A stretch of 64,000 bases of DNA from Marinifilum caeruleilacunae. GTDB taxonomy: Bacteria > Bacteroidota > Bacteroidia > Bacteroidales > Marinifilaceae. The notes beneath the pieces were generated by a model. The model did not search any database and was not told the DNA's origin. It worked only from the letters and a program-made list of their open reading frames with translations. Position 1 is the first letter of the stretch. The number at the start of each line of letters is the position of its first letter. Below are positions 1 through 64,000 of this stretch, piece by piece. The DNA lies in assembly GCF_013141825.1 (NCBI RefSeq), contig NZ_RZNH01000036.1, positions 1-64,000 of the forward strand, written 5' to 3'. The position numbers and the translations under genes are program-made.

Positions 1-60
1 GAACGTATCGTTCTGTTTTTCCTTCTAAATCCCCTGAAAAATCAGGCGGAAAAGCGAGTG

Positions 61-93
61 CAAAGATAAATAAAACTTGTTTTTAATTCCAAA
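61..93 (-). promoter_or_regulatory. Leftward Bacteroidota-type promoter, most downstream of four in tandem
   Basis: On the minus strand a -33 TTTG (93-90) is followed after exactly 21 bases by a -7 TATCTTTG (68-61) and then GCACTCGCTTTT. This fits the Bacteroidota consensus TTTG / TAnnTTTG. It is the last of four copies and probably feeds a gene beyond the left edge of the window. Confidence 0.6.
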
Positions 94-200
94 TGTTTTT
101 TGAAATATTTTTGAAGTTTTTTTTACCCGATGCGATTTCTTTAAATCAACATCTCACTCTCAAAACTTTTAACTAACTCCTCTCGTTTGAGAAGCGGCTG

Positions 201-233
201 CAAAGATAAATACTTTTAATTTAAACTTGCAAA
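201..233 (-). promoter_or_regulatory. Leftward Bacteroidota-type promoter, second of four
   Basis: Minus strand TTTG (233-230), a 21-base spacer, then TATCTTTG (208-201), followed by GCAGCCGCTTCTC. It has the same spacer length and a closely similar initial transcribed sequence to the other three copies. Confidence 0.6.
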
Positions 234-325
234 TGTTTTTTAAACTTTTTTTTCAAGTTAGATCCCCTCGAAAGCCTCATGGATACTAGTGCTCCAAAGA
301 ATCTTCTCTCTTACAAAAGCGGCTG

Positions 326-358
326 CAAAGATAAACACTTTATTTTTACAAATCCAAA
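326..358 (-). promoter_or_regulatory. Leftward Bacteroidota-type promoter, third of four
   Basis: Minus strand TTTG (358-355), a 21-base spacer, then TATCTTTG (333-326), followed by GCAGCCGCTTTTG. An A/T-rich tract lies immediately upstream, as in strong promoters with UP-like elements. Confidence 0.6.
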
Positions 359-475
359 ACTTTTTTGAAAAAAATTAAAAAACTTCAAAATCGTAATTCC
401 TTTAAAAACCTATTTGCGGATAAACCGCCATTCTCTCCAGAACTACTCTAACGCCTTACCGTTGTAAAGCGGGTG

Positions 476-508
476 CAAAGATAACTGATAATAATTCCTA
501 TTTCCAAA
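476..508 (-). promoter_or_regulatory. Leftward Bacteroidota-type promoter, most upstream of four
   Basis: Minus strand TTTG (508-505), a 21-base spacer, then TATCTTTG (483-476), followed by GCACCCGCTTTAC. No open reading frame of useful size exists between 1 and 630, so the four promoters appear to serve one transcript running off the left edge, most likely an rRNA operon (inference). Confidence 0.6.
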
Positions 509-631
509 TGAAAAAATCAATCTTTTTACCACCGTATGCCTAACACTCTGATATCCCGATGGAAAAAATTTAGAAATTTAGAAAAAATTAAACTTTTTTA
601 AATTGAGCCTGAACTTAGGGTTTCAGATATG

Positions 632-661
632 AAAAAAGCCCTCTTTGCTAAGAAGGCTTTT
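632..661 (-). terminator. Intrinsic terminator of the Nim-like gene
   Basis: The hairpin pairs AAAAGCC with GGCTTTT, with an inner TCTT/AAGA stem around a short loop. On the minus strand it ends in a run of T directly after the stop codon at 666. Confidence 0.75.
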
Positions 662-665
662 GCTA

Positions 666-1190
666 TTATAAATCTTTCATCGATTTTTTTCTATCCCTTT
701 CGATTTGCCAGGGGAAATTGTTTCCATGTGGTGCACCAAATTCTTTTGCGCTTAACTCTTCTGGTTTTAATCGGTAAACTTCAACATTCTTAACTGCGGG
801 TGAGTTATAGGTAAATTTTCTATCGGTATATTGTGCCATTAGAATATTTAAAGCATCAACTTTCTTATCGTAATCGGTAATGAATTCAATTTTCCCTCTT
901 GCCACTACACTTTTTCCTTTCATTCGGTAACTACATGCAACATGAGCATCTTGAGCAGCAAGTTCTACTGGCGTGCAGAAAGTAATACAAACTTGCGGGT
1001 TTGCTTTCATTGCATCGATCAGCTTACCAAAATCTGCTCCATGTAAATAGATATAATCATCGTGGTAACCAAAATTCATTGGTACAACATAAGGTTTGTT
1101 TTCAGTATCAATAACCCCAAGGTCGCAGATATCACATGAGCGAATTATCTCATCAATCTGTTTTTTGTCTTCGATAAATATTGTTTTCAT
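666..1190 (-). CDS. Pyridoxamine 5'-phosphate oxidase family (NimA-like) flavoprotein
   Basis: A 174-residue protein of the FMN-binding split-barrel fold. The N-terminal third (CDLGVIDTENKPYVVPMNFG, then a strand ending YLHGADFGK) is the typical flavin-binding half of NimA-type proteins, and FPW near the C-terminus is also common in this group. Relatives include 5-nitroimidazole reductases and general FMN- or haem-binding proteins. The actual substrate here is unknown, and housekeeping redox chemistry is more likely than drug resistance. It lies 32 bp downstream of dnaG on the same strand and ends at its own terminator, so the two may be co-transcribed. Confidence 0.8.
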   Translation of the reverse strand: MKTIFIEDKKQIDEIIRSCDICDLGVIDTENKPYVVPMNFGYHDDYIYLHGADFGKLIDAMKANPQVCITFCTPVELAAQDAHVACSYRMKGKSVVARGKIEFITDYDKKVDALNILMAQYTDRKFTYNSPAVKNVEVYRLKPEELSAKEFGAPHGNNFPWQIERDRKKSMKDL

Positions 1191-1222
1191 TCTATTAGAT
1201 ATGATTTTTGAGAATTGATATT

Positions 1223-3178
1223 CTATAAGATTGTACGATTTCCTAACTCTTTCGAAATTGCATTTTTGATTTGATCGAGTACCATTTTTTGCTGCATCAG
1301 TTCCAACATACGATCAGCATCACCCGTTTCCTGGGCTTTTTGCATTTCCTGCAGTACCTCTTTCATCAATAAGCGCACTTTCTTGCCCTTATATTCATTT
1401 ACCATTTTAGGAACCAAATCTTTTAATTTCTCCAATATGGTTTCAACAAAACTTCCATTCTTGGTCCATATTTTACTTTCCTCGTATGGTTCACTAAGGA
1501 TATCAGCGGCAAGCTGACTCACTTTATCATTGGAATGATCGCGGAAAAAGGTTTTCGCATTAAAATTTTCATCATCTATATGTGAACCATATTGATCGAA
1601 TACCAATTGATACAATGGATTTACCGATTCCAACTCATCCCTTTGCAGTTCTGAAATAATGAACTGCCCCACCAAAGTTTGATGCTCATTTCCTTCTTCG
1701 TCCTTATCATTAAAGAGAATTTCGGTGCCAAAATTCAATAGAAAACGCACCAGTGCTCGTTCCTCAAGGTCGCATTCATTCGCCGATCTTAAAAATCCTG
1801 AATTCTCAGCCATTTTTTTTGCTGGTTCCGGCTCATCAAAATCAGGTCGCTGATTGCGCTTCCAGGCTTCTTCTTTTCTCTTGTGAATGATCTTATTGAT
1901 TTCGGTATACAGAACCCTTTCATCTACATTTAGAATTCCACTACACTCTTTCACATATACCGAACGCACAATAGCATCGGGGATAATGGCAATGGAACGT
2001 ACAATATCAATAATTAAATTGGCTCGTTTAACCGGATCATCCTTGGCATCGTTTAAAAGGAGGTTGGTTTTGAATACAATAAAATCGGTCTCGTTTTGGT
2101 CTATATAATTGGTAAGCTCGGTTGCACCCATAGTTTTCGAGAAGGAATCAGGATCTTCTCCCTCTGGCAACAACAAAACCTTAGCGTTTACCTCCTGCTC
2201 CAAAACCAAATCGATTCCACGTAATGACGCTTTTATCCCTGCGGGATCGCCATCGTATATAATGGTAACATTATTGGTGAATCGTTTGATCAGCCTGATT
2301 TGATCGGGTGTTAAAGCTGTACCTGAAGATGCTACCACATTTTCGATTCCTGCCTGGTGAAAAGAGATGACATCGGTATAACCTTCCACCAAAAAGCACC
2401 TGTCGTTTTGAACGATAGATTTTTTGGCCTGGTAAATCCCATAAAGCACTCGACTCTTGTGATACACTTCCGATTCGGGAGAGTTTAGGTATTTGGCGGT
2501 TTTCTTATCGTTCTTTAGAGTACGACCACCAAAGGCCAGAACACGGCCGGCTATTCCATGGATTGGAAAAATCACCCTGCCTTTAAACCGGTCAATCAAC
2601 CTGCTTTCTTTATCGATACTTAATCCTGTTTTCACCAGGTACTCTTTCTTGTATCCACTGTCGATGGCCTGTTTGGAAAATGCTTCCCACTCTTCGAGAC
2701 AAAAGCCGATTTGGAATTTTTTAATGATATCGTCACGAAAACCACGTTCCCGAAGATAGCTCATACCAACAGCCATTCCTTGCGGGTGTTGATGTAAGTT
2801 GTGCGAAAAAGTCTTTTGAGCGAAAGAATTTACGATCATCATACTTTCACGATCGTTCTTTTGCTTTACCTGCTCGGGCGACAATTCCTGCTCAACAACT
2901 TCGATATGGTATTTTTTTGCAAGATATTTTAAGGCACCAACATAATCGAGATGCTCATGCTCCATGATAAAGTTAACGGAATTTCCACCCTTTCCACATC
3001 CAAAACACTTGTAAATTCCCTTAGCAGGAGACACGGTAAATGAAGGTGTTTTCTCGTTGTGAAACGGACACAAACCCAAATAGTTTACCCCACGTTTCTT
3101 AAGCGTTACAAAATCCGAAACAACTTCAGTTATCTCTGCCGCATCAAAAATTCTTGATATCGTAGCCTGATCAATCAT
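1223..3178 (-). CDS. dnaG: DNA primase
   Basis: Synthesises RNA primers for replication in the cytoplasm, in partnership with DnaB helicase. The N-terminal CHC2 zinc finger has C37, H40, C58 and C61 (CPFHNEKTPSF, then KCFGCGKGG). The TOPRIM core shows VEGYTDVISFHQAG and the acidic YDGDPAG. The C-terminal helical part (about 430-651) is the helicase-interaction region and is weakly conserved, as is normal. The reading frame stays open up to a TTG at 3199, but I chose the ATG at 3178 because MIDQATISRIF is the usual DnaG start. Length is 651 residues from that start, normal for Bacteroidota. Confidence 0.95.
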   Translation of the reverse strand: MIDQATISRIFDAAEITEVVSDFVTLKKRGVNYLGLCPFHNEKTPSFTVSPAKGIYKCFGCGKGGNSVNFIMEHEHLDYVGALKYLAKKYHIEVVEQELSPEQVKQKNDRESMMIVNSFAQKTFSHNLHQHPQGMAVGMSYLRERGFRDDIIKKFQIGFCLEEWEAFSKQAIDSGYKKEYLVKTGLSIDKESRLIDRFKGRVIFPIHGIAGRVLAFGGRTLKNDKKTAKYLNSPESEVYHKSRVLYGIYQAKKSIVQNDRCFLVEGYTDVISFHQAGIENVVASSGTALTPDQIRLIKRFTNNVTIIYDGDPAGIKASLRGIDLVLEQEVNAKVLLLPEGEDPDSFSKTMGATELTNYIDQNETDFIVFKTNLLLNDAKDDPVKRANLIIDIVRSIAIIPDAIVRSVYVKECSGILNVDERVLYTEINKIIHKRKEEAWKRNQRPDFDEPEPAKKMAENSGFLRSANECDLEERALVRFLLNFGTEILFNDKDEEGNEHQTLVGQFIISELQRDELESVNPLYQLVFDQYGSHIDDENFNAKTFFRDHSNDKVSQLAADILSEPYEESKIWTKNGSFVETILEKLKDLVPKMVNEYKGKKVRLLMKEVLQEMQKAQETGDADRMLELMQQKMVLDQIKNAISKELGNRTIL

Positions 3179-3352
3179 ACGAACAAAAATAGAAAACAAG
3201 ATTGATATACATTCAAGGAATGTAAAAATTTAAAAACACTTCTTCGTAAAATATAATTTTATCTGCCTTTGAGAGTTTTATTATCAGATATCGGAACACA
3301 TATTTTTGTGACAGATTGTATTAATGAGTAAATTGAAACTGAATTAATTCTT

Positions 3353-4201
3353 ATGATGAAAAAACTTCTTTGTGCCATATTCATTTGCCTGCTAAGCATG
3401 CCACTTTTATCGCAGGAACATTTGCCAACACATGCCGATTACCTGGCTTTTGTACAAAGCAAAACCCTGGTTGTACTTGACGACAACCCCATGAGTGAAT
3501 ACAACTTTAGAATTCGCAATGTGATTAAAAAGAACTGGACCATTACCGAGTATGAGTTTATTTCCAATGCCGAATTTGAAAAGAAACGATTTGACCCAAA
3601 CTATTCTTTTATCATGAATACCCTGGTGACTTTTAACAAGGATAAAACCAAAGCCAGGTATAATTTTTTGAGTTTGCTGATGGGTGGAAAAGAAAAGCGA
3701 ATTGCCAACATGCCCGATTTGTGTTCGGTACCTTTATCGTACAAGCATGTACACGAAGATGTTTACGCACATAAACTACCTTGTTTTATTCGCTTTATGC
3801 AAAAACATGTGCAATTGGTGATTGAAAAGCCGGAAATCATATCAGCAAACATGCTGAAATACTATAATAAGAATGCTGCCCTATTACAAGGGAAAACGCT
3901 TTACTTGCTAATGGATGAATTACAAAAGGAAGTAAACAGCCTGGCAAAAATTAGGAAGATATATCCCGGTAAGGTAAAAATTGTGAGTAAGGAAGACTTG
4001 GAAGAAGCGATTGAACACAAATTGGACAATGTTGTTTTTCTGCATAAGGTTGGTCCGGAACAATGGAAAATTAAAGCCCGTTGCTTTAAGATATTGGTTG
4101 GAGCGAGTGATTCTGATTTTTATTATTTCGATTATCACATGATCAACAAAAAGCAAACTGATGGATTCTTGGCAAAAGATTTTAAACGAATTACCCAATA
4201 A
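3353..4201 (+). CDS. Secreted protein of unknown function
   Basis: A 282-residue protein with a clear signal peptide (MMKKLLCAIFICLLSMPLLSQ) and no lipobox Cys, so probably periplasmic. I recognise no domain. The sequence is mixed alpha/beta and hydrophilic, with many Lys and a run of Phe/Tyr near the C-terminus (DFYYFDYHM). It starts 10 bp before the sirtuin gene, which suggests one transcript 3353-5426 with the sirtuin and a lipoprotein. A possible -7 element TATTTTTG lies at 3301-3308. A plausible Bacteroidota-specific family, but the function is not determinable from sequence alone. Confidence 0.7.
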   Translation: MMKKLLCAIFICLLSMPLLSQEHLPTHADYLAFVQSKTLVVLDDNPMSEYNFRIRNVIKKNWTITEYEFISNAEFEKKRFDPNYSFIMNTLVTFNKDKTKARYNFLSLLMGGKEKRIANMPDLCSVPLSYKHVHEDVYAHKLPCFIRFMQKHVQLVIEKPEIISANMLKYYNKNAALLQGKTLYLLMDELQKEVNSLAKIRKIYPGKVKIVSKEDLEEAIEHKLDNVVFLHKVGPEQWKIKARCFKILVGASDSDFYYFDYHMINKKQTDGFLAKDFKRITQ

Positions 4202-4210
4202 ATAATAAGG

Positions 4211-4900
4211 ATGAAAAAGCTAGTTGTATTAAGCGGTGCTGGCATGAGTGCCGAAAGTGGAATCAGAACCTTTCGCGATATGGGAGGTTTATGGAATGAA
4301 TATGATGTAATGGAAGTGGCCAGTCCAACTGCCTGGGCCAACAATCCTAATCTGGTTCATCAGTTTTACAACGAAAGAAGAAAGCAGTTATTTGAATGCT
4401 CGCCCAATAAAGGTCATATTTTAATTAAAGATTTGGAAGGATATTTCGATGTGGATATCGTAACTCAAAATGTAGACGATTTGCATGAAAGAGCCGGTAG
4501 TTCAAAAATTCTGCATTTACATGGTGAATTAAAGAAAGCACGTAGCACGGTTGATTCGAATCTTGTTTATGAATTAGACAAATGGGAATTAAAACTGGAA
4601 GATACCTGTGAAAAAGGTTCTCCACTTCGTCCGCACATTGTTTGGTTTGGTGAAAGTGTTCCTGCCATTTCCGAGGCAGCAGAAATTGTTTCGCAGGCCG
4701 ATATTCTTTTAATAATAGGTACTTCCTTAAATGTGTATCCGGCAGCTGGTCTTATCGATTATGCACCAAACAACATCCCGGTTTATATTATAGATCCCAA
4801 CCAACCTGCTGTTCATTCCAATAAAAACATCACTTTTATAACAGAGAAGGCAAGTGTTGGTATGGAAAAACTTTTTGAAATTCTGGACATTAAATCCTAA
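4211..4900 (+). CDS. Sir2-family NAD-dependent protein deacylase (CobB-like)
   Basis: Removes acyl groups from lysines using NAD. NAD-site motifs are present: GAGMSAESGIRTFRD at the N-terminus, TQNVDDLHERAG, and the catalytic histidine in HLHGELKK. FYNERR carries the Tyr-x-x-Arg pair that in class III sirtuins (SIRT5, CobB) recognises succinyl or malonyl lysine, so desuccinylation is a reasonable expectation. The zinc module is unusual: the segment after HLHGELKK has a single Cys (DTCEKG) instead of two Cys-x-x-Cys pairs. At 229 residues it is short. It sits in a probable three-gene operon. Confidence 0.88.
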   Translation: MKKLVVLSGAGMSAESGIRTFRDMGGLWNEYDVMEVASPTAWANNPNLVHQFYNERRKQLFECSPNKGHILIKDLEGYFDVDIVTQNVDDLHERAGSSKILHLHGELKKARSTVDSNLVYELDKWELKLEDTCEKGSPLRPHIVWFGESVPAISEAAEIVSQADILLIIGTSLNVYPAAGLIDYAPNNIPVYIIDPNQPAVHSNKNITFITEKASVGMEKLFEILDIKS

Positions 4901-4904
4901 AATT

Positions 4905-5426
4905 ATGAAAAACTTACTTGTTGCCTTATTCTCGATAATCGCTTTGGCATCCTGTAGTACCTACGAATCGGAAGTGCCTCTTGGAAATCCTGGAGATACC
5001 GAATTGGATGATAAGTTTCTTGGGAAATGGATTTTAAGTGAAGAGAAGAAAACAGAAGAAGTATCGGGCCATATAGAAATTATCCCTTTTAATAGACAGG
5101 AATACCTGGTTCAAATTATTGAATATGCCGATTCGACAGACTACCTTGAGTCGATCCTGAATTTTAGAATGTTCCCAAGTAAGATTAAGAAGGATATATA
5201 TTATAACCTACAGATGTTGGGTACAGATGAAAAATCCAGTTTCCTGATCTACAAGCTAAAAGCAATATCGGGAAACCGATACAAACTTTTGTATTTGGCA
5301 AAAGATCATTTCGAAAAACAATTTAACTCAACAGGTGAATTTCGGAAGTATGTTGAAAGCAATCAGAAGGAGTTTAATAAAACTTTTATGACCGAAGGAG
5401 TTTTAAGTCGAAAAGTTGAAAAATAA
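4905..5426 (+). CDS. Small lipoprotein of unknown function
   Basis: A 173-residue protein. The start at 4905 (MKNLLVALFSIIALASC) gives a textbook lipoprotein signal with lipobox LASC, which is why it is preferred over an in-frame ATG at 4854 inside the sirtuin gene. The mature part begins STYESEVPLGNPGD and contains a beta-rich region (GKWILSEEKK, then RQEYLVQIIEY) similar in layout to lipocalin-like or META-type envelope proteins, but I cannot assign a family. It follows the sirtuin stop by 4 bp and ends at a strong terminator. Confidence 0.75.
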   Translation: MKNLLVALFSIIALASCSTYESEVPLGNPGDTELDDKFLGKWILSEEKKTEEVSGHIEIIPFNRQEYLVQIIEYADSTDYLESILNFRMFPSKIKKDIYYNLQMLGTDEKSSFLIYKLKAISGNRYKLLYLAKDHFEKQFNSTGEFRKYVESNQKEFNKTFMTEGVLSRKVEK

Positions 5427-5427
5427 A

Positions 5428-5456
5428 AAAAGCCGGAACTTATAATTCCGGCTTTT
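5428..5456. terminator. Bidirectional intrinsic terminator
   Basis: A perfect stem AAAAGCCGGAA / TTCCGGCTTTT around a 7-base loop, with A and T tracts on either side. It separates the convergent lipoprotein (+) and phosphate transporter (-) genes. Confidence 0.9.
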
Positions 5457-5477
5457 CTATATTATTAATGTATTGGA

Positions 5478-7778
5478 CTAATCATCCATAGATTCTTCTT
5501 CCATAGATTCAACTTCTTCTCCATTGAATCCTGAGAAGTCTCTTGAAGCTTTCAATAAGTTTCCGGCATGAAGCGTAAGGTTCTTGGTTTCGTTCAAGAT
5601 ACCCAGATATAGAACAGAATTTCTTGTTCCTACTTTTTCTGCCTTAATTCTCTTGATTTGCTCTTTTCTGAACTTGCGAAGCGATTTCAACAAGTCTTTT
5701 TGTTTTTCAAGGGCTTTCTCAATTTCAGCATTCTCATAATTGCTGTCTTTCAATAAGCGGTTAATGGTTCTGAAGAAATCATCAAGTTTGGTTTGAATGA
5801 TATTCAATTCGTTCACCTGCTCCTTGATCAAAGTCTTGTGATTGTTATCAACGTAATCGAAAGCCGGACCAGCAATGAAACTCATTGAGTGAGCAATCTC
5901 ACGCAAGTAATCAATTAACTGTACATAGAATGGACCGGTTGCGATGCTATCTTCTGTCAATTTCTTCATCATCGCAGGAACCTGATCTTTCATCAGTTTA
6001 GCTTCCTTATCTAATTTACGCGCTTTTTTGTTGCATTCTTTCAATTTGGCACGTTCTTCGAAAGCCAGGCCATTTATAATTTTACCATATAGGTTTGGAA
6101 TCTTAACCGTAATACCTGAAACGGCAAAAGTCAGCTGTTCAAAAATTCCACCTTTTATAATAATAGTATCATCATCTTCGGTAACGGTTTCCTCTTTTGC
6201 TTTAGATTTTCTCTTGTGGAAAACGTGAGAACGCACCACGAAGATAACTGCAAGGGCTAACAATCCGAAAATTGCAAAACCACCTAACCAGTTAATCAGG
6301 TTAGCGAAGATAAATGCCGCTGTAAACGCACTAAATGCAGTAAAGAACCATCCACCAATTACGGTAAGTACACCAGTAATACGATATACGGCAGAATCTC
6401 TACCCCATGCTCTATCAGCCAACGAAGTACCCATTGCTACCATAAAAGTTACATAGGTAGTAGATAATGGCAACTTAAGTGAAGTACCAATAGAAATCAA
6501 AATACTGGCTACAGTAAGGTTAACCGATGCACGAATCATATCGAAAGCAGGTCTGTCTTTAGGATCAACTCCAGGAATTACTACTTCTTCTGGTTTGCTA
6601 AATCGGTTGGCAATACCTTGCTGAACTGTTGCAGGCATCATGCGCTTAAAGTTACTGTTCGCAGATAATGAACGACGAACTAATAAACGTGCAAAGAAGG
6701 ATGATCCAAATTTCTCGTCTCCCTCATTTTGGCTACTTAGGCCAATCTCTGTTTCGGTAACAGTTCTTGCTTTTTTAGATAACCAAAGTGTAACGGTCAT
6801 CACAATACCAGCAATCACCAACAGGTAAGTCTCTGTTTGTACTTTCTGACTCAAAATACCCATTGTCATTCCGTAAGGATCGGTACCCGGATTAGCAGCA
6901 AATGCCTGGAATGATTTGAAACCAGCCAATGGCACACCAATAAAGTTTACAAGGTCGTTACCCGCAAAGGCCATAGCCAAAGCAAATGTACCAACCAATA
7001 CAATCACCTTAAGGATATTTAAACGAACAAACCAAACTAAAGCTTGTAACAAGATCGTCCATCCAACAAATGAAACAGCAATAATTGTTAAAGTGTTGGA
7101 TTTGATCCAAGTCAAAGTTTCTTTGGTAATAAAAGAGGATCCTTTAGCACCTTTAATCAGGATAAAATAAGTAATTGCAGTAATTGCAATACCTCCGAAA
7201 ATGGCACCAAAATACTTGAATGTTTTCTCGTACTTGTACGTGAAAATTAATCGTGTAATCCATTGAACCAATGAACCCGATAAGAAGGCGATAACAACAC
7301 TCAACAAAATACCGGTAATAATTGCCAGTGCTTTGGCCGAGTTAATGTAAGTTCCTAAATCGAGCAAACTTTGATCGGCAGAATTCATAATTTTAACAAC
7401 GGCAACAGCAACAGCAGCTCCAAGCAACTCAAATACAATCGATACTGTAGTTGATGTTGGAAGACCTACGGTGTTGTAAAAGTCCAACAGAATAATATCT
7501 GTTAGCATTACCGCGATAAAAATGATCATGATTTCTGCAAAGTAGAATTGGTCTGGGTGGAAAATCCCTTTACGGGCTACCTCCATCATACCACTCGAGA
7601 AAGTTGCTCCTACCAAAATCCCAAGGCTGGCAATAATCATGATAGCCCAACGTGGGGCAGCCTTAGAACCGAATGCAGAGTTTAGGAAATTCACGGCGTC
7701 GTTACTCACGCCAACGATAAGATCGCTTATGGCCAATGCAAATAGCACGACCACAATTAGTAAATAAAAGTTCTCCAT
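5478..7778 (-). CDS. PiT-family inorganic phosphate transporter with PhoU-like C-terminal domain
   Basis: Inner-membrane phosphate permease coupled to H+ or Na+. The PHO4 family signature appears twice in the expected inverted halves: GVSNDAVNFLNSAFGSKAAP near the N-terminus and AGNDLVNFIGVPLAG at about 270. Another conserved stretch, SLKLPLSTTYVTFMVAMGTS, lies in the second half. About 12 membrane segments cover residues 1-525. A soluble, charged helical tail follows (about 545-766), containing YLREIAHSMSFIAGPAFDYV, which resembles PhoU/DUF47 regulators, so transporter and regulator are fused. A candidate PhoB box lies at 7854-7870, upstream of the start. Confidence 0.9.
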   Translation of the reverse strand: MENFYLLIVVVLFALAISDLIVGVSNDAVNFLNSAFGSKAAPRWAIMIIASLGILVGATFSSGMMEVARKGIFHPDQFYFAEIMIIFIAVMLTDIILLDFYNTVGLPTSTTVSIVFELLGAAVAVAVVKIMNSADQSLLDLGTYINSAKALAIITGILLSVVIAFLSGSLVQWITRLIFTYKYEKTFKYFGAIFGGIAITAITYFILIKGAKGSSFITKETLTWIKSNTLTIIAVSFVGWTILLQALVWFVRLNILKVIVLVGTFALAMAFAGNDLVNFIGVPLAGFKSFQAFAANPGTDPYGMTMGILSQKVQTETYLLVIAGIVMTVTLWLSKKARTVTETEIGLSSQNEGDEKFGSSFFARLLVRRSLSANSNFKRMMPATVQQGIANRFSKPEEVVIPGVDPKDRPAFDMIRASVNLTVASILISIGTSLKLPLSTTYVTFMVAMGTSLADRAWGRDSAVYRITGVLTVIGGWFFTAFSAFTAAFIFANLINWLGGFAIFGLLALAVIFVVRSHVFHKRKSKAKEETVTEDDDTIIIKGGIFEQLTFAVSGITVKIPNLYGKIINGLAFEERAKLKECNKKARKLDKEAKLMKDQVPAMMKKLTEDSIATGPFYVQLIDYLREIAHSMSFIAGPAFDYVDNNHKTLIKEQVNELNIIQTKLDDFFRTINRLLKDSNYENAEIEKALEKQKDLLKSLRKFRKEQIKRIKAEKVGTRNSVLYLGILNETKNLTLHAGNLLKASRDFSGFNGEEVESMEEESMDD

Positions 7779-7853
7779 GTTATTAAGTTCGTAAATTCAT
7801 CGCAAACATACGAACACATGGAGACTAAAATGTTTCGTTTTTATTACGTTTGT

Positions 7854-7870
7854 GTTAACTCTGTGTTAAC
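7854..7870 (-). promoter_or_regulatory. Candidate PhoB box upstream of the phosphate transporter
   Basis: On the minus strand GTTAACACAGAGTTAAC: two GTTAAC elements 11 bp apart, the spacing expected for a PhoB dimer. Seen on the plus strand, TGTGTTAACT is repeated at the same period. It sits 76 bp before the transporter start and overlaps the stop codon of mgsA. The same 17-bp pattern occurs upstream of phoR and of the TonB receptor. Confidence 0.5.
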
Positions 7871-8258
7871 TTTTTGTTTCCTCAGTCTTATTAAGCTTAA
7901 CTAAATAATCGGCTGTAGCAACGTTTAAAGCCATTGGTACATTGTTAATTACGCAGGTTCTAATTAACGTTTGAATGTCGTGTTCGTGCCCATGAGGTGT
8001 TTCAGCATCAATTAGAAATATGACTTCATGAACCTTTCCTTCGAGTATTTGAGCGGCCAAAAGTATGTCACCACCATTGGGTCCATGTCCAAATGGCTCA
8101 ACTTCAAGATCCAATACCGAATTTAAGATTTCAGAAGTATTAGTAGTACCTATTAATCTGTGCTTTTTCAACTCATCCAGGTGTCTTTTTACCCATGCAA
8201 GCATTACACTCTTTTTCTCGTTGTGTGCAACCAGGGCAATTGTTTTCTTCGTTTCCAT
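7866..8258 (-). CDS. mgsA: Methylglyoxal synthase
   Basis: Converts dihydroxyacetone phosphate to methylglyoxal and phosphate, a glycolytic bypass favoured when phosphate is limiting. The 130-residue protein keeps the family landmarks: LVAHNEKK at the N-terminus, the phosphate-site segment FGHGPNGGDILLAAQI including GPxGGD, ETPHGHEHDIQTLIR around the catalytic region, and NVATADYLV near the end. It lies upstream of the phosphate transporter on the same strand, a sensible pairing because both are linked to phosphate status. An 87-bp gap with its own candidate PhoB box separates them. Confidence 0.92.
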   Translation of the reverse strand: METKKTIALVAHNEKKSVMLAWVKRHLDELKKHRLIGTTNTSEILNSVLDLEVEPFGHGPNGGDILLAAQILEGKVHEVIFLIDAETPHGHEHDIQTLIRTCVINNVPMALNVATADYLVKLNKTEETKS

Positions 8259-8541
8259 AAGAATCTCTTATTAATTTGATTTGATGTTAATTTCTCTGTG
8301 TTTAGTGAATTTCTTCTACATGTAATCAAAAAAAAACATATTATTTAGAAGAAGTCTGTCCTTTCAAACAAGTTTTTTGTATTTTTCTGATTAGTACAAC
8401 AGCACTTTACATTGTGTAATTCTTAATCTATATTGATTCGAATAGGAATATCTGATAATGATTGCTATCGTAGTACAAATATTGAATTTTAAATCACGAT
8501 AACAAATAAACAAAGTATTCTTCAAATCAGTAATAAAATTG

Positions 8542-8549
8542 TAAATTTG
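8542..8549 (+). promoter_or_regulatory. Candidate -7 element for the SPOR lipoprotein pair
   Basis: TAAATTTG matches TAnnTTTG 26 bp before the ATG at 8575. I see no convincing TTTG at the expected upstream distance. The rest of the 316-bp gap 8259-8574 is AT-rich with no gene visible. Confidence 0.35.
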
Positions 8550-8574
8550 TTAATATTATATTAATGCAAACAAT

Positions 8575-8997
8575 ATGAACTACCTATCTAAAATTCTATT
8601 ATTGTCTGTTCTAATTTGTGGAATTGGCTTAAGTTCTTGTAAGGAAGAGGCGAAAGAACCCGTGAAAAAAGAAACCACCCAAAAAGTGGCCAAAAAGCAG
8701 GAAGTAAAAAAGCCGAAACCAAAACCTGTTGAAAAAAAGAAGTTGGAACCTGTGGTTGAAAAGCTTCCCAACAAATATTTCCTGATTGTTGCAAGTTTCC
8801 AGGAGAAAGCAAATGCTGAAAATCTTCAATCCAAATTAAAAAGTGAAGGTTATGTAGCAAATGTTCATGATGCCAATAATGGTTTTTACCGCGTTTCATA
8901 CAAAGCTTTCGCTGATAGAAAACTAGCATTCCAGGAACTTGCATCGGTGCGTGCAACGGAAGAACACAAAGACACCTGGCTATATATCAAACGATAA
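8575..8997 (+). CDS. SPOR-domain lipoprotein, first of a tandem pair
   Basis: A 140-residue lipoprotein with lipobox LSSC followed by a Lys/Pro/Glu-rich linker (KKPKPKPVEKKKLEP) that can span the periplasm. The C-terminal SPOR domain covers about 65-140 (KYFLIVASFQEKANAENLQS, then GFYRVSYKAF). SPOR domains bind denuded glycan strands of septal peptidoglycan, so a role at the division site is likely. The next gene, 10 bp downstream, encodes a paralogue of the same design. Confidence 0.88.
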   Translation: MNYLSKILLLSVLICGIGLSSCKEEAKEPVKKETTQKVAKKQEVKKPKPKPVEKKKLEPVVEKLPNKYFLIVASFQEKANAENLQSKLKSEGYVANVHDANNGFYRVSYKAFADRKLAFQELASVRATEEHKDTWLYIKR

Positions 8998-9007
8998 TTT
9001 TTAGGAC

Positions 9008-9427
9008 ATGGCAAGATTAAGCTATTTACTCATTCCTCTTTTTCTTCTTATGCTATCGTGCAAAGATGAAAAAAAGCTAACTACTGTTAGTAAGGACAAT
9101 GTTGTTGAACAAACGGCAAAAAGACAGGTACCGGAATTAACGCCACCGCCTGAAAAACCAGAACCAAAATTGAGCAGTGCCGAAATTGCCAAAAACAGGG
9201 AAATTTTCGATTACCATATTGTTGCAGCAAGCTACAATTACCAAAAACAGGCCGATGCATTTAAAAACAGGTTGTACCAAAAAGGATATCCTGCTATTGT
9301 TTTGGAGAAGAATGGTAAATTCAGGGTAATTCTTCAATCGTTTAACAACAAAGAATCTGCTATAAAAGAGCTAAAACGATTGAGAAAACTCAATAAAAAA
9401 CCAGATTTGTGGTTGTTGCGTCAATAA
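9008..9427 (+). CDS. SPOR-domain lipoprotein, second of a tandem pair
   Basis: A 139-residue paralogue of the preceding gene. The signal is MARLSYLLIPLFLLMLSC with lipobox MLSC, followed by a Pro/Glu/Lys linker (TPPPEKPEPKLS) and a SPOR domain from about 68 (YHIVAASYNYQKQADAF, then GKFRVILQSF). It should be anchored to a membrane leaflet and bind peptidoglycan. The two proteins differ strongly outside the domain core, so the duplication is old. Its last codons overlap the 3' end of the convergent PAP2-like gene by 7 bp. Confidence 0.87.
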   Translation: MARLSYLLIPLFLLMLSCKDEKKLTTVSKDNVVEQTAKRQVPELTPPPEKPEPKLSSAEIAKNREIFDYHIVAASYNYQKQADAFKNRLYQKGYPAIVLEKNGKFRVILQSFNNKESAIKELKRLRKLNKKPDLWLLRQ

Positions 9428-10032
9428 AGCTGAAGAAGCATTACAGTAGAGAAAATAACAACAAAACCTAATATAAAACCTGCATACACCTGCAAAGGAG
9501 TATGCAGGTTTAATTTTAAGCGGGAGTAAGCAAGAAGTCCTGCCAACAGAATTCCAGCCATAAAATACATGCGCATCGATCCGGCATAGAGGATGGTAAA
9601 ACTAATCACCATTCCAATGAATCCACCAATACCGGCCATGTGAATGCTAATTTTCCATTTCGTAGAGATTAAAGCAATCATGCCAATAGAAATGATTGCA
9701 GCCAATTGCAGGTGAGCAATAATCCTGGTAATTGGGAATTTCATTAGCAAATAGAAACCCAAAGCGTAAAAAATAAGTGTTAATGCAAGGGGAACCATTC
9801 TCTCTCTTCGTTCTGTTAAGCCATAATCGGAAACAAACTTTTGCGCTTTTAGCAATGGAAGGATACTTATTGGCAAAAGGATGGTTGATATTCCAACAAT
9901 TAAATAGATCACACGAATCAGCTGTGGAGGTGTAAAATCGAGAAAAGTGCCTGAATGAAATATCACAAAAATTGAATACAAAGGCATCAACATTGGGTGT
10001 GCTATTCCCGAAATTATTCTTGAAAGATTCAT
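9421..10032 (-). CDS. Integral membrane protein, PAP2-like
   Basis: A 203-residue protein with about six membrane segments. The last part, SRLKLNLHTPLQVYAGFILG, resembles the third catalytic motif of PAP2 lipid phosphatases (Ser-Arg, then His with Gln-Val and Gly). The first two PAP2 motifs are not obvious (TERRERMVP and SIHMAGIGGFIG are only partial matches). I therefore call it PAP2-like and do not claim phosphatase activity. It lies downstream of rpoN, from which it is separated by a hairpin at 10087-10112. Confidence 0.7.
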   Translation of the reverse strand: MNLSRIISGIAHPMLMPLYSIFVIFHSGTFLDFTPPQLIRVIYLIVGISTILLPISILPLLKAQKFVSDYGLTERRERMVPLALTLIFYALGFYLLMKFPITRIIAHLQLAAIISIGMIALISTKWKISIHMAGIGGFIGMVISFTILYAGSMRMYFMAGILLAGLLAYSRLKLNLHTPLQVYAGFILGFVVIFSTVMLLQLY

Positions 10033-10086
10033 AATCTATTGGTTTATTTATCAGCTTTTAATAAGCCCGTACTTTAACAAAAGAAA

Positions 10087-10112
10087 GGTGCAAAGATAAT
10101 TGTCTTTGCACC
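10087..10112 (-). terminator. Perfect hairpin between rpoN and the PAP2-like gene
   Basis: GGTGCAAAGA pairs with TCTTTGCACC around a 6-base loop. On the minus strand it follows rpoN and is trailed by TTTCTTTTG, consistent with a terminator. It also contains TATCTTTG, so a promoter role for the downstream gene is an alternative. Confidence 0.6.
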
Positions 10113-10137
10113 AATTCAGTATCTAATTTATTCTTTT

Positions 10138-11592
10138 TTACAATTCCTTTCTTAAGCGGGCAACCGGAATATTCAATTGCTCGCGATACTTGGCAACTGT
10201 TCGCCTGGCAATTTTATAGGATTTCTCTTTTAAAATTGCCGCCAGCTTATCGTCGGTTAATGGTTTTTTCTTGTCCTCGTTATCAACACACTCCTGAAGA
10301 ATCTTTTTAATCTCACGTGTTGAAACCTCCTCGCCGCTATCGGTTTGCAAACCTTCCGAGAAGAAATATTTTAAGGAAAAAATACCAAAATGTGTTTGAA
10401 TGTATTTTGAGTTGGATACACGAGAAATGGTTGAGATATCCAATCCCGTGATGTCTGCAATATCTTTCAGAATCATCGGTTTTAGTTTTTTCTCGTCGCC
10501 TTCCATAAAATATTCGCGCTGAAACTCGATAATGGCATTCATGGTAATCAACAAAGTGTTCTGTCGTTGCTTTATGGCATCGATAAACCATTTTGCAGAG
10601 TCGAGCTTTTGTTTCACAAACATTACAGCATCTTTCTGCTCCTTGGTCTGATTTTTCTTGTTGCCTGCATAATCCTGAATCATTTCAGAATAGGTACGAC
10701 TCACATGCAATTCAGGAACATTACGTGCATTCAGGCTTAATCGTAAATCTCCATCTTCTTCTTCCAGAATAAAATCAGGAATAATGGTTGGCGAAGCTTT
10801 CACCATCGGATTGTTAAATGCACTTCCTGGTTTAGGATTTAGTTTCAGAATTTCATCGATGGCACATTTAAAATCTTCATCGCTTGCGCCTACTCTTTTC
10901 TGAATTTTATCGTAGTGTTTCTTTGTAAACTCCTCGAAATGTTTCTTTAGAATTAAATGTGCCAATTTAACATCCGGGTTGTGTTTGCCCTTTCGTGATA
11001 TCTGTAATAACAAACATTCCTGCAAATCGCGGGCGCCAACTCCTGCCGGATCGAAATCCTGAATCACACGAAGCAGTTCAACCAATTCTTCGAAAGAGGT
11101 TTCAATTCCGGTTGAAAAAGCCAGATCATCAACAATATTGTCGATATCTCTTCTCAGGTAACCATCTTCGTCGATGTTGCCAATTAGGTATTCGGTTAAA
11201 GCAGCTTTTTCGGGTTCTAATATTCGTAATCCAAGCTGAGAAATTAGCAGTTCATGAAAGGTTGTTCCTCCCGAGAAAGGAATTTCTTCATGTTTATCGT
11301 CTTTTGAATAGTTCTGAGCAGATAATTTATAGGACGGGATGTCCTCGTCGTTCATGTAATCCTCTAGGGTAAATTCTTCTTTATCGGTATCGCGCTCGTT
11401 GTTATCTTCTGTTTGGGCCGAGTCTTGAAACTCCTCTATTTTCTCGCCTTCTTCGAGAACCGGATTTTCTTCCAGTTCTTTTTTAATTCTCTCCTCAAGC
11501 TGCAAAGTTGGAAGCTCCAACAATTTTATCACCTGTATTTGCTGGGGCGATAATTTTTGAAGTAATTTTTGCTGTAAACTTTGCTTTAGCAT
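10138..11592 (-). CDS. rpoN: RNA polymerase sigma-54 factor
   Basis: Directs RNA polymerase to -24/-12 promoters that need an AAA+ activator. Region I is at the N-terminus (LQQKLLQKLSPQQIQVIKLL and LEELEENP-like acidic residues). The core-binding domain is in the middle, and the C-terminal RpoN box reads IARRTVAKYRE near residue 465. Length is 484 residues, normal for Bacteroidota. No sigma-54 activator is in this window. The region upstream (11593-11760) shows no gene. Confidence 0.95.
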   Translation of the reverse strand: MLKQSLQQKLLQKLSPQQIQVIKLLELPTLQLEERIKKELEENPVLEEGEKIEEFQDSAQTEDNNERDTDKEEFTLEDYMNDEDIPSYKLSAQNYSKDDKHEEIPFSGGTTFHELLISQLGLRILEPEKAALTEYLIGNIDEDGYLRRDIDNIVDDLAFSTGIETSFEELVELLRVIQDFDPAGVGARDLQECLLLQISRKGKHNPDVKLAHLILKKHFEEFTKKHYDKIQKRVGASDEDFKCAIDEILKLNPKPGSAFNNPMVKASPTIIPDFILEEEDGDLRLSLNARNVPELHVSRTYSEMIQDYAGNKKNQTKEQKDAVMFVKQKLDSAKWFIDAIKQRQNTLLITMNAIIEFQREYFMEGDEKKLKPMILKDIADITGLDISTISRVSNSKYIQTHFGIFSLKYFFSEGLQTDSGEEVSTREIKKILQECVDNEDKKKPLTDDKLAAILKEKSYKIARRTVAKYREQLNIPVARLRKEL

Positions 11593-11762
11593 AAAAAATT
11601 GTGTTCTGGTTTAGTCGAAGCAAGGTACATAATCTGCGCTGAACTTACAAATATCGAGCCAAAACGAAAAAGTTAAAAATGATTAAAGGAAATTGGTAGC
11701 CAGTGGCAAGTGTAAACTATCAATGATCAGTCGTGGATATTCTTCGGAAAAGGGTATAAAAA

Positions 11763-11788
11763 AACCGCATCACGGTAGTAATGCGGTT
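11763..11788 (-). terminator. Intrinsic terminator of asnS
   Basis: AACCGCAT pairs with ATGCGGTT around a 10-base loop and is followed on the minus strand by seven T. It lies directly downstream of the asnS stop. Confidence 0.9.
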
Positions 11789-11811
11789 CTATTTATGACC
11801 TTATTTCTTTT

Positions 11812-13257
11812 CTAGAATTCTGCATTTTTTGGAGTTCTTGGGAAAGGAATTACGTCGCGGATATTACCCATTCCGGTAACAAACAACATCATTCTTTCGA
11901 ATCCAAGACCGAAACCTGCATGAGTTGCAGATCCGAAACGACGTGTATCTAAATACCAATCCATTTCTTCTGCAGGAATATCCATTTCCTTCATTCTGTT
12001 CATCAGCTTGTCTAAATCTTCCTCACGCTGAGAACCTCCTACGATTTCGCCGATTCCCGGGAATAAAATATCCATTGCAGCAACTGTTTTTCCATCGTCG
12101 TTCTGCTTCATGTAGAATGCTTTGATATCCTTAGGATAATCGATCAGGATAACTGGTTTCTTGAATTTCTTCTCTACCAAATATCTTTCATGCTCCGATT
12201 GCAAGTCGGCTCCCCACCCTTCAATCAGGTATTGGAATTTCTTCTTCTTATTTGGCTTAGAGTTACGAAGTATATCAATTGCCTCTGTATAAGTTAAACG
12301 TACAAAATCGTTCTCCAATACAAAGTTCAATTTCTCGATTAGCTCCATCTGGCGATCTTCTGCCTTCAAGCCTTTTTCTTCTTCCTGTAAGCGCTTGCTC
12401 AGGAACTGAAGATCTTCCATACAGTTGTCCAAAGCATATTTGATCATGTATTTCAGGAATTCTTCAGCCAAATCCATGTTATCTTTGATATCATAGAATG
12501 CCATTTCAGGTTCAATCATCCAGAACTCTGCCAGGTGACGAGTTGTATTGGAATTTTCGGCACGGAAAGTAGGGCCAAAAGTGTAAATTTCACCCAAAGC
12601 CATAGCTCCCAATTCACCTTCCAGCTGTCCTGATACAGTAAGATTGGTTTCTTTTCCAAAGAAATCTTCTTTATAGTTGATTGTTCCATCCTCGTTTAAA
12701 GGTGGGTTTTTAGGATCAAGGGTTGATACTCTGAACATTTCACCAGCACCTTCGGCATCCGAACCGGTAATTAATGGTGTGTGCATGTAGTAGAATCCTT
12801 TTTTGTTGAAGAACTCGTGTACTGCATACGCCATGGCATGACGAATACGGAATACTGCGCTAAATGTATTGGTACGGAAACGCAAATGAGCCTTTTCTCT
12901 TAAGAACTCCAAAGAGTGTTTTTTAGGTTGAAGTGGATACTTTTCAGGATCGGCAACACCTAAAACCTCTATATTTTTAGCAGCAATCTCAACCGATTGA
13001 CCACTACCTTGCGATTCAATAATTTCTCCATTAACCGAAATGGCTGCGCCTGTTGTGATCTTTTTAAGCAAGTCCTCATTAAAATTAGGAACATCAACAA
13101 CTACCTGAAGATTTTGAATAGTAGAACCATCATTTAGAGCCACGAAATTAATTTGCTTGTTTCCGCGCTTTGTTCTTACCCATCCTTTCACATTCACCGT
13201 ACTGCCTACTTCTGCAGAAGTCAACAGATCTTTGATCTTAATTCTTTTCTGTTCCAT
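11812..13257 (-). CDS. asnS: Asparaginyl-tRNA synthetase
   Basis: Class IIb aminoacyl-tRNA synthetase that charges tRNA-Asn in the cytoplasm. The N-terminal OB-fold anticodon domain (about 1-115) includes [20 protein letters not shown]. The catalytic domain follows, with class II motif 2 ([20 protein letters not shown]) and motif 3 ([15 protein letters not shown]), ending in [11 protein letters not shown] as in other AsnRS. Length is 481 residues, as expected. The 5' leader has a 13-bp inverted repeat at 13313-13344, without T-box features. Confidence 0.96.
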
Positions 13258-13312
13258 TTTAATTAATACTTAATGAGATGAATACAGCTACTAGCTTCAA
13301 GCCTCAAGCTGC

Positions 13313-13344
13313 AAGTCATTCTCAAAATTAATTGAGAATGACTT
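13313..13344. repeat. 13-bp perfect inverted repeat in the asnS leader
   Basis: AAGTCATTCTCAA (13313-13325) is mirrored by TTGAGAATGACTT (13332-13344) around a 6-base loop. It is followed on the minus strand by a GCTTGAGGCTTGAAGC-like stretch. It could form a strong RNA hairpin about 55 bases before the asnS start, or be a remnant of a small repeat element. There is no T tract typical of a terminator. Confidence 0.6.
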
Positions 13345-13463
13345 AGTTAAATCATTCTATTTCTGAAAGATATTGCATTAAAAAATCACTTTTTGCAAAA
13401 TCGAACTACAAAAATATAAAAATTGCTTGCAATACTGTTTAATCGATGCTAATTAATTGAAAA

Positions 13464-13491
13464 AAAGACCGAACCTAAAGGCCCGATCTTT
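13464..13491 (-). terminator. Intrinsic terminator of the large T9SS protein gene
   Basis: On the minus strand AAAGATCGGGCC pairs over 12 positions (three G-U) with GGTTCGGTCTTT around TTTA, then runs into T residues. It lies 13 bp after the stop of the 5.7-kb gene. Confidence 0.8.
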
Positions 13492-13503
13492 TATTCTGGT
13501 AAT

Positions 13504-16500
13504 TTATCGTACAATTAATCTACCCCTGTAAATTTTATCTCCTCTTAGTTCTATAATATATGTACCGGAGCTTAAGTTGCCTCTTGGTATCTCAACCTGG
13601 TCCGACTTTATTCCTTTTCTTTGGTAAACTACGCTACCTCTTGCATCAAGTATCCGAAGAGTATATTCCTTGAAAGCCTGGTTCTCAAATTGAGCGTAAC
13701 ACCTGTCGGTCATCGGGTTAGGATAAACTGTTAATTTCTCTACTTTCCCTTTTCTTTCTACGATACCTGTAGTTTTATTTCCTGCATCTACTACATTAGA
13801 GCTTGATACTGCATAAGAATAGATACTTGATTTTATAGTAGCAGGATCACAAACATCTGGTGCTTCTATCTGAAGAACATAGTATAGAAATTCTTCTTCG
13901 CCCGGAGCTGAATTGTCAATGTATTTTGATTCTGAATTAGAAATCGAAGTTAACAATTGAAGGTCGTCAAGTGATGTTCCCCTGTAAATATGGTAGGTAT
14001 CAAAGTCGAGCCCCAGATATTTATTCCAAGCCAGATTAATTGCTCCATTAACACCATAACTGGCCTGAAGTAGCATGGTACGATGTTCTTCACTCATTTC
14101 AGATTCAACTCCACAAACATCAACAATAGAAATTGCATAGGTATGTGAACGGGCAGCTGGATCCGAGTCCTCATCTATATAAAGGCTCTCCTGATCGAAA
14201 GGCATATTTGACACCAGTTCATATTGTGAGGAAGTATTTGATTCCTTATAGATATTGTATGAATCGATTCCATATCCATCCCGTCTTGCCCAAACTATCT
14301 CATTTTTATTGTCGGAATTCACAGAAACAATGCACAGATTCTGTTCCTGATAGGTATTTAATACTGCAATCGAAATGGTGTCAATATCAGAACAACCTTC
14401 ATCATTGTATACTCTTAACCAGTATTTTCCTTCGCCAGGTGGTGCAATTAATTTATCGGTCGAGCCTGTTGACCATTTGTAGGAAGAAAAATCTCCATTG
14501 GCACTTAGCTCTGTTGTATTCGGACAGAAATATTCGCCTTTATTGGAAATGATATTTACATCCTCAACTTTCTCTAACTGCTCAATATTAGCTGTTTCTG
14601 TAGTCTCACATGAATTATGGTCTTTAACGGTAAGAGTATAACTTCCGGCGCTAAGATCGTATAAATCCTTAGTGGTTGAATTGTTGGTATCATTCCATAG
14701 GTATTCGTATGGAAGTGTTCCTCCTGAAACAATTGCTTCAATACCTCCTGAGTTTTCTTCACCACAGCTGTTAAAACTTTTCACTTCAACCAAGATTGGT
14801 TCTGGCTGATTGAGCTTAATACTGTCAATCGATACACAATTATTCGCATCGGTAACTGTCACAAAATGAAATTTTCCACCTCCTAAGGAATTCACAATTG
14901 AATCACTTGTGTTGTTTACATCATCCCATTGGTATGTAAAAGGAGCTTTTCCTCCAATTGGGGTAATTACTGCCATACCATCGGTAAGGCCATAGCAGGA
15001 GACATCTTTCTTGTCGGTAAATTTTAAGAGCGGATCATGCCCAACACTAATTGTTGCTATTTCTGAACAGCCATTGGCATCGGTAACAGTAACCGTATAT
15101 TCTACTCCTTCTTCCAGGTTTTCTATCCTGCTTGTTGTACTGGCATTTGAATCGTCCCAAAGGTAGGTGTATGGAGATAAACCACCTGTTGGCTTACAAA
15201 TGGCAGCACCATCAGTTCTGCCTGTACATGTAACATTAAAACCTTCAACATTTACAATCAAAGGAAGCGGCTCTGTAATTGTTAACTGTCTGTCTGTTAC
15301 CAATTCACCATTCTTGTTTTTCACCAACAAGTGGTAAGTATCGGCCTGAAGATCTGCAAAAATACTATCGGTCTGGAATGTTTTTCCATTGTCAATAGAA
15401 TACTGATATGGATGATTTCCTCCTGTTGGAGTGATAATTAGAGAACGATTACCATCGCCTGAACATGAACCATTGTTTACAGAAATTAATACCTCTTCGT
15501 TGGTACACTTGGTATATTTTAGGAGTCCTGATGCAGTTCCATACCACAGGTTGCCTTTAAAATCATCCTGAATGCAGTAAACTGTTGATCCTGGTAAAGC
15601 ATTGTTAGGCTCAATATCAACCCATGACTCGCCAGAATATTGTACCAGTTTTGCTTCTGTTTCTCCTTGATCAAGATCTTTATAATAAGCAAGAATCACA
15701 TTTTTTGCTGCATCTTCTCCAAATATAGAAGGATAATATTCACTACTCACTCCATGATCATCACCATCGTAAAATGTCCAGCTATCATTTTCAAAAACTG
15801 CCACATGTTGTTCAAAAGCCACCCAAACCCGATTTTGAGAATCAACAAAAGCTCTTTCCGTAAGCATTGTATTCCCTGCCGGTGTTAGTGGTACTTCAAC
15901 CTCGCTAAATGCATTACCATCGTATTTATTAAACTTTCTACCGCTATAAAAAACCCACATATTTCCAAGCGAATCGGCTTGAATATCATTTACTGTATTG
16001 TCTAATAAACCTTCATTTTGTGTGTATGAAACGAACTGATTGTTTGAATATTTACTGATTCCATACTGACCATCGAAACGCAACCAAACATCGTCATTTT
16101 TATCAACAGTTACACCCATCACCTTATTGGCTTTCAAGCCATCTTCGGTGCTTAGTTTCTCAAACTGATTATCGGTATATTTGTACAATCCGATATCCGT
16201 AGCAATCCAAACATTACCTTTTGAATCACTTGCAAGCTCGTAGATAAAACCAGTAAAGCCATCTTCTTCCGAAAACTTAAACCATCCGGTTCCGTCAAAC
16301 TTTTGTAAATTATTTGACCCATAATCTACACTTACCCATAGGTTTTTGTCCTTATCTAAAGTAGAGTTATTTACTCCACTGTTCAGCAGTTCACTTTGGG
16401 TATTATAGGTTACCCAATTTCCATCTTTAAACTTACTTAATCCTTCTCCAGGGTTAAAACCAAGCCAAATGTTTCCAAACAGATCTTCTCCTATGGCTGA

Positions 16501-19212
16501 TACTTTATCAGATAACAATCCGTTTTCACTTGAATATTGGTACCAAGCATCATTGCTTAGGTATCCTACACCATTATCCGTAGCAATCCACACTCCTCCA
16601 TTGGCATCTGCATAAATATCATAAATCCATGTAAGTGTATTATTTAGGTTTGGATTGATTCGAATAAATTCACCTGCCTGAAATTTAAGTAATCCAGATT
16701 CCCCTTCTTCTACCCAGTCGCTACTTGCCCAAATGTTTCCATCTTTGTCTTCTTCCAGGTTTTTAATTCCTCCTATACTTTTCCCTTCCGAACTCACAAT
16801 AAAAGTAGCGCAAGAATCTATTTTGTTATCATTGAGTATTTTAAATCTGGTGACACCATCATTGGAACCTATCCATAACTGATCTTTATTATCAATTTTT
16901 AAGGAATAGATGTTTGCATCAAGTAAACCATCGGAATAAGCAAAATTGACGAATTCTGTTCCATTATATCGAGAGAGTCCTTCGCTTGTTGCAAACCACA
17001 AATTCCCATATTGATCTTCCTCAATATCTCTCACATCCATACCTGCTAATCCATCTTCTTTATTAAAAGTAGTCCAACTGTTTCCATCATACTTGTGTAA
17101 TCCAAGGCCATTAAAGTCGGTACCAGCCCATATATTTTTATTTTTATCGACGTGCACACATTCAAATTCATTAGTCGTTTCAATAATGTCCCAATCTGAA
17201 CCATCATACTTGCCAATTTCCAACCTGTTTGCAAACCACAACTTTCCTTCAGAATCTCTTTCTATGGCATTAATATAAGTATCGTTTAACTGCAAACCAT
17301 CTCCCACTTTTGAAAAGTTACAAAGGCTATTCTCAACCACTGGTATTACCTTCAACACAAAAGAGACTCTTGTTTGACAGCCTTTATCATCAAAAACCGT
17401 TACATGGTAAAAATGATCAGCTTTCAAATTATTGGCGGTGTTTGATATAGAACCTGACTCTTCCCACAAATAAGAATAGGGTGGATTTCCTCCTTTAACA
17501 CCAATAGTAGCAGAACCATCGCTTAAATCAGACCTGGAAATATTGGTGCTATCGGCAACAAATGCTTTCAGTTCTGCCGATTCATATGCAATTGTGTAAT
17601 TGTCATCATCAATATTAAGCTGGTTAAGACAACCATTTTCATCTTTTACCTGAACCCTGTATTTACCCGATTTATCGACCAATTGATTTTTTTCATTACC
17701 TATACTGGTAAGGGTTTCCCCCAAATCATTAAAGAACCACTCATAAGAGTCATATTCTTTTTCGGTGCTTAAAATTTTATCCCCATCTCCGCAAAATTTT
17801 GATTCTTCTGTAAAAACAATTTCAGGAATTGCACCTGTATAGATTGTTAAGGTATCAGAAAAGCGCTTGTTTCCATTTTTATCGACAGCTGAAACAGAAT
17901 ATTTTCCTTTCTTATCTACTATGATTCCGTATCTTGATTTATCAACATCTAATTTGGTATCCCATTCGTATGACTGCATAAAATCATACACCTTAATTTC
18001 TCTTTCTTCACCTTCGCAGATGTTATTACTTGCATTTATAATTCGTAAATGATTTACATCACCATTCGCATCTGTTTTGAGAACATAGGCTCTGTTATTA
18101 TTACCATCAATTCCCCAGGCTGCATTTCCCCAATGGTAACCTGATCCGTATATAAAATCTCCATTTAATTTAATACGCTGCAATTGACCTCCCAGATTTG
18201 AACCAAAAAACTTTTCCCAAAGCATAGTTCCCTCAGAGTTTACTTTAATTAAGTATGGATCTGTGCTATATTCCGCTTTATCAATGTTTCCGGCAATTAA
18301 TAAATTAGCTTCTGCATCTTCCACAATATCTTCCCCGGCCAGATTGTTAGGAGTGTAAGTATTCTTGTTCCACAGGATATTTAAATTGGAATCGTATTTG
18401 CCGAACCACAAGTTTGATCTTAGTGATCCATTGTCATCATATTCAAATCGTCCTGCAAATGCGTAAGAACCATCACTACAATAATGTAAACTCCTTAAAA
18501 ACTCATTTTCAATACTAAGGGTCTGAGTATTCTGAAGTAGATTTCCAGAATCATCCAATTTTGCTATCGCTGTATTCGCAGCCGCATCCTTGTAATACTC
18601 TCCACCAATAACATATCCCTCTGGAGTTTTAACAACTGCCCTCGGAGTAAAACTGTTCGGGTCGGAAATTCCATCTAAGGTGATTGAATTGTTTGCCCAA
18701 ATCAAATCACCATTAAGGTCTACTTTTAAAAGGGCAGGACGAGTAAGTGGAGTAGACATTTGACCAGCGATGGCATAACCTTCTCCTGAAATAGAAATCA
18801 GATCGTTGCAATAATTGTAGCTGTTGCTATCACCAATTCTTTTTTCCCACAACTGATTCCCATTATCATCAATTTTTTGAAGGTAAATATGGTAATAGTC
18901 ACCATACTTTAAATCTCCTCCAATAATGTATCCGTTATCTGCACCCGTACAAATTCTTTTTCCTAATATTTTTCCTTCAGGGTGTTGCAAAACTTTGCGC
19001 CAAAGAGTATCTCCTTTTTCATTCAGTTTGTATAATGACGTACCGCTTTCAATAGAAGTGAGAACCAATATTTCACCCGATGATGTAATACAAATGTCAT
19101 TTGCTTGTTCCCATTCTTCATTAGGATGATAAAGAACTTTCTCAAATGTAGTTTGAGCATATAAATTGCTACAAATACAGATTAATAAGGCAATTAAGTA
19201 AAATTTTTTCAT
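13504..19212 (-). CDS. Giant secreted beta-propeller / SprB-repeat protein with T9SS sorting domain
   Basis: A 1902-residue protein. After the signal peptide (MKKFYLIALLICICSNLYAQ), residues 25-390 form SBBP-like propeller repeats (GEGYAIAGQMST, GYVIGGEY). PKD-like segments follow, then a long array of two-component-regulator-type propeller repeats (about 640-1235; recurring NIWLGF, GNLWFATSEGLSRYNG, NVWIATDIGLYKY). Next are at least four SprB-type repeats (GGLSPYTYLWDD, GGKAPFTYQWDD, GGTLPYEYLWND), a fibronectin III-like part, and a T9SS type A sorting domain (KLTVYPNPMTDRCYAQF ... GTYIIELRGDK). It should cross the outer membrane by type IX secretion and be surface-bound or released, plausibly as an adhesin or sensor-like scaffold. 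Single gene, with its own terminator. Confidence 0.9.
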   Translation of the reverse strand: MKKFYLIALLICICSNLYAQTTFEKVLYHPNEEWEQANDICITSSGEILVLTSIESGTSLYKLNEKGDTLWRKVLQHPEGKILGKRICTGADNGYIIGGDLKYGDYYHIYLQKIDDNGNQLWEKRIGDSNSYNYCNDLISISGEGYAIAGQMSTPLTRPALLKVDLNGDLIWANNSITLDGISDPNSFTPRAVVKTPEGYVIGGEYYKDAAANTAIAKLDDSGNLLQNTQTLSIENEFLRSLHYCSDGSYAFAGRFEYDDNGSLRSNLWFGKYDSNLNILWNKNTYTPNNLAGEDIVEDAEANLLIAGNIDKAEYSTDPYLIKVNSEGTMLWEKFFGSNLGGQLQRIKLNGDFIYGSGYHWGNAAWGIDGNNNRAYVLKTDANGDVNHLRIINASNNICEGEEREIKVYDFMQSYEWDTKLDVDKSRYGIIVDKKGKYSVSAVDKNGNKRFSDTLTIYTGAIPEIVFTEESKFCGDGDKILSTEKEYDSYEWFFNDLGETLTSIGNEKNQLVDKSGKYRVQVKDENGCLNQLNIDDDNYTIAYESAELKAFVADSTNISRSDLSDGSATIGVKGGNPPYSYLWEESGSISNTANNLKADHFYHVTVFDDKGCQTRVSFVLKVIPVVENSLCNFSKVGDGLQLNDTYINAIERDSEGKLWFANRLEIGKYDGSDWDIIETTNEFECVHVDKNKNIWAGTDFNGLGLHKYDGNSWTTFNKEDGLAGMDVRDIEEDQYGNLWFATSEGLSRYNGTEFVNFAYSDGLLDANIYSLKIDNKDQLWIGSNDGVTRFKILNDNKIDSCATFIVSSEGKSIGGIKNLEEDKDGNIWASSDWVEEGESGLLKFQAGEFIRINPNLNNTLTWIYDIYADANGGVWIATDNGVGYLSNDAWYQYSSENGLLSDKVSAIGEDLFGNIWLGFNPGEGLSKFKDGNWVTYNTQSELLNSGVNNSTLDKDKNLWVSVDYGSNNLQKFDGTGWFKFSEEDGFTGFIYELASDSKGNVWIATDIGLYKYTDNQFEKLSTEDGLKANKVMGVTVDKNDDVWLRFDGQYGISKYSNNQFVSYTQNEGLLDNTVNDIQADSLGNMWVFYSGRKFNKYDGNAFSEVEVPLTPAGNTMLTERAFVDSQNRVWVAFEQHVAVFENDSWTFYDGDDHGVSSEYYPSIFGEDAAKNVILAYYKDLDQGETEAKLVQYSGESWVDIEPNNALPGSTVYCIQDDFKGNLWYGTASGLLKYTKCTNEEVLISVNNGSCSGDGNRSLIITPTGGNHPYQYSIDNGKTFQTDSIFADLQADTYHLLVKNKNGELVTDRQLTITEPLPLIVNVEGFNVTCTGRTDGAAICKPTGGLSPYTYLWDDSNASTTSRIENLEEGVEYTVTVTDANGCSEIATISVGHDPLLKFTDKKDVSCYGLTDGMAVITPIGGKAPFTYQWDDVNNTSDSIVNSLGGGKFHFVTVTDANNCVSIDSIKLNQPEPILVEVKSFNSCGEENSGGIEAIVSGGTLPYEYLWNDTNNSTTKDLYDLSAGSYTLTVKDHNSCETTETANIEQLEKVEDVNIISNKGEYFCPNTTELSANGDFSSYKWSTGSTDKLIAPPGEGKYWLRVYNDEGCSDIDTISIAVLNTYQEQNLCIVSVNSDNKNEIVWARRDGYGIDSYNIYKESNTSSQYELVSNMPFDQESLYIDEDSDPAARSHTYAISIVDVCGVESEMSEEHRTMLLQASYGVNGAINLAWNKYLGLDFDTYHIYRGTSLDDLQLLTSISNSESKYIDNSAPGEEEFLYYVLQIEAPDVCDPATIKSSIYSYAVSSSNVVDAGNKTTGIVERKGKVEKLTVYPNPMTDRCYAQFENQAFKEYTLRILDARGSVVYQRKGIKSDQVEIPRGNLSSGTYIIELRGDKIYRGRLIVR

Positions 19213-19671
19213 AGTTTATTAGTGTCAGATTATTGCTAGGTGTAAAACGATGTTAATTTAACATGAATCAATATTAAAGTCAAACTTTACAGCTTAAGTT
19301 TAATATTTTGAACTGATTATAAATAAGAATATTACATTTTATAAAATACATGTATATCAGTCTAAAACCTGAACTATAATAAGCATAAACAACACATCTA
19401 ATAAGCAATAGTAAAAGGATTTTTAATGCAGATTTTAGTCACAAATAACATGACATTTTACGCAGTTTAAAAAACTCTACTGTTAATAAAATGCTTTCTT
19501 GTAATTGGCATATTCAATGTGAATAGAAGCTTGCAAACAAAAGATTGTTGTTTGAGTATTATCCCAGAAAATCAAGAAAAAATATTTTGTTGTGTCGTTA
19601 TTGCAGGTCAAGAGTGAGTATTATTAACTAACTTAGATTCTGGAAACAGAACAGTTTTTAATCATTTAATT

Positions 19672-20772
19672 ATGAACCTGTCGCACCTTAAAAAATATTC
19701 GAAACTAAAAGCACAATTGTTAAAAGTATTTGGGATTACTATCGCCTGGACTTTTATTGCCATTTTTCAGTTTCTTACCATTTATGCTGCCATTACTTCA
19801 CTAAACCTGGATGTAACGAATATTGACCCGATGATTGCTTTTAAAGGGAGTGTACTTACAGGTGTTTTAGCTGGTTTATTGGGTGGCTCATTAACTGTTT
19901 TTATTTGGGAAAAATGGCTCAGAACAGAGCCTTATGGTTGGACTATTTTAAGCATTATTGTTTCGTATAGTGTTATCTATTATACTGTGCACCTATCGGT
20001 TGGGGTATATACTTATAGCAATCAGTTCAATTTACCGGCATTCTCTGCCAAAGTTTGGGAAAGCATATTCTCCGACTTTTTTAAATTAATGCAATTGCAA
20101 AATTATTTGTTCTGGCTTATGGTAGTTATTGGCACCTTAATCTACTTTCTGGTGAATGACAAATACGGACCAGGGGTTTTTCGCGCATTCCTGCTTGGTA
20201 AGTATTTTCACCCTAAAAGAGAAGAACGAATATTCATGTTCCTCGATTTAAGATCCTCAACTGAAATAGCAGAAAAACTAGGCGAAAAGACCTACTTTAA
20301 CTTTTTAAAAGATTTGTATCGCGACTCTACAAGCAGTATTTTATTGGCGAAAGGTGAGGTATATCAGTATGTAGGTGACGAAATTGTTATTAGTTGGCCA
20401 ACAGATAAAGGTGTTGAAAACGCAAATTGTATCAATTGTTTCTTCGACATCAGGCAGAACCTTCGGGCCAACAGCAAATATTACATGGAAACATATCATA
20501 TCATGCCAGAATTTAAGGCTGGTCTGCATTATGGAAATGTAATGGCAGGCGAAATAGGAGTTATCAAAAGAGATATTGTTTTTTCGGGCGATGTTTTAAA
20601 CACAACCTCGCGAATTCAAAACAAATGCAATGACCTGGGTGTAGATATTCTATTCTCGAAATTTTTGCTAAACAAGTTAAACCTTCCTGCCAATTTGTAC
20701 CAAACCCAAAATGTTGGTGAAATACAGCTAAAAGGAAAAGAGAGTAAACTTTCACTGTACACTACACTTTAG
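19672..20772 (+). CDS. Membrane-anchored class III adenylate/guanylate cyclase
   Basis: A 366-residue protein with four or five N-terminal membrane segments (about 18-170). A class III nucleotide cyclase catalytic domain follows (about 185-366). The two metal-binding aspartates are present in MFLDLRSSTEIAEKLG and YQYVGDEIVISWP. VFSGDVLNTTSRIQNKCNDLG corresponds to the C-terminal catalytic segment with Asn and Arg. The product (cAMP or cGMP) cannot be decided safely. The 459-bp gap upstream (19213-19671) is AT-rich, and I see no gene or confident promoter in it. Confidence 0.88.
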   Translation: MNLSHLKKYSKLKAQLLKVFGITIAWTFIAIFQFLTIYAAITSLNLDVTNIDPMIAFKGSVLTGVLAGLLGGSLTVFIWEKWLRTEPYGWTILSIIVSYSVIYYTVHLSVGVYTYSNQFNLPAFSAKVWESIFSDFFKLMQLQNYLFWLMVVIGTLIYFLVNDKYGPGVFRAFLLGKYFHPKREERIFMFLDLRSSTEIAEKLGEKTYFNFLKDLYRDSTSSILLAKGEVYQYVGDEIVISWPTDKGVENANCINCFFDIRQNLRANSKYYMETYHIMPEFKAGLHYGNVMAGEIGVIKRDIVFSGDVLNTTSRIQNKCNDLGVDILFSKFLLNKLNLPANLYQTQNVGEIQLKGKESKLSLYTTL

Positions 20773-21025
20773 GTTCTAATTGAAATCCCATTTCATATGA
20801 TTCTCAAGCCTTACATTTCGATTTAATATAATAAAAATCAATTATAAATAAGATTGTAAATAAATCGGTATCTGTGCAATAAAGGTGTTAGATAGCAATA
20901 TGACACCAATCTTCTCTTTACAAGCTTTTGAGCATCTTACAATTCTAACGAAGAATCAATAAATTTATCAAACACTCTGCTATTTCACCATAATAGAAAG
21001 TATCGAAATTAATTTATTTAAGCTT

Positions 21026-21325
21026 ATGAAGAAGAATATTTTTGCAGGTTTTTTGCTACTAAGCATGTTTGCATCTTTCGCTTCCTGCAATTCGAAAGAA
21101 CAAAAAGTTGAAGTGACTGAAAAACTAAGTTTCAAACAAATTGACAAAGAGTTTGGGATTGTAAAACCTTTATCGACAGAAGGACAAAAAAGAGTTGTAA
21201 AAAGATATGGTAGTATTGAAAACTATCGTGATGCTCTTATTAAACAAAGAAAAAAACTGAACAAGAATAAGGGTAGCAGTTATTGGAAAGTACTAAAGAA
21301 AAGACTTGAAAACTTATTGCAATAA
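21026..21325 (+). CDS. Small lipoprotein of unknown function
   Basis: A 99-residue lipoprotein, with lipobox FASC in MKKNIFAGFLLLSMFASFASC. The mature part is short and very basic (FKQIDKEFGIVKPLST, then RKKLNKNKGSSYWKVLKKRL) and predicted helical. No family recognised. It stands alone between the cyclase and the acyl-CoA ligase and has its own strong terminator, so it is probably a real monocistronic gene. Confidence 0.65.
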   Translation: MKKNIFAGFLLLSMFASFASCNSKEQKVEVTEKLSFKQIDKEFGIVKPLSTEGQKRVVKRYGSIENYRDALIKQRKKLNKNKGSSYWKVLKKRLENLLQ

Positions 21326-21330
21326 ATTTT

Positions 21331-21365
21331 AAAAAGCTGTTATATAATTATGTAACAGCTTTTTT
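21331..21365 (+). terminator. Intrinsic terminator of the small lipoprotein gene
   Basis: AAAAAGCTGTTA pairs with TAACAGCTTTTT around a short A/T loop, followed by T residues. It starts 6 bp after the stop. Confidence 0.9.
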
Positions 21366-21614
21366 GTGCTTTAGCCATGAATGAATCAAAAGAAAACATG
21401 ATCTGTTATTAAAAGCAGTTCATTTTCACACATAAATAATTAGTACGAAAGCTTTCTTCTCCTAAATAAATATTTTTTTCAAGATTATTTCATTTTGCGA
21501 AAACGATTGATTTATTGAAACTTAGACACAAACGGACTAAAAATGACCTTGCTTAGTTTATGATTTTTTAACAAGATTATTAACTTTAGCGATTGCATCA
21601 ATCAAAGTAAATCA

Positions 21615-23273
21615 ATGATTCAAAACAAGTTAGTCAACTGCTTACAAGAAGCTATTCAAAAAAACCGGGAATTTCCGGCTTTCACAAACTACCAAAAAGA
21701 CACCGTAACATATGCAGATGTAGCCCAACGTATTCATTGGATGCACATCCTTTTTAAAGAGTTGGGAATTAAGAAAGGAGATAAGGTTGCAGTAATTGGC
21801 CGAAACCTGAACAACTGGGCCATAACATACCTGGGTACCATTAGCTATGGAGCGATTATTGTTCCCATTCTTCCCGATTTTAATTCGAGCGATATTCACC
21901 ATATCGTTACTCATTCCGATTCGAAACTGCTATTTGCCACCGAAAATATCTTTAACAAGATTGACGATAGTAAAATGAAGCAACTGAAAGGAATTCTTTC
22001 TTTGGGAGAGTTTGAAATTCTTTGCTCCTCTTGCGATAAACTGGAGAAAGCGCACAAGCTTGCGACTGAAAAGGCTGAGAACAATCCGGTTGACATTGAC
22101 AACTTGAACTTTGCAGATCCAAAAGAAAATGACATTGCCGTTTTATCATATACATCAGGCACTTCTGGCTTTTCGAAAGGGGTAATGCTTACCTACAGAT
22201 GTTTGCATTCGAATGTACAAATCGGTTTCGATTATATCGATTTTAAACCTCAGGATAAGGTAGTTTCATTCCTGCCATTGGCTCATGTTTTTGGCTGTTT
22301 ATTCGAATTTCTAACCGAATTCTGTATTGGTTGTCACGTTACTTTCCTATCGAGGGTTCCAACTCCACAGATTATTACCAAGGCTTTCCAGGATGTAAAA
22401 CCAAGACTCATTTGCCTGGTTCCTTTAATTATGGAGAAAATCTATAAGAAAAGAATATTACCGGTTTTGGAAAGCCGTAGGGTAAAACTGATGCTTAAGA
22501 TTCCTCTGCTGGAGAAGAAAATTTACAAGAAAATCAGAACCTCATTAATTGAGACTTTTGGTGGCAATTTTATTGAAGTGATTATTGGTGGTGCTGCTTT
22601 GAACAAAGAAGTTGAAGATTTCCTGAAAAAGATAGATTTCCCATTTACTGTTGGTTACGGAATGACCGAATGTGGTCCGCTAATTAGCTACAGCCCTACA
22701 ACAAAATTTCGATCTCATTCCTGTGGTAAGGTGGTTGATCGTATGCAGGTAAGAATCGATTCGAAAGATCCGTATAATATTGTTGGAGAAATACAGGTAA
22801 AAGGTGATAATGTGATGAATGGTTATTACAAAAACCCTGAAGCTACTGCCGAAGCAATGACAGAGGATGGTTGGCTTAAAACGGGCGACCTGGGTGTAGT
22901 TGATGCCGATGATGTAATTTATATACGAGGAAGAAGTAAGAACATGCTTTTAGGGCCGTCGGGACAAAATATTTATCCGGAAGAAATTGAGGCTGCGTTA
23001 AATAATATGCCATTTGTACAGGAATCGATCGTAACCGATGATAAAGATCACAAACTAATTGCTTTGATCTATCCTGATTACGAAGCCTGTGATGCCGAAG
23101 GATTAAATAAGGATGAAATTCAGCAGGCACTGGATAAAGACAAGCAGATCATTAACAAATCGATGCCTGCTTATATGCAGATTTCGAGAATTATTCTCTT
23201 CCCCGAAGAATTTAAGAAAACGCCAAAACGAAATATTAAACGATACTTGTATACTAATTTGTATCACGAATAA
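21615..23273 (+). CDS. Long-chain acyl-CoA synthetase (AMP-forming)
   Basis: Activates a fatty acid with ATP and CoA in two steps. The adenylate-forming signature A3 is LSYTSGTSGFSKGVML. Further landmarks are VGYGMTECGPLISYSPT (A5), GYYKNPEATAEAMTEDGWLKTGDLG (A7, given here as separate GYYKNPEATAEAM and DGWLKTGDLG), and the hinge/lysine end TPKRNIKRYLY. Length is 552 residues, slightly short of FadD. It is a single gene ended by a terminator. Chain-length preference cannot be read from the sequence. Confidence 0.9.
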   Translation: MIQNKLVNCLQEAIQKNREFPAFTNYQKDTVTYADVAQRIHWMHILFKELGIKKGDKVAVIGRNLNNWAITYLGTISYGAIIVPILPDFNSSDIHHIVTHSDSKLLFATENIFNKIDDSKMKQLKGILSLGEFEILCSSCDKLEKAHKLATEKAENNPVDIDNLNFADPKENDIAVLSYTSGTSGFSKGVMLTYRCLHSNVQIGFDYIDFKPQDKVVSFLPLAHVFGCLFEFLTEFCIGCHVTFLSRVPTPQIITKAFQDVKPRLICLVPLIMEKIYKKRILPVLESRRVKLMLKIPLLEKKIYKKIRTSLIETFGGNFIEVIIGGAALNKEVEDFLKKIDFPFTVGYGMTECGPLISYSPTTKFRSHSCGKVVDRMQVRIDSKDPYNIVGEIQVKGDNVMNGYYKNPEATAEAMTEDGWLKTGDLGVVDADDVIYIRGRSKNMLLGPSGQNIYPEEIEAALNNMPFVQESIVTDDKDHKLIALIYPDYEACDAEGLNKDEIQQALDKDKQIINKSMPAYMQISRIILFPEEFKKTPKRNIKRYLYTNLYHE

Positions 23274-23281
23274 TAGTAAGG

Positions 23282-23303
23282 AAGCCGATCAACTGATCGG
23301 CTT
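23282..23303 (+). terminator. Intrinsic terminator of the acyl-CoA ligase gene
   Basis: AAGCCGATC pairs with GATCGGCTT around AACT, followed by a T-rich tract. It lies between convergent genes. Confidence 0.85.
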
Positions 23304-24164
23304 TTATTTTTTAAACAATCCCCTTTGTAGTTTGGTCCTGTGATTGAGTTTAAAAACCAAATCGACTACTGGCATCATGAAAAGTTGAGTTTGTGTATCA
23401 TTATTCAAATAGTAAGCTTTATAACCTCCCGATAGAGAGAAACGACTGTTTTTGTGCCAATGTATTTTACCCTGGCTTTCGAGTGCATATTCTCCATCGA
23501 AATTGATATTGTAATAATCGGCCGTTATGGAAAAGTTGAAATTGCGGTATGCATTTCCGGCCAATTCCAATCCTGCAAAATACACCTTCTGATCGTTGTA
23601 AAAAGAGGCCGATCGCTGATAAAGCCAATAGTAATCCAACTTGGGAAAATTATCGTCGCCAGACTTTAACGAAAAGTCGAAACCCACTCGTGCGCTAAGA
23701 ATTAAATCGGGGATGCGAATAAAGCAATCTTCCGGTTGTGGATTAAGTATTCGGCTCAATATCAGTTCATTTCTAAATGTGAATATATGGGGAACATCGG
23801 CCGACTCGGGAAGCTGATCCTGAAAACCTGAACTTCGCGCCCACTTTAAACCTAAAGTAGGATAATAAAAGGTATGCTGACTTGACAGAATGGTATTTTT
23901 CCCAAACCATTGATGCTTGAATCCAATATTGGGTGCCAAAGGAAATAGCAGGAGCTCCGAATTTAATTCTGTTTTGGGATAATTTCCATACCTGCTTTTG
24001 GCCAGCGCACTTAAATGAATCTCGCCCATCGGAACAACTTTAGCTCCTCTTTCGGTCCAGCTGCTATAATAATCCACCCTTTCTCCTCCAACCAATGGAA
24101 CTTGGCCAAAGCAGAATTTTCCAACACAAAAACTTAGGGCTAACAAACAAATTAATTTTCTCAT
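23304..24164 (-). CDS. Putative outer-membrane beta-barrel protein of unknown function
   Basis: A 286-residue protein with a signal peptide ending FCFGQ. The mature part alternates aromatic and polar residues (FRNELILSRIL, LILSARVGFDFSL, YFAGLELAGNAYRNFNFSI, HWHKNSRFSLSGGYKAYYL), which suits transmembrane beta strands. No named family is recognised. It is a monocistronic gene, convergent with the acyl-CoA ligase. Confidence 0.65.
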   Translation of the reverse strand: MRKLICLLALSFCVGKFCFGQVPLVGGERVDYYSSWTERGAKVVPMGEIHLSALAKSRYGNYPKTELNSELLLFPLAPNIGFKHQWFGKNTILSSQHTFYYPTLGLKWARSSGFQDQLPESADVPHIFTFRNELILSRILNPQPEDCFIRIPDLILSARVGFDFSLKSGDDNFPKLDYYWLYQRSASFYNDQKVYFAGLELAGNAYRNFNFSITADYYNINFDGEYALESQGKIHWHKNSRFSLSGGYKAYYLNNDTQTQLFMMPVVDLVFKLNHRTKLQRGLFKK

Positions 24165-24390
24165 TGTTTATGGCTTTACATACTAAGCGTAAAATTCTGC
24201 ATTTTATTATTGATACGCCATAAAAACTTGTCAAATGTTAAAACCGTTTTATTCATACCATTTACCGATAAAAATGAAAAGGTTACCTAATTAATGGTAA
24301 TAAGGCACATTTCAAATTCTATTTTTATAATGCATAAATAAATCTCGATTACTGAAACACTGTATGTTAACAAAATTTAACTTTAAAAAC

Positions 24391-24420
24391 TGGAAACTTT
24401 AGGAACATTTATAGTTTCCA
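24391..24420. promoter_or_regulatory. Candidate TetR operator
   Basis: A perfect 8-bp inverted repeat, TGGAAACT (24391-24398) and AGTTTCCA (24413-24420), separated by 14 bp. It lies immediately upstream of a -7 element TATATTTG (24435-24442) and the tetR ATG at 24447. The position suits autorepression of the efflux operon. Confidence 0.5.
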
Positions 24421-24434
24421 TAGTGTTATGTGAT

Positions 24435-24442
24435 TATATTTG
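24435..24442 (+). promoter_or_regulatory. -7 promoter element of the efflux operon
   Basis: TATATTTG matches TAnnTTTG exactly and ends 4 bp before the ATG at 24447, implying a very short or absent leader. No perfect -33 TTTG is seen at the usual distance. Confidence 0.5.
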
Positions 24443-24446
24443 CAAG

Positions 24447-25052
24447 ATGAAAAATCAGAAGGAAGATATTATTGAGGTGTGTTGGGAGTTGTTTTTTCAA
24501 TTCGGAATCAGGAGTGTAACCATGGACGATATTGCTGCCAAACTAGGCATTTCGAAAAAAACCATTTATCAACACTTTAGCAACAAAACCGATTTGGTAG
24601 AACAGGCCATTGAATGGCAAATCAACCATCCAAAGTTCTCATTCATGTCGGAGAATATGAGCCAACTGAATGCCATTGATCAGTACATCGAATTTTACCG
24701 CTTTGTGGTAAGCCAGATTTCTAATTCGTGCGAATCGATGCGTTACGATTTGAGAAAATATTATCCGAAACTGTGGCACAAGTTTCACCTTGAAAAGCTA
24801 ACCAGGTTTCAAAGCGAACTGTCTCAAAACCTTCAACAGGGAATTGACGAAGGATTGTTCCGTCCCGAAGTAAATATCGAGTTTATCAGTAAAACCATGG
24901 CTCGTTTTTATCTGAATATGGTCGAGGCCGATAATGTAATTCTCGAAAAAGAAGACATTGAAAATATAGAGTATCATAAAGAACTCGGTACCTACCATTT
25001 GCACGGCGTATGTACCGAAAAAGGAATCGAATATTTTAAAAATAATTTTTAA
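24447..25052 (+). CDS. TetR-family transcriptional regulator of the efflux operon
   Basis: A 201-residue regulator. The N-terminal helix-turn-helix is classic (SVTMDDIAAKLGISKKTIYQ, then HFSNKTDLVEQ). The remaining helices form the ligand-binding and dimer domain. The ATG at 24447 is preferred over an in-frame start at 24423 because it gives the normal TetR N-terminus and follows the -7 element. It is the first gene of an operon with TolC, adaptor and RND genes, so it most likely represses this operon and responds to a toxic compound. Confidence 0.88.
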   Translation: MKNQKEDIIEVCWELFFQFGIRSVTMDDIAAKLGISKKTIYQHFSNKTDLVEQAIEWQINHPKFSFMSENMSQLNAIDQYIEFYRFVVSQISNSCESMRYDLRKYYPKLWHKFHLEKLTRFQSELSQNLQQGIDEGLFRPEVNIEFISKTMARFYLNMVEADNVILEKEDIENIEYHKELGTYHLHGVCTEKGIEYFKNNF

Positions 25053-25065
25053 TAGATCAGAAATA

Positions 25066-26412
25066 ATGAAAAACATCCTACTATCATTTGTAGTGATTTT
25101 TCTTGTTTTCAGTTATCCCACACAAGCCCAAACTGAAGACAAAATTAACTTCACTTTAGCCGAAGCACAGCAATATGCTTTGGAAAATTCATATACGGTA
25201 AAGGGGACCGATTATGACTTACAGGTAGCCAGAAAAAGAGTTTGGGAAACCATTGCCGATGGACTTCCGCAAGTTGATTTCTCTGCCGATTACAACAACA
25301 ATTTGGATGTAGCAGTTTCTCTATTGCCATCGGAATTTTTTGGTGGTGAACCCGGAACCTATACTCCTATTAAATTTGGACAGCAATATGCAAGTTCGGC
25401 AACTTTAAGTGTTAGTCAGAAAATTTTTGATGGCTCGTACATTGTTGGAACCATGGCAGCAAGAGTTTTCGTTCAGCTTTCGAAAGATCAGAAAGAGAAA
25501 ACGGAAATTGAAATAAAAGATGCAGTTGCGCAGGCTTATTTTGCAGTTTTAGTTGCCAAAGACAACTATAATACGGTAAAGGATAACCTTGAAATCAACG
25601 AAAAACTTCTAAGAGAAACCAAAGCGTATTGGGAAAACGGTTTTCGCGAAGAGTTGGATGTAGATCAAATACAATTGAACCTGAACACCAGTAAAACTCA
25701 ACTTTCTGATGCAAAAAGAGCCATTACCACTTCACTTACCATTTTGAAGTATACCATGGGAATGGATATCGATCATGCAATAGAATTGAGTAACGGTTTG
25801 ACCAATCTTGTAGATCCAATTCGCTCAAGCAGTCCGGAAATTTCAAGTTACGATGCAGCAAGTCATATCGATTATCGCATTTTAGAAACTCGATTAAAAT
25901 CTCAGAATCTGCTGATTAAAAATGAGCAAGCTCAATATTTGCCAACCATTTCTGCCTTTTACAGATATGGCAAGAACACCAGTACCGATTTCAGAAACGT
26001 TTTCAAATCGGAAGTGCCGTGGTTTAAATCTTCGGTGATAGGATTGCAGCTGAACATGCCAATTTTCTCGGCAGGTAAGAAAAGATCCAGGGTGAAACAG
26101 CAAAGAATCGAATACATGAAAATTGAAAATGAAATGTCAATGACTCAGCAAAATCTGAAAAAGGAATTGAGTCTTTCATTTTCGAATTTGCTGAATGCAC
26201 AGGAAACCTACGAAAACAATCTTGAAGGAGTACAAATTGCCAAAAGAATTTACGACAGAACCATAATTAAATTTAACGAGGGGATTTCTACAAGTACCGA
26301 CTTATCGGATAATGAGAAGCAGTACCTTGATGCCCATTCAAGATATATCAACTCAACTCTAAGCTTGTTGAGTTCTAAAATTGCTTTCGATAAAGCACTT
26401 GGTAAACTATAA
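25066..26412 (+). CDS. TolC-family outer-membrane efflux protein
   Basis: A 448-residue outer-membrane channel subunit with a signal peptide (ending YPTQAQ). It has the duplicated OEP pattern: FTLAEAQQYALENSYTVKG at the start of the first repeat and LLIKNEQAQYLPTISAFYRYG in the second, with long coiled-coil helices between. It trimerises to connect the adaptor and RND pump to the outside. It lies 13 bp after tetR and is the first structural gene of the tripartite pump. Confidence 0.9.
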   Translation: MKNILLSFVVIFLVFSYPTQAQTEDKINFTLAEAQQYALENSYTVKGTDYDLQVARKRVWETIADGLPQVDFSADYNNNLDVAVSLLPSEFFGGEPGTYTPIKFGQQYASSATLSVSQKIFDGSYIVGTMAARVFVQLSKDQKEKTEIEIKDAVAQAYFAVLVAKDNYNTVKDNLEINEKLLRETKAYWENGFREELDVDQIQLNLNTSKTQLSDAKRAITTSLTILKYTMGMDIDHAIELSNGLTNLVDPIRSSSPEISSYDAASHIDYRILETRLKSQNLLIKNEQAQYLPTISAFYRYGKNTSTDFRNVFKSEVPWFKSSVIGLQLNMPIFSAGKKRSRVKQQRIEYMKIENEMSMTQQNLKKELSLSFSNLLNAQETYENNLEGVQIAKRIYDRTIIKFNEGISTSTDLSDNEKQYLDAHSRYINSTLSLLSSKIAFDKALGKL

Positions 26413-26443
26413 TTAAAAACATCCTACAAAAAATCATAAACAG

Positions 26444-27565
26444 ATGAAAAAAATATTAATTGCAGCATTAATTCCACTACTATTTTCATGCTCTGCCAAA
26501 GATGCAGAAAAGGGATTGAGCAAGGAAGATCAATTGAAGAAGTACAAGTCGGAACTTGCAATTTTGAAGAAAAAAATCTCTGGACTTGAGAAAGAAATCA
26601 AAGACGAAGGCAATAGCGAGGAGTCGATTAAAGTAGCAGTTACTGAAATTGCCAACTCAAAATTCGAACACTTTATCCAGGTAACTGGTAATGTAGAAGC
26701 TGATAAGAACATCACCATTACTCCCGAAGCAAACGGGAATATCATTTCTATTGATGTTGTAGAAGGCCAAAGAGTTAAAAAAGGTGAAGTATTGGGAAGG
26801 CTGAATACTGCGCAAATTCAGAGAAGTATCGACGAGGTAAAAACCAATCTTGAACTTTCTTCAATACTATTCGAGAGACAGGAGAGATTGTGGAAACAAA
26901 AAATTGGATCTGAAGTTGAATACCTTGAAGCAAAAGCAAACAAAGAGGCATTGGAATCCAAGCTTGAGGCATTGGAGGCACAGAAAGATCTTGCCATCAT
27001 TACAGCTCCTTTCAATGGAATCATCGATGAAATTCATCAGAAAAAGGGTGAGTTGGCCGGACCTTCAATTCCATTTGCTCAATTGGTGAATATCGACCAG
27101 GTATATGTTGAAGCTGATGTATCTGAATCGTACCTGAACTATATTAAAGCAGGTGAAGTTGCAGACCTGGAGTTTCCTGCAATTGACTTCGCTACCAAGG
27201 CTCCAATTTACCGTACTTCGAATATTATCGATCCAAGTAACAGAAGCTTTAAAGTTCGAATCAACCTGAACAATCCGGGTCATAAAATTAAGCCAAACCT
27301 AATTTCTGTTCTAAAAATCAAAGATTACGAAATCGACAATGCAATTGTGGTTCCATCAATAATTGTGAAGAAAGATTTTGAAGGCAGCTACCTTTACCTT
27401 GTAAAAAAAGAGGGTAAAAACCTGATTGCCAAGAAAACTTACATCAACATTTCGAAAACCTACAACAATTTGTCTTTGGTTGAGTCGGGCGTTCAACTGG
27501 GTGATCAGATCATTACAGAAGGATACTCGCAAGTTGTTAACGGAACACTAATTAGCATTAAGTAA
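26444..27565 (+). CDS. RND efflux periplasmic adaptor (membrane fusion) lipoprotein
   Basis: A 373-residue protein with a lipoprotein signal (LIPLLFSC). A coiled-coil segment follows the Cys (about 25-55). Next come the split biotinyl-lipoyl half-motif (NGNIISIDVVEGQRVKKGEV), an alpha hairpin (about 120-185), the second lipoyl half (ITAPFNGIIDEI), and beta-barrel and membrane-proximal domains. It bridges the TolC and RND proteins encoded on either side. Confidence 0.92.
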   Translation: MKKILIAALIPLLFSCSAKDAEKGLSKEDQLKKYKSELAILKKKISGLEKEIKDEGNSEESIKVAVTEIANSKFEHFIQVTGNVEADKNITITPEANGNIISIDVVEGQRVKKGEVLGRLNTAQIQRSIDEVKTNLELSSILFERQERLWKQKIGSEVEYLEAKANKEALESKLEALEAQKDLAIITAPFNGIIDEIHQKKGELAGPSIPFAQLVNIDQVYVEADVSESYLNYIKAGEVADLEFPAIDFATKAPIYRTSNIIDPSNRSFKVRINLNNPGHKIKPNLISVLKIKDYEIDNAIVVPSIIVKKDFEGSYLYLVKKEGKNLIAKKTYINISKTYNNLSLVESGVQLGDQIITEGYSQVVNGTLISIK

Positions 27566-27575
27566 TTCGCAAAAA

Positions 27576-30500
27576 ATGGACAATATAAAAGATAATACTT
27601 CGGCTGAAAATGTTCAGCGGGAGTTTAAACCCACATTTGGTGCGTTAAAGAATAAGAACTCCATTTTTATTCTAACTTTCATCCTGGTTATGTTTGGATG
27701 GTTTTCGTACCAAAGCATGCCAAGAGAATATTTCCCAGAGGTTGTTGTACCAAATATCATGATTTCAACACCCTATCCGGGTAACTCTCCTATCGATATT
27801 GAAAACCTGGTAACCAGACCGATCGAAAAGGAATTAAAATCGTTAAAGGGAGTAAAAAAATTAAGCTCTGCTTCTTACGAAGACATGAGTTTAATTGTAG
27901 TAGAGTTTAATACTGATATTCCGGTAAAACAAGCACTGCAGGACACCAAAGATAAAGTGGACAAATCCTTGAGCGAACTTCCCGATGATTTGGATACCGA
28001 CCCAATTGTCGAGGATGTTGACTTTGCAGATTTTCCGATACTGAATGTAAACCTTTCGGGTGATTTTGGTTTGGATGACCTGAAGGAGTTTGCAGAAGAA
28101 TTGCAAGACAAATTCGAAGCCCTTCCTGAAGTATCGGAAGCAGACATTAAAGGGATAGACGAAAGAGAGATTAAAATTAATGCTGATTTGCACAAAATGG
28201 AGGCAAACGGTGTTACATTCCACGATGTTGAATTGGCCATTGGCGACGAAAATGTTACCGTGAGTGCTGGTACTTTAATTACCGATAACACTCGAAGAAG
28301 TATTCGTACAAGCGCCGACTATAACAGCATGCAGCAAATCGAAAACACCATTGTTAAGGTAACAAATGGTAGAGTAGTTTACTTAAAAGATGTTGCAGAG
28401 GTGGTTGATGGTTACGAGGAACTTTCATCCATTTCGAGATTGAATAATCAGCCGGTAGTATCACTTTCCTTAACCAAAAAATCGGGTGAAAACCTATTGG
28501 CCGCCACCGATGCGATTTATAGAATTATTGGGGAAGAGAAAGAAAATGGTGCGCTTCCAAGAGGATTGATCGTAACAGTTACCGATGATACTTCGGAGGA
28601 CGTTCGCGGACAGGTTGCCGATTTGGAAAACTCCATTATTATGGGGATGCTTTTGGTAATTATTGTTCTTTACCTTTTTATGGGATTAAGAAATGCCCTG
28701 TTCTCTGGTTTGGCTATTCCAATGTCGATGCTGATCTCTTTCATCATTTTGAACCAGATTGGTTATACCGTGAATCAAATGATTCTTTTCTCGCTGATTT
28801 TGGCCCTGGGTATGCTTGTGGATAACGCAATTGTTGTGGTCGAGAATGTTTACCGATTACACGAGGAAGGATTATCGAAATTGGAAGCAACCAAAAAAGG
28901 TGTTAGTGAAATTGCCGGTCCGATTATCTCATCTACCGCAACTACCTTAGCGGCTTTCTTCCCATTGTTGTTATGGGGTGGAATTATGGGTGAGTTTATG
29001 AAATACCTGCCTATTACACTAATCATTGTATTGGCGTCATCATTATTTGTAGCATTAATTCTTAACCCGGTATTTACAGCAACATTTGTTAAGCTCGATG
29101 ATGTAAATAAAAAAATGAACAAGAAGAAATTCATCATCATCGGATCGGCCTTTATTGTGGCTTCCATGCCATTCTATATCCTGAAAATATTTGGTGTAAT
29201 GGAAACTTTCCTGATGGCCAACCTACTGATGATTATCGGTGTAATTGTATTGTTTAACCTGGCTGCATTAAAACCATTTGCCCGTTGGTTTCAAACAAAA
29301 TTACTCGTGATTCTTGAAAACAGGTACGAAAAAACATTGCGTTTCGCCCTAAAAGGAATCAGACCCTTCTTATTCTTTGTTGGAACCTTCATTTTAATGA
29401 TCGCCTCCATTTCATTCTACTTTAGTACGAATCCTCTTTTTGTTTTCTTCCCGGATAACGATCCTAAGTCGATTTACGTAACCATGGAGTTGCCTTTGGG
29501 AACAGACATTCACAAAACCAACGAACTTACCAAAAGAGTTGAGGTAATTGTGAATAAAACCATGAAGCCGTACGAGGATATTATCCGTTCTAAATCAACA
29601 AATGTTGGATCGGGTAAAGGTGCAATGTTCGAGTCGGACCGAGCTCCACATAAATCATTAACAACCATTTCTTTTGTTGAGTTTAAAGAGCGTGGAGGAG
29701 TGAGTACTTCGGATATTATGAAGGAGTTAACAGGCAATTTTGAAGGCTTTGTTGGTGCCAAAATATTTGTTGAAAAAGACGACCAGGGACCTCCTGTTGG
29801 ATATCCTATTAATATTGAAGTATCGGGTGACGATTTTGAAAACTTGCTGATACAGGCAAATCGCGTTAAGCAATTACTCGATGATGATCGAATTCCTGGT
29901 GTGGAAGAGTTAAAACTAGACCTGGATCAGGGAAAACCTGAAATGTTAATCAATATCGATCGAGATAAGGTTCGTCGTTTTGGTTTATCAACCAACCAGG
30001 TAGCAAGAGCTTTGCGTAACTCTCTTTATGGATTGGAAGTATCCAAATTTAAAGATGGTGAAGATGAATACGATATCATGCTTCGTTTACACGATGATTA
30101 CCGATATGATGTTCCTGCATTAATGAATCAGAAAATTAGCGTTATGAGTCCAATCAGCAATGAAATGGTTCAGGTACCAATTTCGGCTGTTGCTGATTAT
30201 GCTTACGGATCGACATACGAAAGAATTAACCGTATCGAGAATACTCGTGTGGTAACCATTTATTCGAATGTGAAGGAAGGTTTTAATGCAAACATTATTA
30301 ATAGCAGAGTAAGAGAATTATTGGCCGATTTCGAAATGCCTAAAGGTTATTCCTACAAACTTACCGGTGAGCAGGAAGAACAGGAAGAAACACAAGCTTT
30401 CCTTGCACAGGCCTTGATGATTGCTCTTGCTTTGATCACTTTAATACTTGTATCTCAATTTAATTCTGCCATTAAGCCTCTTATTATCATGATTACAGTA

Positions 30501-31013
30501 CTATTTAGTACCATTGGAGTGTTCCTGGGTTTGGGAATTTTCCAAATGCCTTTCGTAATCCTGATGACTGGTATTGGTATTATTTCGCTGGCAGGAATTG
30601 TGGTAAATAACGGTATTGTATTGGTCGATTATATCGATTTATTGAGAAAGAGAAAGATAAAGAATACCGATATGACGGGACGAAAGTACCTAAGCTCAGC
30701 AGAAGAAATAGATTGTATTGCGCAGGCAGGTAAAACACGTTTGCGTCCTGTACTGCTAACTGCCATTACCACGGTATTGGGACTTCTTCCTTTAGCCGTA
30801 GGGATGAACTTCGATTTCTTCTCTTTATTGAGTGAGTTCGACCCTCATTTGTCGTTTGGTAGCGATAGTACAGCATTCTGGGGACCAATGTCGTGGACCG
30901 TAATCTTCGGACTAACGGTGGCAACATTCCTGACTTTGGTAATTGCTCCGGTAATGTTCCGATTGTCAACACAAATTGAACATCATATTTACGATTTGTT
31001 CTCTAAAAAATAG
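27576..31013 (+). CDS. RND-family efflux permease (HAE1/AcrB type)
   Basis: A 1145-residue inner-membrane pump driven by proton import. It has twelve membrane segments in two repeats. The conserved PYPGNSPIDIENLVTRPIEKEL lies in the porter domain (seen here as STPYPGNSPIDIENL), and TM4 carries the proton-relay acidic pair in LALGMLVDNAIVVVENVYR. The segment GIISLAGIVVNNGIVLVDYIDL lies in the second half (GIVVNNGIVLVDY). It is longer than E. coli AcrB (about 1050), with an extended loop after TM6. It is the last gene of the operon, before a strong terminator. Confidence 0.93.
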   Translation: MDNIKDNTSAENVQREFKPTFGALKNKNSIFILTFILVMFGWFSYQSMPREYFPEVVVPNIMISTPYPGNSPIDIENLVTRPIEKELKSLKGVKKLSSASYEDMSLIVVEFNTDIPVKQALQDTKDKVDKSLSELPDDLDTDPIVEDVDFADFPILNVNLSGDFGLDDLKEFAEELQDKFEALPEVSEADIKGIDEREIKINADLHKMEANGVTFHDVELAIGDENVTVSAGTLITDNTRRSIRTSADYNSMQQIENTIVKVTNGRVVYLKDVAEVVDGYEELSSISRLNNQPVVSLSLTKKSGENLLAATDAIYRIIGEEKENGALPRGLIVTVTDDTSEDVRGQVADLENSIIMGMLLVIIVLYLFMGLRNALFSGLAIPMSMLISFIILNQIGYTVNQMILFSLILALGMLVDNAIVVVENVYRLHEEGLSKLEATKKGVSEIAGPIISSTATTLAAFFPLLLWGGIMGEFMKYLPITLIIVLASSLFVALILNPVFTATFVKLDDVNKKMNKKKFIIIGSAFIVASMPFYILKIFGVMETFLMANLLMIIGVIVLFNLAALKPFARWFQTKLLVILENRYEKTLRFALKGIRPFLFFVGTFILMIASISFYFSTNPLFVFFPDNDPKSIYVTMELPLGTDIHKTNELTKRVEVIVNKTMKPYEDIIRSKSTNVGSGKGAMFESDRAPHKSLTTISFVEFKERGGVSTSDIMKELTGNFEGFVGAKIFVEKDDQGPPVGYPINIEVSGDDFENLLIQANRVKQLLDDDRIPGVEELKLDLDQGKPEMLINIDRDKVRRFGLSTNQVARALRNSLYGLEVSKFKDGEDEYDIMLRLHDDYRYDVPALMNQKISVMSPISNEMVQVPISAVADYAYGSTYERINRIENTRVVTIYSNVKEGFNANIINSRVRELLADFEMPKGYSYKLTGEQEEQEETQAFLAQALMIALALITLILVSQFNSAIKPLIIMITVLFSTIGVFLGLGIFQMPFVILMTGIGIISLAGIVVNNGIVLVDYIDLLRKRKIKNTDMTGRKYLSSAEEIDCIAQAGKTRLRPVLLTAITTVLGLLPLAVGMNFDFFSLLSEFDPHLSFGSDSTAFWGPMSWTVIFGLTVATFLTLVIAPVMFRLSTQIEHHIYDLFSKK

Positions 31014-31045
31014 TGAACCAGGTTTCATAAACAATAATAAAGATT

Positions 31046-31073
31046 AAGCCGACCCCGAGTCGGCTTTTTTTAT
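31046..31073 (+). terminator. Intrinsic terminator of the efflux operon
   Basis: AAGCCGAC pairs with GTCGGCTT around CCCGA, followed by seven T. The following gap (31074-31407) holds no gene; it contains one isolated TTATCCACA at 31272-31280. Confidence 0.9.
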
Positions 31074-31407
31074 ACCCATTAAATTCACTTGATTTCCGTG
31101 GTTTTTAACTAAACAATATGTGATTGTTGATAAAAAATTTACTCTTTTCTCATTTGCTTTTATTATCTTGAAGAATCTTAAACCATAATCGATAACATAC
31201 TGATTTATCTAATTTTAGAAGATTATTTATTAAAAATTAAAATGAAATTTTCATCATTAAATATGGTTTGTTTATCCACAAAATACGTGGGTAAATAAAA
31301 TCAAGCAAACTGATTTTGGGCAAAAACATAATAATTCGTAAATTTTTTAAATATGAGTTTGTTATTTCCAATCAACCAAATTAATCATATTCACTAAACC
31401 TTTAAAC

Positions 31408-32007
31408 ATGGAAATCATCTCGGTAATACTGCAAATTTTAATCTTATCTGCCCTTGCTTTTATCATTTCTTTCCTAATTCAGGAGAAAAGAAATGCAGCT
31501 GCAAATTCAGGTGTGGAGGAAGTAGAAAAGGAAACAGAAGTGAAAGAATCAACCACAAATTCACTTGTTGCTTCCGATGAGAAGAGAGAAGAATTTCTTC
31601 GAATCAATGCTTTCTTCATGAAGATTTTGTGCGAAAAAAAGAGCAAGAGCAACTTTAAGAGGCTCCAGAAGGAATTTCTGGAACTTGGAACGCGACTGTA
31701 CTATTTGGCTTCGGAATTAACCATTCGGAAGTTTTTAGAATTTAAATCTCTAAGTTCTTTTGTAGAAGGAACAGTACACGAGCACAAGATTGCTTTGTTA
31801 TGGTTTGCCGAGTTTAATGTTTTGCTCCGTAAAGATTTGGGATTGGAAACCTCTCCGGAACAGATTAAGGATTATCTAAACATCATTCTTACCTATTGGG
31901 ATGAAGATGAGATGGAAAAGCAAGAGTTGGACGATTTAAAAGACCAACTGGCCGATTCCATTGATAATTATTTTAGTGTGTTCAATGTAGGGACATCCTT
32001 AAACTAA
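31408..32007 (+). CDS. Single-pass membrane protein of unknown function
   Basis: A 199-residue protein. An N-terminal membrane segment (about 5-25, VILQILILSALAFIISFLI) is followed by an acidic linker (EEVEKETEVKES) and a soluble helical domain (about 60-199) rich in Leu, Phe and Glu. No family recognised. The Glu-rich tail DEDEMEKQELDDL lies near the C-terminus. Probably cytoplasmic-facing by the positive-inside rule (QEKRN after the segment). Confidence 0.65.
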   Translation: MEIISVILQILILSALAFIISFLIQEKRNAAANSGVEEVEKETEVKESTTNSLVASDEKREEFLRINAFFMKILCEKKSKSNFKRLQKEFLELGTRLYYLASELTIRKFLEFKSLSSFVEGTVHEHKIALLWFAEFNVLLRKDLGLETSPEQIKDYLNIILTYWDEDEMEKQELDDLKDQLADSIDNYFSVFNVGTSLN

Positions 32008-32033
32008 AAAAAGTGCCGAAAGGCACTTTTTTT
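32006..32033. terminator. Bidirectional intrinsic terminator with GAAA loop
   Basis: Seven A plus GTGCC pair with GGCAC plus seven T around a GAAA tetraloop. The hairpin begins within the stop codon of the plus-strand gene and also lies just after the minus-strand GH16-like gene. Confidence 0.92.
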
Positions 32034-32039
32034 ATTGTC

Positions 32040-33449
32040 TTATTTTCGTTGATAACAACGTATCCAGTCAATTTCCATTGCAGCATTTAAATGATTAGCT
32101 GCCTCCTTTACTGCTACACTAAAATTTAAATACATGGAATCCTGCGGAACTCCTGTTGTTTGAGTTTTTACCGGAACATCGTTAATTTTCCAAATCAATT
32201 CGTTTGCACTCCAGTCTAAAGTATAGATAAAGTAACCTTTACTCAGGTCAATACCTTTTACTTTGAACTCCTGTTTCTGTGGGGCATTTTCGCTTCCCCA
32301 GAAGTTAGCATTCATAATTTTGCCTCCATTCAAAGTTTTGAAAACATCGATATGCGGCAAGCTCTTATCTGCCACCATCCAGAATGCATTTTGCACTTGT
32401 GCCGGATTACTCACCTTTATTTTGGCTTCGAATCTGCCATATTTCTGACGGAAAGAATTTCCTGTATTGATAATGGCCGAAGTGTAATCAAACTTTTTAG
32501 GAACAAAGCCCAAAGATGGATTCCAAACCAAACCTTCCTTGCTCTCCTTTTTCGCGATTAAGCTTGCCGAAGATCCAGCAATTTTAACATTCTCACCGTC
32601 GGTAAAAGTGTGTAGATCTGTTTCCAGACTGTATCCCTTATCCATTAATTTATCGCCCCAGAAATAACGTGTAATCCACTTGTTTCCGTCTAAGCTTCCA
32701 GAATCGAATTCCTCAGAAAAGGTAAGCTCCCACTTTTTAAGTTCCTCAAACGGATTTTTATTTTTCAATTTGAAATATTTTACAAATTTCTCGGATGATT
32801 TCAATTGCTCATATTCCTGAAGCTTTTTAAAATCTTCCGTTTTTTCGAATCGTTTCTTATCTAATAGAAAAGCTTTTTCTTCCTTAAATTCTTCTGAACT
32901 TATCCTCTCTTCGAGTTGATAATATTTTTCGAGTTCAGCAGAATTATCCATCTCCTTGTATATGCGTAAGGCTCTTGATTTTTGAAACTTGAAGTACTCT
33001 TTCAAACGGGCAGAGGATTTCAACCTTTTGTATTCTGCAATCTCTTCTGCATTTTCTTTTTTATGCAGTTTGGAGGATTTTTTAAGAAGTTCCAACTCTT
33101 TAAAACGGGCTAAATCTTCCGAATCGGCAACCAAATTATAAGTTGATAATTCCGAAGAGTCTTTTAAACGAAAGTAAGTTTTAAACTTGCGCGAACGCTG
33201 GTACTTTTTAAAAGCTCTTTCCTCCTGGAAAAGTTCACTTTTCTTGAAGGATTTGCCTTCTATCATCTTTTTATTTCTCTTGAAATCATCAGACAAAACC
33301 AACAATTCCAGTTCGTTAAACTGCTTTAATTCATCCGATTTCGAAAACTGTTCGAACTCTTCGAAATCACTTCTCAGCTCATCTCTTTTTTTCTCGATCG
33401 CAACAGTGTTTGATGCTTTGCGAAGTTTTGATGCTAAAAAAAAGCCCAT
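32040..33449 (-). CDS. Helical-repeat protein with a catalytically degenerate GH16-like domain
   Basis: A 469-residue protein. Residues 1-235 are a charged helical array of short repeats with the pattern S-x-E/D-L-x-x-Y/F (for example KSDELKQFNELELL, KSSARLKEYFKFQKSRAL, NSAELEKYYQLEERI, KSSEKFVKYFKLK). Residues about 240-469 have the GH16 laminarinase/concanavalin fold (WELTFSEEFDSGSLDGNKW, YGRFEAKIKVSNPAQVQNAF, LDWSANELIWKIN, then the end MEIDWIRCY). The catalytic ExDxxE motif reads H366-I-D-V-F-K371, so both glutamates are lost while the Asp is kept. No signal peptide or lipobox is visible. Probably a non-enzymatic carbohydrate- or protein-binding module; where it acts is unclear. Confidence 0.78.
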   Translation of the reverse strand: MGFFLASKLRKASNTVAIEKKRDELRSDFEEFEQFSKSDELKQFNELELLVLSDDFKRNKKMIEGKSFKKSELFQEERAFKKYQRSRKFKTYFRLKDSSELSTYNLVADSEDLARFKELELLKKSSKLHKKENAEEIAEYKRLKSSARLKEYFKFQKSRALRIYKEMDNSAELEKYYQLEERISSEEFKEEKAFLLDKKRFEKTEDFKKLQEYEQLKSSEKFVKYFKLKNKNPFEELKKWELTFSEEFDSGSLDGNKWITRYFWGDKLMDKGYSLETDLHTFTDGENVKIAGSSASLIAKKESKEGLVWNPSLGFVPKKFDYTSAIINTGNSFRQKYGRFEAKIKVSNPAQVQNAFWMVADKSLPHIDVFKTLNGGKIMNANFWGSENAPQKQEFKVKGIDLSKGYFIYTLDWSANELIWKINDVPVKTQTTGVPQDSMYLNFSVAVKEAANHLNAAMEIDWIRCYQRK

Positions 33450-33550
33450 ATTTTTAATTCTTTAGGATAAAAACGAATGCCCAATTTATACAATATCGTT
33501 AAATAATCATAATCCGAATTTTTGTGAAGACAAGAGTATTTGAAGGTAAT

Positions 33551-34375
33551 TTATTGCTTCACAAACTGATAAGTAATTGTTCCTTTTTGGGTTTGTGGAC
33601 TCGAATTGCTTACATTAAATCTCGATCGCTTGGTTGCATCAATGGCCGCTTCGAATAAGCAATCATCAATCACACTGCACTGATCTTCCAATATTTTAGC
33701 TTCTACAACTCTCCCACTTCGGTTTACCCCTATACTAACAACGATCTTACCTTCGCCTTCGCACTTAAAAACCGGAATTGGTAAATAGATCTTATGACGT
33801 CCCTCAAGACTATAATAAACACTACTTGGTCCGCTGTATTCAATACTTTGAAGCGAGTCTAGTAATCTTTGTTTTTCCCTCTCTTCGGCAAGGCTTAAAC
33901 TGTCTTTTTTATACTCGTTTATACCATCATCGCCGCTCGAATTATCATCAGATCCATACTCATCCAAATTCTTCTTGATTTCATCAATCATATCCTCCAC
34001 TTTTTGTTTTGGATCGGAATTTGATTTTTTAACGTTTTGGTTTACGGCAATTGATCGCAGAAGTTTGTCTACGCTTTCGTTAATTTCAGAATTTTTTTCT
34101 TCTATCTCTTTTTTTATTTCTTCCTCTTTCTCTTCGAGTATCTGTTCAGCTACTTCTGGTGGGATATCAATAAAAATTTCGGCTTCGAGAAACTCTCTCT
34201 TTGTGTGAAGTTTAAAAGAAAAAAGCAGGATTAATAAAATCATGTGAAAGGCAAGAGTACCCATCACTCCGTATTTGTTTCTCTTTAAGAATCCTCTGAA
34301 TTCAGACAGTACATAGGGAACAAATTCTTTGATTTGCTCGACTATTATTTTTCCTATTTCAGAAAATGATTTCAT
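33551..34375 (-). CDS. TonB-like energy transducer
   Basis: A 274-residue protein. One membrane segment lies at about 38-55 (GTLAFHMILLILLFSFKL). It is followed by a Glu/Lys coiled-coil spacer (EEKEEEIKKEIEEKNSEIN) instead of the Pro-rich spacer of classic TonB. The C-terminal domain (about 190-274) resembles TonB-C (GEGKIVVSIGVNRSGRVVEA, then the end GTITYQFVKQ). The missing YP pair before the core and the N-terminal cytoplasmic extension suggest a diverged transducer. No ExbB/ExbD genes are in the window. Confidence 0.72.
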   Translation of the reverse strand: MKSFSEIGKIIVEQIKEFVPYVLSEFRGFLKRNKYGVMGTLAFHMILLILLFSFKLHTKREFLEAEIFIDIPPEVAEQILEEKEEEIKKEIEEKNSEINESVDKLLRSIAVNQNVKKSNSDPKQKVEDMIDEIKKNLDEYGSDDNSSGDDGINEYKKDSLSLAEEREKQRLLDSLQSIEYSGPSSVYYSLEGRHKIYLPIPVFKCEGEGKIVVSIGVNRSGRVVEAKILEDQCSVIDDCLFEAAIDATKRSRFNVSNSSPQTQKGTITYQFVKQ

Positions 34376-34485
34376 GGTTTATCTTCTCAATTCTTAAAGC
34401 TTCTGCAATATTAACGAATCTTATTCAAAATTATTAAGAATTCAAGCGGGCATCAAGCGAAATCAATAAGAATATATAAAAAAGA

Positions 34486-34512
34486 AAGCCGCTTAATAAA
34501 ATTAAGCGACTT
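34486..34512 (-). terminator. Intrinsic terminator of the MORN / carboxypeptidase-regulatory gene pair
   Basis: On the minus strand AAGTCGCTTAAT pairs with ATTAAGCGGCTT (one G-U) around TTT and is followed by TTCTTTTTT. Confidence 0.88.
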
Positions 34513-34540
34513 CCAAGAGAACTTCTATTATCTGAATTTA

Positions 34541-35008
34541 CTAAAACTTCCGTTCTTTAATTAATTTGCCATCAGCATCCCATATGTACCATGTTCCGAC
34601 TTTATCTCCTTCGTGATATTCCATTTCGTAGCGCTTTACGCCATTGTCGTCCCATATGTACCACTTGCCGTGTTTCTTATTCTTCTTATAGTTTGCTTCA
34701 GCAATTTTTATTGATTTATCGTTCCAGGTGATCCAGGTGCCATCCATTAAACCTTTCACGTAGGATCTAACTTCCTGAACTTGTTCATTTTCGAAGTAAA
34801 GAGTAATTTTTCCATTTCTCTTTCCTTCTTCAATATTCATTTCAATTCTTTTTACACCACTCTCATAAAACTCAGTATATGTTCCGGTGTATAAATCTCC
34901 TTTTGTATTGTAATACAATCCTTCGATTTCCTCAATTGCTTGAGAAAAAGTGTGATTCGTAATCAGGCAAAATAATATCCCTAAGATTACTCCAAGTTTC
35001 TTTATCAT
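34541..35008 (-). CDS. Secreted MORN-repeat (YwqK-like) protein
   Basis: A 155-residue protein with a signal peptide ending NHTFSQ. It has five or more MORN-type repeats (YTGTYTEFYESGVKRIEM, GKRNGKITLYFENEQ, GLMDGTWITWNDKS, HGKWYIWDDNGVKRYE, VGTWYIWDADGKLIKE). Such repeats form a beta-meander and act as scaffolds; in databases they are often named YwqK-family antitoxin, for which there is no evidence here. It lies 10 bp after the CarboxypepD_reg-like gene, so the two are one operon. Confidence 0.8.
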   Translation of the reverse strand: MIKKLGVILGILFCLITNHTFSQAIEEIEGLYYNTKGDLYTGTYTEFYESGVKRIEMNIEEGKRNGKITLYFENEQVQEVRSYVKGLMDGTWITWNDKSIKIAEANYKKNKKHGKWYIWDDNGVKRYEMEYHEGDKVGTWYIWDADGKLIKERKF

Positions 35009-35018
35009 TTACTCCTAA

Positions 35019-35390
35019 TTAGTCCTTTTTAAGTACCAAGCGAACAACATTGTTTTTACCGCTTACGTTTACTTCTTTCATTTTATTATCTGTATACGAA
35101 ATGTAGCTCGACAATACATTGTACTTACCAGGAACCACATTCTCAATTTTAAAATTACCGTCGAAGTCAGTATATACAGTTTCATTCGAACCTTCGAAAC
35201 GAATTGCAACACCAACCAAAGCTTCACCAGTTTCGTTGTCCAATACAACTCCCGATAAACTTGTTGTTTCAATGCCAACCAATTCTGCTTTTTCAACTTC
35301 TCTGTCACCCTCAGGTGTAACTACCTTAATTGCCTGACTTCCTAGTCCAACAAAAAGTAATGCGATAAAAAGGAAAACAAATTTTTTCAT
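35019..35390 (-). CDS. Secreted carboxypeptidase-regulatory-like (CarboxypepD_reg) domain protein
   Basis: A 123-residue protein with a signal peptide (MKKFVFLFIALLFVGLGSQA). The rest is a single beta-sandwich CarboxypepD_reg-like domain (LSGVVLDNETGEALVGVAI, YTDFDGNFKIENVVPGKYN, then VVRLVLKKD). This domain usually sits at the N-terminus of TonB-dependent receptors; here it stands alone with no barrel after it. Operon with the MORN protein. Role unknown, perhaps a periplasmic binding module. Confidence 0.8.
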   Translation of the reverse strand: MKKFVFLFIALLFVGLGSQAIKVVTPEGDREVEKAELVGIETTSLSGVVLDNETGEALVGVAIRFEGSNETVYTDFDGNFKIENVVPGKYNVLSSYISYTDNKMKEVNVSGKNNVVRLVLKKD

Positions 35391-35592
35391 TGTTTTTAAT
35401 TTTTCTGTTTTAGTAATAAATCTCTGTTTCTATATTCAATTCATCTCATCGAAAACAAATTATCTGTTAACTTAATTTGTTTATCTTTAGAGTTAATCGT
35501 TCTTCGGTGAGCAATACACCTTTAATTACACTACAAAAATAAGGTGGCGAATTTTCCTGTCGATTAGATGAAGCTTATCAAAACCTTAAGTG

Positions 35593-36339
35593 ATGGTTAA
35601 CTTTTTATTGAGAAAATATTACAACAAGGCGTTTTCGAAACTAAATCGCAGAGTATCCGGACTTTGGAGTGATTTTATCAATCTGTTTTATCCCAATTTA
35701 TGCCAGTCTTGCAACAATGTTTTGTTCAAGAACGAAACTGCGATTTGTAGCCGTTGCCTATATCAAATTCCAAAAACAAATTTTCACTTGCAGAAAAATA
35801 ACCCTGTTTCCATTCTTTTTTGGGGCAGGGTAAAAATAGAACAGGCAACTTCCTATTTTACATTTTCAAAAGGAAGCAAATTTCAGAAGTTAATCCATAA
35901 ACTAAAATACCATAAGCGAACCGACATTGGTATAGAAATGGGAAAGTTGCTGGCTTATCAATTAAAAGAATCAGATTTCTTATTGGATATTGATGTGATT
36001 ATTCCTGTTCCTCTTCATCCGAAAAAAGAAAAAATGCGGGGCTATAACCAGGCAGTGCTAATTGTTAAGGGTATGAATGAGATTCTGGATATTGATTCGG
36101 ATACTGCCAATCTGTACCGTTCTGTTTATACCCAATCGCAAACCAGCAAATCAAAAATGGAACGGTGGGAGAATGTTGATAACATTTTTAGGCTTCACGA
36201 TCCAAGCAAACTGGAAGGAAAACATGTCTTGTTAATCGACGATGTTGTTACAACGGGTTCCACACTTGAAGCCTGTGCACAGGCAATATTAAATACAAAA
36301 GGTAGCAAAGTTAGTATTGCTACCCTGGCATATGCTTAA
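35593..36339 (+). CDS. ComF-family phosphoribosyltransferase-like protein
   Basis: A 248-residue protein. The N-terminal Cys-rich segment (CQSCNNVLFKNETAICSRC) forms a zinc site, and the C-terminal PRTase domain has the PRPP loop (VLLIDDVVTTGSTLEAC). ComF proteins are linked to DNA uptake in competent bacteria, and in others their role is unclear. The start is the ATG at 35593; a GTG directly before it (35590) is also in frame. It is a single gene, convergent with phoB, and I see no terminator between them. Confidence 0.85.
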   Translation: MVNFLLRKYYNKAFSKLNRRVSGLWSDFINLFYPNLCQSCNNVLFKNETAICSRCLYQIPKTNFHLQKNNPVSILFWGRVKIEQATSYFTFSKGSKFQKLIHKLKYHKRTDIGIEMGKLLAYQLKESDFLLDIDVIIPVPLHPKKEKMRGYNQAVLIVKGMNEILDIDSDTANLYRSVYTQSQTSKSKMERWENVDNIFRLHDPSKLEGKHVLLIDDVVTTGSTLEACAQAILNTKGSKVSIATLAYA

Positions 36340-36372
36340 TATTTCGATTACTAATGGATAAAGTTGAAAGGC

Positions 36373-37080
36373 CTAATTTGCCGCATCAACAAATTTATAT
36401 CCCACTCCTTTTACAGTTTGGATATAATCATCCCCAATTTTTTCACGAAGCTTTCTAATATGAACGTCAATCGTTCTATCGCCAACAATAATTTTTTCTC
36501 CCCAAATCGAAGAATAAATTTCGTCGCGAGTGAAAACTTTTTGCGGACGAGAAACCAAAAGAATCAATAGTTCAAACTCTTTTCTGGGCAGAGAGAACTC
36601 TTTACCATCCTGAATAATCAGGTATCTTTCTCTATCGATGGAAATGTTTCCAATGGTAATTAATCCATTATTGGCATTGCTACCTTCGTCAGAACCTCTT
36701 CCTGATCTTTTCAGTAATGCCTTTACCCTGCTAATAAAAACTTTAGGCTTAATTGGCTTGCTGATATAATCATCTGCACCTGCTTCGAATCCTGCAATCT
36801 GAGAATAATCTTCTCCTCTTGCCGTTAAGAAAGAAATCAAAACATCCGAAAATTCGGGTAGGGATCTGATTTTCTCACAGGTTTCGATACCGTCCATTTC
36901 TGGCATCATTACATCTAAAATTATGAGATGTGGATGCAATTTTTTCGCTTTTTCAATTGCCTCTTTACCGTCGCCGGCAGTTGATACCTGGAAACCTTCT
37001 TTTTTAAGGTTATAACTTAAGAATTCCAGAATATCCGACTCATCGTCTACCAATAAAATTTTGTAATTACTACTCTCCAT
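36373..37080 (-). CDS. PhoB-like response regulator (OmpR family)
   Basis: A 235-residue regulator. The receiver domain (about 6-120) has the acidic pocket (LVDDESDI), the phospho-acceptor Asp in IILDVMMPEMDG, Thr in FLTARGE and Lys in ISKPIKP. The winged-helix DNA-binding domain (about 140-232) includes LPRKEFELLILL and RTIDVHIRKLREKIG. It follows the histidine kinase gene by 24 bp. The Pho assignment rests on the kinase architecture, on the candidate Pho boxes upstream of the pair and of the phosphate transporter, and on family resemblance. Confidence 0.82.
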   Translation of the reverse strand: MESSNYKILLVDDESDILEFLSYNLKKEGFQVSTAGDGKEAIEKAKKLHPHLIILDVMMPEMDGIETCEKIRSLPEFSDVLISFLTARGEDYSQIAGFEAGADDYISKPIKPKVFISRVKALLKRSGRGSDEGSNANNGLITIGNISIDRERYLIIQDGKEFSLPRKEFELLILLVSRPQKVFTRDEIYSSIWGEKIIVGDRTIDVHIRKLREKIGDDYIQTVKGVGYKFVDAAN

Positions 37081-37104
37081 TTGCTATTGGTTGTTTAGTT
37101 CTTA

Positions 37105-38142
37105 TTATTTTGATTTATCAAGTGAAAAAGTAAAACTAGTACCTTCGCCATAAGTACTGCTTACATTAATACTTTGGTTGTGAGCATCGATTATATGCTT
37201 TACAATTGCAAGACCCAGTCCTGAACCTCCCATATTTCGTGCTCTACTTTTATCTACTCTGTAAAAACGCTCAAAAATACGAGGCAAATTATCAGATTCA
37301 ATTCCGATTCCATTATCTCGAACCTCGATAAGCACTTTATTATCCATGCTCATTACTTCGATAATCGTGGTCCCTTTATCCTTACCGTACTTTATCGAAT
37401 TTACTATTAAATTATTTAATACCTGAAAAATTTCCTTCTTATCTGCGTACACAAATTTGGGTGCATCCACACGTTGAACGAATTTTAGTTTAATCCCATT
37501 TTTCTGTGCACGAATCTCCTGCATCTCCAACACTTCACTAATCAAATCAGTAATATTGAATTTTTCGTACATGAGTTTCAATTCGCCCGACTCCAATTTG
37601 GATATCACTTCAAGGTCTTTTACAATGGTGATCATTCTATTGATACTCTTCTCGGTTCTTTCAAGGTAATTTCTGTTGATCGATTTGTCTTCCAAGCCGC
37701 CATCGAGAAGGGTTAAGATGTAACCTTGTATATTAAAAATTGGTGTTTTAAGTTCGTGAGAAACATTTCCAATAAATTCTTTTCTGAATTTTTCCTGCTT
37801 TTTCAATTGTGCCACAAGTGAACCTCTTTGCTCGCTCCACTCCTTTACATCTTTTTCGGCTTCTGCCAGGATATCTGTGCTTTTTACCTTGTCGCTTAAG
37901 TCTTTATCAATAACTTGTGTGTCGTGTATGGTTTTATATAGCATTCTTACTTTCGAATACAAAAACCGATTTACCAATACCTTACTTACACTGTAGATAA
38001 TCCATCCGGCAAAAATTCCAAATAAAATAATGTAGGTTGGCTGAATTGGCACAAAAAAACTAATGGCACAAAAAGCCACAACCAATCCACCAGCAAGTAA
38101 ACTTACAAATACACTAACTTTAGTTGATGAAATAATTTTCAT
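37105..38142 (-). CDS. PhoR-like sensor histidine kinase
   Basis: A 345-residue kinase from the ATG at 38142 (MKIISSTKVSVFVSLL); an in-frame upstream start at 38202 would add 20 residues that look non-native. Two closely spaced membrane segments lie at the N-terminus with almost no periplasmic loop, then a linker helix. The HisKA domain has the phospho-acceptor His (FIGNVSHELKTPIFNIQGYI), and the ATPase domain shows an N box (NNLIVNSIKYGK), G1 (VRDNGIGIES) and G2 (GSGLGLAIVKHI). The lack of a periplasmic sensor fits PhoR, which senses through the Pst/PhoU system. No HAMP or PAS domain is seen. Confidence 0.83.
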   Translation of the reverse strand: MKIISSTKVSVFVSLLAGGLVVAFCAISFFVPIQPTYIILFGIFAGWIIYSVSKVLVNRFLYSKVRMLYKTIHDTQVIDKDLSDKVKSTDILAEAEKDVKEWSEQRGSLVAQLKKQEKFRKEFIGNVSHELKTPIFNIQGYILTLLDGGLEDKSINRNYLERTEKSINRMITIVKDLEVISKLESGELKLMYEKFNITDLISEVLEMQEIRAQKNGIKLKFVQRVDAPKFVYADKKEIFQVLNNLIVNSIKYGKDKGTTIIEVMSMDNKVLIEVRDNGIGIESDNLPRIFERFYRVDKSRARNMGGSGLGLAIVKHIIDAHNQSINVSSTYGEGTSFTFSLDKSK

Positions 38143-38268
38143 TTCTCTGTTTATATTCCCCGAAGATGACAATCTCCAGGTATTTTGTTTTGTCATTAGC
38201 ATTGCACATCACATTTAATAATGCCTTGCAAATATTTAAATAAAAGTAGGATATTTTCTGAAAAGGAA

Positions 38269-38285
38269 GTTAACTTTTCGTTAAT
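38269..38285 (-). promoter_or_regulatory. Candidate PhoB box upstream of phoR
   Basis: On the minus strand ATTAACGAAAAGTTAAC, matching NTTAAC-N4-AGTTAAY with an 11-bp period. It lies 127 bp before the kinase start, consistent with autoregulation. Confidence 0.45.
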
Positions 38286-38610
38286 CTTATTGTATTTCAG
38301 AGCCTTGAATCTTAATTAAATCTTAATATTTCTTCAATAATATTGCATTATTTATTCTGCACATATAATAAAGGAAAAAATCATCCCTATTCTATCAATT
38401 TTTAAGACGGAAAAATCGCTTTCGCAAAATCATTTTTTTCCAATTTTTTTTGAGCTTTTCCCTTTGAAATATTACTGTAATTTTTTCTTCATGTTATCGT
38501 AATTAACACGTATTAACAGCTGTTTATCTGCAAGTTAAAACGACTCCTCCTTAAGTAACACTCAAACGTTTTAACTGTATTTTTACAAGTCATTAACATT
38601 ATCGATTGCC

Positions 38611-38627
38611 CTTAACTTGGAGTTAAC
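38611..38627 (+). promoter_or_regulatory. Candidate PhoB box upstream of the TonB-dependent receptor
   Basis: CTTAACTTGGAGTTAAC, matching NTTAAC-N4-AGTTAAY. The stretch AGTTAACACAG here is identical to one in the site upstream of the phosphate transporter. It lies 120 bp before the receptor ATG. The 500-bp gap between phoR and the receptor otherwise holds no gene and several more TTAA-rich repeats (for example at 38310-38332). Confidence 0.5.
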
Positions 38628-38746
38628 ACAGCAATCGATTTTTATAATTTTTATTTAAAACCACCTTATTATTCTGCTCATATATCATTCCTAAAATCGC
38701 AATGTGATTTGAAAGTAAAAATCGTATTGACTTATTAAGGAAAAAA

Positions 38747-41494
38747 ATGACAAAGCAATTATTATTAGTTTTATTTCTATCTCTTTCTTCATTTGGTTTA
38801 TATGCGCAGAAGGGAAGCATTAGCGGAAATGTGAAGGATGGTAAAACCGGTGAAGCGTTAATTGGAGCTTCGGTTTTTGTTGATGGAACTACACTCGGAA
38901 CCGTAACCGATTTTGATGGGAATTATACCATTCCAAATGTTCCCGCTGGAACTGTTACAGTAAAATGTTCTTTTATTTCGTATGAAACTTCTTCTAAAGA
39001 AAATGTAAGTGTTAGTGAGGGAAATTCGGCGCTTGTAAATTTTGTTATGGGAGAATCAACTGTGGCATTGGAAGATGTAAAAGTAGTAGCTAAAGCCAAC
39101 AGGGAATCTGAAGTTGTTCTTTTGATTGATCAGAAAAAATCGATTGGGATAAAGCAATCAATTGGTGCGCAGGAATTGGCATCGCAAGGTGTATCTGACG
39201 CAGCAGCAGCAGCATCTAAAATATCAGGTGTAACGAAAAACGAGGGATCGGGAGATGTTTATGTTCGTGGTTTGGGTGATCGTTACCTATCTACTACAAT
39301 GAACGGACTTCCAATTCCATCGGATGATGTTGACAAAAAGAATATCGATTTAAATTTATTTGGTACTGATATTATTAAGAACATTGGTATCAACAAAACT
39401 TATTCGGCAGGAGCTTATGCCGACCAATCGTCGGGTAATGTTGATATTGTATCGAAAACCCTTAGTGAAAAAATTACAATTGGTTTAGGCACAAAAGTAA
39501 ATACAAATGTATTGCAAAGTGGTGTTTTTGACAATTTCAAAACGACTCAGAACTTTAAGGATGTTAGTTTTGGATTTTATGACCTACCCTACCAAACTGT
39601 TGATGCAGTAAACAATCAGAGCTGGAATACCGAGAAAAGAGATTTGCCAATTGGTTATGACTTCTCTATTCTGGCAGGTAAAAAGTTTAAGTTATTCGAT
39701 AAAGATCTATCTGTATTTGCAACTCTTTCTCACGAGAACGAATCGGAATACAAAGATGGTATCTACAAAAAATATCGTTCTAACGTTCTCGACAACTCTT
39801 TTAACGATGTAGAGCAGTTCGAGACAAAAATAAACACTACAGGTTTATTAAACATGACCTACGATTTCGATGCCAACAACAATATCAATTTTAATACGGT
39901 TTGGGTTCACAAAACATCGGACCAATTATATGAGCAAGGCAGAAATGGCGAAGGTTATGTTTTCGATCAGGATCCTCAAGAAGATGGTGCATTCGTTAGA
40001 GATCAAAATTTAAAAGAGACCAATTTGTTAATCAATCAGCTTTTGGGTTCTCACAAAATCAACGAAAAAAATACCATTAACTGGGCTGTTGCTTACAACC
40101 AGGTAAAAGCCGAAGAGCCAAACCGTATCCGTAACGAAGTAAATATTCTTGATGAGAATACAGTGCAGTTTGCTCACGTGGGAGATTTTCAGCAAAGAAA
40201 ATCACAACAAAATATTGAAGACAGCGAGTTGAATGGATATTTGAAAGATGAGATGATTTTCATCGATCAGGATGACAAAAAATTCAAATTAAACTTTGGT
40301 GGTAATTTCAGAATGAAAGAGAGAGATTTTAGCTCTCAATTCATTGGGGTTAGAGCCAAAGGTGTTCAGGTTTCTTCTATCGATAATTTGGATGAAGCAT
40401 TGCTAAACAGAAGTCTTTACTCTAACAACAGCTTAATTATTAGAGATAGAGTTGCAGATACTTACAATGCCACATTAGATGTATTTGCTGCTTATGTAGA
40501 TGCTGGTTTCCAAATCAACAAACTATCGGGAACAGTTGGTGTTCGTTACGAGAAAGATGAGATGGAAATTGACTGGAATGTGGCCAATTATGTGGGTAGA
40601 GTAGGTAGTCTGTCGAACAGCTACGATAATATGCTTCCTGCTTTAAATGTAAAGTATCAGTTAAACGAAAAATCGGCATTGCGTTTTGCGGCAAGCAAAA
40701 CCATTACATTGCCCGAGTTTAAAGAGTTGGCACCTTTTGAGTACGTGTCTCCAACTGGTCGTGTAACAAAGGGTAATCCTGATCTTAAAAATTCTGAAAA
40801 CTACAATTTCGACTTAAAATGGGAGATGTTCCCAACTGCAAAACAATTGGTTTCAGTATCGGCTTTCTATAAAATGATTAAAGATCCAATCAACCTTGCA
40901 CAAACCAGGGGATCATCGGGAAATTTTGTTTACGAAAATACAGGCGACAAAGCTGATGTTTATGGTTTTGAGTTCGAAACAAGATTTGCTTTAATCAAAG
41001 CAGAAACGACAGAAATGCCTGAGTTAAACCTTGTGCTAAACGCAACTAAAATGTGGTTTAAGCAGGATCTACTAGAAGAATTCCAATACAATAATAAAAC
41101 TGAAAGCGATTTACAAGGTGCATCAGACTTTATTTTGAATGGTACACTTAGCTTCTCGAACAACAAAGAAAAAGAGTTTATGGCCACTTTAACAGGGAAC
41201 TACTCATCGGATAAGGTTTTCGCCTTGGGTGCTCCTGAAGATTTTGCCAACTCTGCTACCCTTTTTAACAACGAGATCATTGAAAAAGGGTTTGTGACTC
41301 TTGACCTGGTTCTTAGCAAAAAACTATCGGACCGTATCTCTATGAAACTATCTGGAAAGAATTTATTGAATCCTGATATCGAACAAACGCAGGAAATTAA
41401 ACCTCTATCCGGAGAGGCTTCGAATGAAGTTGTAAGCTCATACAAAAAAGGTATCAGCCTTAGCTTAGGCGTTAAAATCAACTTAAATAAGTAA
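38747..41494 (+). CDS. TonB-dependent outer-membrane receptor
   Basis: A 915-residue protein with a signal peptide ending GLYAQ. A CarboxypepD_reg-like domain (about 24-110) includes GNVKDGKTGEALIGASVFV and is followed by the plug domain (about 120-240; VYVRGLGDRYLSTTMNGLP). A 22-strand barrel ends in GVKINLNK. It has no SusD partner, so it is not a typical glycan SusCD pair. It is divergent from phoBR and carries a candidate Pho box, so uptake of a phosphorus source is a reasonable guess. The next gene, 40 bp downstream, encodes a surface lipoprotein that may work with it. Confidence 0.88.
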   Translation: MTKQLLLVLFLSLSSFGLYAQKGSISGNVKDGKTGEALIGASVFVDGTTLGTVTDFDGNYTIPNVPAGTVTVKCSFISYETSSKENVSVSEGNSALVNFVMGESTVALEDVKVVAKANRESEVVLLIDQKKSIGIKQSIGAQELASQGVSDAAAAASKISGVTKNEGSGDVYVRGLGDRYLSTTMNGLPIPSDDVDKKNIDLNLFGTDIIKNIGINKTYSAGAYADQSSGNVDIVSKTLSEKITIGLGTKVNTNVLQSGVFDNFKTTQNFKDVSFGFYDLPYQTVDAVNNQSWNTEKRDLPIGYDFSILAGKKFKLFDKDLSVFATLSHENESEYKDGIYKKYRSNVLDNSFNDVEQFETKINTTGLLNMTYDFDANNNINFNTVWVHKTSDQLYEQGRNGEGYVFDQDPQEDGAFVRDQNLKETNLLINQLLGSHKINEKNTINWAVAYNQVKAEEPNRIRNEVNILDENTVQFAHVGDFQQRKSQQNIEDSELNGYLKDEMIFIDQDDKKFKLNFGGNFRMKERDFSSQFIGVRAKGVQVSSIDNLDEALLNRSLYSNNSLIIRDRVADTYNATLDVFAAYVDAGFQINKLSGTVGVRYEKDEMEIDWNVANYVGRVGSLSNSYDNMLPALNVKYQLNEKSALRFAASKTITLPEFKELAPFEYVSPTGRVTKGNPDLKNSENYNFDLKWEMFPTAKQLVSVSAFYKMIKDPINLAQTRGSSGNFVYENTGDKADVYGFEFETRFALIKAETTEMPELNLVLNATKMWFKQDLLEEFQYNNKTESDLQGASDFILNGTLSFSNNKEKEFMATLTGNYSSDKVFALGAPEDFANSATLFNNEIIEKGFVTLDLVLSKKLSDRISMKLSGKNLLNPDIEQTQEIKPLSGEASNEVVSSYKKGISLSLGVKINLNK

Positions 41495-41534
41495 TTACTA
41501 AATAACTTTTTATATTCCAAAAATTGAAATTGAA

Positions 41535-43532
41535 ATGAAAAAATTAACGATTAAAATCTTAGGTCTTGCAATCTTGGTAATGCCATTTTTATCTAGTTGT
41601 TCTGATGATGATGATCCAGCTCCGGTACCAGTACCAGAAGTAATTGAGCTTTTAGGATTAGGTGAAATGAACGGTCAGTTAAGCGAAGATTACACTCTTG
41701 ATGCAACAAAATCGTACGAGTTAACAGGATCTTTTATCGTACCTGAAGGGGTTACCTTCACAATTCCAGCCGGCACTCAAATTACAGCTGAAAATGGTGG
41801 TACTGATGTTTACATCGCTGTTTTAATGGGTGGTAAAATTAATATTAATGGTACAACTGCTAATCCGGTTGTAATGTCTTCTGCAAATGGAAACCCTGGT
41901 GATTGGGGTGGATTAACAATTTGTGGTCAGGCTACAACAACTGCAGGAGCAGGTTCGGAAGCTGAAGTAGGTGGATTCATCTATGGTGGTTCTGATGATA
42001 CTGACAACTCTGGTGTAATCAAAAACCTTGTAATTACAGGAACTGGTGCTCAGATCAACTCTGAGTCTCAGTACAACGGTGTTTCTTTCTACGCAGTAGG
42101 TTCGGGAACTGTTGTTGAAAACGTAGCTGTAATCAACGGTTCTGATGATGGTGTTGAATTCTTTGGTGGAACTGTTTCTGTGAGCAACTTGTTCTTGCAA
42201 AACAACGAAGATGATGCTATTGACTGGACTGAAGGTTGGAATGGTACAATTACCAATGCATATGTTGAGCACACAATTGATGATTTCTCAACTGTTGTAG
42301 AAGGTGATAAAGTAAATAACAACCCTAAAATTATCAACCTGACTGCTGTATCCACAACAGGTGGTACTGCTCTTCAGTTCAAAAAAGAGTCAGGTGCCAC
42401 AATTACCGGTTTGTCTTTGAGCGGTTATGCTAAGAGTATCGATATGAAAGATGATGGTCCATTGGCTAATGTAATAATCGATGGTGTTGAAGCTGATCCT
42501 GCAAATTCATACAACGCTCCTGCAACTGTTGATCCATCGACTTGGACATGGGTAAACGCTGAATTGGCAGAAGTTGAAACTTTATCGGGTAATGTTGATT
42601 CTGATGTAACTCTAGATGCTTCTAAAACTTACCGTTTAACTTCTTCTTACATCGTTCAGGATGGTGCTACTTTAACAATCCCAGCTGGTACTAAAATTCA
42701 TGCTGATGCAGGTGGTACTGATGTATACATCGCTGTTCTGATGGGTGGTAAAATCAATATCGAAGGTACTTCTGATAATCCGGTTGTAATTGCTTCTGAC
42801 CTTTCTCAACCAGGCGATTGGGGAGGATTAACAATTTGTGGTAAAGCAACTACTTCGGCAGGTGTTGACGCTGAAGCTGAAGTGGGTGGTTTTATTTACG
42901 GTGGCACTACCGATGACGATAACTCAGGTTCTATTTCTTACCTTGTAATTAAAGGTACAGGTGCTCAAATTAACTCAGAGTCTCAATACAACGGTGTTTC
43001 TTTGTACGCTGTAGGTTCTGCTACAACCATCGAAAATGTAGCTGTAATTAATGGTTCTGATGACGGAATTGAGTTCTTTGGTGGAACTGTTTCTGCCAGC
43101 AACCTTTACCTGGAAAACAACGAAGATGATTCTGTTGACTGGACAGAAGGTTGGAACGGTAAAGTAACCAACGCATACATTTCTCACACTATTGCAGGAT
43201 TCTCAACTGTATTCGAAGGTGATAAAGTTAACAACAACCCACAATTCGAAAACATTACTGCGATCTCAACTGTTGGTGGAACTGCTCTTCAGTTCAAGAA
43301 AACTTCTGGTGGTTCAATCACTGGTTTGTACCTTGAAGGTTACGATGTAGATCTTGATATGAAAGACGAAACTACAGCTAACGAATATGTAAACAATGTT
43401 CAGATTGACGGAGGAAATCCTGATGTAACACTTGTTGCTGGTGAAACTTTAAGAAAGTATACTTTAAATGCTGGTAAAGATGCAGCTAAAGTTGATATCT
43501 CAACTTGGTCATGGATCGAAGCTGGTTTGTAA
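41535..43532 (+). CDS. Internally duplicated beta-helix lipoprotein, partner of the TonB receptor
   Basis: A 665-residue lipoprotein, with lipobox LSSC followed by SDDDDPAP, an acidic stretch of the kind that exports lipoproteins to the cell surface in Bacteroidota. Two long repeats follow (about 45-335 and 345-635) that match closely: TDVYIAVLMGGKINI, GDWGGLTICG, AEVGGFIYGG, GTGAQINSESQYNGVS and DWTEGWNG appear in both, in the same order. The Gly/Asn/Val-rich rungs suggest a right-handed parallel beta-helix. It follows the receptor by 40 bp and ends at a terminator. Function unknown; likely a surface ligand-binding partner. Confidence 0.8.
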   Translation: MKKLTIKILGLAILVMPFLSSCSDDDDPAPVPVPEVIELLGLGEMNGQLSEDYTLDATKSYELTGSFIVPEGVTFTIPAGTQITAENGGTDVYIAVLMGGKININGTTANPVVMSSANGNPGDWGGLTICGQATTTAGAGSEAEVGGFIYGGSDDTDNSGVIKNLVITGTGAQINSESQYNGVSFYAVGSGTVVENVAVINGSDDGVEFFGGTVSVSNLFLQNNEDDAIDWTEGWNGTITNAYVEHTIDDFSTVVEGDKVNNNPKIINLTAVSTTGGTALQFKKESGATITGLSLSGYAKSIDMKDDGPLANVIIDGVEADPANSYNAPATVDPSTWTWVNAELAEVETLSGNVDSDVTLDASKTYRLTSSYIVQDGATLTIPAGTKIHADAGGTDVYIAVLMGGKINIEGTSDNPVVIASDLSQPGDWGGLTICGKATTSAGVDAEAEVGGFIYGGTTDDDNSGSISYLVIKGTGAQINSESQYNGVSLYAVGSATTIENVAVINGSDDGIEFFGGTVSASNLYLENNEDDSVDWTEGWNGKVTNAYISHTIAGFSTVFEGDKVNNNPQFENITAISTVGGTALQFKKTSGGSITGLYLEGYDVDLDMKDETTANEYVNNVQIDGGNPDVTLVAGETLRKYTLNAGKDAAKVDISTWSWIEAGL

Positions 43533-43553
43533 TCAGATTTATAACAAAATAAG

Positions 43554-43584
43554 AAAAGCAGACTCGTTTGGGTCTGCTTTTTTT
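43554..43584 (+). terminator. Intrinsic terminator of the receptor-lipoprotein operon
   Basis: AAAAGCAGAC pairs with GTCTGCTTTT around an 8-base loop and is followed by T residues. Confidence 0.9.
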
Positions 43585-43618
43585 ATGCCTGTATTTCTTT
43601 AAAAATATCTTGATTTTG

Positions 43619-44011
43619 TTATTTCACCACCTCCATTTTCAACTCCTTCCAGTAATCTAATCCATCTTGAAGCGAGCAAACATGAATGTTGTACTTCTCG
43701 TAAATAAATTTTCCGGCAGTAATACTTCTTTCACCATACTTACAATATAGAAGGTAGGTTTTCTTAGGGCCTAATGAATCGATAATCTGGTATAATTTTT
43801 CAGATGTATCGGCCATTAAAGCTCCTTCGATATGTCCTTTTTTAAAATCTTTTTTAAGCCTTACATCAATCATTACAGCTTGAGGGTTCAACTTCGAAAC
43901 CCGCAAAAACTGTTTAGGACTTAGTACTTGCACAGTATCTACTTGCGAAAAAGCATTCTGCTGAATCATCAGTACAAATAGCAATGCTATTACGATTTTT
44001 ACAAATTTCAT
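43619..44011 (-). CDS. Periplasmic rhodanese-like domain protein
   Basis: A 130-residue protein with a signal peptide ending NAFSQ. The single rhodanese domain includes VMIDVRLKKDFKKGHIEGA and the active-site loop CKYGERS, whose Cys would carry a persulfide. Secreted rhodaneses take part in periplasmic sulfur transfer or thiol handling; the substrate is unknown. It lies 42 bp downstream of hemW on the same strand. Confidence 0.85.
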   Translation of the reverse strand: MKFVKIVIALLFVLMIQQNAFSQVDTVQVLSPKQFLRVSKLNPQAVMIDVRLKKDFKKGHIEGALMADTSEKLYQIIDSLGPKKTYLLYCKYGERSITAGKFIYEKYNIHVCSLQDGLDYWKELKMEVVK

Positions 44012-44053
44012 TCTACTAATATCTTGATTTTATACAAAATTAAACTCCACTAT

Positions 44054-45187
44054 TTACTCTTCAACAAAGAAAAAGTCGGACATGATATCATTCGAAATAA
44101 ATACTCCTTCATCGCTTAATATGATAGAATTATTTTCTTTTCGGATGTGCTTCGACTGAATGTATTTGGTTGCCTTTTTCTCGCAATGCCTGTACAAATC
44201 ATCGCCAAATTGTTCTTTCACCAAATTCAAGTCAAGTCCCCAATAAGTTCGTAGCGATGTTAATACCAGGTCATTAAATCTGTCGTAAAAATTTAAATCT
44301 TCCTTTTCAGAAAACTCACCACCTTCTGTAACGGCTTTCATGTACTTATAATTGTGGGCAATATTCCATTCTCTTTCTGTATAATTGTATGAATGTGCCG
44401 AAGGACCAATTCCAAGGTATTGTTTTTGCTTCCAATAACTGGAATTGTGTCGCGATATAAAGCCTTCTTTACAAAAGTTCGAGATTTCGTAATGGGTAAA
44501 TCCATTTTGTCGAGCCGAATCAATTAAATATTTAAACTGATTAAAACTCTCCTCCTCTTCCACCTCTATTAACTGACCTTTTTCCAGTTTTTTAGCAAAT
44601 ACAGTATTCGGATCGTACATTAAATGATAGGAAGAGATATGCTGAATGTCCAGTTCATAAACCAGGTCGAGATTCTCCATCCATTTTTCCATGCTCAATC
44701 CGGGTACACCATAAATCTGATCAACAGAAATATTATCAAAACCATAAGCCTGTGCTCTTTTTATGGTATCATAAGCCTCTTTCCCACTATGTCGTCGGTT
44801 CATCAAAATCAAATCTTCATCATGAAAAGATTGAATTCCAACACTAAGTCTGTTGACCGATGAATTTTTTAAGGCAGCAAGATACTTTTCACTCAAATCA
44901 TCCGGATTGGCCTCCAAAGTAATTTCTGCATCATTTTCTATATTCCAGTATTTCGAACATTCATCAATCAGCATTTGTATTTGTTCCGGCTTGTAAACCG
45001 ATGGAGTCCCGCCTCCAAAATATATGGTGGATATGGATTTTTGATCCAGATAATCTTTTCTCAGTTCCAACTCCTTTTTAAAGCAGTCCAGCATTTCATT
45101 GGTAGATTGCAAAGAGATGCTCTTGTGAAAAGCACAATAGTGACACAATTGTTTACAAAAGGGGATATGAAAATAAATTCCTGACAT
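44054..45187 (-). CDS. hemW: HemW-like radical SAM protein
   Basis: A 377-residue protein. The radical SAM cluster motif is CKQLCHYC (C-x3-C-x2-C) in YFHIPFCKQLCHYCAFH. Other HemW/HemN landmarks are STIYFGGGTPSV, SVGIQSFHDEDL and the C-terminal HemN domain (HYEISNFCKEGFISRHN). The N-terminal layout and length match HemW, a haem chaperone, rather than the oxygen-independent coproporphyrinogen oxidase HemN. In databases it is often named coproporphyrinogen III oxidase-like. Confidence 0.88.
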   Translation of the reverse strand: MSGIYFHIPFCKQLCHYCAFHKSISLQSTNEMLDCFKKELELRKDYLDQKSISTIYFGGGTPSVYKPEQIQMLIDECSKYWNIENDAEITLEANPDDLSEKYLAALKNSSVNRLSVGIQSFHDEDLILMNRRHSGKEAYDTIKRAQAYGFDNISVDQIYGVPGLSMEKWMENLDLVYELDIQHISSYHLMYDPNTVFAKKLEKGQLIEVEEEESFNQFKYLIDSARQNGFTHYEISNFCKEGFISRHNSSYWKQKQYLGIGPSAHSYNYTEREWNIAHNYKYMKAVTEGGEFSEKEDLNFYDRFNDLVLTSLRTYWGLDLNLVKEQFGDDLYRHCEKKATKYIQSKHIRKENNSIILSDEGVFISNDIMSDFFFVEE

Positions 45188-45360
45188 ATCATTTTAATTT
45201 TCTTGCAAGGTAGAAGCATTTCTCTTATTTTCCATGTTTGATTTCAATTTAGACATTCTTCTGTTGATAAATTCACAAAACAGGATTTCGATTTACATGC
45301 AACACTTTGCATGATACAAACGTCTTTACTACAAAGAATGACAATCTAAACCAAACAACT

Positions 45361-46080
45361 ATGAAAGGATATAAGAGAATAATTTCACCAATTTTGATTT
45401 TATTAATCAGCTTTGCAGCCAACTTACCAACATTTGCAGATGGTATTAGAGGCAATGGAAATGTAAAATCGGAAGAGAGAGAGGTTGGTAACTTCGAAAC
45501 CATTAAGGTGAATGGTGCTTTTACAATTTACTTATCGCAAGACGATGATTACAGCCTAAAAGTAGTTGCCGACGAAAACTTATTGGATGTAATTACCAGT
45601 AAAATGAAAGGTGATGTGTTGTATATCACTACAGAGAAGAGCATTTACAAATCGAAAGAATTAAAATTGTATATCGGTTTTAAACACCTTAGCGAAATTA
45701 AAGCCAATGGTGCCATTTCTTTAAAATCTGACCAGGTGCTACGATTTGATGAACTGGATATTGAAATTAATGGTGCCTCTTCGGCAGATTTGGAACTAAG
45801 TGCAAACCGTTTAAGTATCGACAATAGTGGAGCCTCAACCATTAAACTGGCCGGAAAATCAGAAGAAATTGACATTGATATTTCTGGTGCCGGGAGTGTA
45901 AATGCAATCGCTATGAAAGCCCTTAAAGGAACAATTGATATTAGTGGTGTAGGAAGTGGAAAAGTATATGTTCTGGACGAATTAAGAGTGAGTATTTCGG
46001 GTATTGGTTCGGTAAAATACAAAGGAGATCCTAAGGTAACCAGCGATATTTCCTTCCTTGGAAGTTTGAAAAAGTATTAA
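45361..46080 (+). CDS. Secreted head-GIN (DUF2807) domain protein
   Basis: A 239-residue protein from the ATG at 45361; the in-frame start at 45307 would precede the signal peptide (ISPILILLISFAANLPTFA). The body is the DUF2807 beta-helix-like domain, with repeated SGA/NGA-type turns (KVNGAFTIYLSQDDDYSLKV, EINGASSADLEL, DISGAGSVNAIAM, DISGVGSGKVYVL). It probably folds as a small extracytoplasmic beta-solenoid. Function unknown. Ends at a terminator. Confidence 0.85.
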   Translation: MKGYKRIISPILILLISFAANLPTFADGIRGNGNVKSEEREVGNFETIKVNGAFTIYLSQDDDYSLKVVADENLLDVITSKMKGDVLYITTEKSIYKSKELKLYIGFKHLSEIKANGAISLKSDQVLRFDELDIEINGASSADLELSANRLSIDNSGASTIKLAGKSEEIDIDISGAGSVNAIAMKALKGTIDISGVGSGKVYVLDELRVSISGIGSVKYKGDPKVTSDISFLGSLKKY

Positions 46081-46098
46081 ATCAATATATACATCAAG

Positions 46099-46129
46099 TA
46101 AAAGCTCTGCAGAATTTACAGAGCTTTTA
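46099..46129. terminator. Bidirectional intrinsic terminator
   Basis: TAAAAGCTCTG pairs with CAGAGCTTTTA around a 9-base loop, with A/T tracts on both sides. It lies between convergent genes. Confidence 0.85.
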
Positions 46130-46154
46130 TTTTATAGATCAAGTTTGATATTTC

Positions 46155-49100
46155 TTAGTCTTTTTTAAAACCAATTACAGCATTGGAAACTGCTCTTGGT
46201 TGTGGAGGCAAAGAGAAAATATTTCGCTCGTAATTTGCATTGTAAGGCGATATATTCAAGGTTTCGCCCTGAACCACCAATGTTGAACTTCCTCCTGGAT
46301 CAAATCCCATTGCTTTTTCGATATTGTATTGCTCTAAAATACCAGCCATATCGAAATGGGTTGCTCCTACCGATTCGCGAATTCTTCCATTAATGGTCAG
46401 CACATAAAGATCTCCTTCCCGATCTATTCCTACCGCAATTTTTGGTCCTCTCATATCTGTAAAATCCAATCGGGCTGCCTGTGTTTGAATCGAATTTTCT
46501 TTTTTCCATCCTTCAATATGCATGTCTAAACACTGCTTTCCCTGGCTTAATAACATTGGACCCGCTTCAACCGCATGTAAAACATTTTCCAAACCCTTTA
46601 CAGTGATATTTATCTGATCACCAAGCTTTGCTATAGGATCTTTCATCAACCCTTTAGGAATACATAGCGTCAATCCTACAGGAATTTGTTTCACTTCTTC
46701 AGCATCACATATTATCTCTTTTACCGTATTTCCAGCCAATCGGTACACAATACAATCTTTGGCCGGAATCATCTCTTTTTCGTACATCAAATCGAAATAA
46801 GAACATTCCGATGAATCGAATGAGTTGTATGCATTAGCTTCAAACTCAAGTTTTGTATTTCCACTTTCAATTATTAATCCTTGCTTACAATTCACCCTTT
46901 TAATATCCAAAGAACCATTCTTGTGAACCAACAAAGCAGGTTTATTAAAAAGAGGTGTACTCAGGCATTTTCCATTTGAAATTAACAAACCCAATGGAGA
47001 GCCTATGTACGATTCCGGTAAGCCCAATTTTCCAACCAATTCCGGATTTAGGATGTAACCACCATTCCAGGCAATTTTCGCTTTACAATTGTTCTTACTT
47101 TCAAACTCGGCTACAAAATTGGTTACTGTTTGGGTTTGTAAAGAACTTACTGCAGTAAATTCCCAATTCTTCAAATCGGCCTTAATGTTTGCCTTAGCTA
47201 AAATCCCATTCCATGGATATCCATCATCATAAATACCGGTTACATTAGAATATTCTACTTCAGATTTTGCTTCAGCCGATTTAGAAATATTTTCCAAAAC
47301 CAATTGCAATGGCGAAGCTTTTTCCTGAGCATCTTCTTTAATTAATTCCAGAAGTTTTTGCTCACCAAGTTCTGCACTTAATTTTTGAAACAAATCAGAA
47401 TGTAAAAGTTCAGAAAAATCTTTTGCAGTTTGTATTGGAGTTGGGTAAGCCAATGTGGTACGCACTCCGGCAGGTACAAACTGTATGTATCCTGTATTGT
47501 TCGGAATTCCCATAATATTTGCCGCCAGCTCTGTGGTTACTTTTCCAATATGAAACCTGTCGATATTTAAAATATCGGTCATAAAAGCAGCATTTCTTCT
47601 GTTGGAAATCAGGTAACCTTTTTTATCCATTACTTTGCGCAAAACCTTTATGGCCTTCTCTCCCATTTGTGGAATATGAATTCCTACTGTTAACGATTCA
47701 ATCGAGATAATCTGTAGAATCTTTTTATCGTACAGCAGTTTTAATTCCTGATCGGATCCGTTTTCAATAAATTCACGAATGTCCGAAGCCGTTGTCCAGT
47801 TGGTTAAAGCTTCTTCAGGAGCAAATACATACACATTCTCAATCTTTAATTTTGAAAGTTTCTCTTCATCAATCGGGTCGAACATGTCCATATTCAACCT
47901 GTTCTTAATCGAATTTAGAATAAAATACTCCAGTTCATACTTCACATATTTACCCGGAAAATAAGCCAATGGGATATTCTGTTTCATTTTTTGAAACAAA
48001 AAATCCCTGTCATCAATTGATATTACCGATGAAGAAGTGAGTTGAGAAAGTGCCAGATTTTTATCCAGGAAGAAACGTGAAGAACCACTAATTCTTCTTC
48101 CTATGCCCGGAGGCAAGTGTTTCGATTTTACGAGATTTACCATTCCCGATAATTCCTGATGTGTAAACTCATGAAATGGGTAATGGTTTTTATTTCTATG
48201 TCGATAAGTAAATGAATGGTCGTGTCTGATTTGAATTTCGCCATTTCTAACATTGAACAAATTATCAATTGAATTGTAGAATTGATGAATCTGCTCCAAA
48301 CTTAAATTTTCCGCTTCAGGATGATCTTCCACCTGCTTTCTGGCAAAGTAAAAAGCACCGCCTCTTATTTCCTGTTCTTCCATTCTAAAGGAACTCGGAT
48401 CGATTAAAGATTTCAGGTAAAGCATGAATCCAAGCCTGCCATATCCCGGAAGGTAATGCCTGTTTTCGGTATTTAACAGGGCTTTTACATCATTATTTAT
48501 AAAATTCACCTTCTTTTGGTAAACTTTATAATATTCCTTTACCTCTTGCAAACTCTCTTGGTTCGATTGCAACTGAAGGTATAATTTTTTTACAATATCG
48601 TTTATGCTCGAATTCAGCGAAGAAATACTATACCTGTTATTGATCACTTTCTTATTGTGACTTACACTGCGGTGATGAATATGTGGAAAAAATACCTTTT
48701 CGATTACCTCGTTAACATGCGAATCTCTAATGCTTCTGCCTGTAAATTCTATCACTTTAAGCCGCTCTTTCTCGGGCAAATGCTCACCAATTACCTCGGC
48801 ATATACATTTTCGGGTTGGTACCTTCTGCAAAAAATTGGAACACCTGCAGCAGCGGCTTCTAAAATTGGTAAACCTCTTCCCTCGGTTTTCGATGGCAAT
48901 AATATCAGCGAAGAAATACTGTACAAATCAGGAATTCCCAATGGGTTTTTAAAATGATTTTTAAACCTGTCTTTATCCATCTCGCTAAATAAAAAACCAA
49001 GATAAATTCGATTTCTAAATTCCATTTCTATTTCTTCCAAAAGTTCCTGGAAACGCTTTAGTAACTTCTGAAAATAGGGATATTGTCCCAATGGAATCGG

Positions 49101-50315
49101 ACCAGTAATCAGGATGGTAATTTTTAAATCATCCGATTCTCTGATTTTCTCTTTTAAACTATCTACCTGCAACATTTTTGATAGCAAATCAAATCCCAAT
49201 TCTATTCTTTTGCGTGATATTACGCGAGTTGGTTGCAGAAAAATGATATTTTCAGACAAAAACTTGTGCATCGCCTTTGTCTTGTACCCAATGTAAATAG
49301 GTTCCGGGTTCTTGCGACTTACCAGCTTGTATTCAATTACATCTTTTACCGAGTAACTGATCAATGCATCTTTGTGGTATCTACTCAACATTTTCTCCAT
49401 CTGGTACATCGATTCAATCCTTCTCCTTTTGTTGATGTCATCATATTCCGACATGTCAACAGCAGTTCCTATTTCGGTTACATTGGCCGGATTGTGTCCT
49501 TTAGAATGAATCAAATGATCGCTTTGCTTTTGATTGATATTTACATTCATCCACGAACGCGATTCCCAGGGAAACAAAACTTCGAGCTGAGAGAAAAATT
49601 CTCCCAAATGTGAGTTTAGAAAGAAGAAATCGCGAGGACCTTTCTTTAATCCTTTTACCTCTTTCGTGATTTCAGAATTGCCACCTTCCCAATAAAAATC
49701 GTGATTGTTATTGATAACAGGAATTCCCATAAATTCTGAAACCAAAACTGTAGCCAATGCAGCAGAAACATTACCAGGGTTAGAGCAGAGGTTAATCAGG
49801 TAAAGCAATCCAATATCATTCTTCTCGATATACTGCCCTAATTTTTGGCAAATGCTTAATGTTTGCTCCCAAAACTTTACAATTAAAGCATTGTATTCTT
49901 TGCTTCCCCGTTCAAGTTTGGTAAAAAAGAAATCTTTGTATAAATCCCAATCATCAAAAGCTTGCATTTCTTCAATGGTACAAGTTTTGGTTCCCGGGTT
50001 CATAATTTTCGAAGCTTCGGGGTAAAACTTTCCGGCGATGTAATGAACAGGTGTATCTTTTCCTAAACTATTTCGAAAGGTTTTCGCGTATTTTTCCACC
50101 TCAATACTAACTCCATCAATCGAGAAATAGAATGTAATAAATGCAATTCCTTTTTTATTGATATCGGCTTTAAAATTTTCGAAGGACTTGTTGAACTCTA
50201 CAACCGGAATGGATTTGTTTTCTTTAAATCGATCTATAAACAGGCCCAAGTCGAACCAGGTGTTTATTTTTTCACTGCGCAAAACATCCATCATTTCAGT
50301 TGTCGTCATCTTCAT
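46155..50315 (-). CDS. Fusion protein: glycosyltransferase plus phosphodiester glycosidase domain
   Basis: A 1386-residue protein without a signal peptide. Residues about 30-590 look like a GT-B family 4 glycosyltransferase: an N-terminal Rossmann half (GLLYLINLCSNPGNVSAAL, PVINNNHDFYWEGG) and a C-terminal half with the E-x7-E donor site (LLPSKTEGRGLPILEAAAAG). A middle region (about 590-1060) has no family I recognise. Residues about 1080-1386 match the phosphodiester glycosidase (NAGPA) fold: IAWNGGYI, KIAVGIDREGDLYVLTINGR, GATHFDMAGIL, MGFDPGGSSTLVV. Transfer and removal of a sugar on one chain is unusual. Single gene; the substrate is unknown. Confidence 0.78.
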   Translation of the reverse strand: MKMTTTEMMDVLRSEKINTWFDLGLFIDRFKENKSIPVVEFNKSFENFKADINKKGIAFITFYFSIDGVSIEVEKYAKTFRNSLGKDTPVHYIAGKFYPEASKIMNPGTKTCTIEEMQAFDDWDLYKDFFFTKLERGSKEYNALIVKFWEQTLSICQKLGQYIEKNDIGLLYLINLCSNPGNVSAALATVLVSEFMGIPVINNNHDFYWEGGNSEITKEVKGLKKGPRDFFFLNSHLGEFFSQLEVLFPWESRSWMNVNINQKQSDHLIHSKGHNPANVTEIGTAVDMSEYDDINKRRRIESMYQMEKMLSRYHKDALISYSVKDVIEYKLVSRKNPEPIYIGYKTKAMHKFLSENIIFLQPTRVISRKRIELGFDLLSKMLQVDSLKEKIRESDDLKITILITGPIPLGQYPYFQKLLKRFQELLEEIEMEFRNRIYLGFLFSEMDKDRFKNHFKNPLGIPDLYSISSLILLPSKTEGRGLPILEAAAAGVPIFCRRYQPENVYAEVIGEHLPEKERLKVIEFTGRSIRDSHVNEVIEKVFFPHIHHRSVSHNKKVINNRYSISSLNSSINDIVKKLYLQLQSNQESLQEVKEYYKVYQKKVNFINNDVKALLNTENRHYLPGYGRLGFMLYLKSLIDPSSFRMEEQEIRGGAFYFARKQVEDHPEAENLSLEQIHQFYNSIDNLFNVRNGEIQIRHDHSFTYRHRNKNHYPFHEFTHQELSGMVNLVKSKHLPPGIGRRISGSSRFFLDKNLALSQLTSSSVISIDDRDFLFQKMKQNIPLAYFPGKYVKYELEYFILNSIKNRLNMDMFDPIDEEKLSKLKIENVYVFAPEEALTNWTTASDIREFIENGSDQELKLLYDKKILQIISIESLTVGIHIPQMGEKAIKVLRKVMDKKGYLISNRRNAAFMTDILNIDRFHIGKVTTELAANIMGIPNNTGYIQFVPAGVRTTLAYPTPIQTAKDFSELLHSDLFQKLSAELGEQKLLELIKEDAQEKASPLQLVLENISKSAEAKSEVEYSNVTGIYDDGYPWNGILAKANIKADLKNWEFTAVSSLQTQTVTNFVAEFESKNNCKAKIAWNGGYILNPELVGKLGLPESYIGSPLGLLISNGKCLSTPLFNKPALLVHKNGSLDIKRVNCKQGLIIESGNTKLEFEANAYNSFDSSECSYFDLMYEKEMIPAKDCIVYRLAGNTVKEIICDAEEVKQIPVGLTLCIPKGLMKDPIAKLGDQINITVKGLENVLHAVEAGPMLLSQGKQCLDMHIEGWKKENSIQTQAARLDFTDMRGPKIAVGIDREGDLYVLTINGRIRESVGATHFDMAGILEQYNIEKAMGFDPGGSSTLVVQGETLNISPYNANYERNIFSLPPQPRAVSNAVIGFKKD

Positions 50316-50481
50316 ATCAGGTAGAATTCAGTTTAACAAAATTTCAAATAATATTCAAATTACGAAATTCCCCTAAATTGATCAATACGTTTTTGTACCT
50401 TGCACAATTATAAATAGATCGTAATTCCTGAATTTGGCATATTACCATAGGGAAAACTATTCACCTGAGCTGTAAAAAATT

Positions 50482-50910
50482 ATGAAGTTTAAATTGTTTT
50501 GGCGCAATATAATCTGGGCATTGATTGTTTTTATTCTCTGTTCCATTCCTGGAGATGATTTACCGAAAACATCGGCCATTCATATTCCCCATTTCGATAA
50601 AATCGTTCACTTTGGAATGTTCTTTATTATGGGAATTTTTTTACTTGCCGAACTCAATTTTCAAACACGATTAAAGCAAATTCATATTGCTTTAATTACG
50701 CTGTTTTTAATTGCGGCTTATGGTGGTGGGATTGAATATCTGCAACAGCATTATTTCACAAACAGAAGTGGTGATTATGTAGATTTGGCTGCAGATATTT
50801 TAGGAGGAGTATTTGCGGTAATCTTATTTCCCTGGTTAAAAAAACAAAAGGACTTGCTGTTAAATCGCAAGCCCTTTAGTGAGATATCTTTTTTGAAGAA
50901 AATACTATAG
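50482..50910 (+). CDS. VanZ-family membrane protein
   Basis: A 142-residue protein with four membrane segments. The VanZ-like pattern is present: HIPHFDKIVHFGMFFIMG with the conserved Asp-Lys-x-x-His, then GGIEYLQQHYFTNRSGDYVDLAADILGG with Glu and Asp residues. VanZ proteins are associated with teicoplanin resistance in one operon, but most members, including single chromosomal genes like this, have no known role. Its last codons overlap the 3' end of the Rrf2 gene, whose terminator lies inside this coding region. Confidence 0.82.
   Translation: MKFKLFWRNIIWALIVFILCSIPGDDLPKTSAIHIPHFDKIVHFGMFFIMGIFLLAELNFQTRLKQIHIALITLFLIAAYGGGIEYLQQHYFTNRSGDYVDLAADILGGVFAVILFPWLKKQKDLLLNRKPFSEISFLKKIL
50847..50877 (-). 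terminator. Terminator of the Rrf2 gene, embedded in the VanZ coding region
   Basis: AAAGGACTTGC pairs with GCAAGCCCTTT with one mismatch around a 9-base loop. On the minus strand it is followed by TTTGTTTTTTT. It lies about 30 bp after the Rrf2 stop and inside the final codons of the opposing gene. Confidence 0.65.
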
Positions 50911-51348
50911 TGTAATATACTCATTTGTATTTTCCATTTCTGTAATCAACTGACCAATTGTTTTTCCTTTAAACAAATCGTAGATCTGTTTTCTGATGTG
51001 TCCAAACTGATTGTGAACCGGACAAGCAGCCTGTGCTTTATTGTCAGATTTACATGGACGAATACCAATTAAACAATTTTCGAACATATCCAATCCATCA
51101 ACAATTTCCACAATATTCATCAAGGTAATCTCAGCTGGATCTTTTCCCATTCCAAATCCTCCATGAGGACCTTTTGTTGATGTAAGTAATTTTTGTCTGG
51201 CAAGACTTTGTAAAATTTTTCCCAAAAATGGTGTTGGAATTTCTAACTCCTCCGAAATCTTCTTAATTCCTATTTTCTTGCCTTCTTTTGCATTTAACGA
51301 CAAATAAATTACTGAGCGAATTGCATATTTACAAGTATTCGATAACAT
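50905..51348 (-). CDS. Rrf2-family transcriptional regulator with candidate Fe-S cysteines
   Basis: A 147-residue regulator. The winged helix is at the N-terminus (YAIRSVIYLSLNAKEGKKIG, ISEELEIPTPFLGKILQSL, then KGPHGGFGM). Three cysteines (CLIGIRPC, then CPVHNQFGHI) are placed as in IscR/NsrR-type regulators, so binding of an Fe-S cluster that senses redox state, nitric oxide or Fe-S demand is likely. Spacing (C-x6-C-x9-C) differs from E. coli IscR. It is a single gene and the target is not evident from the window. Confidence 0.88.
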   Translation of the reverse strand: MLSNTCKYAIRSVIYLSLNAKEGKKIGIKKISEELEIPTPFLGKILQSLARQKLLTSTKGPHGGFGMGKDPAEITLMNIVEIVDGLDMFENCLIGIRPCKSDNKAQAACPVHNQFGHIRKQIYDLFKGKTIGQLITEMENTNEYITL

Positions 51349-51479
51349 CTTTAAATTTTATTTTAACTCCACATTTATCTAACAATCAGAGCAAAGATAA
51401 CAATAATTACTCCCAATAAAGCATCTTTAATTCTTTTATTCCTTATTTATTATGATTCTTCCTATTGGGAACAGCCCAT

Positions 51480-51920
51480 TTACAAAGGAATTTTATCGAT
51501 TCTCTTTTGATGTCTTCCACCTTCGAATTCGGTAGTTAAGAAAACATTAGCAATTTCTTTTACCTCTTCGAATGAGATAAATCTTGCTGGAATTCCACAT
51601 ACATTTGCATCGTTATGAGATCTTGCCAAACCAGCAATTTCTGCTGTCCAACATAAAGCAGCTCTAATTTTCTGATGCTTATTTGCAGTCATCGTAATCC
51701 CATTACCGCTACCACATAGCGTAAAACCAAAATCGAATTCATTTGCTTCTACAGCTGCAGCTAATGGATGAGCTGTATCAGGATAGTCCATGCTTTCTTC
51801 TGAATTGGTTCCGAAATCTTTTACTTCGTATCCTTCTGCTTTTAATATTTCTGCCAACTCATTCTTAAATTGAAATCCTGCATGGTCAGCAGCTAAGGCA
51901 ACTCTCAATTTTTTCATCAT
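51480..51920 (-). CDS. rpiB: Ribose-5-phosphate isomerase B
   Basis: A 146-residue enzyme that interconverts ribose 5-phosphate and ribulose 5-phosphate. RpiB/LacAB landmarks are ALAADHAGFQFKNEL at the N-terminus, DFGTNSEESMDYPDTAHPLA, and the active-site Cys in FTLCGSGNGITMTANK. The phosphate-binding arginines lie in ARSHNDANVCGIPAR and GGRHQKRIDKI. Length is typical. It stands alone on the minus strand before a long AT-rich gap (51921-52672). Confidence 0.93.
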   Translation of the reverse strand: MMKKLRVALAADHAGFQFKNELAEILKAEGYEVKDFGTNSEESMDYPDTAHPLAAAVEANEFDFGFTLCGSGNGITMTANKHQKIRAALCWTAEIAGLARSHNDANVCGIPARFISFEEVKEIANVFLTTEFEGGRHQKRIDKIPL

Positions 51921-52157
51921 TTAAAATTTTTACAGACGACTTTATCGTCCCAATTAAGCTATGTTGTTCAAGTAAATTTTGGAGTACAAAACTAAGTATT
52001 TTTAATGAGTAGTTTCTAAAAAGCTAGCCTTTCAGCTTAAATTTCTTCATTTCTACCCCATTTCTATTCATAAACAGTAATCTGAATTTTCAACTTTCTG
52101 TACGTAAAGCTTTTAAGAAGACTAATTTCTCTTATAAACAAAGTTGTTCACATTCAG

Positions 52158-52310
52158 TTAACATACTGTTGATTTTTCCTTATTAAAATATCTAAAGTTT
52201 TTTTTGGAGTTAACATTTTCTCAATTGTATAGAAAAAATTTTACCTGATACCAATTTTATTTTTTACCAGACTATTCAAAGCTTTCAACCGGTTTTCAAC
52301 AGTATGTTAA
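52158..52310. repeat. Inverted 15-bp repeats in a gene-free AT-rich region
   Basis: TTAACATACTGTTGA (52158-52172) recurs as an exact inverted copy TCAACAGTATGTTAA (52296-52310). A second inverted pair, ATATCCTGTTA (52416-52426) and TAACAGGATAT (52483-52493), follows. The whole 750-bp gap 51921-52672 contains no credible gene but many TTAAC/CTGTTA elements with an 11-bp period. Confidence 0.7.
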
Positions 52311-52346
52311 TATTCTCCAAAGAGAAAAATATTAAATTCTGAAGTT

Positions 52347-52363
52347 ATTAACAAGAAGTTAAT
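52347..52363 (+). promoter_or_regulatory. Candidate PhoB-type box in the 52-kb intergenic region
   Basis: ATTAACAAGAAGTTAAT fits NTTAAC-N4-AGTTAAY. Weaker neighbours are an 11-bp direct repeat, CTGTTAATATC then CTGTTATTAGA (52410-52431), and GTTAACATACTGTTGAT at 52157-52173. The nearest rightward gene is the orphan receiver at 52673. Confidence 0.4.
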
Positions 52364-52672
52364 AAAGTAGGTATTTCACTGTTTTACAAGATCCCTGTAT
52401 TAACAATATCTGTTAATATCCTGTTATTAGACTAAATTCTATCAGAAAAGCAATAAAAAACCAGTACTCTTACCAACATTATTAACAGGATATAATAATC
52501 ATCTTATTTTTTAGAAATTTTAAAAAAATTAATATTAATAATATGAGTGTTGATAATTGTAATTTGGACGAAAAGAAGATTGAAAGGCAAACAAGAATTA
52601 GTTGTGATGTTTACTTAATTATTTAGATGATTTTGTTATCTTGCAATCTATAGAAAATCCACACTGAAGAGA

Positions 52673-53056
52673 ATGAGCTGGGAAACGAAAAATTATTCCA
52701 TACTTCTTGTCGAAGACAACAAACTAAACCAGACAGTAGTTAAATTTACCTTGAAGCGATACGGATACAATATCGATGTTGCGAATAATGGTATAGAAGC
52801 TGTTGAAATGTATAAGGAAGGTACTTATGATTTTATTCTAATGGATGTAATGATGCCAGAAATGGATGGATTAGAAGCAACAAAAATCATAAGAGATCAG
52901 GAAGAAGGTGACGAACGTATTCCAATAATAGCTCTCACAGCCGATATAATGGTTGCTAACGAAGAAAAATGTCTCGAGAATGGTATGGATGCACACTTGT
53001 CAAAACCTTTCGATGTAGACCATTTATTTAAGGTTTTAACCGAACTGGATTTGTAA
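52673..53056 (+). CDS. Single-domain response regulator (receiver only)
   Basis: A 127-residue CheY-like protein with no output domain. Its residues are canonical: LLVEDNKLNQTVVKF with the acidic pair, the phospho-acceptor Asp in FILMDVMMPEMDGLEATKII, the Thr in ALTADIM and the Lys in HLSKPFDVDHL. The sequence style (LNQ after the acidic pair) is that of receivers in hybrid kinases, so it could act in a phosphorelay. No kinase is adjacent; the nearest is the sensorless kinase at 54556-55419, which is a possible partner by proximity only. Confidence 0.88.
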   Translation: MSWETKNYSILLVEDNKLNQTVVKFTLKRYGYNIDVANNGIEAVEMYKEGTYDFILMDVMMPEMDGLEATKIIRDQEEGDERIPIIALTADIMVANEEKCLENGMDAHLSKPFDVDHLFKVLTELDL

Positions 53057-53128
53057 TTGACAATTTCCTTCAATTTTCCTTTTTCTTTATTTGTTCAGGA
53101 TTTTTTATCCTATTTAAAGATTTCAAAT

Positions 53129-53136
53129 TAATTTTG
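53129..53136 (+). promoter_or_regulatory. -7 promoter element of ruvB
   Basis: TAATTTTG matches TAnnTTTG and ends 4 bp before the ruvB ATG at 53141, the same tight arrangement as at tetR. Confidence 0.45.
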
Positions 53137-53140
53137 TCGA

Positions 53141-54163
53141 ATGGATGATCACCTGGACATAAGAAGTCATAACTTTTCCGATAAGGAAAAAGAGTTTGAT
53201 AACAAATTGCGTCCTCTGCAATTCTCCGATTTTAGGGGACAAAAGAAAATTGTAGAGAACCTTAGTATTTTTGTGGCTGCAGCAAAAATGAGAGAGGAAG
53301 CACTGGATCATGTCTTGCTTCACGGACCTCCCGGTTTGGGGAAGACGACCTTATCGAATATTCTTGCCAATGAATTGGGAGTTGGACTAAAAGTTACTTC
53401 GGGTCCTGTTTTGGATAAACCTGGCGACCTTGCCGGTTTACTAACCAATCTGGAACCAAATGACGTTCTTTTTATCGATGAAATACATCGTTTAAGTCCC
53501 ATTGTTGAAGAGTATTTGTATTCCGCAATGGAAGACTTTAAAATCGATATCATGATTGATAAAGGTCCGGCAGCAAGATCGATTCAATTGGAATTAAATC
53601 CATTTACATTAATTGGTGCAACTACCCGATCGGGTTTGTTAACTTCTCCATTACGTGCCAGGTTTGGAATCAATTGTCATTTGGAATATTACGATTTACC
53701 AGTACTTACAAAAATTGTAGAACGTAGTGCCGGCATTTTAGATGTTGAAATTACACATGAAGCTGCTGGCGAAATTGCATCCAGAAGCAGGGGAACACCA
53801 AGAATCGTAAATGCACTTTTGCGAAGAGTAAGAGATTTTGCTCAGGTAAAAGGAAATGGATCCATCGATATTGATATCACCAAATTTTCGCTTGAAGCTT
53901 TAAATATCGATAAGCATGGTTTAGATGAAATGGACAACAGAATACTAAATACCGTAATTGATAAATTTAATGGCGGACCGGTTGGGATTTCTACCATTGC
54001 AACAGCTGTGGGAGAAGATAGCGGAACCATCGAGGAAGTCTACGAACCATTTTTAATTAAAGAAGGTTTTATCAAGAGAACTCCACGCGGTAGAGAGGTA
54101 ACTCCATTGGCTTATTCTCACCTTGGGAAAAACAGGTTTAACGATCCCGAATTACTATTTTAA
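53141..54163 (+). CDS. ruvB: Holliday junction branch-migration ATPase RuvB
   Basis: A 340-residue AAA+ motor that drives branch migration with RuvA. The Walker A motif is [12 protein letters not shown], Walker B is [10 protein letters not shown] and sensor 1 is LIGATTRSG with the arginine finger in SPLRARFG. The C-terminal winged helix contains [17 protein letters not shown]. Length is normal. A small membrane protein gene follows after 11 bp. Confidence 0.97.
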
Positions 54164-54174
54164 TTGTTGATTGA

Positions 54175-54504
54175 ATGAAAAGATTTTTATCGATTCTTTA
54201 TACACTTGCAACTGTATTGATTATTGTAGGTGCACTTTTTATTTTGCAATCGGAAAGTTATGGTATTGCAATGTTAACATCCGGATTGGGTTTAAATATC
54301 CTTTACAGAGTTTTCACTTTAAATGTTCAAAACCTAAAGGAATTTAAATTGCCAGATATATTTAAAGTAATCGGAATTCTGATTATGATTTTTGCCTGTA
54401 TTTTAATTTTTACCAATTCGGAGCAAAAATTTAATATGATGATACTGGCAGTAGTTCTGGATGTGATTATTAACTACAAAGAAATTTCGTTGAAGACAAA
54501 ATAG
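54175..54504 (+). CDS. Small four-segment membrane protein of unknown function
   Basis: A 109-residue protein with four predicted membrane segments (about 5-25, 29-47, 62-80 and 86-100) and a basic tail (EISLKTK). No family recognised. It starts 11 bp after ruvB and ends just before a terminator, so it is probably the second gene of a ruvB operon. Confidence 0.65.
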   Translation: MKRFLSILYTLATVLIIVGALFILQSESYGIAMLTSGLGLNILYRVFTLNVQNLKEFKLPDIFKVIGILIMIFACILIFTNSEQKFNMMILAVVLDVIINYKEISLKTK

Positions 54505-54505
54505 C

Positions 54506-54536
54506 AAAAGGAGCTTGTGACCAGCAAGCTCCTTTT
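54506..54536. terminator. Bidirectional intrinsic terminator
   Basis: AAAAGGAGCTTG pairs with CAAGCTCCTTTT around a 7-base loop. It separates the ruvB operon (+) from the peptide/histidine-kinase unit (-). Confidence 0.88.
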
Positions 54537-54555
54537 AACATCCCTAGTAATTTTC

Positions 54556-55419
54556 CTAAATAGCAATATTCTTTCGAGTATTAGACGAAGAATATATTTC
54601 GTTAATATTTTGTTTCAATATAGCTTCAATTTTTTCTTTCAATACTACATTTGATTCTGAGAATTTGAAAGGAATGGTAAAGTAAAATATGGATCCATCT
54701 CCTAAACTTGAATCAATGTAGAGTTTACCACCAAGAAATTCTACAATTTCTTTGCTGATGCTAAGGCCTAAACCTGCACCAGAGTGTTCTCTTGTGTATG
54801 AGTTATCCACCTGGGTAAACTTTTTAAATATTTTTGCCTGTTCCTGATCACTAATGCCCGGACCTGTATCTTTTACATAGAAAAGAATATTGTGTCGGTC
54901 TTGAATGGCACAACCAAAATCGATTTCACCGGCATTGGTAAATTTGATTGCATTATCCAGCAAATAAGATAAAACTTTGTTCAGTTTTTTGTGATCGGTA
55001 AATATTTTGTTCTCACGCAAATCTTCGGTATAGTTTAAAACTAAGTTTTTACCGCTCATACTAATTTTTTGCGTGTATGCCGAATACAAATTAATCAGTA
55101 AATCATGAACTTCAATTTCCGATTCGTTGTATTCCAGAGCACCGCTTTCCAATTGCGATAGCTCAAGGATCCTGTTAAAGAGATCCAGTAATTCTTTACT
55201 GCTCGATGTCAGTATTTTTGTAAATTCATTCCGATCCTGTTTCGATAAGGAATCATCACGGAGAAGTTCTGATGCCCCTACAATCGCGTTCATCGGCGTT
55301 CGAATTTCATGCGACATATTTGCCAGGAATGCATCTTTCAGCTTTTCGGTCTCTTTAAGCTGAGCACGTGCCTCCTCCAACTGTCGTTGCAATTCTTTAT
55401 ATGTAGGACGTTTCTCCAT
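54556..55419 (-). CDS. Sensorless soluble histidine kinase downstream of the GG-peptide array
   Basis: A 287-residue kinase. After a short N-terminal coiled coil (about 6-30, YKELQRQLEEARAQLKETEK) the HisKA helix begins at once, with His37 in FLANMSHEIRTPMNAIVG. The HATPase domain has an N box (LSYLLDNAIKFT), G1 (VKDTGPGISDQEQ) and G2 (GAGLGLSISKEIVEF). There is no membrane segment, PAS or receiver, so its input must come from a partner protein. It lies 116 bp after the last of five GG-leader peptide genes on the same strand, with no clear terminator between, so co-transcription is plausible. Confidence 0.87.
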   Translation of the reverse strand: MEKRPTYKELQRQLEEARAQLKETEKLKDAFLANMSHEIRTPMNAIVGASELLRDDSLSKQDRNEFTKILTSSSKELLDLFNRILELSQLESGALEYNESEIEVHDLLINLYSAYTQKISMSGKNLVLNYTEDLRENKIFTDHKKLNKVLSYLLDNAIKFTNAGEIDFGCAIQDRHNILFYVKDTGPGISDQEQAKIFKKFTQVDNSYTREHSGAGLGLSISKEIVEFLGGKLYIDSSLGDGSIFYFTIPFKFSESNVVLKEKIEAILKQNINEIYSSSNTRKNIAI

Positions 55420-55535
55420 TAATATGAATTTGACATTAATTTTTTTTTACACTTTTTGACCTAAGCCTACACTACAAGGCTCAATCAAATACATCTTAAA
55501 AAGATGCAATTATGAAAATATGGTATGGGAATTTG

Positions 55536-55628
55536 TTAGACTAAGATGTCTTCATCTATTGTTTTGTCCTGGTAACCACCAAGAACCTGGTCTAACTCTT
55601 GAGTTGTTAATTTTTCAAAGGTGTTCAT
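55536..55628 (-). CDS. GG-leader peptide, diverged copy
   Basis: A 30-residue peptide. The leader NTFEKLTTQELDQVLGG ends in Gly-Gly with hydrophobic residues at the positions typical of double-glycine leaders (Leu-12, Leu-7, Val-4). The core is YQDKTIDEDILV. Compared with the four neighbouring copies the leader has changed at most positions, yet 10 of 12 core residues are the same (Met to Tyr, Ser to Thr). This points to selection on the core. It is the last peptide gene before the histidine kinase. Confidence 0.75.
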   Translation of the reverse strand: MNTFEKLTTQELDQVLGGYQDKTIDEDILV

Positions 55629-55688
55629 TGTGAATAGGATAAGAGACTAGTAAATATAAAAATTACTATCTACTTATTCAAATTTTTC

Positions 55689-55781
55689 TTAAACCAGGAT
55701 ATCTTCATCGATTGATTTATCCTGCATTCCACCTTTAATGTTTTTTAAATCTTCTGTGTTTAATACTTCGAAATTTTTCAT
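55689..55781 (-). CDS. GG-leader peptide, repeat copy 4 (closest to the diverged copy)
   Basis: A 30-residue peptide: leader KNFEVLNTEDLKNIKGG after the initiator Met, then core MQDKSIDEDILV. The protein is identical to the next three copies; the only coding difference is one synonymous Leu codon (CTG instead of CTA). The leader fits the ComC/bacteriocin double-glycine pattern (Leu-12, Glu-Asp-Leu, Ile-4, Gly-Gly). The core is acidic with no Cys, so a disulfide or lanthionine bacteriocin is unlikely. Confidence 0.75.
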   Translation of the reverse strand: MKNFEVLNTEDLKNIKGGMQDKSIDEDILV

Positions 55782-55856
55782 TGCTATTTTAATTTGGTCG
55801 TTAATAACTAGGAAAATACTTTTTTGGAAAATTTGGATTACTTGGGTCGAGGTCGG

Positions 55857-55949
55857 TTAAACTAGGATATCTTCATCGATTGATTTATCCTGCATTCCAC
55901 CTTTAATGTTTTTTAAATCTTCTGTGTTTAATACTTCGAAATTTTTCAT
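55857..55949 (-). CDS. GG-leader peptide, repeat copy 3
   Basis: Encodes the same 30-residue peptide as the copies at 55689, 56025 and 56190 (leader ending IKGG, core MQDKSIDEDILV). It has its own start and stop and a conserved upstream spacer, so each unit is an independent gene rather than part of a polyprotein. Confidence 0.75.
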   Translation of the reverse strand: MKNFEVLNTEDLKNIKGGMQDKSIDEDILV

Positions 55950-56024
55950 TGCTATTGTTATTTGGTCGTTAATAACTAGGAAAATACTTTTTGGAAAATT
56001 TGGATTACTATGGGTCGAGGATGG

Positions 56025-56117
56025 TTAAACTAGGATATCTTCATCGATTGATTTATCCTGCATTCCACCTTTAATGTTTTTTAAATCTTCTGTGTTTAAT
56101 ACTTCGAAATTTTTCAT
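56025..56117 (-). CDS. GG-leader peptide, repeat copy 2
   Basis: Encodes the same 30-residue peptide as its neighbours. The spacer in front of it is slightly shorter (AGCAATG leader without the extra TA). No promoter of the TAnnTTTG type is visible in the spacer, so transcription probably reads through from the ECF-type promoter at 56327-56359. Confidence 0.75.
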   Translation of the reverse strand: MKNFEVLNTEDLKNIKGGMQDKSIDEDILV

Positions 56118-56189
56118 TGCTTAATTTGGTCGTTAATACTTAGGAAAATACTTTTTTGGAAAATTTGGATTACTATGGGTCGAGGATGG

Positions 56190-56282
56190 TTAAACTAGGA
56201 TATCTTCATCGATTGATTTATCCTGCATTCCACCTTTAATGTTTTTTAAATCTTCTGTGTTTAATACTTCGAAATTTTTCAT
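56190..56282 (-). CDS. GG-leader peptide, repeat copy 1 (promoter-proximal)
   Basis: First peptide gene of the array, encoding the identical 30-residue product. Its ATG lies 45 bp after the -10 part of the bipartite promoter AGGGTTACC-N14-GGAATAAAGG, which is shared with the ECF sigma gene. Expression of the whole array is therefore expected to depend on that sigma factor (inference). Confidence 0.77.
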   Translation of the reverse strand: MKNFEVLNTEDLKNIKGGMQDKSIDEDILV

Positions 56283-56326
56283 TGCTATTGGGTCGTTTTT
56301 TTAGTTTTTAAGGAAACAATTACACC

Positions 56327-56359
56327 CCTTTATTCCGGTTTTTAGAAAAAGGTAACCCT
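56327..56359 (-). promoter_or_regulatory. ECF-type promoter of the GG-peptide array
   Basis: On the minus strand AGGGTTACC, a 14-base spacer, then GGAATAAAGG. The two halves and the spacer length are identical to the site in front of the sigma gene at 61139-61171. Both are preceded by a similar A/T tract containing TTTTTTTCAC on the minus strand. Confidence 0.75.
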
Positions 56360-56476
56360 GCGATTGAAAGTTTTTTTAAAAAAAAGTGAAAAAAACTGCA
56401 TATATTTAAATCCTTTTAGGAAACACTGCGTATATAAAGCATTGTTTCTAAGAAGATTAAGAAAAACTACTTGAGC

Positions 56477-59308
56477 GTGAAAAAAAATCTAAAAAAAGTT
56501 CTGCTTTTCTCTCTTTTACTTGTTTTGCTCTCTGGCGAAAACAAGAATTTGGCACTTTCCTCCATTCTTACTGAAGATCAAAAGGTTGAAAACCTTAAAC
56601 CTGATTCTGTACTGGTTAATCAATTTAATCGTGCCTTGGAATTTTTCAGGGCTCGGGAATTTCAATATGCGGTTCAATCATTCGAAAATGCAGTTGGAAC
56701 CATCGAAAATGGTGGGGTTAGCGATAAGAATATGATTTATCGTACCTATGTCAATTTTGGTGTGATTAAAAAACAATTGGGAAAAAGAGCTGATGCATTG
56801 AAGTATTTTAACATGGCAGAGCTTTATACCATTGACAATTATGGTATTGAATCTGCTAAGTTGGTACCTATTTATGTTAATACAGGGAATATTTATAATG
56901 AAATTTTAGATTTATTTAAGGCTCAAAGTTATTATGAAAAAGCCTTGTCACTAATTGGTGATGGTCATTCACGCTACCTTTCGCATATAAATAATAACCT
57001 TGGTAACAATTATTATAACAGAAAAGAATTTAAAGTTGCCTTGAATTATTATATGAAATCATTGTCAGTTAAGAAAGAGACTAATGATAGAAACATATTT
57101 AAAACTTTAAATGGAATTGCGAACTGCTATAAGAACCTGGGTAATTTTAAAGAAGCGGATTCTTATTATTTGCAAAGTATAGATATAATAAAATCACAGG
57201 GAGACGAAAATCATTATAACCTTGGGCATCTTTATCTCAACTATGGAATCTTTCAATATAAAGTAAAGAATACGGACAATGTTTTAAAGTATTTACAATT
57301 GGCCCGTGATATTTATGAAAGTAATTTCGGTCCTAAACATCCTGATGTTGCAATCTGCTTAATGAATATTGGTGAATTTTACGGTGATCAGGACCAAAAT
57401 CTGACTTCGCTTAATTTTTATCAAAAAGCAATCATTTCTGAATTGGATAATTTTGTTGATTCTACCATTTATACCAATCCTACTATAGAGAATATAGAAC
57501 CACAAATAGTTATTCTAAGTATCTTAAAAGGGAAGGCTAACGTATTTAGCCAATTGTACGAAGAGAAAAAACAAGTTAATGATCTGGAGTTCAGTCTTGA
57601 AACCTACGATTTATGCTTCGATATTATCGATAAAATTCGAATTGGTTATCAGGATGAAGAGAGCAAATTGGCCTTGTCGAGTAACGAAAAAGATACCTAT
57701 ACCAAAGCCATTGGAATTGCTGTAAAGCTCTACGAAATTACCAAAGATCCGATTTACAAAGAGAAAGCATTTAAATATGCCGAGCGCTCAAAAGCTGCCA
57801 GTTTGATGTCTTCTTTGAATGATGTGAATGCCAGGAATGTTGGTGGGTTACCGGTTGAATTACAGGAAGAAGAATTGCAATTGCGTAAGGATATTGCCAG
57901 TTTCCGTGAAAAGGTTTATGAAGAAAGAAAGAACATCCAGCCAAACCGTGAGAAGATTGCAGAATGGCAGGGGAAGTTGTTCGAATTGAACGAAAAGTAT
58001 GACCAAATGGTGCTTCGATTCGAAGAGGATTACCCGAAGTACTATGAACTGAAATATAAAAATGCAACCATAGAAATATCAGACCTCCAGTCCAAATTAG
58101 ATGCTGGAGAAACACTGCTGGAGTACTCCATTTCGGATTCCACTTTGTTTACTTTTATTTTAACAAGAGATTCTTTTGAGGTTACAAAGAAGGATTTCGA
58201 TGTAGATAGTTTGAATCATCATATCGAAGAGGTGAGAAATTGTTTGAAGACAAATGATTTTGCCGAAAACAGTGCGGACTATTACAAGAACTACACTAAT
58301 TCAGCCTACGAATTGTATCAAACTTTTGTAGCACCACACGAAAAAGCAATTGCAAATAAGAAATTAATTGTGGTGCCTGATGGAAAAATGGCATACGTTC
58401 CTTTTGGAGTATTGATCAAAGATAAAGCGGATCCAAATCGAATGAATTATCGTGATTTGAATTATCTAATTAAATCACATACAGTAACTTATCACAATTC
58501 GGCAACCATTGGTTTTACCATTGAATCGGCTGGCTTTAGTTTCACAACCAGTAAATCTGTTTTGGCATTTGCACCATCTTATAAAGGAATTGACGATTCT
58601 ATTTTATATACCGAAAGAGCGTACAGAGACAAGTTGTATCCACTGCCATATACAAAGGAAGAGGTAAATAATATCAATAATGTTATGGAAGGTGATTTGT
58701 ACCTGGATGATTTGGCCACAGAACAAAACTTTAAAAATCACGCAAGTGATTACGATGTGCTCCACCTGGCCATGCACACCATTATTGATGATGAGAACCC
58801 AATGTACTCGAAACTGGTTTTTACACAAACTGAAGACAGCATACAAGATGGTTTATTGAATACGCATGAAATTTATAACATGAATTTTAATGCAAGAATG
58901 GTTGTCTTAAGTGCTTGTAATACAGGAGATGGTAAGTTGCAGAAAGGGGAAGGGGTAATGAGTTTGGCTCGTGGTTTCTTCTATGCCGGTTGTCCTAGTA
59001 TTATCATGACTTTATGGACAGTAGAAGATCAGACAGGTTCGAACTTAATGACCAATTTCTATTCATACTTATCGCAAGGATTGAAGAAGGATGAAGCATT
59101 GCGCCAGGCCAAATTGAAGTATCTTGAAACTGCAGATCCATTAAAATCTCACCCTTATTTTTGGTCGGGATATGTTACCATGGGTGATGTTGAACCACTT
59201 TACGATTTAGATTTGAACAACAAGCTTGTATGTATGGGATTGGGTGGATTGTTCATTATTCTATTGTTCGTATTCAGAAAGAGAATGGTAAGACGAAAAG
59301 TAGCATAA
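56477..59308 (+). CDS. Membrane-anchored TPR-CHAT caspase-like protease
   Basis: About 943 residues. No ATG is available: the start is a GTG (56477) or a TTG two codons earlier (56471). A signal peptide (KKVLLFSLLLVLLSG) is followed by tetratricopeptide repeats (about 40-350), a helical linker/coiled coil (about 400-540) and a C-terminal CHAT domain (about 610-905). The dyad is visible: His769 in VLHLAMHTIIDDE and Cys816 in VVLSACNTGDG (numbering from the TTG), then GEGVMSLARGFFYAG. A final membrane segment and basic tail (GGLFIILLFVFRKRMVRRK) put the protease in the periplasm. It is divergent from the GG-peptide genes, which are candidate substrates or regulators. Confidence 0.88.
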   Translation: MKKNLKKVLLFSLLLVLLSGENKNLALSSILTEDQKVENLKPDSVLVNQFNRALEFFRAREFQYAVQSFENAVGTIENGGVSDKNMIYRTYVNFGVIKKQLGKRADALKYFNMAELYTIDNYGIESAKLVPIYVNTGNIYNEILDLFKAQSYYEKALSLIGDGHSRYLSHINNNLGNNYYNRKEFKVALNYYMKSLSVKKETNDRNIFKTLNGIANCYKNLGNFKEADSYYLQSIDIIKSQGDENHYNLGHLYLNYGIFQYKVKNTDNVLKYLQLARDIYESNFGPKHPDVAICLMNIGEFYGDQDQNLTSLNFYQKAIISELDNFVDSTIYTNPTIENIEPQIVILSILKGKANVFSQLYEEKKQVNDLEFSLETYDLCFDIIDKIRIGYQDEESKLALSSNEKDTYTKAIGIAVKLYEITKDPIYKEKAFKYAERSKAASLMSSLNDVNARNVGGLPVELQEEELQLRKDIASFREKVYEERKNIQPNREKIAEWQGKLFELNEKYDQMVLRFEEDYPKYYELKYKNATIEISDLQSKLDAGETLLEYSISDSTLFTFILTRDSFEVTKKDFDVDSLNHHIEEVRNCLKTNDFAENSADYYKNYTNSAYELYQTFVAPHEKAIANKKLIVVPDGKMAYVPFGVLIKDKADPNRMNYRDLNYLIKSHTVTYHNSATIGFTIESAGFSFTTSKSVLAFAPSYKGIDDSILYTERAYRDKLYPLPYTKEEVNNINNVMEGDLYLDDLATEQNFKNHASDYDVLHLAMHTIIDDENPMYSKLVFTQTEDSIQDGLLNTHEIYNMNFNARMVVLSACNTGDGKLQKGEGVMSLARGFFYAGCPSIIMTLWTVEDQTGSNLMTNFYSYLSQGLKKDEALRQAKLKYLETADPLKSHPYFWSGYVTMGDVEPLYDLDLNNKLVCMGLGGLFIILLFVFRKRMVRRKVA

Positions 59309-59330
59309 ATTATCAAGTAAAAGATATAGG

Positions 59331-59362
59331 AAAAGGCTAAAGCGCAAGTTTTAGCCTTTTTT
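59331..59362 (+). terminator. Intrinsic terminator of the CHAT protease gene
   Basis: AAAAGGCTAAA pairs with TTTAGCCTTTT around a short loop and continues with T residues. Confidence 0.88.
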
Positions 59363-59587
59363 ACTGTTCGCAATTCTGTCCTAACTTCCGAGAATCTTTA
59401 CAAAAGGAACAATCATCCAATTTTAACTTTCTAAAATAAATAATCGAGCACAAGTAAGAAGCTTATAGTTTGTTAGAGAATAAGCAGGTTTTACAGTAGT
59501 ATCCAATCGATATATTATTGATCTTTTTAACGTATTTGAATAGATTCTAACGATTCATATCTACACTTCCAATAAAGTGTAGTTTTT
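59362..59587 (+). ncRNA. Possible small RNA ending at an orphan terminator
   Basis: There is no open reading frame between the CHAT terminator and the minus-strand TPR gene, yet a second rightward terminator stands at 59561-59587. A terminator without a gene can mark a small RNA. I see no convincing promoter, so this is only a candidate. Confidence 0.25.
59561..59587 (+). terminator. Orphan intrinsic terminator
   Basis: CTACACTT pairs perfectly with AAGTGTAG around a 6-base loop, followed by five T. It lies about 250 bp after the CHAT stop and is not needed by any visible gene. Confidence 0.7.
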
Positions 59588-59754
59588 AGCGCTAAAACCT
59601 GCCTTTTAAGCTCTTTTAAATTAAGAAAGATGTTATGGGATAGAAATCTGAAAAATCTGCCGGAAAGGCCTAATAATAGAAGTCATTGGACGATCATGCC
59701 GGTCAAGAAATCAGAGCAAAAGTGCCGATATGGATTTATAAGCTTGAGTTCCTG

Positions 59755-59791
59755 CAAAAAAGGAAAGCCGCTCAATTGAATTGAACGGCTT
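59755..59791 (-). terminator. Intrinsic terminator of the sigma / TPR operon
   Basis: On the minus strand AAGCCG and a following TCAAT/ATTGA stem pair with CGGCTT, then a TTTTTT tract. It lies 29 bp after the TPR gene. Confidence 0.8.
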
Positions 59792-59819
59792 CATATATGT
59801 GTTGATGAATGAGTGTAAT

Positions 59820-60572
59820 CTATTCCAGTTTATTAAGAATTTCCTGTGCTTTCGCTTTGTAGAAACTATTTCCTCTGGCAATGGTGTTGAACTGCTCAAT
59901 GGCCTTTTCTCTTTCGTTGGTCATTAAGTAGCAGAAACCCAAATACCATTCAGATTGCTCTATAAACAGGTTATTCTTATGACGGATAACTTTGGTAAAG
60001 TTTTTATTCGCTTTATGATATTCGCTGATTTCCAGGTTGGAAATACCCGAATAAAAGTTACTCGTAATGTTAGTGCTGTCCTTATCTAATATTTGCTTAA
60101 ACAAATGAAGGGCAGTGCGATAATCCTTAGCTTCGTAGCTCTTAAGGGCGTTTACCAGCATATTGTCTATGTTGGCATCAGCCGAACGAGTATTCACTAC
60201 GATTTCATAAGGCTTATAATAGTTGCTGTATACCTTCTCGTTAGAGTAAGTGCCTTTGTTATTCACCAGGAACATTAAACTACCCAGCCCAATAAACAGA
60301 GCTAATGATGCAGCAACAATATTCCACTTGGTTAAATATTTAAATTTGCGCTTCTCCTCTTCTTTCGGAGGTATTTCAATCGCCTCTAGCTTGCTTCTAA
60401 GGTCCATAATATCATTTTCCATTATGGCCTCGTCAACCTCTTGGTGTAAATCCAGCTCCATCTGTAAATCTGGATCATCAAGGAGGTCCTTCTCAAATTC
60501 CTTTAGTTGATCGTCAGACAATCCACCATCAAGGAAATCCTCAATTCGGTCAAAATTCATTTCACTCATCAT
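59820..60572 (-). CDS. Membrane TPR protein, probable anti-sigma factor
   Basis: About 250 residues. The cytoplasmic N-terminal part (DRIEDFLDGGLSDDQLKEFE, then DPDLQMELDLHQEVDEAI) resembles the sigma-binding region of Bacteroidota anti-sigma factors. A membrane segment follows (WNIVAASLALFIGLGSLMFLV), then a periplasmic region of TPR-like helices (YRTALHLFKQILDKDSTNIT, KAIEQFNTIARGN). The start is probably the ATG at 60572 or 60569 (ATGATGAGTGA overlap with the sigma stop at 60562), which implies translational coupling; an in-frame ATG also exists at 60596. It would hold the ECF sigma factor at the membrane and release it on a periplasmic signal. Confidence 0.75.
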   Translation of the reverse strand: MMSEMNFDRIEDFLDGGLSDDQLKEFEKDLLDDPDLQMELDLHQEVDEAIMENDIMDLRSKLEAIEIPPKEEEKRKFKYLTKWNIVAASLALFIGLGSLMFLVNNKGTYSNEKVYSNYYKPYEIVVNTRSADANIDNMLVNALKSYEAKDYRTALHLFKQILDKDSTNITSNFYSGISNLEISEYHKANKNFTKVIRHKNNLFIEQSEWYLGFCYLMTNEREKAIEQFNTIARGNSFYKAKAQEILNKLE

Positions 60573-61128
60573 ATACTTCTTTAAATTCATTATCACTTTT
60601 GATACTATCTATCAGCATTTGTTTACACTGATATTTCCTTTTCTTTGCATACTTCTCGCTCTTGTAGCCCATAATTTCGGCAATTTCTTTAAGCGAGATT
60701 TTGTCTAGAGCAAGTTGAAGAACCTTTTTACAATCCGGACCAAGATTTTGGAAATGTTTCTGATAAAGTCGATACCTCTCAGTTTGGTCAAAAGTTTCAG
60801 AAGCTTCGTCTAATCTGTTATCCAGGACTCCTTCCGAATTGATTTCATTACTGTTCTTTTTCTTCTCAAGTTGCTTTAACCACAAAAGTTTGCAAATGGA
60901 ATAGATGTATGTTTTAAAGTTACAACTAAGAACCAATGGTTCTTTTTTCATTTTACGATAGATTACAATAATAGCCTCTTGGAAAAGATCGCGTGCGTCT
61001 TCCTCGTTCCCATTATTGTTCTCGATAAAATTGCGAATACTCGGAAAGAACTTTTTGTAGATGTAGTTTAATACATCATTGTTGCTCATACTGATTCCCT
61101 CAAGTATCGCTTCGGTAGTGTAATCCAT
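60562..61128 (-). CDS. ECF-type RNA polymerase sigma factor
   Basis: A 188-residue sigma-70 family protein. Region 2 covers about 25-95 (EEDARDLFQEAIIVIYRKM, TYIYSICKLLWLKQL), and region 4 with its helix-turn-helix is at about 125-175 (KKVLQLALDKISLKEIAEIM, GYKSEKYAKKRKYQCKQML). It has no regions 1 or 3. The gene overlaps the TPR/anti-sigma gene. Its own promoter region carries AGGGTTACC-N14-GGAATAAAGG ending just before the ATG, and the same element precedes the GG-peptide array, indicating autoregulation and control of the peptides. Confidence 0.9.
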   Translation of the reverse strand: MDYTTEAILEGISMSNNDVLNYIYKKFFPSIRNFIENNNGNEEDARDLFQEAIIVIYRKMKKEPLVLSCNFKTYIYSICKLLWLKQLEKKKNSNEINSEGVLDNRLDEASETFDQTERYRLYQKHFQNLGPDCKKVLQLALDKISLKEIAEIMGYKSEKYAKKRKYQCKQMLIDSIKSDNEFKEVYDE

Positions 61129-61138
61129 ATTTTCTATC

Positions 61139-61171
61139 CCTTTATTCCCTTTATGGCCAAAAGGTAACCCT
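61139..61171 (-). promoter_or_regulatory. ECF-type promoter of the sigma factor gene
   Basis: On the minus strand AGGGTTACC, 14 bases, then GGAATAAAGG, ending 10 bp before the sigma ATG. It is identical in both halves and spacing to the promoter of the GG-peptide array. The rest of the gap 61172-61493 is very AT-rich and shows no gene. Confidence 0.75.
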
Positions 61172-61493
61172 CAAAAAGTGAAAAAAATTTAAAAAAATAT
61201 TAAACTTCCACATAAGTGGCTGAAAATGAATAAAATAAAAATGAAATTTTTTTTGAAAAAAATCTGTTTTTTTTGATTTATTATCATAAACCAAAGCAAT
61301 ATACTATTATTATTGGTATTAGGTTACTGTAAACGGCTATTTTTTTGTGACGAATCACTAAAAATATGATGTAAGTGTAAGCTTTTGTAGGAATAGTGTG
61401 GCGTAAAGAATAAAAACTATTATTAGTGCACTGTACAAAGCACAAATTTTATGTGGAAGGATTTTTACTCTTCCAGGCAGATACAAAGGGTAC

Positions 61494-61530
61494 AAAAAAA
61501 AATCGATCCTCGTATGAGAATCGATTTTTT
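61494..61530 (-). terminator. Terminator of the tRNA-Val pair
   Basis: AATCGAT pairs with ATCGATT, with an inner CTC/GAG stem around GTAT, flanked by seven A on the left and six T on the right. Read leftwards it directly follows the tRNA genes. Confidence 0.8.
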
Positions 61531-61531
61531 G

Positions 61532-61606
61532 TGGGCGATATAAGATTCGAACTTATGACCCCTTGGGTGTAAACCAAGTGCTCTGAACCAACTGAGCTAA
61601 TCGCCC
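61532..61606 (-). tRNA. tRNA-Val (anticodon TAC), downstream copy
   Basis: A complete cloverleaf of 75 bases on the minus strand. The acceptor stem is GGGCGAT / ATCGCCC, the D arm is GCTC-GAGC, the anticodon arm CTTGG-TTTACAC-CCAAG gives anticodon TAC, and the T arm is ATAAG-TTCGAAT-CTTAT. The discriminator is A and CCA is not encoded. It differs from its neighbour by a compensated base pair in the T stem. Confidence 0.95.
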
Positions 61607-61633
61607 TTGTTATTGGGAAATTTTGCTTTTTTG

Positions 61634-61708
61634 TGGGCGATATAGGATTCGAACCTATGACCCCTTGGGTGTAAACCAAGTGCTCTGAACCAACTGAGCT
61701 AATCGCCC
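61634..61708 (-). tRNA. tRNA-Val (anticodon TAC), upstream copy
   Basis: The same cloverleaf as the downstream copy, with T stem ATAGG / CCTAT instead of ATAAG / CTTAT. The two genes are 27 bp apart and almost certainly co-transcribed leftwards. Confidence 0.95.
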
Positions 61709-61849
61709 TTGCCCTTAAAAGCGATGCAAATATAAGTTGGAATATTCTTATCTGCAAGAATAATTTTTAAAAAAATGAAAAAAATATTTCCCGAGGGCCT
61801 TATTCTTCGAGGAAAGCCTTATTTTTATCAGTCGTAAAAAATTGATACT

Positions 61850-62200
61850 ATGGAGAATAATTTAGAGAGAGACTGGAATAGTCTTTTATATAAAATTTCT
61901 GAAGAATTTAATGTGGATGCCGATTTAAATGGAACTTTACTTTTAATTGGCATACAAGAACGTGGTTTGGGCTTCCAGGAAACTTATAGCAAAGAAGAAA
62001 AGTGGGATCATATCGATTTGGCCACTTGTACCCTTTTAATGAAATGGAACTATTATTCCATTGAAGGATATGATGAAGACAATTGGCCTATATTTGTAAA
62101 GAACAAAATGGTTCCTCCTTTTTCGAAAGACAAAGAAAACCAATTATTAAAATCTTCGATTGTTGAATATTTTAAAGATAACGGATATTTAAACGAATAA
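61850..62200 (+). CDS. Conserved-looking small cytoplasmic protein of unknown function
   Basis: A 116-residue soluble acidic protein with no signal peptide. Recognisable features are only compositional: LNGTLLLIGIQERGLGFQE near the middle and a Trp/Tyr-rich stretch (LLMKWNYYSIEGYDEDNWPIF). No family recognised. It starts the cluster with the two cyclophilin genes (16 bp before the first), so it may share their transcript. Confidence 0.7.
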   Translation: MENNLERDWNSLLYKISEEFNVDADLNGTLLLIGIQERGLGFQETYSKEEKWDHIDLATCTLLMKWNYYSIEGYDEDNWPIFVKNKMVPPFSKDKENQLLKSSIVEYFKDNGYLNE

Positions 62201-62216
62201 CAGCAAAGCTATACAA

Positions 62217-63029
62217 ATGAAAAAACTACTTTACCTGGCAATTTTACTAAGTCTTGTATCCTGCCAAGAAAAATTAGAATTGGGAAAGAAAAACCGAATT
62301 GTTGAAATCGAAACAGAATATGGTGACATTAAAATCAAACTATATGATGAAACACCATTGCACCGCGATAATTTTGTAAAACTGGCCCATGGCGATTATT
62401 TTGATGGTACATTATTTCATAGAGTGATAGATGGCTTTATGATTCAGGGCGGAGATCCTGATTCAAAAGCTGCTAAACCTGGAGTACGTTTGGGTGAAGG
62501 TGGACCAGGTTATAAAATTGATGCAGAATTTAATCCGAAATTAATTCACAAACGTGGTGTAATTGCTGCTGCACGCGAAGGAGATGATGTAAATCCTGAA
62601 AAGAAATCGGCAGGATCGCAGTTCTACCTGGCGCAAGGTGTTGTATACACTCCCGGTGGACTGGATACTTTATTAATCAAATTGAATGATCGTGTAAAGA
62701 ACAGGATATTTGAAAAAGTACAGAAAGAGAATGCAGAGGAGATGATGAAATATCAGGCCGAAGGAGAGATGGAAAAGGTGAGCGAAATCATCGACCAGAT
62801 TCAATTGAAGGTTGATTCTATTTTTGAAACTCAAAAAATCAGCTTTGCACAGAACCAAATTGATGCCTATACCACAGTGGGTGGTATTCCGCATTTGGAT
62901 GGTAACTATACTGTTTTTGGCGAGGTAATTGAAGGGATTGAATTTATCGATAGCATTGCCAAGCGCGAAAGAGATGAATATGATCGACCATTGGAAGATG
63001 TTTCCATGAAAGTGAAGATCCTTCAATAG
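62217..63029 (+). CDS. Cyclophilin-type peptidyl-prolyl isomerase lipoprotein
   Basis: A 270-residue protein with a lipoprotein signal (LLSLVSC). The cyclophilin domain is split: the first part includes YDETPLHRDNFVKLAHGDYF and FHRVIDGFMIQGGDP with the catalytic Arg and Phe, and the second includes YTTVGGIPHLDGNYTVFGEV. A helical, charged insertion of about 75 residues (about 145-215, KNRIFEKVQKENAEEMMKYQ) sits between. It should act on proline bonds of periplasmic or outer-membrane proteins. A paralogue follows after a terminator. Confidence 0.9.
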   Translation: MKKLLYLAILLSLVSCQEKLELGKKNRIVEIETEYGDIKIKLYDETPLHRDNFVKLAHGDYFDGTLFHRVIDGFMIQGGDPDSKAAKPGVRLGEGGPGYKIDAEFNPKLIHKRGVIAAAREGDDVNPEKKSAGSQFYLAQGVVYTPGGLDTLLIKLNDRVKNRIFEKVQKENAEEMMKYQAEGEMEKVSEIIDQIQLKVDSIFETQKISFAQNQIDAYTTVGGIPHLDGNYTVFGEVIEGIEFIDSIAKRERDEYDRPLEDVSMKVKILQ

Positions 63030-63047
63030 ATCAGAAAATATGGATTC

Positions 63048-63079
63048 AAAAGCTTCGGAAATTATTTCGGAGCTTTTTT
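63048..63079 (+). terminator. Intrinsic terminator between the two cyclophilin genes
   Basis: AAAAGCTTCGGAA pairs with TTTCGGAGCTTTT (two G-U) around ATTA and runs into seven T. Confidence 0.85.
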
Positions 63080-63132
63080 TGTGATGCATATCAATGATAT
63101 TTATATTAGATCAGTTTTTTAAAAGAGTCACG

Positions 63133-63957
63133 ATGAGAAAAATAAATCTATTTCTGATACTGTTTTTATTTCTAATTCCTACGAAAAATAGTCTCGCTCA
63201 AAGCACGAATTCAATTATCCTTATCGAAACCAATATGGGAAATATGAAAATCATGCTTTACAAGGAAACGCCTAAGCATCGACAAAATTTCCTGCAGTTG
63301 GTAGAGAACGATCATTTCGATGGAACACTTTTTTATCGTGTGATTAAAGGTTTTGTTGCCCAGGGCGGTTCGCAGGATTCGAGAAATGCACCAGCCGGTA
63401 AGATGATTGGATACGGAGATGCAAACAGAACTATCGAATCTGAGTTCCATCCAAAGTTTTTCCATAAGAAAGGAGCCATTGCTTCTCCGCGCCAGCCCGA
63501 TAAGGTAAATATCTTTAAGGAATCAGACGTATCGCAGTTTTACATTGCTCACGGTCGCGTTTTTACCGATGCCGAACTTACAGCAATGGAGAAGGAAGTG
63601 AACGTTCCTTTGCGAAAGCGTATTGTAAAGCGATATCTTACGCCAAAGAAAAGACAGATCCTGGATTCACTAAAAAAGGCCAAGAAAGTAGAGGAGTTTC
63701 GTGCCATTGCCAATAAAATTAAGGAATCGATAGATTTTGATTATAGTGCTGCAAGAGAGAAATTGGAATTTACACCAGAACAAAGAAAGGCTTATACAAC
63801 AGTTGGTGGAGTGCCACATTTGGATGCAAATTATACAGTTTTTGGTGAAGTAATTAGCGGATTAGAGGTATTGGACAAAATTGTAAACCTGAAAACCGAT
63901 GGCAACGACCGACCTTATACCGATGTGAAGATGAAAGTAAAAATTCTGCAGTATTAA
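63133..63957 (+). CDS. Secreted cyclophilin-type peptidyl-prolyl isomerase
   Basis: A 274-residue paralogue of the preceding gene, starting at the ATG at 63133 (signal peptide LFLILFLFLIPTKNSLAQ, no lipobox); an in-frame ATG at 63094 lies before the signal. The cyclophilin core shows YKETPKHRQNFLQLVENDHF and FYRVIKGFVAQGGSQ, and then VGGVPHLDANYTVFGEVI. It carries the same kind of helical insertion between core strands (about 150-210). Periplasmic protein folding is the expected role. It ends 43 bp before the right edge. Confidence 0.9.
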   Translation: MRKINLFLILFLFLIPTKNSLAQSTNSIILIETNMGNMKIMLYKETPKHRQNFLQLVENDHFDGTLFYRVIKGFVAQGGSQDSRNAPAGKMIGYGDANRTIESEFHPKFFHKKGAIASPRQPDKVNIFKESDVSQFYIAHGRVFTDAELTAMEKEVNVPLRKRIVKRYLTPKKRQILDSLKKAKKVEEFRAIANKIKESIDFDYSAAREKLEFTPEQRKAYTTVGGVPHLDANYTVFGEVISGLEVLDKIVNLKTDGNDRPYTDVKMKVKILQY

Positions 63958-64000
63958 ATCCTTTTGGTATTTAGCCATTTGCTTTTGACCGAGGAGAAAA

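Follow-up and report, generated by a model that had tools for sequence, protein, structure and literature searches.

The window, meaning the whole 64,000-nucleotide stretch of DNA that was analysed, covers bases 1-64000 of one contig of a 5.27 Mb genome whose nearest named relatives are Marinifilum, Labilibaculum and Ancylomarina. Between 55536 and 56282 it carries five minus-strand genes of 30 codons, all encoding peptides with a double-glycine (GG) leader (Table 1). The preliminary description listed four of these as identical in protein and the fifth as diverged, and all five are present as described. The four identical peptides, here referred to as type A, consist of the leader MKNFEVLNTEDLKNIKGG followed by the core MQDKSIDEDILV, and the diverged one, type B, consists of the leader MNTFEKLTTQELDQVLGG followed by the core YQDKTIDEDILV. 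The two types are identical at 8 of the 18 leader positions and at 10 of the 12 core positions. Tandem Repeats Finder reports the type A copies as a repeat with a unit of 168 bp, 3.6 copies and a score of 1113. Start to start, the A copies are 165-168 bp apart, and type B lies 153 bp further on.

Table 1. Features of the peptide array and its surroundings in the window.
Feature	Coordinates	Strand	Basis
Histidine kinase, 287 aa, directly downstream of the type B peptide	54556..55419	-	HisKA + HATPase_c
GG peptide type B, leader diverged, core same; last before the kinase	55536..55628	-	ORF list, family profile, A/B comparison
GG peptide type A copy 4	55689..55781	-	ORF list, repeat and family profile
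GG peptide type A copy 3	55857..55949	-	ORF list, repeat and family profile
GG peptide type A copy 2	56025..56117	-	ORF list, repeat and family profile
GG peptide type A copy 1, promoter-proximal	56190..56282	-	ORF list, repeat and family profile
Bipartite promoter-like element GGGTTACCTTTTTCTAAAAACCGGAATAAAGGGGTGTAA, upstream of the array	56320..56358	-	20-locus alignment, window and genome scans
TPR-CHAT protease, 945 aa, divergent from the array	56471..59308	+	Pfam CHAT 7.9e-60
F04, single-TM protein with C-terminal TPRs, putative anti-sigma factor	59820..60596	-	Sub-cut-off TPR matches, TM, gene overlap
ECF sigma factor, 188 aa	60562..61128	-	TIGR02937 8.3e-18
Element, first 33 positions, upstream of the ECF sigma gene; ends 9 nt before the annotated ATG	61138..61170	-	Scans

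The array is not a chance run of short reading frames, because a family peptide profile searched against the source genome recovers type A at E 1.4e-15 and type B at E 8.2e-12, and because a search with the same profile finds full-length relatives in 22 of 57 genomes of the family. Both types score above the cut-off of TIGR01847 (15.7 bits), with 19.3 bits for type A and 17.3 for type B. For the ComC model PF03047 (cut-off 20.4), type A is above at 21.5 and type B below at 19.6. Judged by eye, both leaders match the C39 leader pattern (Leu-12, Glu/Asp-8, Leu-7, Ile/Val-4, GG) given in the available portion of PMC6363468. The core is small and acidic, with a net charge of -3. Rfam at gathering thresholds over 54000-62500 returned two tRNAs only, with no structured RNA in the array spacers, and neither sigma-70-type promoters (2, versus 5.5 in shuffles) nor terminators (0) in 55300-56500 were above shuffles.

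The array is flanked by genes for a histidine kinase and a TPR-CHAT protein. The kinase gene is co-directional with the array, and its product has no transmembrane (TM) segment by hydropathy. The CHAT domain (PF12770) of the protein on the other side scores 203.2 bits against a cut-off of 24. Its His765 and Cys816 are invariant in an alignment of 14 of 14 proteins, and by their motif we take them to be the CHAT catalytic dyad. A hydrophobic, signal-peptide-like 11-mer is found at the N-terminus of all 14 in-family CHAT proteins examined (that of the window protein falls below the 19-residue TM threshold by hydropathy), and a C-terminal TM segment was predicted in all six tested. Given the hydrophobic N-terminus, the C-terminal TM segment and the invariant His and Cys, the TPR-CHAT part should lie outside the inner membrane. 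Phmmer with the CHAT domain against solved structures returned nothing at E 1, and among the matches listed for a whole-protein profile (60 of 75), those shown were TPR proteins. The CHAT protein was also considered as a part of a known phage-defence system and rejected as such, as PADLOC gave a generic TPR match only; for the kinase it gave one candidate model.

Beyond the CHAT gene, and convergent with it, are the overlapping genes for F04 and for an ECF sigma factor (TIGR02937, 64.6 bits, cut-off 42.9). F04 has a TM segment at residues 93-111 by hydropathy and TPR matches below cut-off, and one TM segment near residue 90 is found in seven of the eight F04-type proteins tested. Judging from the sequence, this layout, with one TM segment near residue 90 and TPRs after it, is that of a putative membrane anti-sigma factor. 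The N-terminus of F04 matched none of the known anti-sigma families in Pfam and NCBIfam, and the AlphaFold model, with a mean pLDDT of 43.7, was too poor for use. Class II bacteriocins have a cationic or amphiphilic core and an immunity gene. This assignment was rejected for the array, in view of the charge of the core and of neighbours, kinase and CHAT, among which no immunity-gene candidate was seen.

The family profile was built from 32 distinct peptides collected with a pattern that required GG, leaving out a solo peptide with the same leader (L031), and across these 32 peptides the C-terminal Val, M1 and F4 are invariant. Within the core, only the last Val is invariant across relatives. 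The core hydroxyl position of the window peptides is S, T, C, M, I, D or P in relatives, and many relatives carry one to three core Cys residues; the initial picture of a core with no Cys and one hydroxyl residue holds for the source genome and not for the family as a whole. At least two peptide copies are present in 20 of the 22 peptide genomes, and in the other two (G005 and G040) the peptides are at contig edges. A 23rd genome, the outgroup G015, has leader-level matches only, with two diverged peptides beside its CHAT gene.

The array lies between the TPR-CHAT gene and the histidine kinase gene in all 15 loci that have both flanks on the examined stretch. Genus g17 is included in these 15 loci, though there the genes past the kinase differ. 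Across the 54 of 57 family genomes covered by the CHAT, kinase and element counts (G054-G056 left out), a CHAT orthologue is found in 23 and a kinase orthologue in 21, the latter missing, relative to CHAT, from G015 and from G040 (contig edge). In G034, a one-contig genome, the CHAT and F04 frames are both interrupted and the peptides are intact. It may be that the peptides are used there without CHAT and F04, which counts against CHAT being necessary, or that the interruptions are assembly errors.

We compared leaders and cores between the two peptide types, as assigned by a custom pattern, in 20 tabulated genomes, 12 of which have both types and eight of which have no type B. Within a genome, the leaders of A and B are 48% identical and the cores 87% identical, whereas between genomes type A leaders are 81% identical and cores 54%. 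The preliminary description saw a leader that changes around a core that is kept, the reverse of typical bacteriocin families; this is the case for A/B paralogues inside a genome, but across species the leader is the conserved part. The 87% identity of same-genome A and B cores compares with 72% when they are re-paired among genomes of equal core length (p 5e-5, 12 genomes; 0 of 20,000 shuffles better, in a permutation that ignores phylogeny). Same-genome A and B core codons show synonymous differences at 2-8 of 12 codons, which argues for selection on one shared core and not for recent copying or gene conversion. Judged by these comparisons, the core is species-specific yet near-uniform inside one cell, as expected for a ligand with one partner.

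When the stretch between CHAT and the peptide genes is aligned for 20 loci, it shows a sole conserved block, composed of GGGTTACYTTT, a variable stretch and AATAAAGGGGTGTAA, with the remainder diverging. The consensus of this element is GGGTTACYTTT-N12-GAATNAAGGG, and the spacer is 12 bases in every copy examined. In the window, GGGTTACCTTTT occurs without mismatch exactly twice, before the array and before the sigma gene, and the second half of the element is equally spaced at both sites. A search of the 54 family genomes for GGGTTACYTTT-N6..16-GAATNAAGGG found it in 23, which are exactly the carriers of a CHAT orthologue, and in none of the other 31, and the reversed-pattern control over the 54 genomes gave no matches. 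The peptide promoters of the outgroup G015 have only a variant (GGGTAACC, with shorter spacing), and the exact element occurs elsewhere in that genome. If the element is a promoter, transcripts would start just after GAATAAAGGGG at both sites. It could also be the binding site of another regulator rather than a promoter, and before the sigma gene it stops only 9 nt short of the annotated ATG.

In relatives the element precedes further genes, whose HTH, HlyD and lipoprotein labels were given by reading unless Pfam-scanned. At eight loci, one of them Pfam-scanned, it stands before a C25 (gingipain-family) protease gene with a T9SS tail. It precedes two GG peptides in L216 and one in L210. In L212 and L215 it is followed by a small Cys-rich ORF accompanied by ThiF and YcaO genes, and in L179 by a stretch comprising a small HTH-like gene together with HlyD-like and PCAT (C39) genes. 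Small HTH-like genes after the element lead GG-peptide or Cys-rich-ORF stretches in relatives, and the element is also found before proteins whose starts resemble lipoprotein signals. In the source genome a third site, on another contig, precedes a 230-aa protein with such a lipoprotein-signal-like start.

The absence of a C39/PCAT exporter from the window, noted in the preliminary description, is borne out by a whole-genome PF03412 search, which gave three matches, all on other contigs. Two are of exporter size and the third is smaller, and one was confirmed to have ABC domains. A C39 peptidase was detected at E 1e-10 in all 22 peptide genomes versus 13 of 35 other family genomes. In 18 of the 22, a C39 gene is on the peptide contig, 12-46 kb away, and in G001, G016, G034 and G040 this gene is the only C39 in the genome. 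In G000, G004, G005 and G047 the C39 genes are on contigs other than the peptide contig. It is these distances in relatives, and the location on other contigs in the source genome, that explain why the window holds no exporter. After the exporter gene in relatives comes a conserved gene, often separated from it by a single small gene, and the scanned copy of this conserved gene is assigned to HlyD by Pfam. The genes before the exporter vary by genome, and in the source genome they include an S41 gene, a radical SAM gene and a GG peptide of the locus itself. At L102 (G024) the exporter is not separated by any ORF of at least 90 aa from the conserved gene that comes next, and this speaks against a modifying enzyme being obligatory.

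The domain scan of the window covered 35 of its 46 ORFs of at least 110 aa, 30 of them at E 1e-8. Among these 35 ORFs we found no Cas7-11 (gRAMP) domain and no ATP-grasp ligase, and the latter was also not found among four proteins of one C39 locus; the only radical SAM match was the housekeeping protein HemW. In the source genome, one C39 locus encodes a radical SAM/SPASM protein; it matches RiPP maturases best, but none of these matches reaches the cut-off. In graspetides an ATP-grasp ligase is encoded alongside the precursor, and the core holds donor (Ser/Thr) and acceptor (Glu/Asp) residues in conserved pairs. The peptides have no such conserved pairs, the hydroxyl position varies among the seven residues given above and no ATP-grasp was found in the scanned ORFs, and we rejected a graspetide as the main reading on these grounds. 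The preliminary description had offered a signal or protease ligand and, with less conviction, a crosslinked graspetide-like product. The first is the best supported reading, and the second finds no support in view of the variable hydroxyl position, the scanned ORFs and the exporter of L102. A radical SAM product was likewise set aside as the main reading, there being no conserved acceptor residue and no constant enzyme.

Outside the family, a CHAT protein search of 295 genomes of the order Bacteroidales, scoring at most two candidates per genome, gave matches in 120, including the source genome. In the best-match loci from other genomes (loci were taken from best matches only), a GG peptide is directly upstream of CHAT in 11 of 29. 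More regions were then included, one batch picked partly for known peptides and another by CHAT match and ORF length beforehand, and in the enlarged set a GG peptide lies at most 1.2 kb upstream of 19 of the 33 CHAT genes with usable upstream sequence; the remaining 14 have no detectable GG peptide nearby. For comparison, 18 of 143 other genes have one; in 16 of the 18 cases it is a CHAT-linked peptide already counted, met again from a neighbouring gene, which leaves 2 of 143 with an independent one. In regions chosen before the peptides were examined, a GG peptide is upstream of 8 of 17 CHAT genes. A search for such peptides beside CHAT genes in relatives, suggested in the preliminary description, has thus found GG peptides adjoining CHAT in several Bacteroidales families, an outcome in favour of that description. 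This wider distribution was revealed via the CHAT search and not the peptide profile, which across the order matched 5 of 295 genomes beyond the source genome, all at leader level and one inside a 705-aa frame.

The out-of-family peptides are mostly acidic or neutral after the GG and often Pro-rich, and none of the 19 listed has Cys in that part. The motif [IV][DE]EDIL, which may be compared with IDEDILV of the window, is found in peptides of L249, L260 and the in-family outgroup L153. The broader [IV][DE]ED[IL]L has five occurrences in the six-frame translations of 40 regions (893,931 residues), all in GG peptides beside CHAT, a descriptive count given that the motif was framed after viewing the peptides of the window, G015, L239 and L249. 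Most out-of-family cores have no DEDIL motif, and one recognition mode for all is therefore unlikely. The first half of the element, at a threshold of at least 9 of 11 positions, is present in 11 of 19 out-of-family peptide upstream regions versus 10 of 247 upstream regions of other genes. It is present in only 6 of 17 out-of-family sigma upstream regions, for which the start codons may be misplaced. In L261, L262 and L263 it precedes both peptide and sigma genes, and in L259 a different element is common to the two. A sigma-like gene is found in 22 of 41 out-of-family regions. An exporter gene is in the same region as CHAT in 8 of 41 (two of the 41 being without CHAT), and in L259 and L261 it follows the peptide directly.

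Taking together the gene anatomy, its conservation, the shared element, the association of CHAT with GG peptides and exporters, and the within-genome agreement of the cores, we tentatively propose that the five genes encode an exported peptide that is the input signal of a CHAT-protease/ECF-sigma circuit, a reading to which we give slightly less than an even chance. Guided by its GG leader, the peptide would reach a C39 (PCAT) exporter whose gene lies at another place on the chromosome, and removal of the leader by this exporter would free an acidic 12-mer with the C-terminal end [DE][DE]x[IL]V-COOH. Once beyond the inner membrane, this 12-mer would be recognised by the TPR part of the predicted secreted, membrane-anchored TPR-CHAT protease, and the activated CHAT domain would then cut or otherwise disarm the periplasmic TPR part of F04, the putative anti-sigma factor. 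The freed ECF sigma factor would transcribe its own gene and the peptide array, in a positive feedback, and would also drive secreted-protease, GG/RiPP-peptide and exporter genes. In its most complete form, the proposal would describe peptide quorum sensing in the Gram-negative Bacteroidales. An acidic peptide exported by a PCAT would activate a TPR-CHAT protease of caspase fold in the periplasm, this protease would destroy a TM-TPR anti-sigma factor, and the ECF sigma factor would induce the peptide, itself and a bacteriocin/protease regulon. Such a system would be a secreted, peptide-gated counterpart of the RNA-gated Craspase logic, found in many families of the order. We put this extended version forward as a possibility that is somewhat more likely to be wrong than right.

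The direction of the circuit could also be the opposite, with the peptides as the output of the sigma regulon, that is, as secreted effectors (a bacteriocin, a public good, or an inhibitor of competitors or of the envelope of the cell itself) encoded in many copies for dose, and with sigma, F04 and CHAT sensing something else. Identical tandem copies do suggest a need for dose, and the same element precedes RiPP-type stretches in L216, L210, L212, L215 and L179. However, those stretches differ from genome to genome, whereas the peptide is the regulon member that is kept beside CHAT across families. Moreover, the core is small and negatively charged, there is no small unassigned gene of the immunity type between the array and the kinase or CHAT, and it is the leaders of A and B that diverge and the core that is held. 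We consider an effector role unlikely.

The proposed signal might alternatively be read by the adjacent kinase, with the peptide as a pheromone sensed by this protein alone in the family and by the kinase with an F04-like TPR membrane protein elsewhere. ComC and BlpC are sensed by receptor kinases. In keeping with such a route, the kinase is directly downstream of the peptides in all 15 loci with both flanks and has an orthologue in 21 of 54 family genomes, and genes for the peptide, an F04-like protein and a kinase-like protein are in a row in L207, L257, L258, L260, L274, L277 and L280, with a LytTR gene next in the row of L207. The kinase of the window has no membrane segment, however, and in G015, where CHAT and peptides are both present, a search at E 1e-70 finds no kinase. 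In L259, L261 and L262 as well, peptide and CHAT occur with no kinase-like gene in the examined region. Sensing through the kinase is quite doubtful on this evidence.

A contact between peptide and protease could also work as a leash and not as a trigger, with the peptide serving CHAT (or the co-regulated C25 protease) as substrate or blocking it as a competitive inhibitor. The peptide gene adjoins a protease gene, the core is acidic and in relatives the element also stands before a C25 protease gene, but with the last Val as the only invariant core residue there is no constant cleavage residue, and an export leader and positive feedback from the same element would be needless; we regard a leash as very improbable. 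Equally improbable is a modified RiPP precursor (a graspetide or radical SAM product) finished by an enzyme of the exporter locus, for which the radical SAM/SPASM protein of one source-genome C39 locus and the core Cys of many relatives could speak, but that locus already includes a GG peptide of its own, gene content ahead of the exporter varies (with no ORF of at least 90 aa between exporter and next conserved gene in L102), no Ser, Thr or Cys position of the core is conserved and the window offers HemW as the sole radical SAM match among its scanned ORFs.

We return to the peptide as the trigger of the CHAT protease. Our literature searches returned nothing joining the CHAT domain with a double-glycine leader, nothing joining the CHAT domain, ECF sigma factors and Bacteroidetes, and nothing joining double-glycine, Bacteroidales, sigma factor and pheromone. 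Among the papers found on Craspase, PCAT, lanthipeptides, graspetides and anti-sigma factors, no description of the peptide/CHAT/sigma unit was seen. The parts are of known kinds and the combination appears to be new, and the unit looks like an unrecognised peptide signalling circuit. If the chain from peptide to CHAT, anti-sigma and sigma factor is true, it gives a ligand for secreted-looking TPR-CHAT proteins and explains the sigma-like genes near CHAT in out-of-family regions (22 of 41).

Pheromone peptides with GG leaders are well known in Gram-positive bacteria. As far as the available portion of PMC6363468 describes the ComC/BlpC type (PF03047, TIGR01847), the Marinifilum peptides are like it in the GG leader, the C39 exporter, a small core that varies by species, and co-regulated peptides and exporters. 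Unlike ComC/BlpC, they occur in a Gram-negative organism, as tandem copies with two leader types and one core, and the gene beside them encodes a kinase without a TM segment in place of a membrane receptor kinase; CHAT, a TM-TPR protein and an ECF sigma factor complete the unit. In a second known type, FxSxx-COOH, the gene of a TPR protein adjoins that of a short peptide whose C-terminal end is conserved, and there is a radical SAM partner. The Marinifilum unit shares with it the short peptide, the conserved C-terminal end and the adjoining TPR protein, but there is no radical SAM partner in the unit and the TPR protein is a CHAT protease. The FxSxx-COOH model NF040586 gave a TPR-level match only (28.7 bits against a cut-off of 300).

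In the DegS-RseA-sigmaE pathway, a peptide end, that of a misfolded porin, is read outside the membrane by a PDZ-trypsin protease, the membrane anti-sigma factor is cut and the ECF sigma factor is freed. The circuit proposed here would follow the same order, from an extracytoplasmic peptide end via a protease and a membrane anti-sigma factor to an ECF sigma factor, but the protease would be a CHAT protein and the peptide the product of a dedicated gene. The available text of PMC10028731 names this envelope stress pathway as well. In Craspase, according to the portions available of PMC10028731 and PMC9729208, the TPR-CHAT protein Csx29 cuts Csx30, which inhibits an ECF sigma factor, and the parts of type III-E Craspase/CASP systems are TPR-CHAT (Csx29), Csx30 and CASP-sigma (PMC10028731, PMC9729208, PMC11106740, as far as available). 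On that description, the Marinifilum unit resembles Craspase/CASP in having a TPR-CHAT protease gene near those for an ECF sigma factor and a candidate sigma inhibitor, and in putative sigma sites within its own locus that suggest positive autoregulation. It differs in that the Marinifilum CHAT protein appears to be secreted and membrane-anchored, and that the inhibitor candidate F04 has a TM segment and TPRs. No Cas7-11 was seen among the scanned window ORFs, and an exported peptide would take the place of RNA as the trigger. If true, the proposed chain would suggest that CRISPR Craspase and a general signalling module have the logic from protease to sigma factor in common.

In the one-contig genome G034 (locus L043, G034:C1:209000-228900), both the TPR-CHAT protease gene and F04, the single-TM TPR protein gene, are broken into two frames, either by co-loss or by assembly errors, and despite this all five peptides are intact. 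Genome G021, of genus g17 in the same family, carries a tandem duplication of the peptide-linked CHAT gene.

Coordinates of features in the window and in loci of related genomes
Feature	Region	Positions	Description
1386-aa protein	window	46155-50315	C-terminal phosphodiester glycosidase (NAGPA) domain
Two tRNA-Val(tac) genes	window	61531-61708	tandem, near-identical, within 102-bp repeat
Two neighbouring proteins	window	62217-63957	270 and 287 aa, alike in look
F04	L043 (G034)	5527-6302	two frames
CHAT	L043 (G034)	6525-9367	two frames
CHAT duplication	L038 (G021)	10332-16550	tandem
Two GG peptides	L028 (G003)	3037-3366	exporter locus; DxDGDGxWD cores
Solo peptide	L031 (G005)	5220-5375	core DNDKNISEDGTVIEIQ
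Solo peptide	L154 (G045)	9806-9925	core EMREGGRTVGAGQITEIIE

Elsewhere in the window, the long N-terminal part of the 1386-aa protein had no Pfam match at E 1e-8, and the 270-aa protein is a cyclophilin-type peptidyl-prolyl isomerase.

Double-glycine peptides also occur at other loci. The two solo peptides combine the leader type of the array with different cores, and no CHAT gene was seen adjoining either. One of the two peptides at the G003 exporter locus begins MKNFEVLN, the leader start of the array peptides; the cores of this pair look like a calcium loop.

In L259 (G251), the regions upstream of the peptide and sigma genes share another element, GGGGATATTTTTCA..TGCTACTAA, which gives the impression of a joint shift in promoter and sigma specificity. 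The bipartite GGGTTACYTTT element itself precedes other genes. At eight loci of related genomes (L175-L178, L218-L220, L225) it is followed by a C25-type gene encoding 982-983 aa (the L176 copy is spread over two frames); the L177 protein, the sole copy of the eight scanned, contains C25 and propeptide domains together with a T9SS tail domain. In two g17 genomes (L212 of G042, L215 of G031), ThiF-like and YcaO genes, the latter SagD-type in L215, lie ~1 kb past the promoter-like element. Between the element and these genes is a small Cys-rich ORF (MKITKLSKK...CCCSCCCSCC) that looks like a TOMM precursor.
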